NCBI RefSeq assembly: GCF_000384035.1
Contig: NZ_KB913024.1
Coordinates: forward strand, 1,131,655-1,195,654
Length of the DNA: 64,000 nucleotides
Reading direction: 5' to 3'
DNA from: Actinopolyspora mortivallis DSM 44261
GTDB lineage: Bacteria; Actinomycetota; Actinomycetes; Mycobacteriales; Pseudonocardiaceae
Part shown: positions 1-64,000 of the stretch, piece by piece
Numbering within the stretch: the first letter of the stretch is position 1
Layout: each line of letters begins with the position of its first letter
The notes under the pieces: model-generated
Database searches by the model: none
Told to the model about the DNA's origin: nothing
The model's input: the letters and a program-made list of their open reading frames with translations, nothing else
Translations under genes and position numbers: made by a program

Positions 1-500
1 CGACCCTGCGTGAGCGGCTCGGCGACGTCGCGGGGCGCAGGATCGGCATCGTGGGGGACCTGCTGCACAGCAGAGTGGCCCGCTCCAACACGCACCTGCT
101 GCGCACGCTCGGGGCGGAGGTGGTGCTGATCGCGCCGCCGACCCTGGTCCCGGAGGGGGTGCGGAACTGGGGAGTGGAGGTCACCCACGATCTCGACTCC
201 CAGCTGCCCGGTCTGGACGCCGTGATGGCGCTGCGGGTGCAGGCCGAGCGGATGCACGGAGGGTTCTTCCCCACCGAACGGGAGTACTCGGTCGGCTACG
301 GACTCAACGCGGCCCGCACGGCGAAACTGCCCGAGCACGCCGTGGTGCTGCATCCGGGGCCGATGATGCGCGGAACGGAGATCGCGCCGAGGGTGGCCGA
401 CTCCGCGCGGGCCGCCGTCGAACAGCAGGTGCGCAACGGTGTGCACGTGCGGATGGCGGTGCTGTACCACCTGCTGGCCGGAGAGGAGAACACGGCGTGA
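1..500 (+). CDS. pyrB: Aspartate carbamoyltransferase, C-terminal part (5' end outside window)
   Basis: Second step of de novo pyrimidine synthesis: carbamoyl phosphate plus aspartate gives N-carbamoylaspartate. The reading frame is open from base 3, so the gene starts upstream; about 165 C-terminal residues are present. Visible motifs are HSRVARSN, which belongs to the aspartate-binding domain of the ATCase/OTCase family, and the later [11 protein letters not shown] stretch. The stop overlaps the GTG start of pyrC by four bases, so the two are translationally coupled. Order pyrB-pyrC-membrane protein-carA-carB-pyrF matches the mycobacterial pyr operon; the usual pyrR would lie just outside the window. 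Confidence 0.96.
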
Positions 501-1840
501 ACGGTGTCGAACGGACCGGCCGGGCACGGTTGCTGCTGCGTTCGGTGCGTCCCTACGGGGCGAAGGAACCGGTGGACCTGCTGGTCGACGAGGACGGAAG
601 GATCGCCGACATCGGCGAGCTGGAGGAGACGGACGCCACCGAGCTCCTCCACGCGGACGGGGCGGTGGCGCTGCCCGGTTTCGTGGATCTGCACACCCAC
701 CTGCGCGAGCCGGGGCGGGAGGACGCCGAGACGATCGAGAGCGGCTCGGTCGCGGCGGCCCTCGGCGGCTACACCGCGGTGTTCGCCATGGCCAACACCG
801 ACCCGGTCGCCGACAACGCGGTGGTCGTCGAGCACGTGCGTCGACGCGGCGAGGAGGTCGGGCTGGTCGAGGTCCACCCCGTCGGAGCGGTGACCGCGGG
901 GCTGGGCGGGCAGCGACTGGCCGAGATCGGCTCGATGGCCCGCTCCGCCGCTCGGGTGCGACTGTTCTCCGACGACGGCAACTGCGTGCACGACCCGCTG
1001 CTGATGCGGCGGGCTCTGGAGTACACCAGCGCCTTCGGCGGCGTGGTGGCCCAGCACGCCCAGGACCCCGGACTCACCCCGGGAGCCCAGGCCCACGAGG
1101 GGGCCAACGCGGCCCGCCTCGGACTGGCGGGCTGGCCCGCTCCCGCCGAGGAGTCCGTGGTGGCCAGGGACTGCATGCTGGCCGGGCACACGGGAGGCTC
1201 GCTGCACGTCTGCCACGTCTCCAGCGCCGGGACGGCGGAGTTCCTGCGATGGTGGCGTTCCCGCCCCGGTGGCGGCTCCGTGTCCGCCGAGGTCACCCCG
1301 CACCACCTGTTGCTCACCGACGAGCTGCTGGAGGGTTACGACCCGCGCTACAAGGTCAACCCACCGTTGCGCACCGACGAGGACGTGCGTGCCCTCCGCG
1401 AGGCGCTCGCCGAGGGAGTCGTCGACTGCGTGGCCACCGACCACGCCCCGCACGCCGAGCAGGACAAGGACTGCGAGTGGTCCGCGGCGCGCCCGGGGAT
1501 GCTCGGACTCCAGACGGCCCTGTCGGTGCTGGTGCACACCATGCTCCGCCCGGGGCTGTTGGACTGGCGTGACCTCGCCCGGGTACTCAGCGAGGCCCCC
1601 GCCCGCATCGCGGGGCTGGACGACCAGGGACGCCCGCTGGAGGTCGGCGAGCCGGCGAACATCACCCTGGTGGACCCGCACGCGGAATGGACCGTGCGCG
1701 GCGAGGAACTGGCCGGAACCGCGCTCAACACCCCCTTCGAGGGGATGACCCTGCCCGCGAGGGTGACGGCGACGATCTCGCGCGGCCGTGTGACCGCGCG
1801 GGACGGCAGGGCGCAACCGTACGGGGGGGTGCTCCGATGA
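497..1840 (+). CDS. pyrC: Dihydroorotase
   Basis: Zinc amidohydrolase that cyclises N-carbamoylaspartate to dihydroorotate. The 447-residue length fits the class I type. The metal-binding [10 protein letters not shown] motif puts the two histidines at residues 66 and 68; other amidohydrolase signatures are [14 protein letters not shown], a conserved ITPHH-like TPHHLLLTD stretch and ATDHAPH near residue 314. The GTG start overlaps the pyrB stop (GTGA) and the stop overlaps the next ATG (ATGA), so the gene sits inside a tightly coupled operon. No missing catalytic residue was noticed. Confidence 0.97.
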
Positions 1841-2409
1841 CACGGATGCTGTGGGTGCTGGCACTGGCCCTGGCCGCGCTGGTGGTGCTGTACGCGATGC
1901 GACGCGGCTGGACCAACCGTGCCGCCCGCCACGCGGAACTGCCCGCACTGCTGTCCGGGGTGCCCGCGGGGTTGTCCGAGGAGGACGAGCTGCTCCCCTC
2001 CGTGGCCGGACTCTACGTGGGCACCACGGTGGCGGGTGACTGGCAGGACCGGGTCAGCGCGGGCACGCTCGGCCACCGCGCCGGAGCGCGACTACGGCTC
2101 CACCGCACGGGGCTGCTCGTGGAACGGGCCGGATCCGAACCGCTCTGGATACCGACCTCGGCCCTGCGCGACGCGCGGGTGGACCACAAGTTGGCGAACA
2201 AGGTGGTCCCCGGCGTCGGAATGTTGGTGGTCACCTGGAAGCTCGGGGACCACCTGCTGGACAGCGGGTTCCGCCCCGAGGGGGCGCAGGACCCGCACCA
2301 GTGGGTGCGCGCCCTGCACGCGCTGGTGCCCGCCGAGACCCCCGATTCCCCATCCGAGCACGACGACCACGACGACGAGGCCGCGATGTCGCGGCAGGAG
2401 GAGACATGA
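1837..2409 (+). CDS. PH-like membrane protein of the pyr operon (Rv1382-type)
   Basis: Conserved actinobacterial protein of unknown function, 190 residues. An N-terminal hydrophobic segment (about residues 5-20) is followed by a basic stretch, so the protein is probably anchored with its main domain in the cytoplasm. The C-terminal part is a compact beta-rich region ([27 protein letters not shown]) resembling bacterial PH-like domains; the tail is rich in Asp, Glu and His. I take ATG at 1837, which overlaps the pyrC stop, over longer in-frame readings. It occupies the same place between pyrC and carA as mycobacterial Rv1382. Its role in pyrimidine synthesis is unknown. Confidence 0.85.
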
Positions 2410-3527
2410 CCGCGCAGCCCCCCGCCGCCCTGGTGCTTGAGGACGGGCGGATCTTTCGCGGCGAGGCTTTCGGCAGCGAGGGCTCTTGCCTCGGTGAGGT
2501 CGTATTCAGCACCGGCATGACGGGTTACCAGGAAACCCTGACCGACCCGTCCTACCACCGCCAGATCGTGGTCTCCACGGCCCCGCAGATCGGCAACACC
2601 GGCTGGAACGACGAGGACGACGAGTCGCAACGCATCTGGGTCGCCGGCTACGTGGTGCGCGACCCCGCGCGCAACCCCTCCTCCTGGAGGGCGAACAGGT
2701 CCCTGCCCGAGGAACTGCGCAGGCAGGGTGTGGTGGGAGTCTCCGGTGTGGACACCCGCGCGCTCACCCGCCACATCCGCGAGCGGGGTGCCATGCGGGC
2801 CGGGATCTTCTCCGGGCCCGCCCTGGGCACCGACCGGGAGATGATCGACCGCGTCAACGCCGAACAGGGAATGCTCGGCGCCGATCTGGCCGGTGACGTG
2901 AGCACGGACGAGCCCTATGTGGTGCCCGCCGTCGGGGAACGTCGTCTCACGGTCGCCGCGCTGGACCTGGGGATCAAGTCCAACACCCCGCGACTGATGG
3001 CCGAGCGGGGGATCGAGACCCACGTGCTGCCGCTGTCCACCCCGTTCGAGCGGATCCGGGAGCTGGCCCCCGACGGTGTCTTCCTGTCCAACGGTCCGGG
3101 GGATCCGGCCACGGCCGAGCACGCGACCGAACTGACCAGGCAGGTGCTGCGGCACCGGATGCCGCTGTTCGGGATCTGCTTCGGCAACCAGATCCTGGGC
3201 CGGGCCCTCGGCCGCGAGACCTACAAGCTCCCCTACGGCCACCGTGGCGTCAACATACCGGTCATCGACGCCGAGACCGGACGGGTGGCGATCACCGCGC
3301 AGAACCACGGTTTCGCCGTGCGCGGTGAGCCCGGCGAGCGTTTCGACACCGAGTTCGGCCGGGCCGTGGTCAGCCACCACTGCGCCAACGACGGAGCCGT
3401 CGAAGGACTGCGGCTGCTGGACACACCGGCGTTCAGCGTGCAGTACCACCCCGAGGCCGCCGCGGGCCCCCACGACGCGGCACCCCTGTTCGATTCCTTC
3501 GTACGAATGATGAGCGAGGCACGCTGA
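2406..3527 (+). CDS. carA: Carbamoyl phosphate synthase small (glutaminase) subunit
   Basis: Hydrolyses glutamine and passes ammonia to CarB to make carbamoyl phosphate for pyrimidines and arginine. ATG at 2406 overlaps the previous stop (ATGA) and gives 373 residues, normal for the family. The N-terminal CPSase small-chain domain shows the [16 protein letters not shown] signature. The class I amidotransferase domain carries the nucleophile in [12 protein letters not shown] (Cys near residue 259) and the His-Glu pair in [13 protein letters not shown]. The stop shares one base with carB, consistent with stoichiometric co-translation. Confidence 0.98.
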
Positions 3528-6500
3528 TGCCCAAGAGGACCGACATCAACCACGTTCTGGTCATCGGTTCCGGCCCGATCGTGATCGGCCAGGCGTGTGA
3601 GTTCGACTATTCCGGTACCCAGGCCTGTCGGGTGCTGCGCTCCGAGGGCATCCGGGTGAGCCTGGTCAACTCCAACCCGGCGACGATCATGACCGATCCG
3701 GAGTTCGCCGACTCCACCTACATCGAACCGATCACCCCGGAGTTCGTCGAGAAGGTCATCGACGCCGAGCGCCCCGACGCGCTGCTGGCGACCCTCGGTG
3801 GGCAGACCGCCCTGAACACCGCCGTGGCGCTCTACGAGCGGGGGGTGCTCGCCAAGTACGGGGTGGAGCTGATCGGGGCCGACGTCGAGGCCATCCAGCG
3901 CGGCGAGGACCGGCAGCGGTTCAAGGACATCGTGCGCTCGGTGGGTGGCAACGTCCCCGAGAGCCGGGTGTGCACCACGATGGAGCAGGTCCGGGACTTC
4001 GTCGCCGAACGCGGCCTGCCCGTGGTGATCCGTCCCAGCTTCACCATGGGCGGACTCGGTTCCGGCATGGCCCACACCCACGAGCAACTGGAGCGGATGG
4101 CCTCGCTGGGGCTGACCGAGTCCCCGGTGCACGAGGTGCTCATCGAGGAGAGCGTACTCGGCTGGAAGGAGTACGAGCTGGAGCTGATGCGGGACCACGC
4201 GGACAACGTGGTGGTCGTCTGCTCCATCGAGAACGTGGATCCCATGGGGGTGCACACCGGTGACTCGGTCACCGTCGCCCCGTCGATGACCCTGACCGAC
4301 CGCGAGTACCAGCACATGCGCGACGTCGGCATCGACGTGCTGCGCGAGGTCGGCGTGGACACCGGAGGGTGCAACATCCAGTTCGCCGTGCACCCGGGCA
4401 CGGGTCGCATGGTGGTCATCGAGATGAACCCGCGGGTGTCGCGTTCCTCGGCGCTGGCCTCGAAGGCCACGGGCTTCCCGATCGCCAAGATCGCGGCGAA
4501 GCTGGCCATCGGCTACAGCCTCGACGAGATCCCCAACGACATCACGGAGAAGACCCCGGCCAGTTTCGAGCCCACGCTGGACTACGTGGTGGTCAAGGCC
4601 CCACGTTTCGCCTTCGAGAAGTTCCCCGGGGCCGACACCGGACTGACCACGACGATGAAGAGCGTCGGCGAGGCCATGGCCCTGGGCAGGAACTTCACCG
4701 AGGCGCTGGGCAAGGCGATGCGTTCGCTGGAGTCCTCCCGCGCGGGGTTCTGGACGGTGCCGGACCCGGCCGGAGCCACGCTGGACTCCACGCTGGACGA
4801 GCTCGCCACCGGCCACGAGGGCAGGCTCTACACCGTGGAGCGGGCGCTGCGGATGGGGGCCACCGTGGCCCAGGTGCACGAGGCCTCGGGCATCGACCCC
4901 TGGTTCGTCGACCAGATAGCCGGGCTGGTCGAGCTCAGGGAGGAGATCCTGGCCGCCTCGGTGCTGGACGCGGACCTGCTGCGCCGCGCCAAGCGCGCGG
5001 GCCTGTCCGACCGCCAGATCGCCGCGCTGCGGCCCGAGCTGGCCGGGGAGTACGGGGTGCGTGCGCTGCGCCACCGACTCGGGGTGCGCCCGGTCTACAA
5101 GACCGTCGACACCTGCGCTGCCGAGTTCGCCGCGTCCACGCCGTACCACTACTCCGCCTACGAGTCGGACCCGGCGGCCGAGTCCGAGGTGGAACGCCAG
5201 TGGGAACGCCCCAAGGTGATCATCCTGGGCTCCGGGCCCAACCGGATCGGTCAGGGCATCGAGTTCGACTACTCCTGCGTGCACGCGGCCATGGGGCTGG
5301 GTAGCGCCGGGGCCGGCTACGAGACGGTGATGGTCAACTGCAACCCCGAGACCGTCTCCACCGACTACGACACCTCGGACCGGCTGTACTTCGAACCACT
5401 GACCTTCGAGGACGTCCTGGAGGTGGTGCACTCCGAACAGGCCTCGGGAACCGTGGCCGGGGTGGTGGTGCAGCTGGGTGGCCAGACCCCGCTGGGACTG
5501 GCCCAGAAGCTCTCCGACGCGGGCGTGCCCATCGTCGGCACCCCTCCGGAGGCCATTCACCGGGCCGAGGACCGCGGTTCCTTCGGCGAGGTGCTGTCCA
5601 GGGCGGGACTGCCCGCGCCGAGCTACGGTACGGCCACCTCCTTCGAGGGAGCCAAGCGGATCGCCGACGACATCGGTTACCCGGTGCTGGTGCGTCCCTC
5701 CTACGTGCTCGGCGGTCGTGGCATGGAGATCGTCTACGACGAGAGCTCGCTGGAGAACTACATCGCCAGGGCCACCGAGGTCAGCCCCGAGCATCCGGTG
5801 CTGGTGGACAACTTCCTCGACGACGCCATCGAGATCGACGTGGACGCCCTGGCCGACGGCACCGAGGTCTACATCGGCGGTGTGATGGAGCACATCGAGG
5901 AGGCCGGTGTCCACTCCGGTGACTCGGCCTGTGCGCTGCCCCCGATCACCCTCGGCCGCCAGGACGTCGAGAAGGTCCGCCGGTGCACCGAGGCACTGGC
6001 CGAGGGCATCGGGGTGCGCGGCCTGCTCAACGTGCAGTACGCCCTCAAGGACGACGTGCTCTACGTGCTCGAGGCCAATCCGCGCGCCTCCCGGACGGTG
6101 CCGTTCGTGTCCAAGGCTGCGGGAGCGCCGTTGGCCAAGGCCGCGGCCAGGATCATGTTCGGCGCCGAGATCGCCGAACTGCGGGCCGAGGGGATGCTTC
6201 CCGCCCACGGGGACGGCGCGGACCTGCCGCCGGACGCGCCGGTGGCGGTCAAGGAGGCGGTGCTGCCCTTCCACCGCTTCCGCACCCCGGAGGGGCACGG
6301 TGTCGACTCGCTGTTGGGACCGGAGATGAAGTCCACCGGCGAGGTCATGGGCATCGACACCGCCTTCGGCCACGCCTTCGCCAAGTCGCAGAGCGGTGCC
6401 TACGGCTCGTTGCCGACCTCGGGCAGGGTGTTCGTCTCGGTGGCCAACAAGGACAAACGGTCCATGGTGTTCCCGGTCAAGCGCCTGGCCGACCTCGGGT

Positions 6501-6898
6501 TCGAGATCTGTGCCACCACGGGAACGGCCGAGGTGCTGCGGCGCAACGACATCACCTGTGCCGTGGTCCGCAAGCACAACGAGGATCCGCAGGATCCGCA
6601 CGCGGTCGGTGCGGGGCAGTGGGACGGTTCCGCCGACCGTGACGTGATCGACCTCATCAGGGCGGGTGAGATCGACATGGTGGTCAACACCCCCTACGGG
6701 AACCCGGGACCCCGGGTGGACGGCTACGAGATCCGCACCGCGGCCGTGTCGCGCGACATCCCGTGCATCACCACGGTGCAGGGTGCTGCCGCGGCCGTGC
6801 AGGGCGTCGAGGCCGCGATCCGCGGCAACATCGGTGTGCGGCCGTTGCAACGGTTGCAGGCGGCGCTGCGGAGTCAGCGGACTGGTGAGGGGCGATGA
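3527..6898 (+). CDS. carB: Carbamoyl phosphate synthase large subunit
   Basis: Synthetic subunit of carbamoyl phosphate synthase, 1123 residues. Two homologous ATP-grasp halves are visible: the first opens with [22 protein letters not shown], the second repeats it as [20 protein letters not shown] near residue 565. Each half contains the [18 protein letters not shown] or [18 protein letters not shown] metal-binding signature. The last ~150 residues ([24 protein letters not shown] onward, split here as one domain) form the MGS-like allosteric domain. The 1-base overlap with carA and ATGA overlap with pyrF show coupling. The long open frame on the opposite strand across this gene is a codon-bias shadow. 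Confidence 0.98.
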
Positions 6899-7740
6899 CG
6901 GCGGTACAGGCTGCTTTCGGACAGCGACTCGGTGAGGCCATCGCGGCGCGAGGGCCACTCTGTGTGGGGATAGACCCGCATCCGGCGCTGTTGCACGCGT
7001 GGGGGCTGGAGGAGACTCCGGCCGCCCTGGAACGCTTCGCCATGACGGTGCTGGAGGCTGTCGCCGCCGAGGTCGCGGTGCTCAAACCGCAGTCGGCCTT
7101 CTTCGAGACCTACGGTTCGCGCGGTGTCGCCGTGCTGGAGCGTGTGGTCGCCGAGGCCAGGCAGGCCGGGGCGCTGGTGGTCCACGACGTCAAGCGCGGT
7201 GACATCGGCTCGACCATGACCGCCTACGCCAACGCCTACCTCGGGGACGGTTCCCCGTTGGCGGGGGACGCGATGACGGTCTCGCCCTACCTCGGCTACG
7301 GCTCGCTGGCTCCGGCGGTGGGCATCGCCTCCCAGACCGGGCGCGGGGTGTTCGTGCTCGCCCGCACCTCCAACCCCGAGGCCGTCGGGCTGCAACGCTC
7401 GGCCACCTCGGAGGGAAGAACGGTCGCGCAGTCCGTCGTGGACGCGGCGGCGGAGAGCAACGCGGGGGCCGAGCCGATGGGGCACGTGGGGGTGGTGGCC
7501 GGGGCCACCATCCGCCCCGGCGAGCTCGACTTCTCGGGTCTGAACGGGCCGATCCTCGCTCCCGGTCTGGGAGCCCAGGGGGGCACCGTGCACGGACTGC
7601 GGTCCATGTTCGGTTCGGCCCTGCCCCACGTGGTGCCCGCCGTCGCCAGGGACCTGCTGCGGCACGGTCCGGACGTGCGGGAACTGCGTACCGCCACCAG
7701 GAGGATGAGCGAGGACCTCGCCGCGGCCACCGGGGTCTGA
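6895..7740 (+). CDS. pyrF: Orotidine 5'-phosphate decarboxylase (type 2)
   Basis: Last step of UMP synthesis: decarboxylates OMP. The 281-residue size and the motif [14 protein letters not shown] place it in the longer type 2 PyrF family found in mycobacteria rather than the 230-residue E. coli type. The Asp-Lys pair in DVKRGD is the catalytic core. A late GLGAQGG motif forms part of the phosphate-binding region. The ATG overlaps the carB stop; pyrF is the last gene of the operon and is followed by a 518-base non-coding stretch. Confidence 0.96.
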
Positions 7741-8258
7741 GCAGTCCCGGTGTGCGCTCCGATTCCGACCCCAGGGGCACGTTTCGCGGTGATATCGAAC
7801 ACGTGCGTGGTCGCCCGAGTGTTCTCGCGCACTCCCGGTTGCCCGGTTTCCGGGGGACTCCGGGCCCCTCACGCGGCCGGAGAGGGCTCCGCCGCGGGCG
7901 GTTTCCCCGCTTCCCGCGTGAGGGGCGGTCGCTGTGTTGTCGTGCGATTTCGCCGCGCGGGTCGTGCCCGTGATCGGGTGTGGCCACCCCGATGACCCGC
8001 TGAGCGACCTCCGGGTGCCCGGAAATCGGACAGTTCGGAACAGTTTTGCCCCGGGTTAGTGCACTTCAGCGCGGTTGTTGGTAGTACTTGCAACGGCCGG
8101 TGCTCGTCAGTGCCTTGGGCGAGTCACCTGACAAGGCCGGGCGACGGGAGAGCGCCACGCGGCCGACCCGACAAAGGTGGACCCCGCCTCGTAGCGATCT
8201 GACCTGGGTCGGTACCGTCGCCGCACCGATCAAGAAAACCCACATCACGGAGGACATG
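7741..8258 (+). other. Non-coding stretch between pyrF and mihF
   Basis: 518 bases without a convincing gene. It contains a long inverted repeat at 7864-7926 and must hold the mihF promoter and leader. Short open frames read into it from both sides but have no family similarity that I recognise. The last bases carry a GGAGG ribosome-binding site for mihF at 8249-8253. Confidence 0.7.
7864..7926. repeat. Inverted repeat with 13-bp perfect arms after pyrF
   Basis: Left arm 7864-7876 and right arm 7914-7926 are exact reverse complements (GCCCCTCACGCGG type), separated by 37 bases that are themselves GC-rich and could fold further. No T-run follows, so it is not a classical rho-independent terminator. 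It may end the pyr operon transcript or be a protein-binding palindrome. Confidence 0.7.
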
Positions 8259-8576
8259 GTGGCCCTTCCCCAGCTGACCGAGGAGCAGCGGGCTGCGGCA
8301 CTCGAAAAGGCGGCTGCCGCCCGTCGCGCCCGCGCTGAGCTCAAAGAGCGCCTCAAGCGCGGTGGGACCAGCCTGGCCGAGGTCTTGGACAGTGCTGACA
8401 ACGACGAGACCCTCGGCAAGATGAAGGTTTCCGCGCTGCTGGAGGCCCTTCCCGGCGTGGGCAAGGTCCGCGCTCAACAGATCATGGAGCGGCTGGAGAT
8501 CGCCAACAGCCGCAGGCTGCGTGGTCTCGGCGAGCGTCAGCGCAAGGCGCTGCTCGCCGAGTTCGACGCGGCGTGA
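8259..8576 (+). CDS. mihF: Integration host factor, actinobacterial type (mIHF)
   Basis: Nucleoid-associated DNA-binding protein unrelated to E. coli IHF and essential in mycobacteria. The 105-residue protein starts [20 protein letters not shown], the family's usual N-terminus, and ends with the helix-two-turn-helix region [19 protein letters not shown] and [13 protein letters not shown]. Two starts are adjacent, ATG 8256 and GTG 8259. GGAGG at 8249-8253 lies only two bases from the ATG but five from the GTG, so the GTG is chosen and gives the canonical N-terminus. The stop overlaps the gmk start (GTGA). Mycobacteria have the same mihF-gmk-rpoZ order. Confidence 0.95.
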
Positions 8577-9178
8577 TCCACGCGGATGACGGTGTGCGAC
8601 CGGGGCGTGCCGCTGTCGGCACCCCCCGGCTCACCGTCGTGTCCGGTCCCTCCGGTGTCGGCAAGTCGAGCGTGCTCGCCGAGTTGCGCGAACGGGCGCC
8701 GGAGGTCTACTTCAGCGTGTCCGTGACCACGCGCCCTCCCCGCGCGGGAGAGGTGGACGGGGTGGACTACCACTTCGTCGACCGAGCCGAGTTCGAGCGC
8801 ATGGTCGCGGCCGGTGAGATGCTGGAGTACGCCCAGTACGCGGGCAACTACTACGGCACGCCGCGTGCGCCCGTGGAGCGGGCACTGGCATCCGGGCGGC
8901 CCGCGGTGCTGGAGATCGAGCTCCAGGGGGCACGTCAGGTGCGGCGCAGTATGCCCGAGGCGCGGCTGGTGATGCTCCTGCCGCCTTCCTGGGACGATCT
9001 CGTGAGCCGGCTGACCGGACGTCGTACGGAGGATCCCGAGGTTCTTCGACAGCGGCTGGACACGGCCCGGGCCGAGCTCGCGGCGAGTTCCGAGTTCGAC
9101 GCCACCGTGGTCAACGCCGACGTGCGGAAAGCGGTGGACGAGTTGGTACGATTGATAACCGGTCCAGCTTCCGGTTAG
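8573..9178 (+). CDS. gmk: Guanylate kinase
   Basis: Phosphorylates GMP to GDP with ATP. The 201-residue protein has a P-loop GPSGVGKS at residues 25-32, the GMP-binding segment [19 protein letters not shown], and the lid region beginning near [12 protein letters not shown]. The GTG start is coupled to mihF by a GTGA overlap, giving an N-terminal extension of about 18 residues before the core fold, as often seen in actinobacteria. The gene is followed by a perfect palindrome at 9190-9217. Confidence 0.96.
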
Positions 9179-9189
9179 CGGCGGACTCC

Positions 9190-9217
9190 CGGTCGGCCGC
9201 CCCGGGGCGGCCGACCG
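9190..9217. terminator. Perfect 28-bp palindrome after gmk
   Basis: Arms 9190-9203 and 9204-9217 are exact reverse complements with no spacer, starting 12 bases after the gmk stop. It is very GC-rich and lacks a T-run. It could form a termination or mRNA-stabilising hairpin in the gmk-rpoZ gap, or act as a cruciform-type protein site. Confidence 0.55.
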
Positions 9218-9359
9218 AGTGGGTCGTGGAGACGCCGTGCGCGGACTCCTCCGCCGCGGACCGGTCGGCCGATGGACCGGAGTCGTCCGGTGGGTTCGCC
9301 GAGTCGACGTCCCTGATCGACGAACCCGATCGCCGTCGGAGAGCACAGGAGCCACGCAC

Positions 9360-9674
9360 GTGAGCATTCCCAACTCGCTGGCCGCCTTTTCCGGCGGCCA
9401 GTACCCCAAGCCCGAGTCCCGCACGAACACGGTGGCCGAGGGCATCACCGATCCGCCGATCGACGATCTGCTGGACAACGTCAGCTCCAAGTACGCGCTG
9501 GCCATCTACGCGGCCAAGCGGGCCAGGCAGATCCAGGACTACTACGCCCAGCTCGGTGAGGGACTGCTGGAGTACGTCGGTCCGCTGGTCGAGCCCGGGC
9601 CGAGGGAGAAGCCGTTGTCCATCGCCCTGCGGGAGATCCACGCGGGCGTGCTGCAGCACTCCGAGGGCGCGTGA
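9360..9674 (+). CDS. rpoZ: RNA polymerase omega subunit
   Basis: Small structural subunit that helps assemble beta' into RNA polymerase. I choose GTG at 9360, which has AGGAG at 9347-9351 eight bases upstream and gives 104 residues; the longer in-frame reading to 9219 has no family support. The core is [20 protein letters not shown] followed by [15 protein letters not shown], the omega signature with the conserved lysine-rich helix. The stop overlaps the coaBC start (GTGA). Confidence 0.95.
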
Positions 9675-10921
9675 GCGAGGACGGTGCCTCCGACGGCGCA
9701 CGGGTGGTCCTCGGCGTGAGTGGCGGCATCGCCGCCTACAAGGCGTGTGAGGTGCTGCGCGGACTGACCGAGAGTGGTCACGAGGTCCGGGTGGCCCCCA
9801 CCCGAGCGGCCCTGAGGTTCGTCGGCTCGGCCACCTTCGAGGCGTTGTCCGGGAACCCGGTGCGGACCGACGTGTTCGAGGACGTTCCCGAGGTGGCCCA
9901 TGTGCGGCTGGGGCAGCGGGCCGACCTGGTGGTGGTGGCTCCGGCCACCGCGGACCTGATCGCCCGGGCGGCCAACGGTCTCGCCGACGACCTGCTCACC
10001 TCCACGCTGCTCACCGCGCGGTGCCCGGTGCTGCTCGTGCCGGCGATGCACACCGAGATGTGGGAGCACCCCGCCACCCGCCACAACGTGGCGACCCTGC
10101 GTGCCCGGGGGGTGGTGGTCGCCGAGCCGGCCAGTGGACGGTTGACCGGAGTGGACTCCGGCAAGGGGCGACTGCCCGAGCCGGAGGAGATCGTGGATCT
10201 GGCGCGGTTGCTGCTCGCCGACTCCGCGGCGCTGCCCCGGGACCTCGAAGGGCGCGGCGTGGTGGTCTCCGCGGGGGGTACCCGGGAGCCGTTGGACCCT
10301 GTGCGCTACCTCGGTAACCGTTCCTCCGGCAGACAGGGGTTCGCGCTCGCCCGGGTCGCGGCCCAACGCGGTGCCGAGGTGACCCTGGTCGCCGCGAACA
10401 CCGCCGATCTCCCGGTGCCCGCCGGGGTGCGGCTGCGCCGGGTGGAAACGGCCGAACAGCTGCGCGGTGCGGTGTTCGCCGCCGCCTCCGGGGCCGACGC
10501 CGTGGTGATGTCGGCGGCGGTGGCCGACTTCCGACCGGCCGAGCACGCGGCCCACAAGATCAAGAAGACCGGTTCGGATCCCGCCCCGGTGGAACTGGCC
10601 CGGAACCCGGACGTGCTGAGCGAGCTCGTCGAGGCCCGTCGTACGGGTGCCCTGAACACCGGCCTGGTAATCGGCTTCGCCGCCGAGACCGGGGATCCCG
10701 ACACGAGCGTGCTGGAACACGGTGCGGACAAGCTGGCCCGCAAGGGCTGCGACCTGCTCGTGGTCAACGCGGTCGGTGACGGCAGGGCCTTCGAGGTCGA
10801 GGACAACGCGGGGTGGCTGTTGGCCACCTCGGGAGAACGACGTCCGCTCCCGCACGGCGCGAAGTCCCTGCTCGCGTCCAGAGTGTGGGACGCGGTGGGC
10901 GAGCGGTTCGCCGGGAACTGA
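9671..10921 (+). CDS. coaBC: Bifunctional phosphopantothenoylcysteine decarboxylase / phosphopantothenate-cysteine ligase
   Basis: Two consecutive steps of coenzyme A synthesis in one 416-residue flavoprotein. The N-terminal CoaC half carries [16 protein letters not shown] and the FMN/substrate motif [13 protein letters not shown]. The C-terminal CoaB half begins near [19 protein letters not shown] and includes [19 protein letters not shown], the CTP/phosphopantothenate-binding signature. It is coupled to rpoZ through GTGA. About 105 non-coding bases separate it from metK. Confidence 0.97.
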
Positions 10922-11026
10922 GCACTGCCCGTAGGCTGAACAGCGTAATCACACCGGGCCGTGACTCGCCGCGTGCCACGCGGGCAGCTGGCCCACCAGA
11001 CCGTTCTTCGTGTGGCGAGGTGTCCG

Positions 11027-12229
11027 ATGGGACCTGACCAGCGCAGGTTGTTCACCAGTGAGTCCGTGACCGAGGGCCACCCGGACAAGATGGCCGACTC
11101 GATCAGCGACGCCGTCCTGGACGCGATGCTGGCCCAGGACCCCCGCTCCCGCGTGGCGATGGAGACCATGGTCACCACCGGCCAGGTGCACCTCGCCGGT
11201 GAGGTCACCACCGAGTCCTACGTCGACATCCCCGGAATCGTGCGGGAGAGGGTGCTGGGAATCGGCTACGACAGTTCGGCCAAGGGCTTCGACGGCAACT
11301 CCTGCGGCGTCAACATCTCCATCGACGCGCAGTCCCCGGACATCGCCCAGGGAGTCGAGGTGGGATACGAGTCCCGCGTCGAGGGGGTCATCGACGAGAT
11401 CGCCCGGCAGGGCGCCGGTGACCAGGGATTGATGTTCGGCTACGCGTGTGACGACACTCCCGAGCTGATGCCGCTGCCGATCGCCCTGGCCCACCGGCTC
11501 TCCCGGGGGCTGACCCGCGCGCGGCAGTCCGGCACGTTGCCCTATCTCCGACCGGACGGCAAGACCCAGGTCACGGTGGAGTACGCCGGGGACCAGCCGG
11601 TCAGGCTGGACACCGTGGTGGTCTCCACCCAGCACTCCGAGGAGGTGGATCCGGACGAGCGGGTCGCCTCCGACGTGCATCGGCACGTGGTCGCTCCGGA
11701 ACTGTCCGATCTCTCCCTGGAGGCCTCCGACACCCGTCTGCTGGTGAATCCGACGGGTCGGTTCGTCACGGGTGGTCCGATGGGGGACTGTGGTCTGACG
11801 GGGCGTAAGATCATCGTGGATACCTACGGGGGTATGGCGCGGCACGGTGGTGGCGCGTTCTCGGGTAAGGATCCGTCGAAGGTGGACCGGTCGGCGGCGT
11901 ACGCGACTCGGTGGGTGGCCAAGAACGCGGTGGCCGCGGGGTTGGCCAGTCGGATCGAGGTGCAGACGGCCTATGCGATCGGTAAGGCCGCGCCGGTGGG
12001 TCTGTTCGTGGAGACCTTCGGCACGGAGAACGTGGATCCGGTCAAGATCCAGGCGGCGATCAACGAGGTCTTCGATCTGCGTCCGGCGGCGATCATTCGG
12101 GATCTGGACCTGTTGCGGCCGATGTACGCGCCGACGGCGGCTTACGGGCACTTCGGGCGGACGGATGTGGACCTGCCCTGGGAACGCACCGACCGGGCCG
12201 AGGCGTTGCGCTCCCTGGCGGAGCTGTGA
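11027..12229 (+). CDS. metK: S-adenosylmethionine synthetase
   Basis: Makes S-adenosylmethionine from methionine and ATP. ATG at 11027 is preceded by CGAGG about six bases upstream and gives 400 residues beginning [20 protein letters not shown], the family N-terminus. The two PROSITE-type motifs are present: [12 protein letters not shown] and [19 protein letters not shown]. From roughly 11740 to 12170 codon choice shifts to G- and T-ending codons (GGT, GGG, TCG, ACG, CGG), unlike the C-rich first 700 bases; this may reflect recombination. The upstream gap is too short for a SAM riboswitch. Confidence 0.97.
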
Positions 12230-12253
12230 GGGACCTGCCGTTCTGACGGTCCC
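12230..12253. terminator. Short hairpin downstream of metK
   Basis: A six-base stem GGGACC/GGTCCC brackets a 12-base loop directly after the metK stop, between convergent genes. There is no T-run and the stem is short, so termination here is only a possibility. Confidence 0.3.
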
Positions 12254-12305
12254 GGTGGGACGCCGGGGCGGGCCGGAGTGCGGTGTCACGCCCCGACGTG
12301 CCGGA

Positions 12306-13577
12306 TCAACGGATTCTTGTCGGGGTCGGGGCGAGTGGTTTTGGAGCAGTGGCGTTGGTGGAGTCACCACCACCGCACAGCGCCTCGTTCTGCAGTGCGC
12401 CCAGCTGTCGGTCGATCGGGTGCGGCAGTGGCTGTCCGTCCTCGTCGAGCCGCTGGTAGTCGGTCAGGTTCACCCCGTAGCTCAGTTGGTCGGTTCCGTC
12501 CACGCTGTGCATTGACAGGGTGACCATGCCCCAGGTCTGGCCGTCGTGGCCCCACAGCGTGCCGCAGTCGCCCGCCTCGACGCGCATCAGTCCCAGCCCG
12601 TAGCGCAGCGTGGGAATGCCCGGCACCGCCACGGTGCGCCGCATCTCGGCGAGGGTGTCCTCCTCCAGCAGTCTTCCCCCGAGCAGGGCCCGGTAGAACC
12701 GGTTCAGCTCCTCCGGGGTGGAGATCAGCGCTCCGGCGGTGCCCGCCCAGGTCATGTTGTACACGCTGTACTCGCCGCGCCGCTCGGGTACGTGGTGCAG
12801 GGCCTCGTAGGCCTTGCTGTGCGGCCCGGCGACGAAGGGGCTGGCACCGGGGAAGTAGGTGTCGTGCAGCCCCAGCGGGCGGATGATCTCCCGGGTGATG
12901 TAGCGCTGCGGCGACTGTCCGGTGACTTTCCGGAGCAGTTCGCCGGCGAGAATGTAGTTGGTGTTGGAGTAGGACCAGCGCGCTCCCGGTTCGTTCGTCG
13001 CGGGTTGGTCCAGCCCTGTCCTGATCAGCTCCCCGGGGGTGCGGTAGTGGAACCTGTTGCGGTCCAGGTCCCGCCGGGAGTTCTCGTAGAAGGAACCGAA
13101 GATCACTCGGACGTAGTCGGCGATGCCGCTGGTGTGGTTCAGCAACATGCGGACGGTGACGCGCTGTCCGCGCTCACCGGGCACCAGCTCGGGCAGATAC
13201 CGCCCCACCGGCGCGTCCAGCTCCACGTTTCCCCGCTCGACCTGGCGGAGCACGGCGGTGGCGACGAACGTCTTGGTGACACTGGCGACCCTGTGGTGGA
13301 AGCCGGGCCGCAGCGGCCGTCCGGTGCGGGTGTCGGCGACCCCGGCGGCTTCGGCCGCGCTCCGGTCGCCGTGGCGCACCGCTGCCTGCACGCCCGGCAT
13401 CCCCGCCTCGTGGACGGCGTCGAGCCGCCACTGCAACCGCTCGTCGAGGTTCGGCGAGTCCGTCACCCGGTCTGCTGGCGGGGCGGCTCCGGCCGCTCCG
13501 AAAGGTCCCGTCAGACCGAGCAACGTGACCACGGCCAACGCGACCAACCCGCGCCCCGCTCGGTGGAATCCACGCAC
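12306..13577 (-). CDS. Secreted serine hydrolase, beta-lactamase class C / D-Ala-D-Ala carboxypeptidase family
   Basis: A 423-residue exported penicillin-binding-protein-like hydrolase. An N-terminal signal peptide (basic start, hydrophobic residues 11-30, AAGAAPP cleavage region) precedes the catalytic domain. The class C triad motifs are visible: SVTK at residues 99-102, YSN at 203-205 and a late HDG in WGHDGQTWG. The likely substrate is a peptidoglycan peptide or an ester; the sequence alone does not settle it. The GTG start has a strong GAGGAGG upstream. It lies downstream of trmL on the same strand with a 93-base gap and converges on metK. Confidence 0.9.
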   Translation of the reverse strand: MRGFHRAGRGLVALAVVTLLGLTGPFGAAGAAPPADRVTDSPNLDERLQWRLDAVHEAGMPGVQAAVRHGDRSAAEAAGVADTRTGRPLRPGFHHRVASVTKTFVATAVLRQVERGNVELDAPVGRYLPELVPGERGQRVTVRMLLNHTSGIADYVRVIFGSFYENSRRDLDRNRFHYRTPGELIRTGLDQPATNEPGARWSYSNTNYILAGELLRKVTGQSPQRYITREIIRPLGLHDTYFPGASPFVAGPHSKAYEALHHVPERRGEYSVYNMTWAGTAGALISTPEELNRFYRALLGGRLLEEDTLAEMRRTVAVPGIPTLRYGLGLMRVEAGDCGTLWGHDGQTWGMVTLSMHSVDGTDQLSYGVNLTDYQRLDEDGQPLPHPIDRQLGALQNEALCGGGDSTNATAPKPLAPTPTRIR

Positions 13578-13670
13578 GATGTCCTCCTCACCCGTCGTGA
13601 TCGCTGCCGATTCAACCCGATCCCGGCGGCGCGGGAGGTGGTTGTTTCCGATCTCACTCGAAGGGAGTAG

Positions 13671-14132
13671 TCAGGGCATGGCGAACCCCTGCTGCCGCCA
13701 GGCCTCGTAGACGGCGACGGCGGCCGAGTTGGCCAGGTTCATCGAACGGATCCCCGGAAGCATCGGGATGCGCACCCGGACGGTCTCCGGCCCGGAGTCC
13801 AGCGCCTCCTCCGGCAGACCCACCGACTCGGGTCCGAAGAGCAGCACGTCCCCCGGCTGGTATCCGACGGTCTCGTAGGAACACCTCGCCTGGGTGGTGA
13901 AGGCCAGCACCCGCCGTGGAGCCAGCACGTTCCAGGCGTCCTCCAGACTGTCGTGCACCCGCAGGGCGGCCTTGTCGTGGTAGTCCAGTCCGGCGCGTCT
14001 CAGGTCCGCGTCGTCGACCCGGAAGCCCAACGGGGCGACCAGATGCAGCGTGCTGCCCGCCCCGGCCACCATCCTGATGGCGTTACCGGTGTTTCCGGGG
14101 ATCTCGGGATGGTAGAACACGACGTGGAACAC
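13671..14132 (-). CDS. trmL: tRNA (cytidine/uridine-34-2'-O)-methyltransferase, TrmL-like
   Basis: SPOUT-family RNA 2'-O-methyltransferase, 153 residues, the normal TrmL size. It opens with FHVVFYHPEIPGNTGNAIRM, the N-terminal motif with the conserved Asn and Arg, and ends with the knot motifs LLFGPESVGLPEEAL and IPMLPGIRSMNLANSAAV, which bind AdoMet. By family it methylates the wobble ribose of tRNA-Leu; this target is inferred. It is transcribed away from priA, so 14133-14283 must contain divergent promoters. Confidence 0.9.
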   Translation of the reverse strand: MFHVVFYHPEIPGNTGNAIRMVAGAGSTLHLVAPLGFRVDDADLRRAGLDYHDKAALRVHDSLEDAWNVLAPRRVLAFTTQARCSYETVGYQPGDVLLFGPESVGLPEEALDSGPETVRVRIPMLPGIRSMNLANSAAVAVYEAWRQQGFAMP

Positions 14133-14283
14133 GCGGATCCTTTCCAGGGGCCGACAACCGCCACCGTCGGGTCATCCTAAGGAGTTCCCGTGGATCGCTC
14201 CGCCGGGGTGGTGTGCCGTGACGGCGGATGGGCGGGAAGTCGGTAGGGTTCCCGCCGGTCCGTACCGGTGAGGGGGAGGTCGC

Positions 14284-16302
14284 GTGTCGAGGTCGAAAGC
14301 CGCGGGGGGAGGGGGATCCCGGGGCGGCAGCCGGGTGCCCGCCGCCGAGCTGCCGGTGGCGAGGGTGCTCGTCGACGTGTCACCACACCACCTGGACCGG
14401 CCCTTCGACTACCTGATCCCCGCGCGGTGGGACGCGGAGGCCGTGCCGGGGTGCCGCGTCCGAGTGCGGTTCAACGGCAGACTGCTGGACGGTTTCCTGC
14501 TCGAACGGGTGGCCGAATCGGAGTACGCCGGCCGGTTGTCCTGGTTGCAGCGGGTCGTCTCCACCGAGCCCGTGCTGTCCGGACGGACCCTGGAGTTGGT
14601 TCGGGCGGTGGCCCGCCGTTACGCGGGGACGATGAGTGACGTGGTGAGCCTGGCCGTTCCTCCCAGGCACGCCGGGGCCGAGAACGAGCCCGCGGGCCAA
14701 GCCGCCTCCGCCCCCGCCGCGCCCTCCCGTACGGGATGGGGCGAGTACGAGAACGGACGGACCTTCCTGGAGGCCGTCCACGCGGGCCGGCCCGCCCGTG
14801 CGGTGTGGCAGGCGCTGCCCGGTGAGGACTGGGCGAGGAGACTGGCCGAGCTGGTCGCCACGGCCGCCGCGGCGGGACGGGGCACGGTGGTGGTGGTGCC
14901 CGACCAGCGCGATCTGGACAGGCTGAGCGAAGTCTGCACCGAGCTGCTGGGGGCGGAACGTTTCGTGGCGCTGTCCGGAGAGTTGGATCCGGCCGAGCGG
15001 TACCGCCGCTGGCTGGCGGTGCACCGGGGGAAGGTGCGCACGGTGGTGGGAACCCGGGCGGCCGTGTTCGCCCCGGTGGCCGAGCCCGGTCTGCTGGTCG
15101 TCTGGGACGACGGGGACGAGCTGCACGCCTACCCCCGGGCTCCCTATCCCCACGTCCGCGACGTGCTGACCCACCGTTCCCACGCGGTGGGTGCGGCGCT
15201 GCTCGTCGGAGGGTTCGCCCGGACCGCCGAGGCCGGTCTGCTGGTGGAGTCGGGCTGGGCCCGCGAGATCGTGGCCCCGCGCCCCACGGTGCGCGCGCGG
15301 GCCCCCCGGGTCACCGCCGTCGGCGAGGACGACCGCCAGCTGGAACGGGATCCGGACACCCGGGCGGCGCGGCTGCCGGCCGTGGCCTTCGAGGCCGCCA
15401 GGAACGCCCTGCGGGAGAACCGGCCGGTACTCGTGCAGGTCCCCCGAAAGGGGTATGTGCCCGCCCTGGCCTGCGCGGGGTGCCGGGAACGCGCCCGGTG
15501 TCGGCACTGCGGTGGGCCGTTGGCTGTGCGGGAACGCCTCGGAACGGAGATCACCCCGGTCTCCTGCCGCTGGTGCGGACACGGTGAGGCCGGTTTCCGC
15601 TGCGACAACTGCGGCTCCGACAGGCTGCGCGCGATCGTGGTGGGAGCCAGCCGCACGGCCGAGGAACTGGGAAGGGCCTTCAGCGGGGTCGTCGTACGTA
15701 CCTCGGGAGGGGGGAGGATCCTGGACCGGGTGCCGTCCGGTCCGTCACTGGTGGTGTCCACTCCCGGCGCCGAGCCTCCCGTCGCGGGGGGATACGGGGC
15801 GGCACTGTTGCTGGACGCCCGTGCCCTGTTGTCCCGTCCCGACCTGCGGGCGGGTGAGCAGGCTCTGCGGCTGTGGCTGGCGGCGGCGAGCCTGGTGCGC
15901 CCCGCTGACCGGGGCGGGCGTGTGGTGGTACTGGCGGACTCCTCGTTCACCCAGGTGCAGGCCCTGGTGCGGTGGGATCCGCGCTGGTACGCCTCGGTGG
16001 AGCTGGCCGCCCGGAACGAGCTGGGCTTCCCCCCGGTGAAACGGGTCGCCTCGGTGGACGGTTCCGCCTCGGCCGTGACCGCCCTGCTGGAGCGCATCCG
16101 ACTTCCCGAGGGGGCGGAGGTGCTGGGGCCGGTCCCGTTGGAGGAGGACACCGACTCCGGGCCGCGCGAACGTGCCCTGGTCCGCGCCCCCCGGCAGCAG
16201 GGGCGTGCCCTGGCGGACGCGTTGTGGACGGCGCAGGCCGCGCACGCCCGGAGCGGCGGTGACCCGGTTCGGGTCCGGCTGGATCCGCTGGAGCTGATCT
16301 GA
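14284..16302 (+). CDS. priA: Primosomal protein N' (PriA), helicase motifs degenerate
   Basis: Replication-restart protein, 672 residues. The N-terminal DNA 3'-end-binding domain (VARVLVDVSPHHLDRPFDYL) and the zinc region CAGCRERARCRHCGG / CRWCGHGEAGFRCDNCG are clear. The place where PriA normally has a Walker A GSGKT shows no P-loop, and the DEEH box is replaced by WDDGDELH. Loss of these motifs is typical of actinobacterial PriA, suggesting a structural role rather than an active helicase. GTG start follows GGGGGAGG. It precedes the def-fmt-rsmB-rpe-rib backbone as in mycobacteria, here with two surface genes inserted. Confidence 0.9.
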   Translation: MSRSKAAGGGGSRGGSRVPAAELPVARVLVDVSPHHLDRPFDYLIPARWDAEAVPGCRVRVRFNGRLLDGFLLERVAESEYAGRLSWLQRVVSTEPVLSGRTLELVRAVARRYAGTMSDVVSLAVPPRHAGAENEPAGQAASAPAAPSRTGWGEYENGRTFLEAVHAGRPARAVWQALPGEDWARRLAELVATAAAAGRGTVVVVPDQRDLDRLSEVCTELLGAERFVALSGELDPAERYRRWLAVHRGKVRTVVGTRAAVFAPVAEPGLLVVWDDGDELHAYPRAPYPHVRDVLTHRSHAVGAALLVGGFARTAEAGLLVESGWAREIVAPRPTVRARAPRVTAVGEDDRQLERDPDTRAARLPAVAFEAARNALRENRPVLVQVPRKGYVPALACAGCRERARCRHCGGPLAVRERLGTEITPVSCRWCGHGEAGFRCDNCGSDRLRAIVVGASRTAEELGRAFSGVVVRTSGGGRILDRVPSGPSLVVSTPGAEPPVAGGYGAALLLDARALLSRPDLRAGEQALRLWLAAASLVRPADRGGRVVVLADSSFTQVQALVRWDPRWYASVELAARNELGFPPVKRVASVDGSASAVTALLERIRLPEGAEVLGPVPLEEDTDSGPRERALVRAPRQQGRALADALWTAQAAHARSGGDPVRVRLDPLELI

Positions 16303-16308
16303 GCCGGG

Positions 16309-17391
16309 TCAGTAGGGGTTGAACTCCCGCTCGGACTCCGCGGCCGGGGTGACCGAGCTGTCGGCGGGGTAGGAGACCACCGAGGGATCCCCGTCCGATG
16401 TGTACCTGCGGGAGGGCTCCGCGGCGAGTTTGTCCAGCCAGGCGGTCGAGCCGAGTTCCGCTCCGGAACCGGAGTCGCCCTGGGAACGGATCCGGGGCAC
16501 GTTCAGCGGGTCGAAACCGGCCGCGTGGGGAGAGGGTGCCGGACGCGCTCCGACCAGCAGCACCGCGTCGTGGTGATAGCGCGTTCCCCGCGACTCCCCG
16601 CTGCGGGCCAGTTGTTCGCTGTCCGGGTGGACTCCACGCGGCAGGGCGAACGTGCTCACCTCGGCGTCGGGGACGGCGTCGAGGATCTCGCGGCGCATCC
16701 CCGCGATCTGGTGTGTCACTTCGGAGGCGGAGACGGTGGACAGGGTAGGGTGGTCCAGGGTGTGGTTGCCGAGTTCGAACCCGTGTTCGTGCAGCCACCG
16801 CAGCTTCCGCTCGGCCTGTTCGCCGCCGAACGGCGGGTTGGTGACGTAGAAGGAGGCCACGGGGCGGAAGTCCTCGTGGGAGGCGGCCACGTCGCGAAGG
16901 ATGGCCACGGCCGTGTCCGCCGCCGGTTTCCCCTCCTCGTTCAGCCGGAACTGGCTCTCCGCGGCGTCGTCGAAGGTCAGTACGACCGGGTGTTTGCCCG
17001 CGGGAACGTCCATCCTCCCGGTGGCGTACTCGGAGGTGGTCACCGGGACGTAGTCCTCCTCGGCCAGTCTGCGCAGTTCGGCGCGGAACTGTCGCGGGGT
17101 GCGGTCGTAGACGCTCGTGGGCTCGGGGGTGATCCGGTGGTACATCAGGACGGGGATCTCCCCGAGTTCGTTGGCCCCCACCTCGGACGGTGCCGGAGTG
17201 GTGGGGGACGGCGCGGGTGTGGAGTCCGGTGTCGACGACTGGGAGCTCTCCGCGCGGTCGGCCTCCGAACTCCCGGGCGAGGCGCAGCCCCCGGCGAACA
17301 GGAGTCCGACGGAGACGGACAGCGCGAGCAGCGCACGCGGGCGCGGGGTGCTGTGACGAGTGGACTGTCTTGCTCGGTGGGAACTCCTCAT
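16309..17391 (-). CDS. Polysaccharide deacetylase family lipoprotein
   Basis: A 360-residue exported NodB-fold hydrolase. The N-terminus has a basic region, a hydrophobic stretch and a lipobox-like AGGC, then a Ser/Thr/Pro-rich spacer of about 40 residues, so the enzyme is probably anchored on the outer membrane face. The catalytic domain shows VLMYHRI, the metal-binding VVLTFDDA motif and the histidine motif ELGNHTLDHPTL. The substrate is likely an acetylated glycan of the cell envelope (inference). The ATG at 17391 lacks an obvious ribosome-binding site. It faces priA tail-to-tail and is divergent from the glycosidase-like gene at 17550. Confidence 0.87.
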   Translation of the reverse strand: MRSSHRARQSTRHSTPRPRALLALSVSVGLLFAGGCASPGSSEADRAESSQSSTPDSTPAPSPTTPAPSEVGANELGEIPVLMYHRITPEPTSVYDRTPRQFRAELRRLAEEDYVPVTTSEYATGRMDVPAGKHPVVLTFDDAAESQFRLNEEGKPAADTAVAILRDVAASHEDFRPVASFYVTNPPFGGEQAERKLRWLHEHGFELGNHTLDHPTLSTVSASEVTHQIAGMRREILDAVPDAEVSTFALPRGVHPDSEQLARSGESRGTRYHHDAVLLVGARPAPSPHAAGFDPLNVPRIRSQGDSGSGAELGSTAWLDKLAAEPSRRYTSDGDPSVVSYPADSSVTPAAESEREFNPY

Positions 17392-17549
17392 GAATTCCGA
17401 ACTGTAGACAACATCGGCCCGGTTTTGGTTACTCCATGCCGGGCATTGCCCGAATTATTGGTCCCTGTCACCGTGGAATACGACGTTTTGTCGCGATCTG
17501 CGAGCGGCACGGCGTCGGCTTACCGTGGTGATTCAGGTGAGGTGACACG

Positions 17550-19190
17550 ATGGTTGAACCGACGCCAGAAGAAAAAGACAACATCAACGTTTCCGACGAA
17601 ACGAAGTCGGAGAGGCCCCCTCGCAGGCGTGCCCGTTCTTCCTGGTTCAGGATTCTGCTGAGCGCGGCGGGCTTGCTCGTCGTGGTCGGGGGAATCTGGG
17701 TGGCTTATCTGACGAACGAGCAACGGCCCACAGTGTCCGGTCTTCCCGACCACCCGGTGCGTCCGGCGGACGTGGCGGAGCAGGGCATCGAGGTCCGGGC
17801 GGAGTCCCCGACGGAGGTCACCGCCACGGTCGACGGAAACCCCGTCCCCGTCAGCGTGAACGACGAGGGGGCCGTGTTACGTCCCGGCAAGCTCTCCGAG
17901 GGTGAGCACCGGCTCCGGGTCGAGGTGAGATCCGGTTCGCTGCCCTGGAACCGGACCCTGCAACGGGATTTCACGGTGGACGCAACCGCGCCGGAGCTGG
18001 AAACCCCCGACAGCGTCACCGGCGAGTCCTTCTCCGAGCCGGTGACCGTCCAGGGGCGCGCCCGGGGTGCGGACTGGATCGAGGTCGCCGGCCAGCGGGT
18101 CAGCCCCGACGAATCCGGGCGGTTCAGCAGGGAGCTCGACGACCCGCCGGCCACGGTCACCGTGACGGCCGGGGACCGGGCGGGCAACAGCTCCTCCGCC
18201 GAGGTGCGGGTCGAGATGGACCATCCCGGCATGCGCGCGGTGCACATGAGCGGCATGGCCTGGGCCAGCGACCAGCTGCGCGAACCGGTGCTGCGGATGG
18301 CCCGCGAGGGGCGCATCGACACCGTGGAACTGGACCTCAAGGACGAGAGCGGTGAGGTCCAGTACGACTCCGGGGTGGCCCTGGCCGAGCGGATCGGCGC
18401 GGACAAGGGCTACTTCGACGCGAAGAAGACGGTCGAGCAGCTGCACGATCTCGGCGTCCGTGTGGTGGGCAGGCTGGTCGCCTTCAAGGACCCGGTGCTG
18501 GCCGAGGCGTCCTGGAAGTCCGGTCACCGGGAGCGCGTGGTGCAGACCCCGGGCGGAGGTCCCTACAACGGTGGCTACGGGGACTACTCGTTCACCAACT
18601 TCGCCAACCCGGTGGTTCGGGACTACAACGTCGACATAGCCGAGGAGGCGGCCCGGCTCGGCTTCGACGACATCCTCTATGACTACGTCCGCAGGCCGGA
18701 CGGTGACATCGGCAGTATGCGTTTCACCGGGCTGGACTCGACGCCCTCGGAGAGCATCGCGGGTTTCCTGCAGCAGACCCGTGATCGACTTCGCGGTCAC
18801 GACACTTTCCTCGGTGCTTCGGTGTTCGGGATCACGGTCAACCGACCCGAGTCGGTGGGGCAGAACATTCCCAGAATCGCCTCCTACGTGGACTATGTGG
18901 CCCCGATGATCTATCCCTCCCACTGGGGTGCCGGTGAGTACGACGTGGCTGATCCGAACAACGAACCGTACAAGATCGTGAATCGTTCCCTGCGGGACTG
19001 GCAAAGCGCCGTCGAGGGCACGGGGGCCGAGGTGATTCCCTGGTTGCAGGATTTCAGTCTCGGGGTGCACTACGGACCGGACAAGGTTCGGGCGCAGATC
19101 GAGGCGACCAGGACGAACGGGATCGACTCGTTCCTGTTGTGGTCACCCTCCTGCCGGTACACGGCCGAGGCGCTGACGGCCACTCCCTGA
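17550..19190 (+). CDS. Membrane-anchored putative glycoside hydrolase (DUF4015-type)
   Basis: 546 residues. A basic cytoplasmic start is followed by one membrane segment (about residues 33-54), then an Ig-like extracellular region (about 60-225) and a TIM-barrel-like domain from GMRAVHMSGMAW onward. That domain has the DUF4015 features VELDLKDESGEVQYDS, GRLVAFKDPVLAE, DDILYDYVRRPDG and YVAPMIYPSHWG. The glycosidase assignment is a family prediction; no substrate is known to me. Divergent orientation from a polysaccharide deacetylase suggests the pair remodels envelope or extracellular polysaccharide. A very strong hairpin ends the transcript at 19232-19281. Confidence 0.82.
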   Translation: MVEPTPEEKDNINVSDETKSERPPRRRARSSWFRILLSAAGLLVVVGGIWVAYLTNEQRPTVSGLPDHPVRPADVAEQGIEVRAESPTEVTATVDGNPVPVSVNDEGAVLRPGKLSEGEHRLRVEVRSGSLPWNRTLQRDFTVDATAPELETPDSVTGESFSEPVTVQGRARGADWIEVAGQRVSPDESGRFSRELDDPPATVTVTAGDRAGNSSSAEVRVEMDHPGMRAVHMSGMAWASDQLREPVLRMAREGRIDTVELDLKDESGEVQYDSGVALAERIGADKGYFDAKKTVEQLHDLGVRVVGRLVAFKDPVLAEASWKSGHRERVVQTPGGGPYNGGYGDYSFTNFANPVVRDYNVDIAEEAARLGFDDILYDYVRRPDGDIGSMRFTGLDSTPSESIAGFLQQTRDRLRGHDTFLGASVFGITVNRPESVGQNIPRIASYVDYVAPMIYPSHWGAGEYDVADPNNEPYKIVNRSLRDWQSAVEGTGAEVIPWLQDFSLGVHYGPDKVRAQIEATRTNGIDSFLLWSPSCRYTAEALTATP

Positions 19191-19231
19191 GGAGTCCTCG
19201 TGGGAGGCTCCGCTCGTGCGGTGGGGCCGTC

Positions 19232-19281
19232 GGGAACGGGTCACCACGCTCCCCGCGTCGGGAGTGTGGTGACCCGTTCCC
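19232..19281. terminator. Strong hairpin between the DUF4015 gene and def
   Basis: Arms 19232-19253 and 19260-19281 pair over 22 bases with a single G-U and a six-base loop. No T-run follows, but in high-GC actinobacteria such long hairpins commonly mark gene ends. It isolates def from the upstream gene. Confidence 0.75.
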
Positions 19282-19333
19282 TCCGTGAGGAGGTACTACA
19301 CTGGCCGACAACGTCCTGACGGCGGGGGAGCGT

Positions 19334-19870
19334 GTGACTGTCCGGCGGATCGGCAGGTTCGGGGATCCGGCCCTGCGACGGACGAGTGTCGAGGTCGTCG
19401 ATTTCGACCGGCGGTTGCGGGCGCTGGTGCGTGATCTGTGGGAGACCATGGAGGAACGGGGCGGCGCCGGACTCGCCGCTCCCCAGCTGGGCGTGGCGCT
19501 GCGGGTGTTCACGTACCATTGCGACGGTTACGCGGGTCATCTGGTCAATCCCTCGTTGCGGTGGTCCGGGGAGGAAACGCGGGACGGGCCGGAGGGATGC
19601 CTGTCCGTGCCCGGGCTGTTCCGCAGATGCCGTCGTCGTCGGGTCGCACTCGCCCGTGGCTGGAACATGTACGGGGAACCGGTGGAGGTGAGTGGCTCCG
19701 AGCTGTTGGCGCGGTGTCTGCAGCACGAGGTCGACCACCTCGACGGAGTACTGTTCCTGGACCGCCTGGACGAACGGGAGCGTGGCAGCGCGCTTCGTGC
19801 GATTCGCGCGGCTTCCTGGTTCGACGGTTCCGGAGTGGTGGTCGGACAGGATCCGCACTCGTCGTTCTGA
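19334..19870 (+). CDS. def: Peptide deformylase
   Basis: Removes the formyl group from nascent N-terminal methionine. All three metal-site motifs are intact in the 178-residue protein: GAGLAAPQ at 44-51, EGCLSVPG at 87-94 (Cys89) and QHEVDHLDG at 130-138 (His131, Glu132, His135). GTG 19334 is used. It is followed 12 bases later by fmt, so formylation and deformylation are encoded together, a frequent bacterial pairing. Confidence 0.96.
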   Translation: MTVRRIGRFGDPALRRTSVEVVDFDRRLRALVRDLWETMEERGGAGLAAPQLGVALRVFTYHCDGYAGHLVNPSLRWSGEETRDGPEGCLSVPGLFRRCRRRRVALARGWNMYGEPVEVSGSELLARCLQHEVDHLDGVLFLDRLDERERGSALRAIRAASWFDGSGVVVGQDPHSSF

Positions 19871-19882
19871 AGGGACTGGATC

Positions 19883-20821
19883 ATGCGTCTGGTATTCGCG
19901 GGGACACCGGCTCCGGCCGTTCCCGCCCTGCGCGAGCTGCTGGCATCCCGGCACGAGGTGGTCGGTGTGGTCACCCGCCCGGACGCTCCCTCGGGCCGGG
20001 GGCGCAGGACGGTGCCCTCTCCTGTTCGCGAGTGCGCCGAGGAGCACGGGGTCGAGGTGCTGACTCCGGAACGGGCCTCGGATCCGGAGTTTCTGGACCG
20101 GCTCGCCGCCCTGGCCCCGGACTGCTGCCCCGTGGTGGCCTACGGAGCCTTGCTGCGGGAACGGGCGCTGTCGATCCCCCGACACGGATGGGTGAATCTG
20201 CACTTTTCGTTGTTGCCCGCCTGGCGAGGAGCGGCTCCGGTGCAGGCCGCGATCCGTCACGGTGACGACATCACGGGGGCGACGACGTTCCGCATCGTTC
20301 CCGAACTGGACGCGGGGCCGACCTTCGGTATGGTCACCGAACGGGTCGAGCCAACCGACACCAGCGGCTCGCTGCTGGAGAAACTGTCGGTGTCGGGAGC
20401 CCGGCTGTTGGTGTCCACGATGGATGCCCTCGAGGAGGGTACCGTCCGTGCCGAACCACAGCCCGCCGAGGGAGTGAGTTATGCCCCGAAAGTGACGGTG
20501 GACGACGCCAAGGTCGACTTCGGCCTGCCGGCGCACGTCGTCGACCGGATCATTCGTTCCGTCACCCCGGACCCGGGGGCCTGGGCATGGTTGGGGGACA
20601 CTCGCCTCAAACTGGGCCCGGTGGAGGTCCTCACCGAGGACGCCTCGACGGTGGGGGATCCGCGACCGGGTGAGATCGTCGTGCAGCGTCGTCGGGTCCT
20701 GGTCGGGACCGCCACGCGCCCCGTGCGACTCGGCGAGGTGCAGGCGCACGGCAAGAAACGTATGCCGGCCACGGACTGGGCACGTGGCGTGAACATCGAA
20801 CAAGGAACCGTGCTGAAGTGA
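19883..20821 (+). CDS. fmt: Methionyl-tRNA formyltransferase
   Basis: Formylates initiator Met-tRNA using 10-formyl-THF. The 312-residue protein begins [16 protein letters not shown] and contains the active-site block [17 protein letters not shown] near residues 108-124 with the catalytic Asn-His pair and later Asp in [17 protein letters not shown]. The C-terminal domain that binds tRNA is present. The stop overlaps the rsmB GTG start, so def-fmt-rsmB form one unit. Confidence 0.97.
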
Positions 20822-22236
20822 GTCGCGAACGTGGCCGGGACAACTCCCGGCCGAAGAACTCCCGTCCACCCCGCAGGCGTGCCGAACGGGCCAAACCCCC
20901 GGTCGAGGACCCCGCCCGCACCGCCGCGCTGGAGACGCTGCGCGCGGTGCGGGAACGGGACGCCTACGCCAACCTGGTGCTGCCCGGGATGCTGCGTCGA
21001 CACCGCGTCTCCGGCAGGGACGCCGCCCTGGCCACCGAACTGGCCTACGGGGCCTGTCGGGCCCGGGGACTGCTGGACGCGGTGATCGCCGACTGTAGCG
21101 ACCGGCCGCTGGAACGCATCGATCCCCTGCTGCTCGACGCGCTGCGGCTGGGGACCTACCAGTTGCTGCGCACCCGGATACCGGGACACGCGGCGGTGGG
21201 GGCGACGGTGGAGCTGGTACGAACCAACAGCGGCTCCAGACTGGCCGGTTTCGCCAACGCGGTGCTGCGGCGAGTCGGGGAACGCACCGAGGAGGAGTGG
21301 GTCAGCAGGCTCGCCCCGGACCCGGACGAGGATCCGGTGGGACACGTGGCTTTCCGGCACGCCCACCCCCGGTGGATCGCCCGCGCCTTCGCCGACGCGC
21401 TCGGTGGAACAGCGGAGCTGGACGCGGCACTGGCCGCCGACGACGAACGCCCCGCCGTGCACCTGGCCGCCCGTCCCGGTGAGATCAGCGCGGACGAGCT
21501 GGCCGCCGTCACCGGCGGCGACCCCGCTCCCTACTCTCCCTACGGTGTGCACCTCGAAGCCGGTTCCGGGGACCCCGGACAGTTGGAGGCGGTGCGGGAG
21601 GGCTTCGCCGCCGTCCAGGACGAGGGAAGCCAGCTGGCCGCCTTGGCACTGACCCAACCGGAGATCGAGGGTTCGGACACCCGTTGGTTGGACCTGTGCG
21701 CCGGGCCGGGAGGCAAGGCCAATCTGCTCGGTGCGCTGGTGACCCTGGACGGCGGCACACTGGACGCGGTGGAGCAGGCCGAGCACCGTGCCGAACTGGT
21801 CACCTCGGCCACCCAGGGGCTCTCGGTCACCGTGCGGGTCGCCGACGGGCGCGACTTCGGCGAGGCCGACTCCTACGACCGCGTGCTGGTGGACGCTCCC
21901 TGTACCGGCCTGGGTGCGCTGCGGCGCAGACCGGAGTCCCGGTGGCGCAGGGGACCCGAGGACGTCGATGAGCTCGTACGGTTGCAGCGGGAGCTGTTGC
22001 GTGCCGCGCTCACGGTGACCCGTCCGGGAGGGGTGGTGGCCTATGTGGTCTGCTCCCCGCATCCGGAGGAGACCACCGGTGTGGTGAACGACGTCCTCCG
22101 GCAGACGGACGCGCGGGAGTTGGACGCCCGTGCCTGCTTCCCCGGTGTTCCCGACCTCGGGGAGGGGCCCTTCGTGCAGTTGTGGCCGCACCGGCACGGA
22201 ACGGACGCGATGTTCTGCGCCCTGCTGCGGGTCTGA
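20818..22236 (+). CDS. rsmB: 16S rRNA m5C967 methyltransferase (RsmB/Fmu)
   Basis: AdoMet-dependent RNA cytosine-5 methyltransferase, 472 residues. After a basic disordered start, residues ~35-170 form a NusB-like RNA-binding domain. The Rossmann methyltransferase follows: motif [17 protein letters not shown], motif [20 protein letters not shown] and motif [15 protein letters not shown], so both family cysteines are present. It is coupled to fmt by GTGA, matching the fmt-fmu-rpe-ribG order of mycobacteria, although three unrelated genes lie between it and rpe here. Confidence 0.95.
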
Positions 22237-22327
22237 GCCCGACCCAGGTCGTTGTCGACCCGGTGCCCACGGCATCCGGGAGACGTTGTCGAGAAGTACC
22301 CGCTGGCGGATTCGAGAGGTGTGCACG

Positions 22328-22741
22328 GTGTCCACTCCCGTGACGGTGACCAGGACCGGAAGCTCCACGTTCACCGCGTCCAACGGCCGTGGTGGCCGGG
22401 TGACGATCGCCCACGAGGACGCGGAGGACGGTTTCACCCCGGGCGAACTGCTGCTGGCCGCGATCGCCGGCTGTGCCCAGCTGACGAGCGAGAACCTGCT
22501 GACCAGGAGACTGGGGCAGCGGACCCCGGTCACGGTGCACGCCGACCGGGAGCTCGACGAGCGGGACCCCGACCGGTTCGCCTCCGTGCGGCTGTCCTTC
22601 GACGTGGACCTTTCCGGGATGGGTGACCGGACGGAGCGTGCGAAACTGGTTGAGGCCGTCGAACGCGCCATCGCCCGGAAGTGCACCGTCAGCCGCAGCG
22701 TGGAGCACGGCACGCCGGTGGAGATCTCCCTGCCGGGCTGA
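22328..22741 (+). CDS. OsmC/Ohr family protein
   Basis: A 137-residue protein of the OsmC family of thiol peroxidases, which reduce organic or hydrogen peroxides. The GELLLAAIAGCAQ segment holds the first redox Cys and its neighbouring Glu, and ARKCTVSRS carries the second Cys, so both catalytic positions are present. GTG 22328 has a GAGAGG site upstream; longer readings overlap rsmB in another frame. The substrate (peroxide type) cannot be read from the sequence. It lies between rsmB and the deaminase gene, both on the plus strand. Confidence 0.85.
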   Translation: MSTPVTVTRTGSSTFTASNGRGGRVTIAHEDAEDGFTPGELLLAAIAGCAQLTSENLLTRRLGQRTPVTVHADRELDERDPDRFASVRLSFDVDLSGMGDRTERAKLVEAVERAIARKCTVSRSVEHGTPVEISLPG

Positions 22742-22815
22742 CCCGTCGTCGCGTTCGGCGGGCCGCCGTGACGGCGTGGCCGGGCGTGGCATGTCGAACG
22801 TGGAGGGTGGAGCCG

Positions 22816-23277
22816 ATGGATCACCGGAGCAGGCTGCGCGAGTACCGGCGCTGGTTGGCGGTGGCGGCGGAGCAGGCCGCCCTCGGGGCGCGCGAGGGCG
22901 GTGTTCCCGTCGGGGCGGCCCTCGTCGACTCCCGGGGGGAGATCCTCGGGCGGGGACGCAATCGACGGGTGCAGGACGGTGATCCCACCGCGCACGCGGA
23001 GACGAGCGCTTTCCGCGCCGCGGGCAGACTGCGGGACTACGGCGACACGACGATGGTCACCACCCTGTCCCCGTGCTGGTTCTGCAGCGGACTGGTGCGT
23101 CAGTTCGGCATCGGACGGATCGTGATCGGCGAGGCCAGGAACTTCTGCGGCGGCCACGACTGGCTGGCCGAGAACGGCGTGGAGGTGGTCCTGCTCGACG
23201 ACGCCGAGTGCATGCGCATGATGGGCGAGTTCATCGCCGCCTCTCCCGGACTGTGGAACGAGGACATCGGGGCGTAG
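22816..23277 (+). CDS. Cytosine deaminase, fungal (Fcy1-like) type
   Basis: A 153-residue zinc deaminase of the CDA superfamily. Zinc ligands and catalytic Glu are in AHAETSAF and SPCWFCSG. The match to yeast cytosine deaminase goes beyond the generic motifs: GGVPVGAALVDS, GRGRNRR with the substrate-binding Asn, TTLSPCWFCSG, IGEARNFCGG and the C-terminal LWNEDIGA carrying the Asp that contacts the cytosine amino group. This favours cytosine to uracil conversion, i.e. pyrimidine salvage, over guanine deaminase or TadA. ATG 22816 has GGTGGAG upstream. No cytosine permease is adjacent. Confidence 0.85.
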   Translation: MDHRSRLREYRRWLAVAAEQAALGAREGGVPVGAALVDSRGEILGRGRNRRVQDGDPTAHAETSAFRAAGRLRDYGDTTMVTTLSPCWFCSGLVRQFGIGRIVIGEARNFCGGHDWLAENGVEVVLLDDAECMRMMGEFIAASPGLWNEDIGA

Positions 23278-23442
23278 TTCCCTCGCCCGGCCGAGCGGCC
23301 CGGCCTTCCCGCCCCGCGGGGATGTGCGGTCCGCCTGACCACCGGCAATCCCGGTTCCACCACGTCGTCACCCTTTCGGAGGGCCTGCCTAGGGTTGACT
23401 GGCGTTTTTCGGACAGTCGAGTGACCGAGAGAGGGCCCCGGG

Positions 23443-24834
23443 GTGGAACACGAACGGGTGCGGGAACGCGAAAGCGGTTTACGCAGGGATCTCAACAGCA
23501 GACAGGTCGGCATGATCGCCGTGGGCGGGGCGATCGGCACCGGGCTCTTCCTCGGGTCCGGGTTGGCGATATCGATCGCGGGACCCGCCGTACTCCTCGC
23601 CTACGCCGTCGCGGCGCTGGTGGCTCTGGCGCTGGCGTACGCGCTGGCCGAGATGATGGTGGTCCATCCCGAGGCCGGCGGGTTCGGGGCCATCGCGCAC
23701 CGCTACCTCGGCGGCATGGCCGGTTTCGTGCAGCGGTGGATCTACTGGGCCGCCCAGGTGGTCAACATCGGCAGTGAGGTCGTCGCGGCGGGAATCTACT
23801 TCCGCTTCTGGTATCCCGAGATCCCGTTGTGGGCGCCGGTGGTCGCCTTCTCGGCGATCATGCTCGCGGTCAACGCCTCGGCCGTGCGCTACTTCGGCGA
23901 GTTCGAGTACTGGTTCGCCATGATCAAGGTCGTGACCATCGTGGTGTTCGTGGGCTTGGGGCTGGTCGCCATCTTCTTCGGCCTTCCCGGTGAACCCGCC
24001 ACGGGAACCGGAGCCCTGACCGAGCACGGAGGTTTCCTGCCGAACGGCATCGGGGCGGTATGGCTGGCGCTGACCGTGGTCACCTTCTCCTACCTGGGCA
24101 CTGAGGCGGTGTCGGTGACCGCCTCCGAGTCGCGCAACCCCACCAGGGACGTGCCCCGGGCGGCCCGTGGCATGGTGCTGCGGCTGGCGCTGTTCTACCT
24201 GCTGGGCATGTTCGTGATCGTGTCCATCCTGCCGTGGAACAGCGTCTCCACCGGTGAGGAGCTGACACAGAGTCCGTTCGTGCGGTTGTTCGACGCCGCC
24301 GGGGTGCCCGCCGCCGCGGGGGTGATGAACTTCGTCGTGCTCACGGCCGCCCTGTCCGCGATGAACACGAACCTCTACGTCACCTCCCGGATGACGTACT
24401 CGCTGGCCAGGGACGGCTACGCCCCGCGTTGGTTCGCCGGGTTGAGTCGCCAGGGCACGCCGCGCCGGTCGCTGGTGCTCTCCGCGGCCGGTCTCGCGCT
24501 GGCCGCCGCCGTGTCCGCGCTGTCCCCCGCCACCGCGTTCCCGGTGCTGCTGGGGATGGCGCTGTTCGGGGCGCTGCTGACCTGGCTGATCATCTTCGCC
24601 AGCCAGCTCGCCTTCCGACGTCGCAGGGCGGCGGCGGGGCTGCCCGCCTCTCCGGTCCGGTTGCCGGGGGCGCCGGTGACCACCGTGCTGGCCATGGTCT
24701 TCGTGCTGGCGGTGCTGTTGACCACCCCGTTCACCCCGCAGTTCGCGATGGCCTGGAAGGCGGGACTGCCGTTCGTGGGGGTGCTGCTGCTGGCGTACCT
24801 GCTGATCCGGCGTCGAGCCCGTGGTGAGGGGTAG
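23443..24834 (+). CDS. Amino acid permease, APC superfamily
   Basis: An inner-membrane secondary transporter of 463 residues with about 12 hydrophobic segments. The family signature lies in the first membrane pair (IAVGGAIGTGLFLGSG), followed by AYALAEMMVVHPEAGGFGAIA, typical of the AAT/GABA permease branch; KVVTIVVFVGLG and LTVVTFSYLGTEAVSVTASE are further family segments. The GTG start lies behind GGGCCCCGGG with a weak ribosome-binding site. Substrate unknown: gamma-aminobutyrate, proline or aromatic amino acids are all possible. A GC-rich hairpin follows at 24884-24915. Confidence 0.88.
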   Translation: MEHERVRERESGLRRDLNSRQVGMIAVGGAIGTGLFLGSGLAISIAGPAVLLAYAVAALVALALAYALAEMMVVHPEAGGFGAIAHRYLGGMAGFVQRWIYWAAQVVNIGSEVVAAGIYFRFWYPEIPLWAPVVAFSAIMLAVNASAVRYFGEFEYWFAMIKVVTIVVFVGLGLVAIFFGLPGEPATGTGALTEHGGFLPNGIGAVWLALTVVTFSYLGTEAVSVTASESRNPTRDVPRAARGMVLRLALFYLLGMFVIVSILPWNSVSTGEELTQSPFVRLFDAAGVPAAAGVMNFVVLTAALSAMNTNLYVTSRMTYSLARDGYAPRWFAGLSRQGTPRRSLVLSAAGLALAAAVSALSPATAFPVLLGMALFGALLTWLIIFASQLAFRRRRAAAGLPASPVRLPGAPVTTVLAMVFVLAVLLTTPFTPQFAMAWKAGLPFVGVLLLAYLLIRRRARGEG

Positions 24835-24883
24835 CGACTCGTCCGGGGAGAGGGGTCCCGAGGCGCCGGTTCGCGGGGTTTCC

Positions 24884-24915
24884 GGCCCCGGCGGGGTGTT
24901 TCGTCCGCCGGGGCC
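24884..24915. terminator. Hairpin between the permease gene and rpe
   Basis: Arms 24884-24894 and 24905-24915 are perfect 11-base complements around a ten-base loop, 50 bases after the permease stop. No T-run follows. It separates the permease from the rpe-rib operon. Confidence 0.6.
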
Positions 24916-24993
24916 GCCGGTGGGGACGGCCTTCCCGCCGCAACGCTGCGGGACAGTGCGGGGTGACCGCATCGGGGGAGCTATCATCCCATT

Positions 24994-25686
24994 GTGTCGA
25001 ATCAGCCCATGATCGCGCCGTCCATCCTGTCCGCGGACTTCGCGCGGCTGGCCGAGGAGATGGCCGCCGTCGGAGGACCGGGACGGGGTGCCGACTGGCT
25101 GCACGTCGACGTCATGGACGCGCATTTCGTTCCCAACCTCACCCTGGGGTTGCCGGTGGTGGAGTCGCTGCTGCGCAACACCGGCACGCCGCTCGACTGC
25201 CATCTGATGATCGAGGACCCCGACCGGTGGGCACCGGGATACGCCGAGGCGGGCGCGCACAACGTCACGGTGCACGTCGAGGCCGCCGCCGAGCCGGTCG
25301 CGCTGGCCAAGAACCTGCACGCGGCCGGAGCCAACGCGGGACTGTCGATCAAACCGAACACGCCGCTGGATCCGTACACCGACCTGCTCCGGCACTACGA
25401 CACCTTGCTGGTCATGTCCGTGGAGCCCGGTTTCGGCGGGCAGAGGTTCATGCCCGAGGTGCTGGACAAGGTGCGCGCGGCGCGCCGCATGGTGGATACC
25501 GGACACCTGAACCTGCTCGTCGAGATCGACGGCGGGATCAACGCCGACACGATCGAGCAGGCCGCCGAGGCCGGTGTGGACTGCTTCGTGGCCGGGTCCG
25601 CCGTCTACGGCGCCGACGAGCCCGAACGCGCGGTGGAACAGCTGCGTTCCCGGGCGGCGGACGCCTTCGCCCACGGTCACCGATGA
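24994..25686 (+). CDS. rpe: Ribulose-phosphate 3-epimerase
   Basis: Interconverts ribulose 5-phosphate and xylulose 5-phosphate. The TIM-barrel protein is 230 residues long with the expected signatures [50 protein letters not shown] and VEIDGGIN. It is translationally coupled to ribD (ATGA overlap). Ribulose 5-phosphate is also a substrate of the DHBP synthase encoded by ribBA, which gives the location metabolic sense. Confidence 0.97.
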
Positions 25687-26723
25687 CGGACTCGCGGTGG
25701 GCGCGCTCCCCCCGGATCGTCGAGGCCATGCGTCGGGCCGCCGAGCTCGCTGAGCGGGTGCGCGGAAGCACGAGTCCGAACCCTCCCGTGGGATGCGTGA
25801 TCCTCGACGAGGCGGGGTCCGTGGTGGGAACCGGTGCCACCCGTCCGCCGGGCGGCCCGCACGCCGAGGTCGTCGCACTGCGCGAGGCGGGCTCGGCGGC
25901 CCGGGGCGGTACCGCCGTGGTCACTCTCGAACCCTGCGCGCACGTGGGCAGAACCGGCTCCTGCGCGGTGGCCCTGCGGGAGGCCGGGGTGGCCCGGGTG
26001 GTCCATGCGGTCGACGACCCCAACCCGTCCGCGGCGGGGGGAGCCGAGGAGCTGGCGAACTCCGGTGTGGCCGTGGCCGGCGGGGTGCTCGCCGAGGAGG
26101 TCTCGGCCGGTGCGTTGCGTGGCTGGCTGCGTTTCGTCCGGAACGGGCGTCCGCACGTCACCTGGAAGTACGCCGCCAGCCTCGACGGACGTTCGGCCGC
26201 TGTCGACGGCACCAGCCAGTGGATCAGTTCCCCCGAGTCCCGCGCCGAGGTGCACCGGCTTCGGGCGGGCTGTGACGCGGTGTTGGCGGGGACGGGGACG
26301 GTGCAGGCTGATGATCCGCGGTTGACGGTGCGTGACGAGTCCGGTGTCCCACTCCGGCGCCAGCCGCTGCGGGTGGTGCTCGGTGACCGGGAGCTTCCGG
26401 CTGGGGCCAGGGTGTTCGACGACTCCGCGGAGACCCTTCGGCTGCGCGGACGGGATCCCGGGGAGGCGCTGCGCGTGCTGGCCGAACGGGGCGTGGTGGA
26501 GGTCTTCCTGGAGGGCGGTCCCACGCTGGCCGGGGCGTTCCTGCGAGCCGGGGTGATCGACCGGGTGCAGGCCTTCGTGGCTCCCGCGCTGCTCGGCTCG
26601 GGCAGGTCCGCGCTCGGTGAGGCGGGCGTGGTGAGCCTCTCCCAGGCATGGCGCTTTTACTTCGAACGGGTCACCATGTGTGGACCGGACGTGTGGATCA
26701 GTGCTGTTCCCATGGAAGGATAG
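25683..26723 (+). CDS. ribD: Bifunctional riboflavin-specific deaminase/reductase
   Basis: Second and third steps of riboflavin synthesis. ATG 25683, inside the rpe stop overlap, gives 346 residues; the much longer upstream reading runs through rpe in another frame. The N-terminal deaminase has the zinc site HAE at residues 60-62 and the Cys pair in [12 protein letters not shown] (Cys85, Cys94). The C-terminal reductase begins near [14 protein letters not shown] and includes [14 protein letters not shown], the NADPH/substrate region. The ribE gene follows after 76 bases. Confidence 0.96.
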
Positions 26724-26799
26724 AGTGGAAACAGCGGCCTCGGTTCACTCGTTCAGGTGAGCGCTCCAGGCCGACGGAACGCCCGAAGGAGGGTGTCAC

Positions 26800-27441
26800 G
26801 TGTTCACCGGAATCGTGGAGGAACTCGGGGAGATCGCCGCTGTCGATCCGGTCCCCGGGGGCGCGCGGATCGCCGTGCGCGCCTCGACGGTCACCTCCGA
26901 CCTCGCCCACGGGGACTCGGTCTCGGTCAACGGAGTGTGCCTGACCGCCGTCGGGACCACGCGGGAACGGTTCACGGTGGACGTGGTCGACGAGACCCTG
27001 CGTCGTTCCACCCTCGGAGGGCTGGACGTCGGCGACCGGGTGAACCTGGAACGCGCGATGGCGCTCGGGGACCGGCTGGGCGGACACGTGGTGCAGGGAC
27101 ACGTGGACGCCACCGGCACGCTCGTCGACTCCGACGACGAGGGGCTCACCAGGATCTCGCTGCCCGAACGGCTGAGCGTCTACCTGGTGGAGAAGGGATC
27201 GGTCACCGTCGACGGCGTGTCGCTGACCGTGGTCGAGGCCGGTGACGACGAGTTCAGCGTGGCGCTGATCCCCACCACCCGCGAGCTGACCACGCTGGGC
27301 CTGCGCGCCCGAGGGGATCGGGTCAACATCGAGGTCGACGCGTTGGCCAAGCACGTGGAACGACTACTGAGACCCCAACTCGACCGGCTCGCCCGCACCG
27401 GAACGGCAGGTGCGGTGGACAATGGGGAAGGCAGGGAGTAA
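26800..27441 (+). CDS. ribE: Riboflavin synthase alpha chain
   Basis: Dismutates two 6,7-dimethyl-8-ribityllumazines to riboflavin. The 213-residue protein has the two tandem lumazine-binding barrels: the first begins [10 protein letters not shown] with [13 protein letters not shown], the second repeats [17 protein letters not shown] and [16 protein letters not shown] 26800 is preceded by a strong AAGGAGG at 26786-26792. The 76-base gap upstream is too short for an FMN riboswitch. Confidence 0.96.
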
Positions 27442-27446
27442 TCGCG

Positions 27447-28760
27447 GTGAGCTCGAACGAGTCGAACCCCGGCGATGGGGGTGCACAGCAGGTGAACAAC
27501 GCGGGTTTCGCCGAGATCGACCGTGCGCTGGCCGACATCGCGGCGGGCAGGCCGGTGGTCGTCGTCGACGACGAGGACCGCGAGAACGAGGGCGACCTGA
27601 TCTTCGCCGCGGAGAAGGCCACTCCCGAGCTGCTCGCGTTCATGGTGCGCTACACCTCGGGATACGTGTGCACCGCGCTGACCGGGCAGGACTGCGACCG
27701 GCTCAACCTGCCTCCCATGTACCACGCCAACCAGGACCTGCACGGCACCGCCTACACGGTCACCGTCGACGCCGCCGAAGGCGTGGGTACCGGGATATCC
27801 GCCGCCGACCGGGCGCGCACCATCACCGTGCTCGCCGCGGAGAACTCCACGGCCGAGGACCTCAACCGCCCGGGGCACGTGGTCCCGCTGCGCGCCAGGG
27901 AGGGCGGAGTGCTGCGGCGCTCCGGCCACACCGAGGCAGCGGTGGACCTGGCCCGTCTCGCCGGGCTGCGCCCGGCGGGAGTGCTCTGTGAGATCGTCAG
28001 TGAGAAGAGCGAAGGCGAGATGGCCAAGCGCGACGAACTCGAGGTGTTCGCCTCCGAGCACGATCTCGCGTTGATCACCATCGCCGACCTGATCGCCTAC
28101 CGCAGGCGCTTCGAGAAGCAGGTCCAGCTGGTCGCCGAGGCCCGCATCCCCACCGAACACGGAACCTTCCGCACCTTCGGCTACGACAGCCTGCTGGACG
28201 GCATCGAACACCTCGCGCTGGTCTACGGCGAGATCGGCGACGGTGAGGACATCCTGGTGCGGGTGCATTCGGAGTGTCTGACCGGCGACGTGCTCGGCTC
28301 GTTGCGCTGCGACTGTGGCCCCCAGCTGGACGCCGCCCTGGCCAGGGTGGCCGAGGCGGGCCGGGGCGTTGTGCTGTACATGCGCGGCCACGAGGGCCGC
28401 GGCATCGGGCTGATGCACAAACTCCAGGCCTACCAGCTGCAGGACGCCGGCGCCGACACCGTGGACGCCAATCTCAAGCTGGGGCTGGCTGTGGACGGCC
28501 GGGACTACGGGCAGGGCGCGCAGATCCTCTCCGACCTCGGGGTTCGCTCCATGAGGCTGTTGACCAACAACCCGGACAAGCGGGTGGGGCTGGAAAGCCA
28601 CGGGCTGCGTATCGTGGGCAGGGAACCCCTTCCGATCCGGCCGAACGCGGAGAACCTGCGCTACCTGCGGACCAAACGTGACCGGATGGGGCACGAACTC
28701 CAGTACCTGGACGACGGTGAAGACTCCTCGCTCGGGGACGGCTCGGAGGTGACGGCATGA
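27447..28760 (+). CDS. ribBA: Bifunctional DHBP synthase / GTP cyclohydrolase II
   Basis: Supplies both riboflavin precursors. Residues ~15-215 are 3,4-dihydroxy-2-butanone-4-phosphate synthase, with [20 protein letters not shown] and the [11 protein letters not shown] block. Residues ~220-415 are GTP cyclohydrolase II, with the zinc cysteines in [18 protein letters not shown] and the [10 protein letters not shown] motif. The GTG start at 27447 lies five bases after ribE; an internal GTG at 27492 is an alternative. The stop overlaps ribH. Confidence 0.97.
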
Positions 28761-29257
28761 GCGGCGAGGGCAGTCCGCGTGTGCGGGTTCCGCACGCCCC
28801 GGGCGTTCGTCCCGCGGTCGCGGCGATCCGTTGGCACGCCGAGCTCGCCGACCGGATGCTGCGGCGGGCCCTGGACGCGGCCGAGCAGGCCGGGACGGCG
28901 GAGCCCCGGGTGGTGCGGGTTCCCGGTTCCATGGAACTGCCCGTGGTCTGCCAGCAGCTGGCGCACGACCACGACGCGGTCGTGGCGTTGGGAGTGGTGG
29001 TCCGCGGGGGGACTCCGCACTTCGAGTACGTCTGCGAGTCGGTCACCTCGGGGCTGGGTCGGGTCGCCCTGGACGAGGCCACGGCCGTGGGCAACGGGGT
29101 GCTGACGGTGGAGACCAGGGAACAGGCCGTGCAGCGTGCCGGGTTCGAGGACTCAGCCGAGGACAAGGGATTCGAGGCCATGACGGCGGCGTTGGAGACG
29201 GCGTTGGTGCTGCGGGAGCTTCGCGGCGACTACAGCAGTGAACGGGGTTTCCTGTGA
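28757..29257 (+). CDS. ribH: 6,7-Dimethyl-8-ribityllumazine synthase
   Basis: Condenses the two RibBA/RibD products into lumazine. At 166 residues it has family motifs [34 protein letters not shown] and [13 protein letters not shown]. The protein probably forms pentamers or 60-mers. ATG 28757 overlaps the ribBA stop, and the ribH stop overlaps the start of the PH-domain gene, so all are co-translated. Confidence 0.96.
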
Positions 29258-29712
29258 CGGCTTCCACGGGGACGGACAACGTGGTGCTGGCGCGCCCCGT
29301 GCGGGTGCGGAAGGTGGCCATCCCGGCCGCGACCGTGGTGTTCGTGGTCTGCGGCATCGCCGCGTTGATGCTGCGCCGCACCGCCAACGGTGTGCTGCTC
29401 ACCGTCTCGGACCAGGTCGCGATGGCGGGCATCGGAGCGGTGCTGGCCGGGCTCATCCTGTTGACCCTGCGCCCGAGACTGCGTGCCGACGAGCACGGAG
29501 TGGAGGTGCGCAACGCGGTCCTCACCCGGTACTACCCCTGGTCCGAGGTGCGGGGGATCAGTTTCCCCGAAGGGGCCAGCTGCGCCCGGCTGGAACTGCC
29601 GGACGACGAGTACGAGCCGATCACGGCGATCCAGGCCTTCGACGGGGAGCGCGCCGTACTGGCCATGCGCGAACTGCGGAAACTGCGGCGGGAGATCGGT
29701 CAGCTCGAATGA
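29254..29712 (+). CDS. PH-domain membrane protein of the rib operon
   Basis: A 152-residue conserved actinobacterial protein of unknown role. Two hydrophobic segments (about residues 20-40 and 52-72) anchor it, and the C-terminal half is a small bacterial PH-like domain ([29 protein letters not shown]). It follows ribH with a four-base overlap, as Rv1417 does in mycobacteria. It is the second small PH-type membrane protein in this window that is locked into a biosynthetic operon; the first is at 1837. Confidence 0.85.
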
Positions 29713-29841
29713 CTCCCGGACCCGGCGGTGCGCGGCGGCTCCCGCCGGACGGTAACCCGTGGTGCCGAGCGCGGTCCGGCGGTGCGGGAGAATGAGCGCG
29801 ACACCGAGTCGGTCGCCGTGCAGGCGGTGAGGGGAGAGATC

Positions 29842-30867
29842 GTGAGTTTGGCCCGGGAGCGCAACCTGCGGTTGGTTCGTGCCGACGAGACGGCGGGACC
29901 GCACGTGCGGTTGGGGGACATACGGCTGCGGAACCGTCTGGTGACTTCCTCCAGCCTGCTGGGCTACGGCGTGGCCAACTCCCGGCTCATTCCCTACGGC
30001 ATGAGTCCCATCTCGCGGTTCGTCCCCCTGGAGCGTTTCGGGGCCGTGACCACGCGGACCCTGACGGTCGAACCCCGGGAGGGCCACTTCACGAACAAGG
30101 ACGTGTGGTCGCTGCGGGAGCTTCCCGGTCTGCTGCGTCGCTACGGCCGCGCGCTGCGGCGGGTCGACGGGGGATGGTTGAACGCCTTCGGCTGGTGCAA
30201 CGTCGGGATCGACACCTACCTGCGGGACTACTATCCCCGAACCCGGGGGCAGAACACGATCATCTCGGTCGGCGGTTTCTCCGCCGAGGAGTTCGTCACG
30301 CTGGTGGACCGGATCAACGCCGCCGTCCCCCCCGGGGAGATCGCGGCGGTGGAGTTCAACGTCTCCTGCCACAACGTCAACTTCGACTTCAACGCGATCA
30401 TCGACTCGGTGCTGGCCGAGGCCGTGCCCCGCAGTGACCACCCGGTCATCCTCAAACTCTCACCGGACTACGACTACCTCCAGCACGCGCGGCTGGCCGC
30501 GCGGCACGGCGTGTCCGCGCTGACCGCGATCAACACCGTCAAGGGGCTGCGGCTGGATCCGGAGACCGGTGACCCCCTGCTGGCCAACGGGTTCGGCGGT
30601 CTGTCCGGCAAGGCGATCAAGCCCGTGGGGCTGCGGGTGGTCTCCGAGCTGCGCAACGCGGGAGTGACCCTGCCCGTCATCGCCACCGGCGGCATCCGTG
30701 ACTTCGACGACTGCCGCGAGTACTTCTGGGCGGGGGCCGACGCGGTCAGTCTGGGCAGCGCCAGCTGGTTCGCCAGCTACCCCGGCTACGCGCTGTCGCC
30801 GTTGTACGCCCTGCGTATCCGGTCCCTGCTGCGGCGGATCGAGAACTACCGGCCGCCACGGCGGTGA
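29842..30867 (+). CDS. Dihydroorotate dehydrogenase-like flavoprotein, class 1 type
   Basis: An FMN TIM-barrel of 341 residues from the chosen GTG at 29842, which has GGGGAG at 29831-29836 five bases upstream; readings back to 29728 have no support. It aligns with class 1 PyrD: VTTRTLTVEPREG, EFNVSCHNVNFDF, ALTAINTVKGL, GGLSGKAIKPVGLR and a phosphate-site GGIRDFDDCREYFWAGAD. The catalytic Cys of NxSCPN is kept but the following Pro is His, and the conserved Lys in ITKSSTLE is replaced by Arg. It may oxidise dihydroorotate or a related pyrimidine. It is remote from the pyr operon. Confidence 0.8.
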   Translation: MSLARERNLRLVRADETAGPHVRLGDIRLRNRLVTSSSLLGYGVANSRLIPYGMSPISRFVPLERFGAVTTRTLTVEPREGHFTNKDVWSLRELPGLLRRYGRALRRVDGGWLNAFGWCNVGIDTYLRDYYPRTRGQNTIISVGGFSAEEFVTLVDRINAAVPPGEIAAVEFNVSCHNVNFDFNAIIDSVLAEAVPRSDHPVILKLSPDYDYLQHARLAARHGVSALTAINTVKGLRLDPETGDPLLANGFGGLSGKAIKPVGLRVVSELRNAGVTLPVIATGGIRDFDDCREYFWAGADAVSLGSASWFASYPGYALSPLYALRIRSLLRRIENYRPPRR

Positions 30868-30950
30868 GCCGTTCGACGGCGGGGCCCGGGCCCGACCGCG
30901 CGGAGCACCGTCTTGGTCAACCCCGCCGGGGACGCACGTAGGCTGGGGGC

Positions 30951-33101
30951 GTGGCCGATCCGTCCACCTACCGACCAGCTCCGGGAACCATCCCGACCTC
31001 GCCCGGCGTGTACCGCTTCCACGACGGCGACGGGCGGGTCATCTACGTCGGGAAGGCGAAGAACCTGCGCAGCAGGCTCGCCTCCTACTTCGCCGACCTG
31101 TCCGCGCTGCATCCGCGCACCCGACAGATGGTGACCACGGCCACCGGGGTGCGGTGGACCGTGGTCAACACCGAGGTGGAGGCGTTGCAGCTGGAGTACT
31201 CCTGGATCAAGGAGTACGACCCCCGCTTCAACGTCCGCTACCGCGACGACAAGTCCTATCCGGTGCTGGCCGTGACCCTGCACGAGCGGTTCCCCCGGCT
31301 GCACGTCTACCGCGGTCCGCGTCGCAAGGGAGTGCGTTACTTCGGCCCCTACGCCCACGCCTGGGCGATCCGGGAGACCCTGGACATGCTGTTGCGGGTC
31401 TTTCCCGCGCGGACCTGCTCCAACGGGGTGTTCAAGCGTCACGCCCAGATCGGGCGCCCGTGCCTGCTGGGCTACATCGACAAGTGCTCCGCGCCCTGTG
31501 TCGGGCGGGTCGACGCCGAGGAGCACCGCCGCATCGTCGACGAGTTCTGCGACTTCCTGTCCGGACGCACCGACGCGATGATGCGCAGGCTGCGACAGCG
31601 GATGGAGGAGGCCTCCGCCGAGCTCGAGTTCGAGCGTGCCGCCCGGCTGCGGGACGACCTGGAGGCGCTCCGGCACGCGATGGAGAAGCAGGCCGTGGTA
31701 CTCGGCGACGGCACCGACGCGGACGTGGCGGCCTTCGCCGAGGACGAGCTGGCAGCGGCCGTGCAGGTCTTCCACGTGCGGGGCGGACGGGTGCGCGGCC
31801 AGCGCGGCTGGGTCATCGACAAGGTCGAGCGCACCGACACCGCCGAGCTGGTCGAACAGTTCCTCACCCAGTTCTACGGCGAGCAGGCGGCCCTGGCCGA
31901 CCAGGCCGACGCGGGTGGCGGGTCGCCGGTGCCGCGTGAGGTGTTGGTTCCGGAACTGCCCGAGGACCCGGAGGCCGTGGGGCAGTGGCTCGGCGAGCTC
32001 CGGGGGAGCAGGGTGCGGCTGCGGGTCCCGCAGCGGGGGGACAAGCGCAGCCTGTTGGAGACCGTGCGCCGCAACGCCGAGGAGGCCTTCCGCCAGTACA
32101 AGCTGCGGCGCGCCGGGGACATCAGCGCGCGTTCGGCCGCCCTGCAGGAGTTGCAGGAGGCGCTCGGGCTGGACAGCGCCCCGCTGCGCATCGAGTGCGT
32201 CGACATCAGCCATGTTCAGGGCAGCGACGTGGTGGGCTCCCTGGTCGTCTTCGAGGACGGGATGGCCCGCAAGTCCGAGTACCGCCGTTTCGCTGTGCGC
32301 GGGGGGTCCGAGGGCGGGGACACCGCCGCCGTGGCCGAGGTGGTGCGTCGCAGGTTCGAGCGCTACCTCCGGGAGACCGCCGAGTCCGTGGAGGGGCCGA
32401 CACCTCGGCGGGTGCGGCCGGACGCGACCACGAGCGCGGTCCCCACGAGCGGGACGTCCGAGGACGACTCCGCCGGTGCCGCGCGGGATCCGGGCGACGC
32501 CGGGGTCGACCCGGAGACCGGCAAGCCGCGCAGGTTCGCCTATCCGCCGAACCTGCTCGTGGTCGACGGCGGGGCTCCGCAGGCCAACGCGGCGGCCGAC
32601 GAACTGGCCGAGCTCGGCATCACCGACGTCGCCGTGGTGGGGCTGGCCAAACGACTGGAGGAGGTGTGGTTGCCGGCCGAGCCGGATCCGGTGATCCTGC
32701 CCCGCACCAGCGAGGGGCTGTACCTGCTGCAACGGGTACGCGACGAGGCGCACCGCTTCGCCGTCAGCTACCACCGCAGGAAACGCTCCGAACGGGTGAG
32801 CGCCTCCGAGCTCGACGGGATCCCGGGGTTGGGTCAGACCCGCAAGAAGGCTCTGCTCACCCACTTCGGGTCGGTGCGCGCGATCCGGCGTGCCACGGTG
32901 GAGGAGATAGCGGCCGTGCCCGGTTTCGGCCGACGCACGGCGGAGACGGTGCACCGGGCGTTGGGCGGTGACCGCGACGATGCCGGTTCCGGGGACGGGA
33001 GCGGGTTTCGACAGAGCACGGTTCCGTCGGAGGATCCCGACGGGACGGTTCCGGCAACGGGACCGGAACACGACGGGGGAGAACGGTATTCAGGGGGTTG
33101 A
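30951..33101 (+). CDS. uvrC: UvrABC endonuclease subunit C
   Basis: Makes both incisions in nucleotide excision repair. The 716-residue protein has a GIY-YIG nuclease ([22 protein letters not shown], near residues 15-40), a Cys-rich segment ([28 protein letters not shown]), a UVR motif, the RNase H-like domain ([18 protein letters not shown]) and C-terminal tandem helix-hairpin-helix motifs ([32 protein letters not shown]). An acidic/Thr-rich insert at about residues 480-525 separates the RNase H halves. GTG start. It heads the uvrC-rapZ-yvcK-whiA cluster found across actinobacteria. Confidence 0.97.
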
Positions 33102-33104
33102 GCA

Positions 33105-33983
33105 GTGACCGAGGAGAAGACGGGTATGGAGGTCGCGGTCGTCAGCGGGCTGTCCGGGGCCGGACGGAGCACCGCCGCGAAGTGCCTGGAGGATCTCGGG
33201 TGGTTCGTGGTGGACAACCTTCCTCCGGAACTGATCTCGACGATGGTGGAGCTGGGGGCGCGTTCCAGCGACGCGATCACCAGGGTCGCGGTGGTGATGG
33301 ACGTGCGCAGCCGGGCCTTCACCGAGGATCTCGGCGCGGTGATCAAGGACCTGGACGCACGTGGCTACAAGCCGAGGGTGCTGTTCCTCGAAGCCACCGA
33401 CGAGGTGCTGGTGCGGCGCTTCGAGCAGGTACGGCGCGGCCACCCGTTGCAGGGGGAGGGCAGGCTCTCCGACGGCATCGCGGCCGAGCGCTCCCTGCTC
33501 GCCAAGCTCCGCGCGGAGGCGGACCTGGTGCTGGACACCACCGGACTGTCGGTGCACCAGTTGCGCGCCAAGATCGAGGACGCCTTCGGCACCGAGGCCT
33601 CCACCCGGACGAGGGTCACCGTGCTCTCCTTCGGCTACAAGTACGGCCTGCCGATGGACGCGGATCTGGTGATGGACTGCCGCTTCCTGCCGAACCCGTT
33701 CTGGATCCCTGAGCTGCGGGACTTCAACGGCACGGCCGAGGAGGTGCGTAACTACGTGCTCGGCCAGGAGGGGGCCGAGGAGTTCCTCGGCAACTACCAG
33801 CGTCTGCTGCGCCTGGTCGGCACCGGCTACCAGCGCGAGGGCAAGCGCTACCTGACCCTGGCCATGGGGTGCACCGGCGGCAAGCACCGCAGCGTGGTGC
33901 TGGCCGAGGAACTGGCGAGACGACTTTCCGAGGAGGAGGGGTTGACGGTCAAGACCGTTCACCGTGATCTGGGGCGCGAATGA
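33105..33983 (+). CDS. rapZ: RapZ-family nucleotide-binding protein
   Basis: P-loop protein of 292 residues. The Walker A reads GLSGAGRST, with Arg where other P-loops have Lys; this is common in actinobacterial RapZ. Other family blocks are DLGWFVVDNLPP, MDVRSRAF, FLEATDEVLVRRFEQVRR, LSFGYKYGLPMDAD and the C-terminal AMGCTGGKHRSVVLAEELA. In E. coli RapZ controls the small RNA GlmZ; the actinobacterial function is not established here. GTG start three bases after uvrC; stop overlaps yvcK. Confidence 0.94.
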   Translation: MTEEKTGMEVAVVSGLSGAGRSTAAKCLEDLGWFVVDNLPPELISTMVELGARSSDAITRVAVVMDVRSRAFTEDLGAVIKDLDARGYKPRVLFLEATDEVLVRRFEQVRRGHPLQGEGRLSDGIAAERSLLAKLRAEADLVLDTTGLSVHQLRAKIEDAFGTEASTRTRVTVLSFGYKYGLPMDADLVMDCRFLPNPFWIPELRDFNGTAEEVRNYVLGQEGAEEFLGNYQRLLRLVGTGYQREGKRYLTLAMGCTGGKHRSVVLAEELARRLSEEEGLTVKTVHRDLGRE

Positions 33984-34987
33984 GTGCCCCGGTCTCGGGG
34001 GAGTCCGGGGGGACTTCCCGCCCGTTGCGTGCGGTGGCCCTCGGCGGGGGGCACGGTCTCCAGATGAGTCTCGCGGCGCTGCGACGCGTCACCACCGACA
34101 TCACCGCCGTGGTGACCGTGGCCGACGACGGGGGGTCCTCCGGTCGGCTGCGGCGGGAACTGGGGATGCTGCCGCCCGGTGACCTGCGCAAGGCCCTGTC
34201 GGCGCTGGCTTCCGAACGGGACTCCGAGCGGGTCTGGGGCCGGTTGTTCGAACACCGTTTCGGTGGCAACGGGGCGCTGGCGGGACACGCCGTGGGAAAC
34301 CTGGTGTTCGCCGGTCTGCTGGAGGTGCTCGGCGATCCGATAGCCGTGTTGGACCGGGCCTGCGAACTGCTCGGCGTCCAGGGGCGGGTGCTGCCCATGT
34401 CGCTCGAACCGCTGGACATGGAGGCCGAGGTCGTCGGGTTGGACGAGGACCGGGACGCGGTACGCACCATCCGGGGGCAGGTGGCCATCGCCAGCACTCC
34501 CGGACGGGTCAAGCGGGTGCGGCTGACCGCCGCCAACGGGCAGGCACACCCCCCACGCGCGGCGCCGGAGGCGGTACGGGCGGTGCTCGACGCCGACGTG
34601 GTGCTGTTGGGTCCCGGTTCGTGGTTCACCAGTGTGCTGCCGCACCTGCTCGTCCCGGAGCTGCGCGAGGCCTTGGTGAACACCACCGCTCAGCGGATCG
34701 TGGTACTCAATCTTGTCCCGCAACCGGGTGAAACTGCGGATTTCTCCCCCGAGCAGCATCTCGACGTGATCGCCGAACACGCCCCGAAACTGCGGGTGGA
34801 CGCGGTACTGGCCGACACCGACGCCGTTCCCACTCCCGATCGACTTCGTGCTGCGGCGGCCGAACTTGGTGCGCAGACTTTGCTTGATCGGGTCGCCGCC
34901 ACGACGGCTTCGGGACGACACGAACCGGATGCTCTCGCGGCGAGCCTGACAGCCGCACTGGAGAGGAGGACGGACCGGTGGCGATGA
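33980..34987 (+). CDS. yvcK: YvcK/CofD-like gluconeogenesis and envelope factor
   Basis: 335-residue protein of the CofD/YvcK family, which binds UDP-sugars and affects carbon flux and peptidoglycan synthesis in Bacillus and mycobacteria (CuvA). The N-terminal [18 protein letters not shown], the [19 protein letters not shown] block and [16 protein letters not shown] are family signatures. ATG 33980 overlaps the rapZ stop, and the gene overlaps whiA by ten bases. Confidence 0.94.
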
Positions 34988-35994
34988 CCGCGGCGGTCAA
35001 GGACGAACTGAGCAGGCTGCCCACCACCAAGGCCTGCTGCCGCAGAGCCGAGGTGTCCTCGCTGTTGCGTTTCGCGGGCGGGCTGCATCTCGTCGGAGGA
35101 CGGATCGTGGTGGAGGCCGAGCTCGACTCGGGCTCCACCGCGCGCAGACTGCGTCGGGAGCTGCACGAGCTGTACGGATATCACTCCGACGTGCACGTGA
35201 TCACCTCGGGCGGGTTGCGTAAGGGAACCCGCTACGTGGTGCGTGTGGTACGCGAGGGGGACGGTCTGGCCAGACAGACCGGGCTGCTCGACCCCAGGGG
35301 GCGGCCGGTGCGGGGACTTCCCTCCCAGGTGGTCTCGGGGGGTGTCTGCGATGCCGAGGCGGCGTGGCGCGGGGCCTTCCTCGCCCACGGCTCGCTGACC
35401 GAACCGGGGCGTTCCTCGGCGCTGGAGGTCACCTGCCCGGGCCCGGAGGCGGCGCTGGCCCTGGTCGGTGCCGCACGCAGACTCGACGTCCAGGCCCGCT
35501 CCCGGGAGGTGCGGGGCACCGACCGGGTGGTGGTGCGCGACGGGGATGCCATCGGCGCCCTGTTGACGCGGCTCGGGGCCCACAACAGCGTGATGACCTG
35601 GGAGGAACGCCGGGTACGGCGCGAGGTGCGCGCCACGGCCAACAGGCTGGCCAACTTCGACGACGCCAACCTGCGCCGTTCGGCCCGGGCGGCCGTGGCC
35701 TCGGCGGCCCGGGTGGAACGCGGGCTGGAGCTGCTCGGCAGCTCGGTGCCCGAACACCTGCTGGTGGCGGGCAAACTCCGGCTCGCCCACCGGCAGGCCT
35801 CGCTGGAGGAGCTGGGCCAGCTGGCGGACCCGCCGATGACCAAGGACGCCGTGGCCGGGCGGATCCGACGGCTGCTGGCCATGGCGGACAAACGGGCCCG
35901 CGAGCTGAACCTGCCCGACACCGAGTCCGCCGTCACCGCGGAACTGCTGGAGTCCGGGGTCGACGGAATGCTCGGTGAGGAACAGGCGGGCTGA
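34978..35994 (+). CDS. whiA: Sporulation/cell-division transcription regulator WhiA
   Basis: A 338-residue DNA-binding protein with a degenerate LAGLIDADG homing-endonuclease fold ([42 protein letters not shown]) and a C-terminal helix-turn-helix ([29 protein letters not shown] region). In Streptomyces WhiA works with WhiB to start sporulation septation. The GTG start gives the usual [14 protein letters not shown]-terminus; it lies within the end of yvcK. A rho-independent terminator follows within 16 bases. Confidence 0.96.
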
Positions 35995-37359
<1,365 letters not shown>

Positions 37360-37397
37360 GCGCCCGCGTCGGGGTCGCGGAGACGGCCCCGACGGGT

Positions 37398-37438
37398 GGA
37401 CTCCGGCCCCGGGCGGCGGCCCGGGGCCGCGTGAGTCC
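37398..37438. terminator. Stem-loop between gap and pgk
   Basis: An 11-base perfect GC stem (37404-37414 with 37419-37429, loop of four) is extended by a six-base outer stem (37398-37403 with 37433-37438) across a three-base bulge. There is no T-run. Its position inside a glycolytic operon suggests partial termination or mRNA processing that sets gap to pgk ratios. Confidence 0.6.
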
Positions 37439-37522
37439 GACCACGGGCGTTCCGGCCACGGGGACGTCCGTGCAAGCACTGCAATCCATCGACGGTGTAT
37501 CCCCTTGGCGAGGAGCCACAGC

Positions 37523-38725
37523 GTGAAGAATCTCGACGACTTGCTGGGCGAGGGGGTTCGGGGCAGGTACGTGCTGGTGCGTACCGATCTGAACGTCCCG
37601 CTGGACGGCGAAACCATCACCGACGACGGCAGGGTGCGTGCCGCGCTCCCGACGATCGAGAAGTTGACCTCGGCCGGGGCACGCGTGGTCGTCACCGCCC
37701 ATCTCGGCAGGCCCGAGGGCGCTCCGGACTCCCGGTACTCGCTGACCCCGGTGGCCCGCAGGCTCGGGCAGCTGCTGGGTTCCGAGGTCGCCCTGGCCGA
37801 GGACGTGGTCGGTTCCTCGGCGCACGAGGTGGTCGGCGGTCTGGCCGAGGGCCGGGTGGCACTGCTGCAGAACGTGCGTTTCGACCCCAGGGAGACGAGC
37901 AAGGACGACGCCGAGCGCGGCGAGCTGGCCGACCGCCTCGTCGAGCTCGTCGGGGACTCGGCCGCGTTCGTCTCGGACGGGTTCGGTGTGGTGCACCGCA
38001 AGCAGGCCTCGGTCTACGACGTCGCCACCAGGCTGTCCTCCTACGCGGGCGGGCTGGTGCTCGACGAGGTCGAGGTGCTGCGCACGTTGACCGGCGACCC
38101 GCACCGGCCCTACGTGGTGGTGCTCGGCGGATCCAAGGTCTCGGACAAGCTCGGGGTCATCAACGCGCTGCTGCCGAAGGTGGACAGCCTGGTCATCGGC
38201 GGCGGAATGGCCTACACCTTCCTGGCAGCCCAGGGCAACCAGGTCGGGGACTCGCTGTTGCAGCAGGACCAGATCTCCACCACCAAGCGGCTGCTGGACG
38301 AGCACGGCGACAAGCTGGTGCTGCCGGTGGACGTGGTGGTGGCCGACCGGTTCGCCGACGACGCGAACACCCAGGTGGTTCCTGCCGACGCCGTGCCGGC
38401 GGGCTGGCAGGGCCTGGACGTCGGCCCGCGCAGTGTGGAGCGCTACGCCGAGATCCTCGGCTCGGCCCGCACCGTGTTCTGGAACGGCCCTATGGGCGTG
38501 TTCGAGTTCCCCACCTTCGCGGAGGGCACCCGCGGGGTGGCCCGGGCGATCGCCGAGTCCGAGGCGTTCAGCGTCGTCGGCGGTGGGGACTCGGCCGCCG
38601 CGGTGCGCACGCTCGGGCTGGACGAGCAGCGGTTCTCGCACATCTCCACCGGTGGAGGAGCTTCGCTCGAGTTCCTGGAGGGCAAGCGGCTCCCCGGCGT
38701 GTCCGTCCTGGAAGGTGAGGGCTGA
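37523..38725 (+). CDS. pgk: Phosphoglycerate kinase
   Basis: Transfers phosphate from 1,3-bisphosphoglycerate to ADP. GTG 37523 has AGGAG at 37511-37515 seven bases upstream and gives 400 residues; a TTG at 37505 in the same frame lies before that site and is rejected. Signatures are [13 protein letters not shown] (substrate-binding N-domain), [26 protein letters not shown] and the nucleotide-binding [10 protein letters not shown] near the C-terminus. tpiA follows after two bases. Confidence 0.97.
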
Positions 38726-38727
38726 TC

Positions 38728-39513
38728 ATGGCCAGACAACCGTTGCTCGCGGGCAACTGGAAGATGAACCTCAACCACCTCGAGGCGATCGCCCTGGTGC
38801 AGAAGATCGCCTTCGCCCTGCCGGAGAAGTACTTCGACCGGGTCGAGGTGGCGGTGCTTCCCCCGTTCACCGACCTGCGCAGTGTGCAGACCCTGATCGA
38901 CGGTGACAAGCTGCTGCTCCGGCACGGTGCCCAGGACGTCTCCCCGCACGACTCGGGGGCCTACACCGGCGACGTCTCGGCGCCCATGCTGGCCAAGCTC
39001 GGCTGCGCCTACGTGGTGGTGGGCCACTCCGAGCGCAGGGAGTACCACGCCGAGACCGACGAACTCGTCAACAGGAAGGTGCGGGCCGTGCTCAAGCACG
39101 AGATGGCCCCGATCCTGTGCGTGGGCGAGTCCTTGGAGGTGCGGGAGTCCGGCGCGCACGTGCGGCACTGCACCAACCAGCTCCTCGAAGGGCTGAAGGG
39201 GCTTCGACAGGAGCAGGTGGCCCGCAGCGTGATCGCCTACGAGCCGGTGTGGGCCATCGGTACCGGCAAGGTGGCCACCGCCGAGGACGCCCAGGAGGTC
39301 TGTGGGGCGCTGCGCACGGCGCTGACCGACAAGTACGGTTCCGAGGTCGCCGAACAGGTGCGGGTGCTCTACGGGGGCTCGGTCAAGTCCAGCAACGTCT
39401 CCGAGCTGCTCGGCCAGCACGACATCGACGGTGCGCTGGTCGGCGGTGCCAGCCTCAACGGCGACGAGTTCGCCAAGATGAGCGCCTTGGCGGCGGGCGG
39501 ACCGCTGCCGTGA
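38728..39513 (+). CDS. tpiA: Triosephosphate isomerase
   Basis: Interconverts the triose phosphates. The 261-residue TIM barrel has all catalytic segments: AGNWKMNLN (Asn and Lys), [12 protein letters not shown] (His) and [15 protein letters not shown] (Glu plus loop 6), then YGGSVKSSN for the phosphate. ATG 38728 is two bases after the pgk stop. A hairpin lies just downstream. Confidence 0.98.
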
Positions 39514-39518
39514 CGGGC

Positions 39519-39550
39519 TCCGTGGTGGGTGGCAGCCCGCCCACCACGGA
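39519..39550. terminator. Hairpin after tpiA
   Basis: Arms 39519-39529 and 39540-39550 pair over 11 bases with a ten-base loop, beginning six bases after the tpiA stop. No T-run. It probably ends the gap-pgk-tpiA transcript. Confidence 0.6.
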
Positions 39551-39681
39551 CACGACTTCTTGCGGTTCGCGCGGGGCACCCCGCCGTGGGCCCGTTGTGA
39601 GGGTGCTGATACGAACGGTGGCCCACAGTCGCCCGCCCATTCGGTAGGCTTGCCGCGAACCGTGGTGTGAACGAGGACGTT

Positions 39682-39918
39682 ATGACACTTTTGCTGCAGA
39701 TCATGGTCCTGGTGACCAGCGTCATGCTGGTGCTGCTCGTACTGCTGCACCGGGCGAAGGGCGGTGGGCTGTCCTCGCTGTTCGGCGGCGGGATGCAGTC
39801 CAACCTGGCCGGGTCCAGCGTCGCGGAGAAGAACCTGGACAGGATGACGCTGTTCGTCATCGCCCTGTGGGTGATCTCGATCGTGGGCACCGGCCTGCTG
39901 ATCAAAATGGGAGCCTGA
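39682..39918 (+). CDS. secG: Preprotein translocase subunit SecG
   Basis: Small integral membrane component of the SecYEG channel. ATG 39682 gives 78 residues starting TLLLQIMVLVTSV, close to the mycobacterial protein; an upstream in-frame GTG at 39667 lacks a ribosome-binding site. Two membrane segments (about 2-21 and 52-74) flank the conserved cytosolic loop HRAKGGGLSSLFGGGMQS. Position after tpiA is conserved in actinobacteria. Confidence 0.94.
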   Translation: MTLLLQIMVLVTSVMLVLLVLLHRAKGGGLSSLFGGGMQSNLAGSSVAEKNLDRMTLFVIALWVISIVGTGLLIKMGA

Positions 39919-39923
39919 CGGCA

Positions 39924-39954
39924 CGTGGCCGGGCATCGCGGGTGCCCGGCCACG
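39924..39954. terminator. Hairpin after secG
   Basis: Perfect 12-base arms 39924-39935 and 39943-39954 with a seven-base loop, starting five bases beyond the secG stop. No T-run follows. Confidence 0.65.
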
Positions 39955-40019
39955 GTGATCTGCGGCCCGGTCCACCCGGTGTCCGTTTCGTTCGATGGTG
40001 GGACGGTGGGTGAAAGCTG

Positions 40020-40376
40020 TTGACCGACGGGAATGCGATACGGGGCATGCGGCTCGGTTCCGGAACGATCAGCGGGGACGTGGAGCGCGGGGAGTCCGCC
40101 CCGCGCCAGCAGGTGGAGTACTGGTGTGACAACGGCCACCGGGTTCGTCCCGCGTTCGCCGTGGACGCCCACGTTCCGGACACCTGGGAGTGCACGCGCT
40201 GCGGTCTTCCGGCCGGGCGGGACCGGGACAATCCTCCCGCCCCGAAGCGCACCGAGCCCTACAAGAGCCACTTCGCCTACGTGAAGGAGCGGCGCAGCGA
40301 CGCCGACGGCATGGAGCTGCTGGACGAGGCGCTGCGCAAGCTGCGCGAGCGGCGGGGCCGTTCCGGCGAGCGGTAA
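40020..40376 (+). CDS. RNA polymerase-binding protein, RbpA family
   Basis: A 118-residue actinobacterial transcription factor that binds RNA polymerase and the principal sigma factor. The core shows a zinc-ribbon-like cysteine set (WCDNGHR and WECTRCG) and the C-terminal sigma-interacting region SHFAYVKERRSDADGMELLDE. The N-terminus DGNAIRGMRLGSG matches the family if translation starts at TTG 40020; no ATG or GTG fits, so this is an unusual TTG start with GGTGGG about nine bases upstream. It is the secG-linked family branch, distinct from the longer classic RbpA. Confidence 0.85.
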   Translation: MTDGNAIRGMRLGSGTISGDVERGESAPRQQVEYWCDNGHRVRPAFAVDAHVPDTWECTRCGLPAGRDRDNPPAPKRTEPYKSHFAYVKERRSDADGMELLDEALRKLRERRGRSGER

Positions 40377-40382
40377 GGACGG

Positions 40383-40421
40383 GAGCCGGTGGCTTCCGCC
40401 CCGGGCGGAAACCACCGGCTC
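40383..40421. terminator. Bidirectional hairpin after the RbpA-type gene
   Basis: A ten-base perfect outer stem (40383-40392 with 40412-40421) continues inward past one mismatch for about eight more pairs. It begins seven bases after the TAA stop and lies between convergent genes, so it can serve both. Confidence 0.75.
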
Positions 40422-40468
40422 GGTGGCCCGCGGGCGCCGATGCGGGACGGTGTTCGGCGCGGGGGCTC

Positions 40469-41024
40469 TCAGGCTGGGGCTTGCTGCTCACGCAGTCTCT
40501 GGCGTGCTTCGCCCAACGCGAAGCCGAGCAGGTTCAACCCCGGCCATCGTTCCGGATTCCGTGCGCGGGAGTCGTCCGCGGTGAGGCCGATGCCCCAGAC
40601 CGTGTCGACCGGACTGGCCTCGACCAGTATCCGTTCTCCCGTGCCGAGCAGAAAACGGCACAGCTGATCGTGTTGTCCGAACTTCGCCACATTGCCGGCC
40701 GGCCACCACGGCAGAGAACCGCTCCCGTTCCCACACTCGCTGGTCGAATCCGGCTACCGTGCGCCCCAGCGCCCTGGCGCGGTGTGGATGTTCGGCCGCC
40801 AGGATGCGTTCCGCGGCCTCGTGGTCACCGAACAGTGTCGCCTTGCGCCACATCATGTAGTGCTCCGCGGTGGGGAAAAGGCGCTCGTGGGCGGTGAACG
40901 GAGCCGGCCACCACTGGCTCAGGCAGCCCCGGCCGGGGCTGCCGTCCCGTTGAGGGTGGTCTCCCCAGAAGAACACGAACTTCGTCCGCACGCCCTGTCG
41001 GAGACGTTCGACCAGTTCGGTCAC
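40469..41024 (-). pseudogene. NADAR/YbiA-family N-glycosidase, frameshifted
   Basis: Reading from GTG 41024 gives TELVERLRQGVRTKFVFFWGD, then the NADAR block LFPTAEHYMMWRKATLFGD and VWERERFSAVVAG. At about 40695-40704 the frame breaks; the rest of the domain (NVAKFGQHDQLCRFLLGTG, ASPVDTVWGIGLTADD, PGLNLLGFALGEARQRL) continues in another frame to the stop at 40469. Removing four bases restores one frame, and the site is a tandem CCGG/GGCC repeat, so a 4-bp slippage duplication is likely. NADAR enzymes cleave N-glycosidic bonds in riboflavin intermediates or ADP-ribosylated bases. Natural inactivation, phase variation or sequencing error are all possible. Confidence 0.82.
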
Positions 41025-41365
41025 ACTGCGGACAGATCTCCGGGTGTTCGTGACACCGAGGTCTCCGTTCTCGCCGTGTTCGGTACCGGACACGCGGGTG
41101 ATGTTACTTCCCGGACTGTTCCCCGCGGGGAGTGTCCCCGGCAGGGTCGGAGTTCGTTCCGGTGCGGGAGGAACCGTGTACCGACGGAGTTTCGCCGGTG
41201 TGCGCGATGCCGTGGCTCCTCTCGTGGTCCGGTGCCCGCAGGACCGGATCCCGGACCACGAGAAGGAAGGCGACCGTCCGGTGGCGTTCGGAGGTCGCCG
41301 CCGGAGTTCGTCGCACGGCCCGTGTTGTGGGCCGTTTCGAGGGGGTGGCGGGGACCGTCTTTCGG
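41025..41365. other. Non-coding stretch with a hairpin
   Basis: 341 bases between two broken minus-strand genes. An open frame continues upstream of the NADAR start to 41369, but its amino acid composition is unlike a folded protein and I see no family. A 13-base-arm hairpin sits at 41220-41263. Confidence 0.55.
41220..41263. terminator. Hairpin downstream of the DUF4352-like remnant
   Basis: Arms 41220-41232 and 41251-41263 pair over 13 bases with an 18-base loop. On the minus strand it lies about 100 bases past the stop of the remnant at 41366. No T-run. Confidence 0.5.
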
Positions 41366-41905
41366 TCACACCCTGCCCGTGAAGTAGACCGTCTGGGCGG
41401 CGAACGCGTTCGGCTGGACACTGACCTTCAGTTCGCCCGGCTCCTCGGAGATCTCGAAGACCATGGTGTAGGAGACCTCGTCTCCGGGCGGCAGTTGGGT
41501 GTTCGGGAGCTGGTCGCCGGCGCTGTAGTTCTGCTGGGCGACCTTTCCGGCGTGCTGTGCGGTGATCGTGACGGAGCCGACGTTGTACTCGTCGTCACCG
41601 TTGTTGACCACGTGGACGTCGAACTGGACGTAGCGCTTTCCCTCCTGTGGCTGGAGGAACTGGTTGTCGCTGGTGTAGGGAGTCGGTTCCGAGATCGATA
41701 TCGTCTCGCCACCCGGCCAGCTGTGGTTCTCCCCGAACGCGAGTTCGGTCGAGGATTCGGAGGAGCCGGAGTCGGGGTCGGAACCGGAGCCGGGGTCGGG
41801 GGCGGGCTGCTCGGGTGCCGAGGGGCTCCGCCGGAGGATCCGGCCTCGTTGATGGCGCTGACGAGTATCCCCTGGACCGCCACGGTGACCACGATCGCCA
41901 GTATT
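41366..41905 (-). pseudogene. DUF4352-like membrane/lipoprotein, truncated and frameshifted
   Basis: The C-terminal domain reads cleanly ([60 protein letters not shown], ending TVYFTGRV), the pattern of exported DUF4352-type beta-sandwich proteins. A membrane segment, [20 protein letters not shown], lies upstream but in a different frame; the shift falls near 41840, inside the Pro/Gly/Ser linker. Upstream of the membrane segment the sequence switches abruptly to kinase coding sequence on the other strand at about 41905, so the N-terminus is lost. Function unknown. Confidence 0.65.
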
Positions 41906-41907
41906 CC

Positions 41908-42724
41908 TCGATACTCACCGCCGCCCACCAGGCCCGGCTGGTGCATCGCGACCTCAAACCGGCCAACCTCATGCTGCAACCGGACGGCACCGTCAAAGTG
42001 CTCGACTTCGGACTGGCCGTGGCTCTCGACATGGCCGACATGTCCCGGTTGACCCGCACCGGCCAGCCCATCGGCACCCCGCCTACATGACCCCGGAACA
42101 GATCCAGGAAGCTACCAGCTCCGCCCACAGCGATCTCTACTCCCTGGGCTGTGTGCTCTACGAGATGCTCACCGGGCTACGGCTGTTCACCGGTTCGACC
42201 GCCTACGCCGTGATGCACAAACAGGTCTACGAGCGGCCGACGCCACTACGTGGACACCGTTCGGACATTCCGGCCGAGCTGGACGAGCTCGTCTCCGAAT
42301 CGGCCTGCGGCTGGAATGGGCCAAGGTGCTGTTCGACGGTGGCCAGTACCAACGAGCCGGTCCCGTGTACCACACGTTGGCCACCGACCTGGCACAGCGG
42401 GACGGTCTCGACACCGAACTCGTTCTCCACTGCCGGTTGCGCAACGCCACCTGCCACGCCCTCGGTGGTAACCCCGGGCACGCGCTGCGGATCATGAACG
42501 GTCTGTTGGCCGACGAACGACGGGTGTTCGGTGACGAGCACCCCCGCACGCTGGACCTGCGGCGTCAGATCGGGATGATCCAGTTCGGTGCGGGCAGAAC
42601 GGAGGAGGCCGAGACGACGCTGAGCGAGTTGCTCGACGATCTGCTCCGAACCCACGACCCGGAGCATCCCACCGTCGTCAAAGTGCGCGAACTGCTCGAC
42701 GTCCTGCCCACTGGCGGGCGATGA
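41908..42724 (+). pseudogene. Ser/Thr protein kinase-TPR gene, decayed
   Basis: Starts in mid-kinase: [19 protein letters not shown] is the catalytic loop and [13 protein letters not shown] the DFG segment. At about 42078 one base is missing within [10 protein letters not shown], shifting to the frame [21 protein letters not shown], which runs to SDIPAELDELV. The rest of the kinase lobe is deleted, and a third frame continues with TPR-like sequence (LEWAKVLFDGGQYQRAG, ALRIMNGLLADERRVFGDEH, AGRTEEAETTLSELL) to the stop at 42724. The N-lobe with the ATP site is absent. At least one truncation, one frameshift and one deletion make it non-functional. Confidence 0.8.
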
Positions 42725-42848
42725 TCATCGGTGCGGGCCGGTGTTCCCCTGTGGGAACCGGCCGGACGTCGGCGGAAAACCCCTCGCGGTTCGACGGCGA
42801 CGCGAAACGGACGACTGGGCGACACGGGACAGCGGCAGGGAGACACAG

Positions 42849-44942
42849 GTGGCCCGACTCGGTATCGACAAGGACTTCCTCCACGAGTTCACCAAACTCG
42901 AAAAAACGGTTCGGGATCGAGTGACCCGGACACTGGAGAAGTTCGAGGACATCAGTCACGCCGGAGCGCATCTGGAGAAGATCGCCAACGCGCGCGATCC
43001 CCGGTTCCGTTCCATCCGGATCAGCGACTTCTGGCGGGGGATCGTGCTGGCACCGGACTCGGGGGACAACTACACCCTACTCACCGTACGTCCGCACGAC
43101 GACGCCTATGCCTGGGCGAGACGGCACCGGGCTTCGGTCAACGCCGCCACCGGACGCATCGAGCTCCGCGACGTCGCAGCGGTGGAGGACAGCATGCCCG
43201 CGTTGTCCCGGCTGGCCGAAACCGCCCCCAGCCGGCTGTTCGACCACGTCAAGGACTCCCAGCTGCGGCAGCTGGGAGTCGACGAGCAGACCCTGGAGTT
43301 CGCGCGGGTGCTGACGGACTCGACGCAGCTCGAGGCGGCCAAGTCGTTTTTGCCGTCCAACCAGTGGGACGTACTGTTCGGGCTGGCCGCTGGCTACACC
43401 CCCGAGCAGGTGTGGGCCGAACTGGCCGCCGAGGTGACCGAGGCGGGGTTCGACACCGAGGATCTGGACGCGGCCGTGGAGCGCAGTTCCGATCGAGTCG
43501 TCCTCGTCGACGGACCCGAGGAACTGATGGCGATATTCCGGCACCCGCTGGCGACGTGGCGGGTGTATCTCCATCCCAGGCAGCGTTTCGTGGTCGAGGC
43601 CTCCTACGGTGGCCCGGCCCGGGTCACCGGAGGCCCCGGCACCGGCAAGACGGTGGTGACGATGCACCGGGCCCACCGGTTGGCCACGAACGGGGAGGGA
43701 CCGGTGCTGATGACCACCTTCACCGCGACCCTGGCCGACTCCCTGCGCACCGGCGTCGAGCTGCTCGTCGAGGACCCCGGGGTGCGCGAACGCATCGACG
43801 TGCGTCACGTGGACCAGCTCGCCAACCGGATCTTCCGCGAACACCACGGGCCTCCCACGATCCTGTCCTCCGAGGAGGAACGACGACTGTGGGACTCGGT
43901 CATTGCGGAGCTGGAGGTGCCGTTCACGGCCTCCTTCCTGGGTGAGGAATGGCGTCAGGTCGTGCTCGCCCGGCGGATCGGCAGTGCCGAGGAGTATCTG
44001 AACGCCAAACGCGACGGGCGGGGGCGCGGCCTCGGTTCCCGCCAGAAGGCCCGGGTCTGGCAGGCGGTCTGGGAGTTCGAGAACACGCTGCGGCGACGCG
44101 GGGTGTGGACCCATGAGACCGTCTGCGTCGAGGCGACCCGGCTGCTCGAACAGCGCGCCGAGAAGCCGTACCGACACGTGGTGGTCGACGAGGCCCAGGA
44201 TCTCAGCCCGGTGCAGTGGCGGTTACTGCGCGCGGCCGTGCCCGAGCTGCCGAACGACGTCTTCCTGGCGGGGGACACGCACCAGCGCATCTACAACAAC
44301 CGGGTGAGCCTGCGCGAGGTCGGGATCCAGGTGGTCGGACGGTCGAGCCGGTTGACCGTCAACTACCGCACCACCGCCGAGATCCTCGCCTGGAGTCTCG
44401 GCCTGCTGCGTGGCGAACGTATCGACGACATGGACGAGGGGCTCGCCTCCATCGCGGGATGCCGTTCGGAAGTGCGGGGTCGACACCCCCGTGTCCTCGG
44501 CTTTCCGACCAGGAACGCCGAGACCGAGCATCTGGTGACCACGGTGCGCGAGTGGATGGATGCCGGAGTACAACCCGGTGAGATCGGGGTGGCGGTGCGG
44601 TCGAACCGACTCGTTGACACGGTCATGGCCGCACTCGCCGGGGCCGGAGTTCCCCACGAGAAACTGTTCGGTGCCACTGGCGGCGACGAGCAGGCCGTCG
44701 CCGTGGGCACCATGCACCGGATGAAGGGGTTGGAGTTCCGTTGCCTGGCCGTGGTCGGAGTGACCGAGTACCACGTTCCGCCGGCCAGCGCGATCACCCC
44801 AGAGGAGGAGGATCCCGCGGCGCATCGTCGGGACACCCAGCGCGAGCGCTGTCTGCTGTTCGTCGCCTGCACCCGTGCCCGGGAACAGCTCGTCGTGTCC
44901 TGGCACGGCTCCAGGAGCCCGTTTCTGCCCGTCGAGGGCTGA
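42849..44942 (+). CDS. UvrD/Rep-type superfamily 1 helicase with RelE-like N-terminal domain
   Basis: 697 residues from GTG 42849, which has AGGGAG six bases upstream. Residues 1-105 resemble the RelE/ParE toxin fold (FLHEFTKLEKTVRDRVTRTL, LEKIANARDPRFRSIRISDF, WRGIVLAP, RPHDDAYAWARRH). A linker precedes the SF1 helicase core: Walker A GGPGTGKT near 261, Walker B VVVDEAQDLSP near 445, GDTHQRIYNNR, LTVNYRTTAEI, TMHRMKGLEF near 620 and VACTRAREQLVVSW near 675. All ATPase motifs look intact. The DUF262 gene starts 65 bases later on the same strand. The pair is probably a defence module; the reaction is unknown. Confidence 0.88.
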   Translation: MARLGIDKDFLHEFTKLEKTVRDRVTRTLEKFEDISHAGAHLEKIANARDPRFRSIRISDFWRGIVLAPDSGDNYTLLTVRPHDDAYAWARRHRASVNAATGRIELRDVAAVEDSMPALSRLAETAPSRLFDHVKDSQLRQLGVDEQTLEFARVLTDSTQLEAAKSFLPSNQWDVLFGLAAGYTPEQVWAELAAEVTEAGFDTEDLDAAVERSSDRVVLVDGPEELMAIFRHPLATWRVYLHPRQRFVVEASYGGPARVTGGPGTGKTVVTMHRAHRLATNGEGPVLMTTFTATLADSLRTGVELLVEDPGVRERIDVRHVDQLANRIFREHHGPPTILSSEEERRLWDSVIAELEVPFTASFLGEEWRQVVLARRIGSAEEYLNAKRDGRGRGLGSRQKARVWQAVWEFENTLRRRGVWTHETVCVEATRLLEQRAEKPYRHVVVDEAQDLSPVQWRLLRAAVPELPNDVFLAGDTHQRIYNNRVSLREVGIQVVGRSSRLTVNYRTTAEILAWSLGLLRGERIDDMDEGLASIAGCRSEVRGRHPRVLGFPTRNAETEHLVTTVREWMDAGVQPGEIGVAVRSNRLVDTVMAALAGAGVPHEKLFGATGGDEQAVAVGTMHRMKGLEFRCLAVVGVTEYHVPPASAITPEEEDPAAHRRDTQRERCLLFVACTRAREQLVVSWHGSRSPFLPVEG

Positions 44943-45007
44943 CACCGGTCGTGGTCGGAGCCTTCCGGACTCGCGCGAGACAGTCATGACAAGAGGAAAG
45001 GGAGACC

Positions 45008-47287
45008 ATGCCCACGCTTTCCACCCTGCTGTACCAGATCGACTCCGGGTCGGTGCTGCTTCCCGAGTTCCAACGTGGTTACGTGTGGAACCGGGAGCAG
45101 GTGCGGGAGTTGATGCAGTCGCTGTACCGCGGACATCCGGTGGGTGGGCTGCTCATGTGGGAAACCGACGCCGAAGGGATCTCCGTCCGGGGAGAAACCG
45201 GGGGTAACCACGGTCCCCACCTGCTGTTGTTGGACGGCCAGCAGCGCATCACCTCACTCTACGGGGTGATACGTGGTCAGCCACCGGCCTTCTTCGAGGG
45301 AGACCAGAGCGCCTTCACCGGCCTGTACTTCAACGTCGCCGAGGAGAAGTTCGAGTTCTACGCGCCGTCCAGGATGGCCGAGGACTACCGCTGGGTGAAC
45401 GTGACCAGACTCTTCCGGGAGAACCTCGGGGAGTACATCACGAGCTTCCAACAGCACGACCCGGACAATCTCGGTACCTACGTGGAGCGGTTGAACAGGC
45501 TGCACAACCTGCTGGAGCGGGAGTTCTACGCGGAGAAGATCACCGGGGACGACAAGAACGTCGACACGGTCGTCGACATCTTCAACCGGGTCAACTCGGG
45601 CGGGACGAAACTGTCCAAGGGGGACCTCGCGCTGGCCAAGATCTGCGCACAGTGGAGCGAGGCACGCGGTGAGATGCGCCGGACGCTGCGGACGTGGCAC
45701 GAGGCCGGGTTCGACTTCACACTGGACTGGCTGTTGCGCAACGTCAACGCGGTGGCCACCGGGCGCGCCCTGTTCACCGCCTTGGACCATGTCTCGGCCG
45801 AGGAGTTCCGGGAGGCGTTGCACCGGTCCACCGGATACATAGGCCGGTTCCTCGACCTGGTCTCCGGCCGGCTCGGGCTGGACCACGACCGGGTGCTGAT
45901 GGCCCGCTACGCCTTCCCCGTGGTCTCCCGGCTGTTGGAACTCAACGGCGGCCGCTTCGACGACAGCTCGCACCAGGACAAGGTGCTGTACTGGTACATC
46001 CACGCGGCGTTGTGGGGAAGGTTCGCCGGCTCGACCGAATCCTTCCTCCAGCGGGACTACGAAACCGTCGAACGAGCCGGCATCGACGGACTGATCACCG
46101 CGCTGGAGCGGTGGCGTGGCGGCAACCTCGACGTGCACGCCCACGATTTCGAGGGGTCGACGAAGGGGTCGCGTTTCTACCCGCTGCTGTACATGCTCAC
46201 CAGGGTCAGACAGGCCCGGGACTTCGGCAGTGGGATACCGTTGCGCGCCGACTTGTTGGGCAGGAACTCCTCGCTGCAGGTTCACCACCTGTTCCCGAAG
46301 TCGCTGCTGTACCGGGCCGGCTACGAACGTTCGCAGGTCAACGCCATCGCCAACTTCTGTTTCCTGACCCAGGACACCAATCTGGTGGTGGGCAACAGGC
46401 CTCCGGAGGAGTACTTCGCCGAGGTGGAGGAGAAACATCCCGGGGTGCTGGCCTCGCAGTGGGTCCCCACCGACCCCGAGCTGTGGAAGATCGAGCGCTA
46501 TCCCGAGTTCCTGCAGGCACGGCGTGAACTGTTGGCCGAGGCGGCACAGTCTTTTCTCACCGAGCTGCGTACGGGAGTGACCTCCGCGGAGCGGGTGGAG
46601 CTGCAACCGCTGTCGGTGGCCGCCGACGACGCGCTGGACGCCCGGGCCGCCCAGGTCAGTGGGCTGATTTCCGAACTCGTCGGGATGGGGTGCGCGTACC
46701 CGGCCACCGACACCGAGATCGCCGACCCGCGTACGGGACGGCCGCTGGCCGTGGCCGAGGCGTTCTGGCCCGACGGGTTGCAGACCGGTCAGGGCAGCCC
46801 GGTGGTGCTCGAACTCGACACCGCCGAGGCCGACCTCGCCCGTCTGGAGGAACTCGGCTACGAGGTGTTCACCTCGGTGGATGCGTTTCGTGGTTACGTG
46901 CGCCGTCGTAACCAGGGACAGGAGGAAACCTCCACGGAGGACGTCGACGCCGGCGAACAGCGACCCCGTCCCGATCCCACGCGGGAGCCGTTGGTGGCCG
47001 AGTTCGAGCAGCGGATGCGTTCGTTGTACGAACGTGGGCGGAAGGAAGCGCACTACACCGCGACGTACTTCCTGAGTATGCTCGCCGAGCACGGCGGTTT
47101 GGACACCGCGCGCAGGCTGCTGGCCGGGGCGGCCGTCTCCGACGGATTCGCCGCGCTCTGGGAACGCGGCAGGCTCGATCTCACCGTCGAGGCCCTGGTC
47201 ATCCAGCCCAGGTTCGCCGAGCTGTTCTCCGCGGAGGAGCTTCGCACCGCCGAGCGTCGGCTCGAACAGTTCGGTTACGCCGCCTGA
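45008..47287 (+). CDS. DUF262/DUF1524 protein, GmrSD-like
   Basis: 759 residues. The N-terminal DUF262 domain carries LLLLDGQQRITSLYG (DGQQR near 75) plus LPEFQRGYVW and FNRVNSGGTKLSKGDL, the ParB-like nucleotide-hydrolysing signature. The DUF1524 HNH-type nuclease follows with VHHLFPKSLL near 424 and NAIANFCFLTQDTN near 446-459. A separate C-terminal helical domain (YERGRKEAHYTATYFLSML, LWERGRLDLTVEALV) has no function I can name. Fused GmrS/GmrD proteins are type IV restriction enzymes that cut modified phage DNA. ATG 45008 has AAGGGAG upstream. The DGQQR and HNH residues are intact. Confidence 0.9.
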   Translation: MPTLSTLLYQIDSGSVLLPEFQRGYVWNREQVRELMQSLYRGHPVGGLLMWETDAEGISVRGETGGNHGPHLLLLDGQQRITSLYGVIRGQPPAFFEGDQSAFTGLYFNVAEEKFEFYAPSRMAEDYRWVNVTRLFRENLGEYITSFQQHDPDNLGTYVERLNRLHNLLEREFYAEKITGDDKNVDTVVDIFNRVNSGGTKLSKGDLALAKICAQWSEARGEMRRTLRTWHEAGFDFTLDWLLRNVNAVATGRALFTALDHVSAEEFREALHRSTGYIGRFLDLVSGRLGLDHDRVLMARYAFPVVSRLLELNGGRFDDSSHQDKVLYWYIHAALWGRFAGSTESFLQRDYETVERAGIDGLITALERWRGGNLDVHAHDFEGSTKGSRFYPLLYMLTRVRQARDFGSGIPLRADLLGRNSSLQVHHLFPKSLLYRAGYERSQVNAIANFCFLTQDTNLVVGNRPPEEYFAEVEEKHPGVLASQWVPTDPELWKIERYPEFLQARRELLAEAAQSFLTELRTGVTSAERVELQPLSVAADDALDARAAQVSGLISELVGMGCAYPATDTEIADPRTGRPLAVAEAFWPDGLQTGQGSPVVLELDTAEADLARLEELGYEVFTSVDAFRGYVRRRNQGQEETSTEDVDAGEQRPRPDPTREPLVAEFEQRMRSLYERGRKEAHYTATYFLSMLAEHGGLDTARRLLAGAAVSDGFAALWERGRLDLTVEALVIQPRFAELFSAEELRTAERRLEQFGYAA

Positions 47288-47454
47288 GACCCGCCGCCGG
47301 ACCGGGCGAGCTGCGTCATTCCTCCGGGGGAAGGGGTGTGTCGCGGTCGCGGTTTCGGGCCCGTTCCGGAGGACCCTGTGGTGGTGTACGGCCGGGCGCC
47401 GTCCGGGGTGTTCCGAGACGACGGCGCCGAGTTCCTTGTTCGAGGGGAGTGCGG

Positions 47455-48156
47455 ATGTGCGCCACGTGCGGGTGCGGTGAGGGCGAAACGCGGAGCGGGA
47501 CCGTGCACGGGCTCGTCGACGAGGACGGGCGCGCCCCGGCGGAGGCCAACCGTGACTGGCTGACGGAGCGGGGCGTGCTGGCACTGAACCTGGTGGGTTT
47601 TCCGGGGGCGGGGCGGACCGCCCTGGTGGAACGCACGCTGGCGGAGAACGGGCCACGGGCCCCGGTGGCGGTACTGGTGGGTAACCAGGCGCCCGAGCGG
47701 GACGCGGAACGGCTGACCGCCGCCGGGGGAACGGTGGCGCGGATCGACACGGAGGAGGGCGCTCCTCCGGACGCGGAGGCGTTGGGCCGGAGCCTGCGCG
47801 CCCTGGATCCGGCGCGGGGCTCGGTGGTGTTGGTGGACAGCGTGTGCGATCCGGGTCGTCCGGCCCCTTTCGACCTGGGCGAGCATGCCCGGGTCGTGCT
47901 GACCGCGGCCACCGAGGGTGACGACGGGCCGGTGAAGTATCCGCACCTGTTCCACGGCGCGGACCTGGTGCTGATGAACAAGATGGACCTGCTGCCGTAC
48001 CTGTCCTTCGACCCGGCGGTGTTCACCGAGCGGCTGCGCGGGGTGAACCCGGAGGCGGAGATCCTTCCGATCTCGGTGACGGAGAGCCTGGGACTGGCGG
48101 TCTGGTACGACTGGCTGTCCGAGCGGGTGCACACGCCCGTGGGAGAAGGCGTGTGA
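47455..48156 (+). CDS. Orphan HypB-like GTPase with altered P-loop
   Basis: 233 residues, from ATG 47455 with GGGGAG upstream. The N-terminal MCATCGCGEGE is the HypB metal-binding start. The G1 P-loop reads GFPGAGRTAL, so the usual Lys of GxxGxGKT is Arg. G4 NKMDLLPYLSFD and the C-terminal VNPEAEILPISVTESLGLAVW match HypB, which inserts nickel into hydrogenase or urease. No hydrogenase or hypA gene is visible in this window. It could be a metallochaperone for another enzyme, or have reduced GTPase activity. The next gene, an oxidoreductase, starts 111 bases later. Confidence 0.8.
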   Translation: MCATCGCGEGETRSGTVHGLVDEDGRAPAEANRDWLTERGVLALNLVGFPGAGRTALVERTLAENGPRAPVAVLVGNQAPERDAERLTAAGGTVARIDTEEGAPPDAEALGRSLRALDPARGSVVLVDSVCDPGRPAPFDLGEHARVVLTAATEGDDGPVKYPHLFHGADLVLMNKMDLLPYLSFDPAVFTERLRGVNPEAEILPISVTESLGLAVWYDWLSERVHTPVGEGV

Positions 48157-48267
48157 CCCGAGGATCCGGGAGGTGAGGATGTGCGCGGCCGGGCCCCGTG
48201 GCGGGCCCGGTCTTTTCGTGGGAGTTTCGGGGAGCGGGCAGGAAGCGTCGTTCCGGGAGGCGGAGTC

Positions 48268-49164
48268 ATGCGCGCCGTTCAGTTCTCCGAGTACGGCTCC
48301 TCGGACGTGTTGCGGCTGGTGGAGGCGGGCGCGCCGGAACCCGGCCGGAGGCAGGTCCGGGTCGCCGTCCGGGTGGCCGGGGTCAACCCGCTGGACTGGA
48401 AGCTGCGCGGCGGGGTGATGCCCGAGCTCGCGTTGCCGCGCCGTCCCGGGCTGGAGCTGGCGGGCGTGGTGGACGCCGCCGGGGAGGGGGCCCCGTTCGG
48501 TGTGGGGGAGGAGGTGTTCGGCTGGGCCGACACCGGGTCGTACGCCGAGTACGCGTTGGCCTCGCTGGTGGCGCGTAAACCTCCGGAGCTGTCCTGGCGG
48601 GACGCGGCGGCCCTGCCGGTGGCGGGGGCGACGGCCGCGCGGGTGCTGCGCCAGTTGGAGCTCTCCCCCGGAGAAGTGCTGTTGCTGCACGGGGCCAGTG
48701 GAGCCGTGGGGCGGATCGCGGTGCAACTCGCGGTCGCCATGGGGGCCACGGTGGTGGGTACGGCCGCGCCGGAACGGTTCGAGGATCTCCGCTCGCTGGG
48801 GGCCGTGCCCGTGACGTACGGGGAAGGGCTGGTGGAACGGGTGCGGGAGGTGACCTCCCGGGTGGACGCGGTGTTCGACGCCGCGGGCAAAGGGGTCCTG
48901 CCGGACTCGGTGGAGCTGCGTGGGGGCACCGACCGGATTGTCACCATCGCGGACACGCGGGCCTCCGCGCTGGGGGTGGTGTTTTCCAGCGGTGGTTCGG
49001 CGGAACGCGGTACCGGGGTGCTCGACGAGCTCGCCGGGCGCGTCGTGGCGGGCGAGCTCAGTATCGCCCACGCGCGGTCCTACCCGTTGAGTGAGGCGGC
49101 CCGGGCGCAGGATGACAGCGAGACCGGGCACAGCGGTGGGAAGATCACGCTCGACATCGGGTGA
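48268..49164 (+). CDS. Zinc-independent medium-chain dehydrogenase (quinone oxidoreductase-like)
   Basis: A 298-residue NADP-dependent MDR oxidoreductase. ATG 48268 has GGAGG seven bases upstream. The N-terminal GroES-like domain includes MRAVQFSEYGSSDVL and GVNPLDWKLRGG; the Rossmann part carries LLLHGASGAVGRIAVQLAVAMG with the A-x-x-G-x-x-G type nucleotide motif. Zinc ligands are absent, as in quinone oxidoreductases. Likely substrates are quinones or enones; the sequence does not specify. It is the last intact gene before the duplicated ESX-related modules. Confidence 0.88.
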   Translation: MRAVQFSEYGSSDVLRLVEAGAPEPGRRQVRVAVRVAGVNPLDWKLRGGVMPELALPRRPGLELAGVVDAAGEGAPFGVGEEVFGWADTGSYAEYALASLVARKPPELSWRDAAALPVAGATAARVLRQLELSPGEVLLLHGASGAVGRIAVQLAVAMGATVVGTAAPERFEDLRSLGAVPVTYGEGLVERVREVTSRVDAVFDAAGKGVLPDSVELRGGTDRIVTIADTRASALGVVFSSGGSAERGTGVLDELAGRVVAGELSIAHARSYPLSEAARAQDDSETGHSGGKITLDIG

Positions 49165-49235
49165 CCGGAAACCTCCCGGCGACCGAGGGCGTGTCGGGGG
49201 CGTCCCGAGGTGCCCGCTCAGGCCCGGAGGAGTTG

Positions 49236-49288
49236 TAGGGGCGGGTGCTGAGGCGTTGGTGGGTGGAGAGGTGGTCGAACTCGGTCGT
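49236..49288 (-). pseudogene. Remnant of the small protein intact at 50639-50944
   Basis: Minus-strand codons read TEFDHLS then HQRLSTRP, i.e. the two ends of the 101-residue protein at 50639-50944 joined with about 230 bases deleted. The start ATG is changed to ACG (49286-49288). It marks the head of the first, decayed copy of the regulator/ESX module. Confidence 0.7.
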
Positions 49289-49297
49289 GAGTGACTG

Positions 49298-49493
49298 TGG
49301 CGCGAGTTCAACCACGAACAGCTGGTTGTTCCCGGCCTGCTGCAAACCGGAGAGTATGCCGCAGCGTTGACGGCCGCCAGCCGCAGCGTCGCGGAGGCAG
49401 ACCGGGACACGGGACTCCAAGGATCCGGCGGGGCCGGTGGTGCGTGTGGACACACGCGAGTGGTCGGCGTTCCTTCGGAGGTTACGCGGCTGA
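49298..49493 (+). pseudogene. Fused remnants of a DUF5753 regulator and a DUF397 protein
   Basis: From 49298 one frame reads WREFNHEQLVVPGLLQTGEY and AAALTAASRSVAEAD, the start of a DUF5753 domain. Near 49407 a second frame takes over: DSKDPAGPVVRVDTREWSAF and LRRLRG before the stop at 49491-49493, which is the C-terminal half of a DUF397 protein. The helix-turn-helix region, most of DUF5753 and the DUF397 start are missing. Both families exist intact at 51096-52173. One large deletion joining the two genes explains the arrangement. Confidence 0.75.
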
Positions 49494-49597
49494 GAGGGGC
49501 GGTCGCAGGGTGGTTTCGTCGGTTTGCCGGACGGGGTGGTGTCGGGCTCGTTAGGGTGCGGCGGACGAGGTGCACACGCGTGTGTGGGAGGCATGTG

Positions 49598-50021
49598 ATG
49601 ACGACGGTGGGTGGCCAGGATTCCGGGTTTTCCGAGGCGAGCGCGGTCTTGGGATCCATCCGGGAGGAGAACGCCTGGATCCGGCAGCAGATCGAGGGGG
49701 GCGGGTTGAGCATGGGAACCCGGCGCCGCCGACCACGCGGCCGCTGTCTACGAACGCGAAGCCAAAGAAGCTGAGAAGTTGTCTAGGTCAGCTGAAGGTT
49801 TACAACAAGTAACGGGGTTGGGAGATTATCCGTCGGGTCGGCAGTTGGCGGCCAAGTTCGGGAGTAAGGCCGGTAACGGTTCCACGGGGGCGGCGGATCT
49901 GCTGCAACAGTTCGCTGACGAGTTGAAGCGGAAGGCGGAGTTGTTCCGCGAGGCCAAGAAGAATTACCAGGCCACCGATGAGCAGATCAGCGGTGATCTG
50001 GGCAGGGGGATTCAGTGGTGA
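49598..50021 (+). pseudogene. ESX-associated helical protein, first copy, frameshifted
   Basis: ATG 49598, six bases after GGGAGG, opens TTVGGQDSGFSEASAVLGSI and continues to QQIEGGGLSM. One extra G in the following GGG run (near 49713) shifts the frame; the remainder, DHAAAVYEREAKEAEKLSRS, then LQQVTGLGDYPSGRQL and FREAKKNYQATDEQISGDLG, continues in the other frame and ends at 50021. The last third is identical at DNA level to the intact copy at 52279-52704. An internal restart could make only the C-terminal ~80 residues. Confidence 0.8.
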
Positions 50022-50164
50022 GTCGGTGGACGAGTTCGGTGGTGGCCGTGCTGGCCGGTGCGGTGTTGGTCGGTGTCACGGCGTGTTCGCCGGGTGGGGG
50101 TGCCGAGGGGTCGTCGGAGACTACAGGCCCGTCTTCCTCGGAGGAGGTTCTGGCGAGTGTGGAT
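49824..50164 (+). repeat. Direct repeat unit A (identical to 52507-52847)
   Basis: About 341 bases match unit B without a difference that I can see by eye, at a constant offset of 2683 bases. The unit covers the end of the ESX-associated gene and the first ~49 codons of the DUF3558 gene. Flanking sequence is clearly diverged, which points to recent gene conversion or recombination. Confidence 0.92.
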
Positions 50165-50560
50165 ATTTGCAATTTGCTTTCGGAAAAAGAAATGGAGTCC
50201 TTTGGCTTGGAGTTTCCGGGGGAATCCATAGATCAGTTGCCTTGGACATCTGAATGTGACTATTCCGGCGATCCGGTTGGGGTGAGATTCGTGAAGAATA
50301 CACGCCAGACGGTAGCTTCGTCGGAGCGGAAGGATGTCTGGGCGGAGTTCGAGCGCATCGAGGTCAACGGTCGTTCCGGGGCGCGGGCGATCACCAAGGG
50401 AGCGACGCAGGCGCGGACTTGTAACGTGATGTTCGATGCCGGGCAGGGCATGATCCAGGTGCGTGTCCAGGAAGTTGCTCTTCCAGATGATGTCGACGAG
50501 TGTGCCGAGGCCCTGAAGATCGCCGAGACGGTCGAACCGAAGGTTCCGGAGCCGGTGTAG
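50015..50560 (+). CDS. DUF3558 family lipoprotein, first copy
   Basis: 181 residues. The signal peptide ends in a VTAC lipobox, so the protein is an exported lipoprotein. A short Ser/Gly/Glu-rich linker precedes the DUF3558 domain (VDICNLLSEKEMESFGL, TSECDYSG, ARTCNVMFD) with four Cys that probably form disulfides. The first 49 residues equal the copy at 52698; residues ~50-93 differ strongly and their DNA is visibly richer in A and T than anything nearby, then similarity resumes at NTRQTVASSERKDVWAEFER. Overlapping GTG starts at 50015 and 50018 are coupled to the broken upstream gene. Function unknown. Confidence 0.85.
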   Translation: MVSRWTSSVVAVLAGAVLVGVTACSPGGGAEGSSETTGPSSSEEVLASVDICNLLSEKEMESFGLEFPGESIDQLPWTSECDYSGDPVGVRFVKNTRQTVASSERKDVWAEFERIEVNGRSGARAITKGATQARTCNVMFDAGQGMIQVRVQEVALPDDVDECAEALKIAETVEPKVPEPV

Positions 50561-50580
50561 GGGTGTTGGGATCACGGGGT

Positions 50581-50608
50581 CGCCCGGCGTGCGGGTACAC
50601 GCCGGGCG
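50581..50608. terminator. Hairpin after the first DUF3558 gene
   Basis: Perfect 11-base arms 50581-50591 and 50598-50608 with a six-base loop, followed by a T/G-rich stretch. It lies between convergent genes (50560 and 50639) and may serve both. Confidence 0.75.
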
Positions 50609-50638
50609 GTTCTGTGTGTGGGTTGGATGTTTGGGGGA

Positions 50639-50944
50639 TCAGGCCCAGAGAAGGTGCAGGGGGCGGGTGGGGGTGCTGAGGCGTTGGTGGGCGGTGGCGG
50701 CGTCGCGGAAGCCGAGGTGGATGCCGCCGCCGGTGCCGAGCACGTCGGCCCGGTCGGGGTGGGCCAGGCCCCAGTAGCACAGTACCGCCTGCTGGCACTC
50801 GTCGATCTCCTCGCAGAGGGCGAACACCCGTGGGGCGCTCTCGGTGACCATCTCCTGGAGGGCGGCCAGGAACTCCGCGCGGCGGCCCGGCGAAGACGGC
50901 GGTGCGGGACGCTGGGGGCCGGAGAGGTGGTCGAACTCGGTCAT
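50639..50944 (-). CDS. Conserved small protein divergent from the XRE regulator
   Basis: 101 residues with no domain I can name. It starts MTEFDHLSGPQRP, has a helical centre (AEFLAALQEMVTESAPRVF, ALCEEIDECQQAVLCYWG) and ends in an Arg/His/Leu-rich tail. AAGGAGT precedes the ATG at a good distance. It is transcribed away from the regulator at 51096 across an AT-rich intergenic region, and a decayed copy lies in the equivalent place of the first module. The position suggests a partner or target of the XRE/DUF397 pair. Confidence 0.75.
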   Translation of the reverse strand: MTEFDHLSGPQRPAPPSSPGRRAEFLAALQEMVTESAPRVFALCEEIDECQQAVLCYWGLAHPDRADVLGTGGGIHLGFRDAATAHQRLSTPTRPLHLLWA

Positions 50945-50976
50945 GAGTGACTCCTTCCAGAATGCGTACTCGGTAC

Positions 50977-51008
50977 ACTTATGTATTTACTTCTTATAAA
51001 TAAGTTTG
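50977..51008. promoter_or_regulatory. AT-rich divergent promoter/operator region
   Basis: A 30-base A/T block in otherwise GC-rich DNA, containing ACTTAT...ATAAGT and TATTTA...TAAATA inverted repeats. It lies 33 bases from the start of the small minus-strand gene and about 90 from the XRE regulator start, so it is the natural place for overlapping promoters and autoregulation. Confidence 0.55.
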
Positions 51009-51095
51009 GGTAGTGCACGATCAGGTGAAACCGGTGGAGTGTGGAGGCCGTTACGGCGTAGGTCTCTTCCCAGAGCGACAACGGAGGGGAGTGCG

Positions 51096-51974
51096 ATGAC
51101 ACCGAGATCGGATGCGGGTTGGCTGCGCCGGAGGATCGGGCGGGAACTGCGAACTCTGCGTGAGTTGGCTCCGGAGAGGACGGGACGCAAGATCAGTACG
51201 TCCGAGGCGGCTGCCGAGCTCGGGTGCACGCAACCGAAGATCACCAGCATGGAGCAGGGCAAGTACCGACTGCGGTGGCGTGACGTGCGGGACCTGCTGG
51301 ATTTGTACGGAGCGACGGCCAGTGAGAAGACACGTCTGATCAACTGGGCCAAGCGTTCCAACGAGCCTATCTGGTGGGCTCCGTTCTCCGAAGTCGTGGA
51401 GGACTGGTTCGCCGATCTGATCGGTGGTGAGGGCGAAGCCCAACGCGAGATCACGTACGAGCACGGTTTGGTGCCGGGCCTGTTGCAGAGCAGGCAGTAC
51501 GTGGAGGCTCTGACCCGGGCCAGCCCGATGGTGGACGAGCAGCAACACGATCTGGTGGTCGGTCTGCGGCTGGAGCGTCAGAACCGGCTTCTCGACGAGG
51601 AGGACCCGCTGGTGCTGGAGGCACTCGTCGAGGAGTCGGTGCTGTGGCGACCGGTCGGCTCCGAGGAGGTCATGCGTGAGCAACTGGACCACCTCGTGAA
51701 GATGGGACGACAGAGCAATGTGGATGTAAGAGTGGTGCCGACCTCCGCCGGGGCCCACGCCGCCATCGACGGCTCGTTCATCCTGCTGGAGTTCGCCGAG
51801 TTCCTGCCCGCCGTGTATCTGCAACAACATCCGGTCATGGGCGCTCGGTACTCGGACGAACGGGAAGTGGGGGAAGCCTACACGCAAGTTGCGAATCAGG
51901 TTCGCGAAGTCGCGTACGGTACGGAGGAGTCACTGGCACTCATCGAGTCCGTACGCGCGAGTTTCTCCGGTTGA
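51096..51974 (+). CDS. XRE-family regulator with DUF5753 domain
   Basis: 292 residues from ATG 51096, preceded by GGAGGGGAG. Residues ~10-70 form the helix-turn-helix (LRRRIGRELRTLRELA, TSEAAAELGCTQPKITSMEQ). DUF5753 follows from ~90 (REITYEHGLVPGLLQSRQYV, LEALVEESVLWRP, DVRVVPTSAGAHAAIDGSF). Such proteins pair with DUF397 partners (BldB/WhiJ-like systems) to control development and secondary metabolism in Streptomyces. The DUF397 gene starts eight bases after the stop. Targets unknown; the AT-rich region upstream is a likely own operator. Confidence 0.92.
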   Translation: MTPRSDAGWLRRRIGRELRTLRELAPERTGRKISTSEAAAELGCTQPKITSMEQGKYRLRWRDVRDLLDLYGATASEKTRLINWAKRSNEPIWWAPFSEVVEDWFADLIGGEGEAQREITYEHGLVPGLLQSRQYVEALTRASPMVDEQQHDLVVGLRLERQNRLLDEEDPLVLEALVEESVLWRPVGSEEVMREQLDHLVKMGRQSNVDVRVVPTSAGAHAAIDGSFILLEFAEFLPAVYLQQHPVMGARYSDEREVGEAYTQVANQVREVAYGTEESLALIESVRASFSG

Positions 51975-51981
51975 GGTGACG

Positions 51982-52173
51982 ATGATGAACAGCACCACCC
52001 TGTCCGCCGTGGACTGGCACAGGAGCAGCTACAGCAACCACCAGGGTGCCTGTGTTGAGGTGGCTTTCGCCGCCGGCGGGGTGTGGGTGCGGGATTCCAA
52101 GGATCCGGCCGGGCCGGTGGTGTGTGTGGGCACACGCGAGTGGTCGGCGTTCCTCCGACGACTGTGCGAGTGA
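51982..52173 (+). CDS. DUF397 small protein
   Basis: 63 residues, the typical size. LSAVDWHRSSYSNHQGACVEVA is the family N-terminal pattern (cut here for length: WxxSSYSN and CVEVA), followed by VRDSKDPAGPVV and EWSAFLRRL. Two adjacent ATGs (51982, 51985) are possible; the GAGGT site fits the second better. It is co-transcribed with the DUF5753 regulator, the standard genomic pair. Confidence 0.9.
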   Translation: MMNSTTLSAVDWHRSSYSNHQGACVEVAFAAGGVWVRDSKDPAGPVVCVGTREWSAFLRRLCE

Positions 52174-52278
52174 GGTGTTGGTCACGGGGGTGTTTGTGGG
52201 GTTTTGGCACATGGGGGTGGGGTGGGTTGGCTAGGGTGCTGGTGGGTGTGGATGTCGGTGTGCGTGTGGGAGGGGACT

Positions 52279-52704
52279 GTGACGGAGGTTCCGGAGGAGT
52301 TGGATGCTGGTTTCGCCGAGGCCGGTGAAGCGTTGGGGGCTATCCAGCAGGAGAATGTCTGGATTCGGCGTCAGATCGCCGCGGGTGGGTTGAGTATGGA
52401 GCCCAGTGCTGCGGATCAGGCGGCGGCGGTGTACGAACGCGAGGCTGAGGAAGCGAAAAAGCTCGCTGATGCTGCCGAGGGATTGCAGCAGGTTCCCGGT
52501 TTGGGTGATTATCCGTCGGGTCGGCAGTTGGCGGCCAAGTTCGGGAGTAAGGCCGGTAACGGTTCCACGGGGGCGGCGGATCTGCTGCAACAGTTCGCTG
52601 ACGAGTTGAAGCGGAAGGCGGAGTTGTTCCGCGAGGCCAAGAAGAATTACCAGGCCACCGATGAGCAGATCAGCGGTGATCTGGGCAGGGGGATTCAGTG
52701 GTGA
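52279..52704 (+). CDS. ESX-associated helical protein, intact copy
   Basis: 141 residues from GTG 52279 behind GGGAGGGG. Mostly alpha-helical and Glu/Ala/Lys-rich: VPEELDAGFAEAGEALGAIQ, VYEREAEEAKKLADAAEGL, FADELKRKAELFREAKKNYQ, ending GDLGRGIQW. Small size, helical character and neighbours (DUF3558, PPE-like, EspG) suggest a type VII secretion substrate of the EspC/WXG type, but no WxG turn is present. Stop overlaps the DUF3558 start. The first copy at 49598 is frameshifted. Confidence 0.75.
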   Translation: MTEVPEELDAGFAEAGEALGAIQQENVWIRRQIAAGGLSMEPSAADQAAAVYEREAEEAKKLADAAEGLQQVPGLGDYPSGRQLAAKFGSKAGNGSTGAADLLQQFADELKRKAELFREAKKNYQATDEQISGDLGRGIQW

Positions 52705-52847
52705 GTCGGTGGACGAGTTCGGTGGTGGCCGTGCTGGCCGGTGCGGTGTTGGTCGGTGTCACGGCGTGTTCGCCGGGTGGGGGTGCCGAGGGGTCGTCGG
52801 AGACTACAGGCCCGTCTTCCTCGGAGGAGGTTCTGGCGAGTGTGGAT
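52507..52847 (+). repeat. Direct repeat unit B (identical to 49824-50164)
   Basis: Second unit of the ~341-base identical repeat, spanning the same gene junction. The offset of 2683 bases contains the regulator, DUF397 gene and small minus-strand gene, so recombination between the units would delete them. Confidence 0.92.
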
Positions 52848-53243
52848 CCGTGTGAGGTGCTGTCGGAGTCCGAGCTGGAGTCTTTCGGGTTGAGGGGGCC
52901 GGGGGAGCCTCGAAGTGAGTTGCCGTGGAAGCCGGGTTGTTACTACGAAGGTTCGCCCATTAATGCGCGATTGGAGAAGAACACACGTCAGACGGTGGCT
53001 TCGTCGGAGCGGAAGGATGTCTGGGCAGAGTTCGAGCGGGTGGAGGTCAATGGTCGTCCGGGGGCTCGGGCGATTACCAAGGGAGCCACGCAGGCGCGGA
53101 CTTGTAACGTGATGTTCGATGCCGGGCGGGGGACGATACTTGTTCGTGCCATGGAGTCTAGCCTGCCCGATGACCTTGACGAGTGTGCCAAGGCGTTGGA
53201 GATCGCGGAGACGGTGGAGCCGAAGGTTCCGGAACCTGCCTGA
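52698..53243 (+). CDS. DUF3558 family lipoprotein, second copy
   Basis: 181 residues with the same signal peptide and VTAC lipobox as the copy at 50015. The domain begins DPCEVLSESELESFGL, close to the family consensus, and contains four Cys (SVDPCE, KPGCYYEG, ARTCNVMFD, DECAKAL). This version keeps normal high GC through the middle, unlike the first copy. GTG 52698 and 52701 both fit AGGGGG at 52687-52692. The PPE-like gene starts nine bases after the stop. Confidence 0.87.
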   Translation: MVSRWTSSVVAVLAGAVLVGVTACSPGGGAEGSSETTGPSSSEEVLASVDPCEVLSESELESFGLRGPGEPRSELPWKPGCYYEGSPINARLEKNTRQTVASSERKDVWAEFERVEVNGRPGARAITKGATQARTCNVMFDAGRGTILVRAMESSLPDDLDECAKALEIAETVEPKVPEPA

Positions 53244-53252
53244 GGGGGCGTT

Positions 53253-54776
53253 ATGGGCTTCGGAAAGTGGTTGGAAGAACAGGCCAGCGGGGTCGGTGAC
53301 GCCGTCGGCAGCGCGTTGAGCAGTGCGGGCAGCGCGGTGTCCGACGCCGCCGGCACCACAGTGGACGCCGTCGGCGACTTCGCCGGGATGGTGCGCGACG
53401 ACGTCGGCAGCGTGTTCGGGTTCGACACCCGGGCGGAGAACGCACACCAGGAGCAGGCGGCCGCGGCCGCCGAGGAGGGCGAGCGGCTGCGCCGGGAACT
53501 GGCCGAACGCAACCGCAGACTGGACGCCCCGGCGGGTTACGACCCGCCCGCCATCCGGGAACAGGAGAACTGGCGGTCCTTCAGCCACCGGCGGATCTAC
53601 GACACCAACCAGCAGACCCTGAGCCAGTCCGACGCGGTCGCCGTCGCCGAGGCTTGGCGCAACATCGGTAAGGAACTGGGCAAGCTCGGCGAGCGGTTGG
53701 CGAATGACTCCGCCAAGGCCATCGACAGCGGCTGGTCCGGCCAGGCCGCCGAGGCGGCCAAGCAGGCCGCACAGCCCCTGGCCCGGTGGTCGCAGAACAG
53801 CGGCGAGTGCTTCCACCTGACCGGTAACAAGATCGAGGAGGCCGGTTCGGCGGCGGGCCAGGTCAAGGCCATGGTTCCCGAGCCACAGGACTTCGACGTC
53901 AGCCGGTCGGTGACGGCCAACATCGCGGGTGGTCCTTTTGGCGGCTCCGTGGACGCTGTTCGTCAGCAGTACGAACGCCAACAGGCCGAACGGCAGGCCC
54001 AGGAGACCATGGAGCGGGTGTTGGGCAACACCTACCGCAACGTGGACACCACCGTGCCCGCCTACCGCCAGCTCGACGGCAGTCCGGCGCACCCGACGGG
54101 CACGGTCTCCGGCGGTGCGACGGCGGTCGGGGCCGGTTCCCCGGCCGGGGGAGTGGCAGGTGGCGGCGCTGGAGGCGCCCACCCCGCCGGGATCGGTTCG
54201 GTCGGTTCCTCGGGAGGTTACCCCGGTGGTGGCTCCCCGGGAGGTGGTTATCCCGGCACGGGAGCCCCCGGACCCGGTGCGGGAGGAGACGGGCAACCAC
54301 CGCGCTCCGGAGGGAACACCCCGCAGTCAGTGCCCGGCACGGGAAGCCCCACACCCCCCTCGGGCAGCGAGTCCGCCTGGGCCCCCGACACCTCCACCGG
54401 ACGATCCGGCTTCGGGGCGGGCGGCCCCGGCGCCGGCGGTGCCGCCGGAGGAGTCGGAGGTGCCGGAGGCGGCGCGGGCGGTTACGTCGGAGGAGGGCTC
54501 GGCGGTGGTACCGGGACGGGCTCCGGACCCGGTCCGGGCGGTCGTTCCGGAGCGGCTCCCGTCAAGGGCGGGGCCAGTCCCACCTCCGGCCCCGGTGCCG
54601 CGGCGGCCCCCGGAGCGGGCCGTTCGGGCGGACGGGCTCCCATGGGCATGGGACCGGCCGGGCAGCGCGGCCAGGGCGGTGAGGACGAGGAGCACGAACG
54701 TCCCAACTGGCTGGAGGAGTGGGACGACGTGTGGTTCAACGACATGCCCCGCACCGCCCCGCCGGTCATCGAATGA
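53253..54776 (+). CDS. PPE-like/WXG100-related ESX substrate with Gly-rich tail
   Basis: 507 residues. The first ~235 residues are helical, with a coiled stretch (AENAHQEQAAAAAEEGERLR) and WRNIGKELGKLGERLANDSA / GWSGQAAEAAKQAAQPL, the WSG-type turn of ESX substrates near residue 167. Residues ~270-480 are Gly/Pro/Ser-rich low-complexity. The C-terminus RPNWLEEWDDVWFNDMPRTA resembles the conserved tail of Pseudonocardiales ESX proteins. It is probably exported by a type VII system with the EspG encoded next. ATG 53253 has a weak GAGGGGG site. Confidence 0.8.
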   Translation: MGFGKWLEEQASGVGDAVGSALSSAGSAVSDAAGTTVDAVGDFAGMVRDDVGSVFGFDTRAENAHQEQAAAAAEEGERLRRELAERNRRLDAPAGYDPPAIREQENWRSFSHRRIYDTNQQTLSQSDAVAVAEAWRNIGKELGKLGERLANDSAKAIDSGWSGQAAEAAKQAAQPLARWSQNSGECFHLTGNKIEEAGSAAGQVKAMVPEPQDFDVSRSVTANIAGGPFGGSVDAVRQQYERQQAERQAQETMERVLGNTYRNVDTTVPAYRQLDGSPAHPTGTVSGGATAVGAGSPAGGVAGGGAGGAHPAGIGSVGSSGGYPGGGSPGGGYPGTGAPGPGAGGDGQPPRSGGNTPQSVPGTGSPTPPSGSESAWAPDTSTGRSGFGAGGPGAGGAAGGVGGAGGGAGGYVGGGLGGGTGTGSGPGPGGRSGAAPVKGGASPTSGPGAAAAPGAGRSGGRAPMGMGPAGQRGQGGEDEEHERPNWLEEWDDVWFNDMPRTAPPVIE

Positions 54777-54839
54777 GACCACGACCACGCGGGCACGGCC
54801 CCTTTTTCCGGGGTCGTGCCGGAACAGAAAGGGACGAGT

Positions 54840-55661
54840 GTGGCCGTCTCGGGCCGTTGGCAGCTACATCCGCTGCACCTGTACTTCGTGCACTCCTACC
54901 TCGGGCTGGACGATCTCGCCCTGCCGCTGGAGATCACCCCCTACACCAGTACCCGCCAGGAGTTCGCCGAAGTCGGCGAACGCGAGTACGAGAACATGTG
55001 CTCGGCCGGACTGATCGTCGACGACGAGGTCGACCCCGGCCTGGCCCGGGCGCTGGCCGTGCTGGCCAAGCCCTACCTGTGGGTGGACTCGCTGTGGGTG
55101 CCCGAGCCCGGTGAGCGGGCCCTGTGCCGCGCGCTCGCCGCCGTCACCGACGGCAGCCGGATCGTGCTCGGAGTGCAGGCTCCCGGGGAGGACGGACAGT
55201 ACGGCGGGATGCTCACCGTCGAGCTGCACGAGCGGGTGACGCTGTCCCAGGCGCTGCTGCCCACCCTGCCCGCCGCCCCGCCGGGAAGGCAGGGATCGGC
55301 GAAGGTCCCGGAGAGCTCCTTCCCGGCCCCGGAGCGCGAACGGGAACCCGCCGAACAGGGTGTGCTGCAACAGGTCTCCGTCACCCGGAGCGGATCCAGC
55401 GGCGATCGCCAGCTGGAGCTGTACCGCGCCATCGGCGCCGCCCAGCACCCCCGTGCCGGACAGCTCGCCGCCAACTGCCGGGACCGCACCGGTCGGGTGC
55501 ACCGCTCCCAGGTGGTGCGCTGGTTCGACAACGTCGACGACGGGCGCTACCTCGACCACACCGAACGTGGCAGTACCGGCGAGACCGTCTACGCCCTCCT
55601 GCCGGTCGACGCCGCGACCCTCGGCCGCCGCATCGAGGAGCTCGTGGCCACCGTGCGGTGA
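54840..55661 (+). CDS. EspG-family ESX secretion chaperone
   Basis: Cytosolic chaperone that binds PPE-type substrates and delivers them to a type VII secretion system. GTG 54840, five bases after AAAGGGA, gives 273 residues beginning AVSGRWQLHPLHLYFVHSYL. EspG features are the N-terminal beta sheet (LPLEITPYTSTRQEFAEVG), a middle region with hydrophobic strands and the C-terminal QVVRWFDNVDDGRYLDHTE. Pairing with a PPE-like gene is the usual layout. No EccB-EccE genes are in this window, so the secretion machine is elsewhere. Confidence 0.88.
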   Translation: MAVSGRWQLHPLHLYFVHSYLGLDDLALPLEITPYTSTRQEFAEVGEREYENMCSAGLIVDDEVDPGLARALAVLAKPYLWVDSLWVPEPGERALCRALAAVTDGSRIVLGVQAPGEDGQYGGMLTVELHERVTLSQALLPTLPAAPPGRQGSAKVPESSFPAPEREREPAEQGVLQQVSVTRSGSSGDRQLELYRAIGAAQHPRAGQLAANCRDRTGRVHRSQVVRWFDNVDDGRYLDHTERGSTGETVYALLPVDAATLGRRIEELVATVR

Positions 55662-55697
55662 GCCGTGTCTACCGGCACCCCGTTCCGCTCCGCGGTC

Positions 55698-56051
55698 CTA
55701 CCAGGGCATCAGGTCGGTGATGAACTCGGTGGCCAACCGGTAGTTCTCGTAGGCCTCGGGATCGTCCGGCCCGCCCGCCTCCATCATCTCGTCGTAGGCC
55801 CGTGCCTGCGCGGACATGGCGTTGTGCAGCAGCAGTGCCTGCTGGCGGAACTGGTCGAAGGTGGCCCGCAGCGACTCGCTGTCCAACCCCAGTTTGTCCA
55901 GTTCGTCCAGTGCGGGCTGCTGCCGCGGGTGCATCCGTTCGGCCAGCAGTCGCCACCCCGCCGACTGGCGGCGCAACACCTCGGAGAAGCCGGGATCCTC
56001 CGCTTCGTCCGGCGCGGAACCGTCCCCGTCGTAGCCCTCGGACTCGTCCAT
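55698..56051 (-). CDS. Conserved acidic hypothetical protein
   Basis: 117 residues from ATG 56051 (AGGA upstream). An acidic start (MDESEGYDGDGSAPDEAED) leads into a helical body (RQSAGWRLLAERMHPRQQPA, ATFDQFRQQALLLHNAMSAQ, EFITDLMPW). No domain recognised. It converges on the EspG gene and is divergent from the metallophosphoesterase gene. An in-frame extension to 56300 has different composition and lacks support. Confidence 0.6.
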   Translation of the reverse strand: MDESEGYDGDGSAPDEAEDPGFSEVLRRQSAGWRLLAERMHPRQQPALDELDKLGLDSESLRATFDQFRQQALLLHNAMSAQARAYDEMMEAGGPDDPEAYENYRLATEFITDLMPW

Positions 56052-56226
56052 ACCCGTATCCTGCCACCGCGATCCCCGCCCGTGTGCCGGTGTCCGGAAC
56101 ACTCCTCCGTTGGGGCGACGCGGCACTCGGTGTCCGTGGTCCGGGAGGGGAGGACGCAGTGGGCGGGGCGCGGTGTGCGACACGTCTCCTCCCGTACCGG
56201 GGTGACCGGCCGGTAGGGTCTGGCGC

Positions 56227-57096
56227 ATGGCGACGCCGTCGTTGCTCGCGACCAGCGATCTGCATGTCTCGCACCGGGACAACGTGCCGGTGCTGGACAC
56301 GATCCGCCCTCACACCGACGGGGACTGGCTGATCGTGGCCGGCGACGTCGCCGAGAACACGGAGACGATCCGGTGGGCACTCGGGGTGTTGCGCGAACGC
56401 TTCGCCCGGCTCATCTGGGTACCCGGCAACCACGAGCTGTGGAGCCCGGCCGACGACCCGGTGCGGGCCCGTGGAGTGGAGCGTTACGAGCACCTGGTGC
56501 GGATGTGCCGCGAGCTGGACGTGACCACCCCCGAGGACCCCTATCCCGTGTGGAACGACGGACACCGCGAGGTCGTGGTCGCACCGCTGTTCCTGCTCTA
56601 CGACTACAGCTTCCGCGCGGAGGGCAGCACCGCCGAGCGGGCGCTGGAACACGCCTACGAGACCAGGGTGGTGTGTACCGACGAGGTGCTGCTGCACCCC
56701 GACCCGTACCCGACTCGGACCGCCTGGTGCCACGAGCGGGTGCGACACACCCGGGCCCGTCTCGAAGCGGTGCCGGAGGAACTGCCGACCGTGCTGGTCT
56801 CGCACTGGCCGCTGCACCGCGCCCCGACCCGGCGGCTGTACTACCCGCAGTTCGGCATCTGGTGCGGAACCGAGCTCACCGCCGACTGGCACCTGCGTTT
56901 CCGGGCCGTGGCCGAGGTTCACGGCCACCTGCACATTCCCGTCACCGACGTGATCGACGGGGTTCCCTTCGAGGAGGTCTCGCTCGGCTACCCGCGGGAG
57001 TGGCGCAGGCGCGGAGGACCGGGGACACCGGTGCACAGCATCCTGCCTCCCGCACCCGAACGCACCTTCGAGGAGCTGGTGAGGGCACACCGATGA
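56227..57096 (+). CDS. Calcineurin-like metallophosphoesterase
   Basis: 289 residues. The dimetal site is complete: ATSDLHVSH (Asp, His), LIVAGDVAEN (Asp), WVPGNHELW (Asn-His), VSHWPLHR and VHGHLHIP. Substrate unknown. The stop overlaps the PPTase ATG. In many actinomycetes a metallophosphoesterase is paired with a phosphopantetheinyl transferase, so a role in turnover of the 4'-phosphopantetheine arm or of CoA by-products is a reasonable inference, not shown. Confidence 0.87.
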   Translation: MATPSLLATSDLHVSHRDNVPVLDTIRPHTDGDWLIVAGDVAENTETIRWALGVLRERFARLIWVPGNHELWSPADDPVRARGVERYEHLVRMCRELDVTTPEDPYPVWNDGHREVVVAPLFLLYDYSFRAEGSTAERALEHAYETRVVCTDEVLLHPDPYPTRTAWCHERVRHTRARLEAVPEELPTVLVSHWPLHRAPTRRLYYPQFGIWCGTELTADWHLRFRAVAEVHGHLHIPVTDVIDGVPFEEVSLGYPREWRRRGGPGTPVHSILPPAPERTFEELVRAHR

Positions 57097-57788
57097 TCGA
57101 ACGGATCCTGCCGGAGGAGGTGGTCTCCTCCGAGACCTTCGGTGACGATCCGCGTGCCAGGCTGCTGCCGGAGGAGGAGCGGTTCGTCGCCAGAGCGGTG
57201 GACAGCAGACGACGGGAGTTCACCGTCGCTCGGCACTGTGCCCGGCGTGCCCTCGTCCGGCTGGGTTATGACGAGGTTCCCGTCCCCCGTGGGGAGTCCC
57301 GGGAGCCGGTCTGGCCCGAGGGGGTGGTCGGCAGCATCACCCACTGCACCGGCTACTGCGCCGCCGCCGTCACCTCCTCCGCCGACGTGCTCACCGTGGG
57401 CGTCGACGCCGAGTCCGACGCTCCGCTGCCCACCGGGGTGCTCGACCAGGTGAGTACGGAGGAGGAGCGGAGGCTGCTGGAGGAGCTGCCCGACGGCGGC
57501 AACTGGGACCGGCTGCTGTTCAGCGCCAAGGAGAGCGTGTACAAGGCGTGGTTCCCGTTGACCGGGCGGTGGCTGGGCTTCACCGACGCCTTCGTGCGTT
57601 TCGAGCGGGGCGGGCGCTTCCGGGCCGAACTGACCGTGCCCGCCGTGGAACTGCCCGCGGGGAGACTCACCGGATTCACCGGGCACTTCGTGACCTCGGC
57701 CGGACTGATGGCCACGTCGGTGGTCGTGCGTCCCGGCGACCTCCGGCGGGGAAACCGACCGAACGGAAAGGAACCCAGGAGACCATGA
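57093..57788 (+). CDS. 4'-Phosphopantetheinyl transferase, EntD/Sfp type
   Basis: Activates acyl- and peptidyl-carrier proteins of polyketide and nonribosomal peptide synthases. The 231-residue protein has the EntD-type motifs: [26 protein letters not shown] (His), [12 protein letters not shown] (metal Asp and Glu) and [20 protein letters not shown] (Lys, Glu, Lys). It is coupled upstream to the metallophosphoesterase and downstream to the RraA-like gene by four-base overlaps. Its presence suggests specialised metabolite clusters elsewhere. Confidence 0.93.
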
Positions 57789-58264
57789 CCACCACGACCG
57801 CCGATCTCGCCGACCGTGACGGCGACGACGTGCGCAGCTGCGACCTGCAACTGCGGAGTTTCGGAGCCCGCCGGGTGTTTTCCGGTCCGATCCGGACGGT
57901 GCGGTGTTTCCAGGACAACGCGCTGCTGAAGAAGCTGCTCTCCGAACCGGGTGAGGGTGGTGTGCTCGTCGTGGACGGCGCCGGATCGGTGCACACCGCG
58001 CTGGTGGGGGACCTGATCGCCGAACTCGGCAGGTCCCACGGATGGAGCGGGATCGTCGTCAACGGCGCGATCCGCGACTCCGCCGTCATCGACGGCATGG
58101 AGTTCGGGATCAAGGCGCTGGGCACCAACCCCCGCAAGAGCTCCAAGACCGGAGCGGGCGAGGCCGACGTGCCCGTGGAGTTCGGAGGGGTCCGCTTCGT
58201 CCCCGGCGAGTACCTGCTCAGCGACCACGACGGTGTGGTGGTGAGCCAGACCCCGATCGAGTGA
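57785..58264 (+). CDS. rraA: RraA-like protein / 4-hydroxy-4-methyl-2-oxoglutarate aldolase family
   Basis: 159 residues from ATG 57785 with AGGAG upstream. Family motifs: [40 protein letters not shown] and [18 protein letters not shown], including the G-x-I-R-D aldolase/metal site. In E. coli RraA inhibits RNase E; many bacterial members are HMG/CHA aldolases with the same fold, so the function remains open. A bidirectional hairpin separates it from convergent pgl. Confidence 0.85.
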
Positions 58265-58279
58265 AATCCGTCCCGCCTC

Positions 58280-58316
58280 GGCGGCCCGGGAACCACAGGG
58301 TTCTCGCCGGGCCGCC
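58280..58316. terminator. Bidirectional hairpin between rraA and pgl
   Basis: Ten-base perfect arms 58280-58289 and 58307-58316 enclose a loop with further GAAC/GTTC pairing. It lies 16 bases from the rraA stop and 8 from the pgl stop, as expected for a shared terminator of convergent operons. Confidence 0.75.
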
Positions 58317-58323
58317 CTGGCGG

Positions 58324-59067
58324 TCACAGTCCGGCGGCCTCCCGGTCCAGCAACCACAGGGTGCGGTTCCTGCCCCGGGCGCCGGCGGCGGGGATCTCCA
58401 CCGGATCGGCTCCGGACAGCGCCCGCGCCACCGCCTCGGCCTTGCCAGCTCCCGTGGTCATCAGCCACACCTCGGAGGCGGCCCGCACGGCCGGCAGGGT
58501 CAGCGAGATCCGCTCCGGCGGCGGTTTCGGGCACTGTCGCACCCCCACCACCGAGTGCGCGGTGTCCCGCACGTACGACGTGTCGGGAAACAGGGAAGCC
58601 GTGTGGCCCTCCTCCCCGACACCCAGCATCACCACGTCGAAACGCGGCACCGGCGTGTCCTCGTTCGCCCCGGCGAGCGCACCGAGCACCTCGGCGTAGT
58701 GTGCCGCGGCCACCTCCGGATCACCGCCGAAACGCCCGTCCGCGGAGGGCATCGGATGCACCCTGTCCGGGTCGAGCTCCACGTGGTCCAGCAGGGCCTG
58801 CCGGGCCTGGGTCTCGTTGCGTTCCCCGTCTCCGTCGGGCAGGAAACGTTCGTCTCCCCAGAAGACGTCCACCGCCGACCAGTCCACCGCCCGGTGGGCG
58901 GGGGACTTCCGCAGTCGGGCCAGCACGTCGATGCCGGTGCGTCCTCCGGTGAGCACCACCGAGGCCACGCCCCGTGCCTGTTGGGCGTCCACGATCCGGG
59001 TGACCAGTCGCGCTGCGGCCGCCTCGGCCAGCGTCTCCGCGTCGGGATGCACGACGACTTCGTTCAT
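58324..59067 (-). CDS. pgl: 6-Phosphogluconolactonase
   Basis: Hydrolyses 6-phosphogluconolactone, the second step of the oxidative pentose phosphate pathway. ATG 59067, overlapping the opcA stop, gives 247 residues. Motifs: VVLTGGRTGIDVLARL, VDVFWGDERFLP (catalytic-site block) and LGVGEEGHTASLFPDT. It is the last gene of the tal-pgi-zwf-opcA-pgl operon; mycobacteria have the same zwf2-opcA-devB order. Confidence 0.95.
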   Translation of the reverse strand: MNEVVVHPDAETLAEAAAARLVTRIVDAQQARGVASVVLTGGRTGIDVLARLRKSPAHRAVDWSAVDVFWGDERFLPDGDGERNETQARQALLDHVELDPDRVHPMPSADGRFGGDPEVAAAHYAEVLGALAGANEDTPVPRFDVVMLGVGEEGHTASLFPDTSYVRDTAHSVVGVRQCPKPPPERISLTLPAVRAASEVWLMTTGAGKAEAVARALSGADPVEIPAAGARGRNRTLWLLDREAAGL

Positions 59068-60031
59068 GAGTGTTGTCCCGCCGATACCGGTTCGGACTGC
59101 TCGGAACCCTCCTCCGGGTTCTGGCGAACCACGTCGGACAGCCCGCGCAGCGTGCTTTCGTAGATCTCGTCCGGCCCCAACCTGCGTAGCTCCTCGGTCA
59201 GGCAGTCCCGCACGGCGCGGCGTTGCAACGTCACCCTGCGATCGGGTTGGCCCGGCTGGGTGAGATAGCCGATCTTGCCGTCCGGGCGGACCACCTCGAC
59301 GTTGCCGCTGGGGCGCTCCAGCACGGCCGAGACGATACCGGGGCCCTTGTGGATCTCCCGCCGCACCGGGATGCCGAGGCTGGCGGCCAGCCACCCGGCG
59401 AGCAGGTCGGTGGAGGGGGAGTCGGCCTCGCCGGAGACGGTGGCCGCCCGGACCGGTTCCAACGGGGGTTGGTCCAGGGCCGCGGCCAGCAGTGCCCGCC
59501 AGGAGGTCAGCCGTGTCCAGGCCAGGTCGGTGTCCCCGTCCACATAGGAACGAGCCCGGGCCCCGAGTGCCTCGATCGGGTCGGGCTCGGCGGCGGCGTC
59601 GGTGATCCTGCGGTGTGCCAGTTCCCCGATCGGGTCCTTGGCCGGGTGGTCAGGGGAGTCGTTGGGCCACCAGGCCACCACCGGGGCGTCCGGCAGCAGC
59701 ATCGGAACCACCGAGCCGGCACCCTCCTCGGCCAGTTGGCCGTACAGTCGTAGCACCACGACCTCGGAGGCCCCGGCGTCCCCGCCGATGCGGATCTGCG
59801 CGTCGATCCGGGGAGCGGCCTGCCGCGCCCCCTTGGCGACCACGATCACCCGGGCCGGGTGTTCCCGACTGGCCTCGTTGGCCGCCTGGATGGCCTGCTC
59901 GGTCTCCGAGCTGTCGTCGGTGACGATGACCAGGGTGAGCACTCTGCCGAGCGCTACGGCACCACCGGACTCACGCAGCTCGACCAACTTCTTGTTGACC
60001 TGCGAGGTGGTGGTGGAGGGCAGATCGACAA

Positions 60032-60035
<4 letters not shown>
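59064..60035 (-). CDS. opcA: Glucose-6-phosphate dehydrogenase assembly protein OpcA
   Basis: Actinobacterial/cyanobacterial partner needed for assembly or allosteric control of Zwf. 323 residues beginning MIVDLPSTTTSQVNKKLVE; the central VVLRLYGQLAEEGAGSVVPM and LPDAPVVAWWPNDSPDHPA blocks and RLTSWRALLAAALDQPPLE are family signatures. It overlaps zwf by ATGA and pgl by four bases, so Zwf and OpcA are made together. Confidence 0.96.
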
Positions 60036-61561
<1,526 letters not shown>

Positions 61562-61589
61562 GTCTCGTCCTTTCCCGATAGGTCGCGCC

Positions 61590-63215
61590 TCAGCCGGCCG
61601 CACGCAGATCCTGCACCGCCTTGACCAGCTCCACCAGTCCGGCGGCGCGGTCGGTCAGGTGCAGGCGCAGCACCGGACGGTGCTGCTGCGCGAGGACCTG
61701 GCCGTCCCCGAGGGCCTGGGCGCGCTGCAACGCACCGAGGGTGTACGGCTGCTCCGGGATCTCCACGTCCGAGCCGGGGTCCCCGGTGATCTGCAGGAAG
61801 ACACCGTTCTGGTGACCGCCCTTGTGGTACTGCCCGGTGGAGTGCAGGAAACGCGGCCCCCAGCCGAAGGTGGTCTGTAGCCCGCTGCGCCGCGCCAGTT
61901 CGGGACGCAGCACGCTGATCGAGGCGTCGTCCAGCCTGTCCAGATAGGCCTGCACGGCCAGGTAACCGTCCCGCGGTGCGGCGTTGACCAGCGCGCGCAG
62001 CGCCTCGGCCACCGTTCCCATCCCGGCGGAGAGCCACTCGCCGCTGGGGTGGATCTCGACGGCCCCGTCGACCGTGAGGGGAGTGGCCGCCGGGCCCCCG
62101 GCGGGACCGTCCAGCAGACTCCGTGCGGCCCGTTTGGCGGCCTCCACGTCCGGCTGGTCGAAGGGGTTGATGCCGATCAGCCTGCCCGCCAGGGCCGTGG
62201 CGAACTCCCAGAGCAGCATCAACCCACCGAGCGGGCCGTGGGTGTTGACCGAGGCGGTGCCGTCGGCCGGGCCGATGGCCACGGGAGTCGCGTCCTGCCC
62301 CGCCGTGGCGAAGCCGGGCGCCTCCACGTTCTCCACCGGCACCGGCAGCAGGCCCAGGCCCGACTTGCCGGTGGACTCGGCGATCAGCTGCTCCACCCAG
62401 TCGCCGAACCCGACGATGCCGGAGCCGCTGTCGGCGAGAACGACCTTCTCCGCCCCGTTGCCGTGGGCCGCCGCCAGCGCCGCTGCCAGTCGCACGGCGG
62501 GGTTGGCGGCGTCGTCGGACCGCAGGTTGGGGAAGGCGGCGGCCGCGTCGTCGAGCAGCGCGGCGACGTCGGCCCCGGCCAACCCGGCCGGAACCAGCCC
62601 GAACGCGCTCAGCGCGGAGTAACGGCCACCCACGTTGGGGTCGGCGGTGAACACCCTGCGGTAACCGGCCCGCTCACCCAGCTCCTGCAGGGGGGAACCC
62701 GGGTCGGTCACCACGATCATGCGTCGCGCCGGGTCGATGCCCTCCTCGGTGAAGGCCTGTTCGAAGATCCTGCGGTGGCTGTCGGTCTCCACCGTGGTCC
62801 CCGACTTGGAGGAGACCACCACCACGGTGCGGTCCAGCTCGCCCTCCAGGGCGTCGGCGACCTGGCCCGGGTCGGTGGTGTCGAGCACGACCAGCTGGGT
62901 TCCCGCCGTGGCGGTGATGACCTCGGGGGCCAGCGAGGAGCCGCCCATACCCGCCAGCACCACGCGGCTGAGGCCCTCGTCGTGCAACTCCGCGCGCAGC
63001 GCGTCGATCTCGGCGAGCAGCCCGCGCGAGGTCTCGTGCAGCGTCGTCCACGCCAGGCGCACCGAGGCCTCCGACTCCGCCTCCGGTCCCCAGAGGGTGG
63101 GGTCCCCGGCGGCGAGCTTGCTCGCGGCCCGGTCCTCGACCAGCCGCTGGACCAGGGGCTCGGCCTCCCGTGCCAGCGAAGGATCGGTGATCTCGGCTGA
63201 GGTTTCAGTCGTCAT
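61590..63215 (-). CDS. pgi: Glucose-6-phosphate isomerase
   Basis: Converts glucose 6-phosphate and fructose 6-phosphate. ATG 63215, with AAGGAA upstream, gives 541 residues; the frame extension to 63542 crosses strong hairpins and lacks similarity. Signatures: VVLAGMGGSSLAPEVI, VVVVSSKSGTTVETDSHRRI (sugar-phosphate SIS motif), DPGSPLQELGERAGYRRVF and GGRYSALSAFGLVPAGL. The shape of the protein fits the tal-associated actinobacterial Pgi type. Its location links glycolysis to the pentose phosphate genes. Confidence 0.93.
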   Translation of the reverse strand: MTTETSAEITDPSLAREAEPLVQRLVEDRAASKLAAGDPTLWGPEAESEASVRLAWTTLHETSRGLLAEIDALRAELHDEGLSRVVLAGMGGSSLAPEVITATAGTQLVVLDTTDPGQVADALEGELDRTVVVVSSKSGTTVETDSHRRIFEQAFTEEGIDPARRMIVVTDPGSPLQELGERAGYRRVFTADPNVGGRYSALSAFGLVPAGLAGADVAALLDDAAAAFPNLRSDDAANPAVRLAAALAAAHGNGAEKVVLADSGSGIVGFGDWVEQLIAESTGKSGLGLLPVPVENVEAPGFATAGQDATPVAIGPADGTASVNTHGPLGGLMLLWEFATALAGRLIGINPFDQPDVEAAKRAARSLLDGPAGGPAATPLTVDGAVEIHPSGEWLSAGMGTVAEALRALVNAAPRDGYLAVQAYLDRLDDASISVLRPELARRSGLQTTFGWGPRFLHSTGQYHKGGHQNGVFLQITGDPGSDVEIPEQPYTLGALQRAQALGDGQVLAQQHRPVLRLHLTDRAAGLVELVKAVQDLRAAG

Positions 63216-63268
63216 AGGGTTCCTTCGCGTTCGATCGTCACCACGTGACGAAAAGGTGCACACGTTGA

Positions 63269-63306
63269 CAGGCGGCCGCCGGCACCTCCGACCGGGCGGC
63301 CGCCTG
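63269..63306. terminator. Hairpin upstream of pgi
   Basis: Perfect 12-base arms 63269-63280 and 63295-63306 with a 14-base loop, in the tal-pgi gap. No T-run in either direction. With the adjacent hairpin it forms a pair of strong stems that could tune pgi expression. Confidence 0.55.
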
Positions 63307-63320
63307 CGTCCGGGCGGGCA

Positions 63321-63354
63321 CCCGTGTGTCGGAGGACCGCCTCCCACACACGGG
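63321..63354 (-). terminator. Hairpin directly after tal
   Basis: A 15-base stem with one C-C mismatch (63321-63335 with 63340-63354) and a four-base loop, nine bases past the tal stop on the minus strand. It is the likely end or processing point of the tal transcript. Confidence 0.65.
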
Positions 63355-63363
63355 CGCCGCCGG

Positions 63364-64000
63364 TCACCGAGCCTGTTCGAGCTGCTGCGAGACCGTCTGG
63401 AGCAACTCGTTCCAGGACTTCTCGAACTTCTCCACACCCTCGCGTTCGAGGACGGTGTAGACGTCGTCCAGGTCGATGCCCGCCGCCGACAGGGAGTCGA
63501 AGACCTCCTGGGAGGCGGCGGCCGTGCCACGAACCGTGTCACCCACGATGTTGCCGTGGTCGGCCACGGCGTACAACGTGGACTCGGGCATGGTGTTGAC
63601 CGTGTGCGGGGCCACCAGCTCGTCGACGTAGCGCGTGTCGGAGTACTCGGGGTTCTTCACCCCGGTGGAGGCCCACAGCGGACGCTGCCGACGCGCACCG
63701 GCCCGCTCCAGGGACTGCCAGCGCTGCCCGGCGAACACCTCCTCGTAGGCGGCGTAGGCCAGCCGGGCGTTGGCGATGGCGGCCTTGCCGTACAGGTGCT
63801 CGGGGGCGTCGATCGCCTTCAGTCGTTTGTCGATCTCCGAGTCCACACGCGAGACGAAGAACGAGGCCACCGAGAGGATCTGGCTGATGTCGTGGCCGTT
63901 GTCCCGTGCCCGTTCCAGGCCGGAGATGAACGCCTCCATGACCTCCCGGTACCGCTGCACCGAGAAGATCAGCGTCACGTTGACGCTCACCCCCTCGGCG
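63364..64000 (-). CDS. tal: Transaldolase, C-terminal part (5' end outside window)
   Basis: Transfers dihydroxyacetone units in the non-oxidative pentose phosphate pathway. The frame is open through base 64000, so the N-terminus, including most of the Schiff-base barrel, is outside. About 210 residues are present, with [37 protein letters not shown] and the late [16 protein letters not shown] / [15 protein letters not shown] blocks. A 148-base gap with two hairpins separates it from pgi. Confidence 0.95.

Follow-up and report, generated by a model that had tools for sequence, protein, structure and literature searches.

A recurring ArmD-GmrSD gene pair of YprA-helicase defence operons, probably an orphan in Actinopolyspora mortivallis

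Does a pair of intact genes that resembles a defence system stand alone, or is it a piece of something larger? This question is raised by a 64,000-nucleotide stretch of the Actinopolyspora mortivallis DSM 44261 genome (contig NZ_KB913024.1, positions 1,131,655 to 1,195,654; here called the window), in which a gene for a UvrD-type helicase is followed, after 65 bases, by a gene for a GmrSD-like DUF262 protein (Table 1). An earlier note, made from the letters of the window, had placed both genes in this stretch and separated by this gap; place and gap were confirmed, and both reading frames are intact.

Table 1. Features of the locus, with positions in the window
Feature	Positions	Strand	Basis and remarks
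Left flank of the putative hotspot, small gene after the gap-pgk-tpiA-secG cluster (gene names presumed from the sequences)	40020..40376	+	homology to the empty-site congener up to 40377
Fragment (ORF 40469-40690) of a 207-aa gene that congeners carry at the island's left end	40485..41020	-	blastn, gene map
Fragment of a ~240-aa gene near the island's left end in congeners	41364..41903	-	blastn, gene map
Relic of Ser/Thr kinase-TPR gene	41899..42709	+	5' end cut, three frames; tblastn, blastn
ArmD-like helicase gene	42849..44942	+	697 aa, GTG start, intact ORF
RelE/ParE-like N-terminal region of the helicase (residues 1-108)	42849..43172	+	weak TIGR02385 match and predicted secondary structure
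Walker A GGPGTGKT (K267) of the helicase	43629..43652	+	equivalent of K266 of E. coli ArmD
GmrSD/BrxU-like DUF262 gene	45008..47287	+	759 aa, intact ORF
DGQQR NTP-binding motif, GmrSD residues 76-80	45233..45247	+	alignment of relatives
HH (residues 426-427), HNH-type motif of GmrSD	46283..46288	+	alignment; H427 in 45/57
Island gene right of the pair	47503..48156	+	56% homologue towards the island's right end in G117, G134
Right flank of the putative hotspot (presumably oxidoreductase-like)	48268..49164	+	neighbour of the left flank in G072 (L270); homology starts again at 48189

Pfam placed the first protein among the UvrD-type helicases (UvrD-helicase, E 6.1e-21; UvrD_C, E 1.7e-16), and its ATPase motifs are intact (Walker A GGPGTGKT with K267; DEAQD with D447), as the earlier note had read them. 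An E. coli plasmid protein, drawn from a plasmid search with the window helicase (54 records), served as yardstick; its gene follows that of a 2113-aa DEAD/DEAH helicase of ArmC size, and its Walker residues (K266, D454) are numbered as in NCTC 12900 ArmD. The two proteins aligned over 717 columns at 37% identity (E 5e-133), with the N-termini aligned to each other, and the Walker A stretch G261-T268 was invariant in 42 of 42 aligned rows. The earlier note could put no name to the system containing this helicase. Because of the full-length homology and the correspondence of K267/D447 to K266/D454, the helicase itself can be named: judged from the alignments, it is a full-length homologue of ArmD, and the system around it is not ARMADA Type II.

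According to the available part of the preprint by Bell et al. (bioRxiv, September 2025, PMC12458937), ArmD is the RelE-UvrD helicase of ARMADA Type II, the substitution K266A abolished ARMADA immunity, D454N caused a partial loss, and ArmD requires its three partners. The window protein shares with it the full-length homology, a putatively RelE-like N-terminus joined to a GajB/UvrD-like helicase, and the Walker lysine (K267 versus K266). Unlike ARMADA Type II, the window holds no ArmA-, ArmB- or ArmC-type genes, the partner is a GmrSD protein, and relatives of the pair sit in DISARM-like operons with a kinase.

The N-terminus of the helicase had been called RelE/ParE-like. The predicted secondary structure of residues 3-97 agrees with this, running strand, two helices, short helix, three strands, helix and strand, which we take to be the RelE/ParE order. 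The sequence matches were weak: TIGR02385 reached E 0.0058 with the window piece (17.1 bits, below its cut-off of 27.9) and matched 1 of 20 family members, while PF24732 (ParE_like) matched 3 of the 20 with a best E of 0.075. A PDB sequence search with this region returned nothing below E 0.5, and profile comparison with one annotated RelE/ParE gene did not reach significance. No RelE/ParE chain appeared among the structure matches listed for the ArmD model (Foldseek, VIA), all of them matches to the helicase core (model residues 214-697); because core matches fill them, these lists barely test the N-terminus. Three residues of the region, R57, R63 and H83, were invariant in 20 aligned rows. 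A RelE-like domain has also been reported for another helicase, CnuH, in the accessible part of PMC11090510.

For the second protein, GmrSD_N was the sole Pfam family matched (E 5.6e-30), and this match together with the intact DGQQR motif bears out the GmrSD-like assignment made earlier. The PADLOC model HEC-05 also matched (E 6.4e-45). The sole solved relative found with the family profile at E ≤ 0.01 was 7p9k (E 1.1e-19), which we take to be BrxU; its alignment in the HNH-type part was below significance. A DUF1524/HNH part had been proposed as well; its motif is present (HH and two Asn, with H427 and N445 both kept), the C-terminal GmrSD model of Pfam gave no match at E ≤ 1, and the protein has on this basis a candidate DUF1524 part. 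The protein is composed of a DUF262 part, a middle region and a C-terminal extension. The extension, already noted earlier, is present as sequence; in the gene sets searched, its profile picked up 101 GmrSD entries plus a single 64-aa ORF. DUF262, DGQQR and the HNH-type motif are shared with the type IV enzymes GmrSD, BrxU and SspE; in contrast to these, the window family has additional middle and C-terminal regions, a helicase in its operon, and members that have lost the nuclease histidine.

The earlier note had suggested asking whether the two genes co-occur beyond this species, and they do (loci and genomes are cited by our L and G numbers). Among 150 genomes drawn from the same family, 22 had a GmrSD match at E ≤ 1e-20. 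Eleven of these matches, the own genome included, were unbroken and had at least 50% identity (G017, with pieces only, was left out); ArmD lay directly upstream in 8 of the 11 and was convergent in one (G037); the other two (G122, G075) did not have it there. A class-wide draw of 394 genomes gave 15 with a match at E ≤ 1e-60. With the own genome and a distant (31%) match set aside, ArmD was directly upstream in 10 of 13 (L138, L141-149; not L139, L140, L150). Finally, of 444 GmrSD relatives the best 80 were inspected, and 48 of them had ArmD immediately before GmrSD in the same orientation, at gaps of -4 to 146 bases (median 44.5), a recurrence of the ordered pair that goes beyond chance; the profile used was built mostly from paired rows, and the scan therefore favours pairs. 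Since the remaining 32 of the 80 loci had no ArmD directly upstream, GmrSD is not bound to ArmD; 21 of them had neither ArmD nor Drm genes near, and 5 followed Drm genes in the absence of ArmD.

Neighbourhoods were examined in 76 loci, selected for a match to one of the two window proteins; a basic in-house gene caller was used for annotation, together with reference proteins that had been named through Pfam and PADLOC. Operons of the order DrmA-DrmB-DrmC-(methylase)-kinase-ArmD-GmrSD were found, for example, in L059, L062-065, L138, L141 and L144-146. Four loci (L151-154) had DrmA-DrmB-DrmC-methylase-kinase-ArmD operons that end without GmrSD, and two (L139, L140) combined DISARM genes, kinase and GmrSD without ArmD. 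ArmD was also found without GmrSD beside McrBC or ArmC. The helicase directly followed McrC in 14 of the 76 loci (L066-068, L073-075, L077, L080, L084, L094, L160-163), 9 of which also had a PglX-type methylase, and it lay beside a giant, ArmC-like YprA helicase in 12 (L085, L086, L089, L090, L092, L167, L170-175), with L150 as a partial case. Associations of McrBC with DISARM-like genes and methylases are reported in the part of PMC11090510 that is accessible.

Upstream sequence of at least 6.5 kb was available for 44 of the 48 pairs, which we searched over 6.5-10 kb on the pair's own strand (E ≤ 1e-6, identity floors of 30-35%). Drm genes were present in 17, PglX with or without SNF2 and YprA pieces in 9, kinase and/or methylase only in 6, and none of these defence genes in 12. 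The defence setting suspected earlier is thus seen in 32 of the 44. A 299-aa C-terminal piece, truncated where the locus stops, identified the YprA gene of the ARMADA-like loci through its MZB and DruE matches. Two of the 12 bare pairs (L191, L242) had SNF2 and PglX homologues on the opposite strand, and a third (L229, in G486) had DrmA 27 kb upstream.

The DrmA of this clade was also searched for in seven genomes. The known carriers G364 and G415 matched, as controls. Among the five genomes with reduced neighbourhoods, G486 had its DrmA 27 kb away, G531 a 37% paralogue only, G220 and G431 a weak short match only (E 1.2e-5 and 1e-4), and G338 no clade DrmA in its genome.

Two plasmids carry GmrSD near systems of this kind, which places such associations beyond Actinomycetota as well. 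A Nostoc plasmid has the order DrmA-DUF1998-DrmC-UvrD helicase-PD-(D/E)XK-GmrSD, and on a Paracoccus plasmid two DEAD/DEAH helicase genes and one for an N6 methylase come after GmrSD. The Nostoc helicase was not counted as ArmD; it matched the window helicase in the helicase core only, with the N-terminus unmatched.

On a quick ArmD tree of 69 rows, the context labels (DISARM, ARMADA-like, kinase only, alone) changed 11 times, and alone versus the rest 9 times; these labels were assigned manually on roughly 10 kb of context and are in part coarse (DrmA lies farther away in L229, L178 and L180, a piece of a kinase lies 7 kb upstream in L211, and L232 includes a methylase). For the kinase-only L178 and L180 (G097, G117), DrmA lies 10-11 kb above the kinase. 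We therefore dropped "stand-alone", as judged from 10 kb, as a full picture, both for the distant DrmA genes of L229, L178 and L180 and for the opposite-strand genes of L191 and L242. Pairing with ArmD changed five times on the GmrSD tree; both trees have long branches. Distances between ArmD proteins and between their GmrSD partners were correlated (r 0.76, 42 pairs, 0 of 2000 permutations as high), of which shared host ancestry alone would give some part.

The separate occurrence of the two genes bears on one reading of the pair, an addiction module in which the RelE-like domain is a toxin held in check by the partner, so that the tail would outlive the core. The RelE-like predicted order of the N-terminus, its weak RelE/YoeB matches and the invariance of R57, R63 and H83 would fit a toxin. 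However, ArmD is found without GmrSD and GmrSD without ArmD, no antitoxin-like partner is common to the contexts seen, and the RelE assignment is itself weak. We consider this explanation very improbable.

To see what is conserved, we aligned 57 GmrSD proteins: the window protein, 41 of the 48 paired ones that passed a length filter, and a hand-picked 15 of the 32 others. DGQQR was invariant in 57 of 57, the window protein included. H427, which by analogy with other HNH enzymes we take to be the general base of the nuclease, was kept in 45 and replaced in 12 (7 of 42 paired, 5 of 15 unpaired), and N445 was also replaced in all seven paired proteins without H427. The loss of H427 amounted to three changes, all forced by starred branches, on a quick GmrSD tree that came with a warning that two long rows of the H427-loss set meet. 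Because DGQQR is invariant and H427 is lost in 12 of 57 proteins, we infer that, within the pair, GmrSD would always serve in NTP switching and only optionally in cutting.

This pattern, together with the neighbourhoods, has to be weighed against a self-sufficient pair like Gabija, in which DNA ends or replication intermediates would be sensed by the UvrD-like helicase, which in turn would license the nuclease of GmrSD. As in Gabija, a UvrD-like helicase stands beside a nuclease-type protein; GajB models of PADLOC match the window helicase (best E 7.6e-29), the HNH motif of the window GmrSD is intact, and pairs with no other such genes nearby on their own strand occur on several branches. Unlike Gabija, there is no OLD/TOPRIM GajA (the partner matches GmrSD_N only), and the window helicase has an extra N-terminal region. 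Other defence genes, moreover, adjoin the pair in 32 of the 44 cases with enough upstream sequence, the nuclease histidine is absent from 7 of 42 paired GmrSD proteins, and in ARMADA II, as far as the available text of PMC12458937 goes, ArmD requires three partners. With further defence genes beside the pair in 32 of 44 relatives, we keep the two-gene, Gabija-like reading as a rival only and regard it as unlikely.

What, then, has become of the further genes in A. mortivallis? A tblastn search of the window with YprA-, SNF2- and PglX-type references (E ≤ 1e-3) found only the kinase, ArmD and GmrSD, and tblastn detected no DrmC (PLD nuclease) within the window. DrmA was absent from the whole genome at E ≤ 0.001 and present in 5 of 5 congeners (four at 63-64% over nearly the whole query; G134 at 37-39%). 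DrmB (DUF1998/MZB) was found neither in the window nor, in a search at E ≤ 1 run without a positive control, in the genome.

The relic directly upstream of the pair, in line with the pseudogene surroundings claimed earlier, stems from the kinase gene that precedes ArmD in relatives. By tblastn, its homology to congeners begins at 41899 and ends at 42709 with most references, at 42718 at the latest. At the DNA level (blastn), the match falls into two parts, 41907-42298 and a second one that starts at 42299; compared with A. xinjiangensis, about 520 bases have been lost at this join. A deletion junction lies at 41903 to 41907, where homology to the ~240-aa gene stops and homology to the kinase starts. 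By position arithmetic, the stretch spanned by this junction in congeners measures ~34.6 kb (G117) or ~31.3 kb (G038) and includes DrmA-DrmB-DrmC. The pair forms the last part of an uninterrupted DISARM-like operon, DrmA-DrmB-DrmC-(methylase)-kinase-ArmD-GmrSD, in G038 and G072; in G117 and G097, further genes separate the kinase from DrmA, which is ~10 and ~11 kb upstream.

G072 also provides the empty site: there the left and right flank genes are neighbours, with ~160 bases between the matched ends, and the complete cassette lies at another place in the genome. On these genome comparisons, the site between the flank genes is a hotspot, and the window pair is what survives intact, at the 3' end, of a larger DISARM-like cassette that has lost its core and in which the kinase is broken. 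The earlier description as simply a two-gene system does not hold here, given the broken kinase and the absence of DrmA and DrmB. The likeness to DISARM lies in the pair's place at the end of contiguous DrmA-DrmB-DrmC-(methylase)-kinase operons in two congeners and in other genera, the difference in the loss of DrmA and DrmB from the own genome. To our knowledge, a kinase-ArmD-GmrSD tail is not part of DISARM.

A remnant of this kind may be dead, the pair being intact merely because the deletion is recent, and inactive and decaying without DrmABC and the kinase. Such a relic would agree with the missing core and the broken kinase, and with the size of the orphan genome, the smallest of the six compared (4.2 versus 4.9-5.3 Mb). 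Branch dN/dS values (NG86) in the window lineage were equal or slightly raised, at 0.23 versus 0.17-0.23 for ArmD and 0.15 versus 0.09-0.17 for GmrSD. The broken kinase piece, at 0.17-0.28 versus 0.09-0.12 in its sisters, also remains low; the breakage is therefore young, and the intactness of the pair proves little. For the same reason we did not use dN/dS as proof of function of the orphan, constraint and recency being inseparable. Against a dead relic stand the 12 of 44 intact pairs without Drm, kinase, methylase or ARMADA-type genes on their own strand in 6.5-10 kb upstream, and the genome-wide searches in which G338 had no clade DrmA and G220 a weak short match only (E 1.2e-5). We regard a dead relic as a distinct, if lesser, possibility.

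Taking these observations together, we propose that ArmD and GmrSD are probably a conserved, exchangeable two-gene tail of YprA-helicase defences, namely DISARM-like DrmA-DrmB-DrmC-(methylase)-kinase operons and ARMADA-like YprA-SNF2-methylase operons, and that the window holds an intact orphan of a DISARM-like cassette. The ancestor of the locus would have looked like the cassette of the congeners, and a deletion would have brought the middle of the kinase gene up against a gene close to the left end of the island, with loss of DrmA and DrmB. BrxU and SspE are reported to behave as NTP- and DNA-sensing switches (PMC10952713, available part), and the DUF262 part of GmrSD may likewise bind NTP through DGQQR and act as a DNA-sensing switch. 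Because the Walker A motif of ArmD is needed for ARMADA immunity, ArmD is proposed to load on phage DNA intermediates and translocate along them using ATP. Cleavage would fall to the HNH part of GmrSD where this is intact, as here; otherwise a further nuclease encoded in the operon, DrmC for instance, would take it over. The RelE-like region may act as an RNase, or may serve for docking alone. A bolder version, which we find doubtful, would make ArmD-GmrSD a portable and autonomous defence unit of two genes, which joins different YprA-helicase systems and persists when they are lost; the conserved role of GmrSD would be to switch the helicase, driven by NTP and in response to DNA, and the nuclease of GmrSD would be optional.

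The arrangement resembles BREX with BrxU, where a GmrSD-type enzyme is attached to a larger methylase-based defence; it differs in that no BREX core was seen here and the tail includes ArmD too. We found no description of an ArmD-GmrSD or DISARM-GmrSD tail in the open-licence papers searched; among those consulted, ArmD is described in PMC12458937 alone. The available part of PMC10952713 lists DUF262 and UvrD in separate systems, and that of PMC11980606 does not mention UvrD or a helicase. The portable ArmD-GmrSD tail is apparently a pattern wider than this genome and undescribed.

This pattern brings an ARMADA helicase and a BrxU-like enzyme together in a single tail that recurs in DISARM-like and ARMADA-like operons, accompanied by a kinase in the DISARM-like ones, and this tail links systems that are now handled as separate. 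The constraint pattern, with the NTP motif kept throughout the alignment and the nuclease histidine lost on at least three branches, offers a direct test of the role of DUF262. In Actinopolyspora, the hotspot provides a natural series of empty site, large island with cassette and orphaned tail, which suits a test of the tail alone.

The HNH-type nuclease motif of the DUF262 protein GmrSD was degenerate in several relatives that, like the window protein, directly follow the RelE-UvrD-type helicase ArmD on the same strand (loci L223, L226, L227, L229, L231, L232 and L242), and also in L239, L241, L249, L252 and L257. DGQQR was retained in all GmrSD rows with the degenerate motif, and the tree requires three or more changes in the HNH-type motif.

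At the island hotspot, a small gene and a lipoprotein-like gene are present twice in the window, with near-identical starts. In the same hotspot of A. xinjiangensis (L275), a 139-aa protein related to a window segment is encoded four times in a row. On the left side of this hotspot, congeners (L271, L274-L275, L279) have a second methylase-SNF2-PglX-like set, and none was seen in the window. GC skew was 0.18-0.26 in one segment, compared with -0.03 to 0.11 across the remaining window.

Coordinates of the features described (window positions unless stated otherwise)
Feature	Position
HNH-type motif	GmrSD residues 424-450
Small gene and lipoprotein-like gene	49779-50560 and 52204-53243
Segment related to the 139-aa tandem copies	52279-52704
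Segment of raised GC skew	47000-54000
109-aa ORF and ECF-sigma-like gene	L139:7033-8579

Loci of other phyla also carry GmrSD relatives (about 50%): a DISARM-like one on a Nostoc plasmid (L282) and a helicase-methylase one on a Paracoccus plasmid (L281). One DISARM-kinase-GmrSD locus (L139) has, where ArmD would stand, an ORF of 109 aa together with an ECF-sigma-like gene (DUF6596). An ArmD-type helicase directly adjoins and follows McrC in 14 loci (L066-L068, L073-L075, L077, L080, L084, L094, L160-L163), 9 of which also contain a PglX/type IIG-like methylase. The McrC-adjoining loci are one more home for ArmD.
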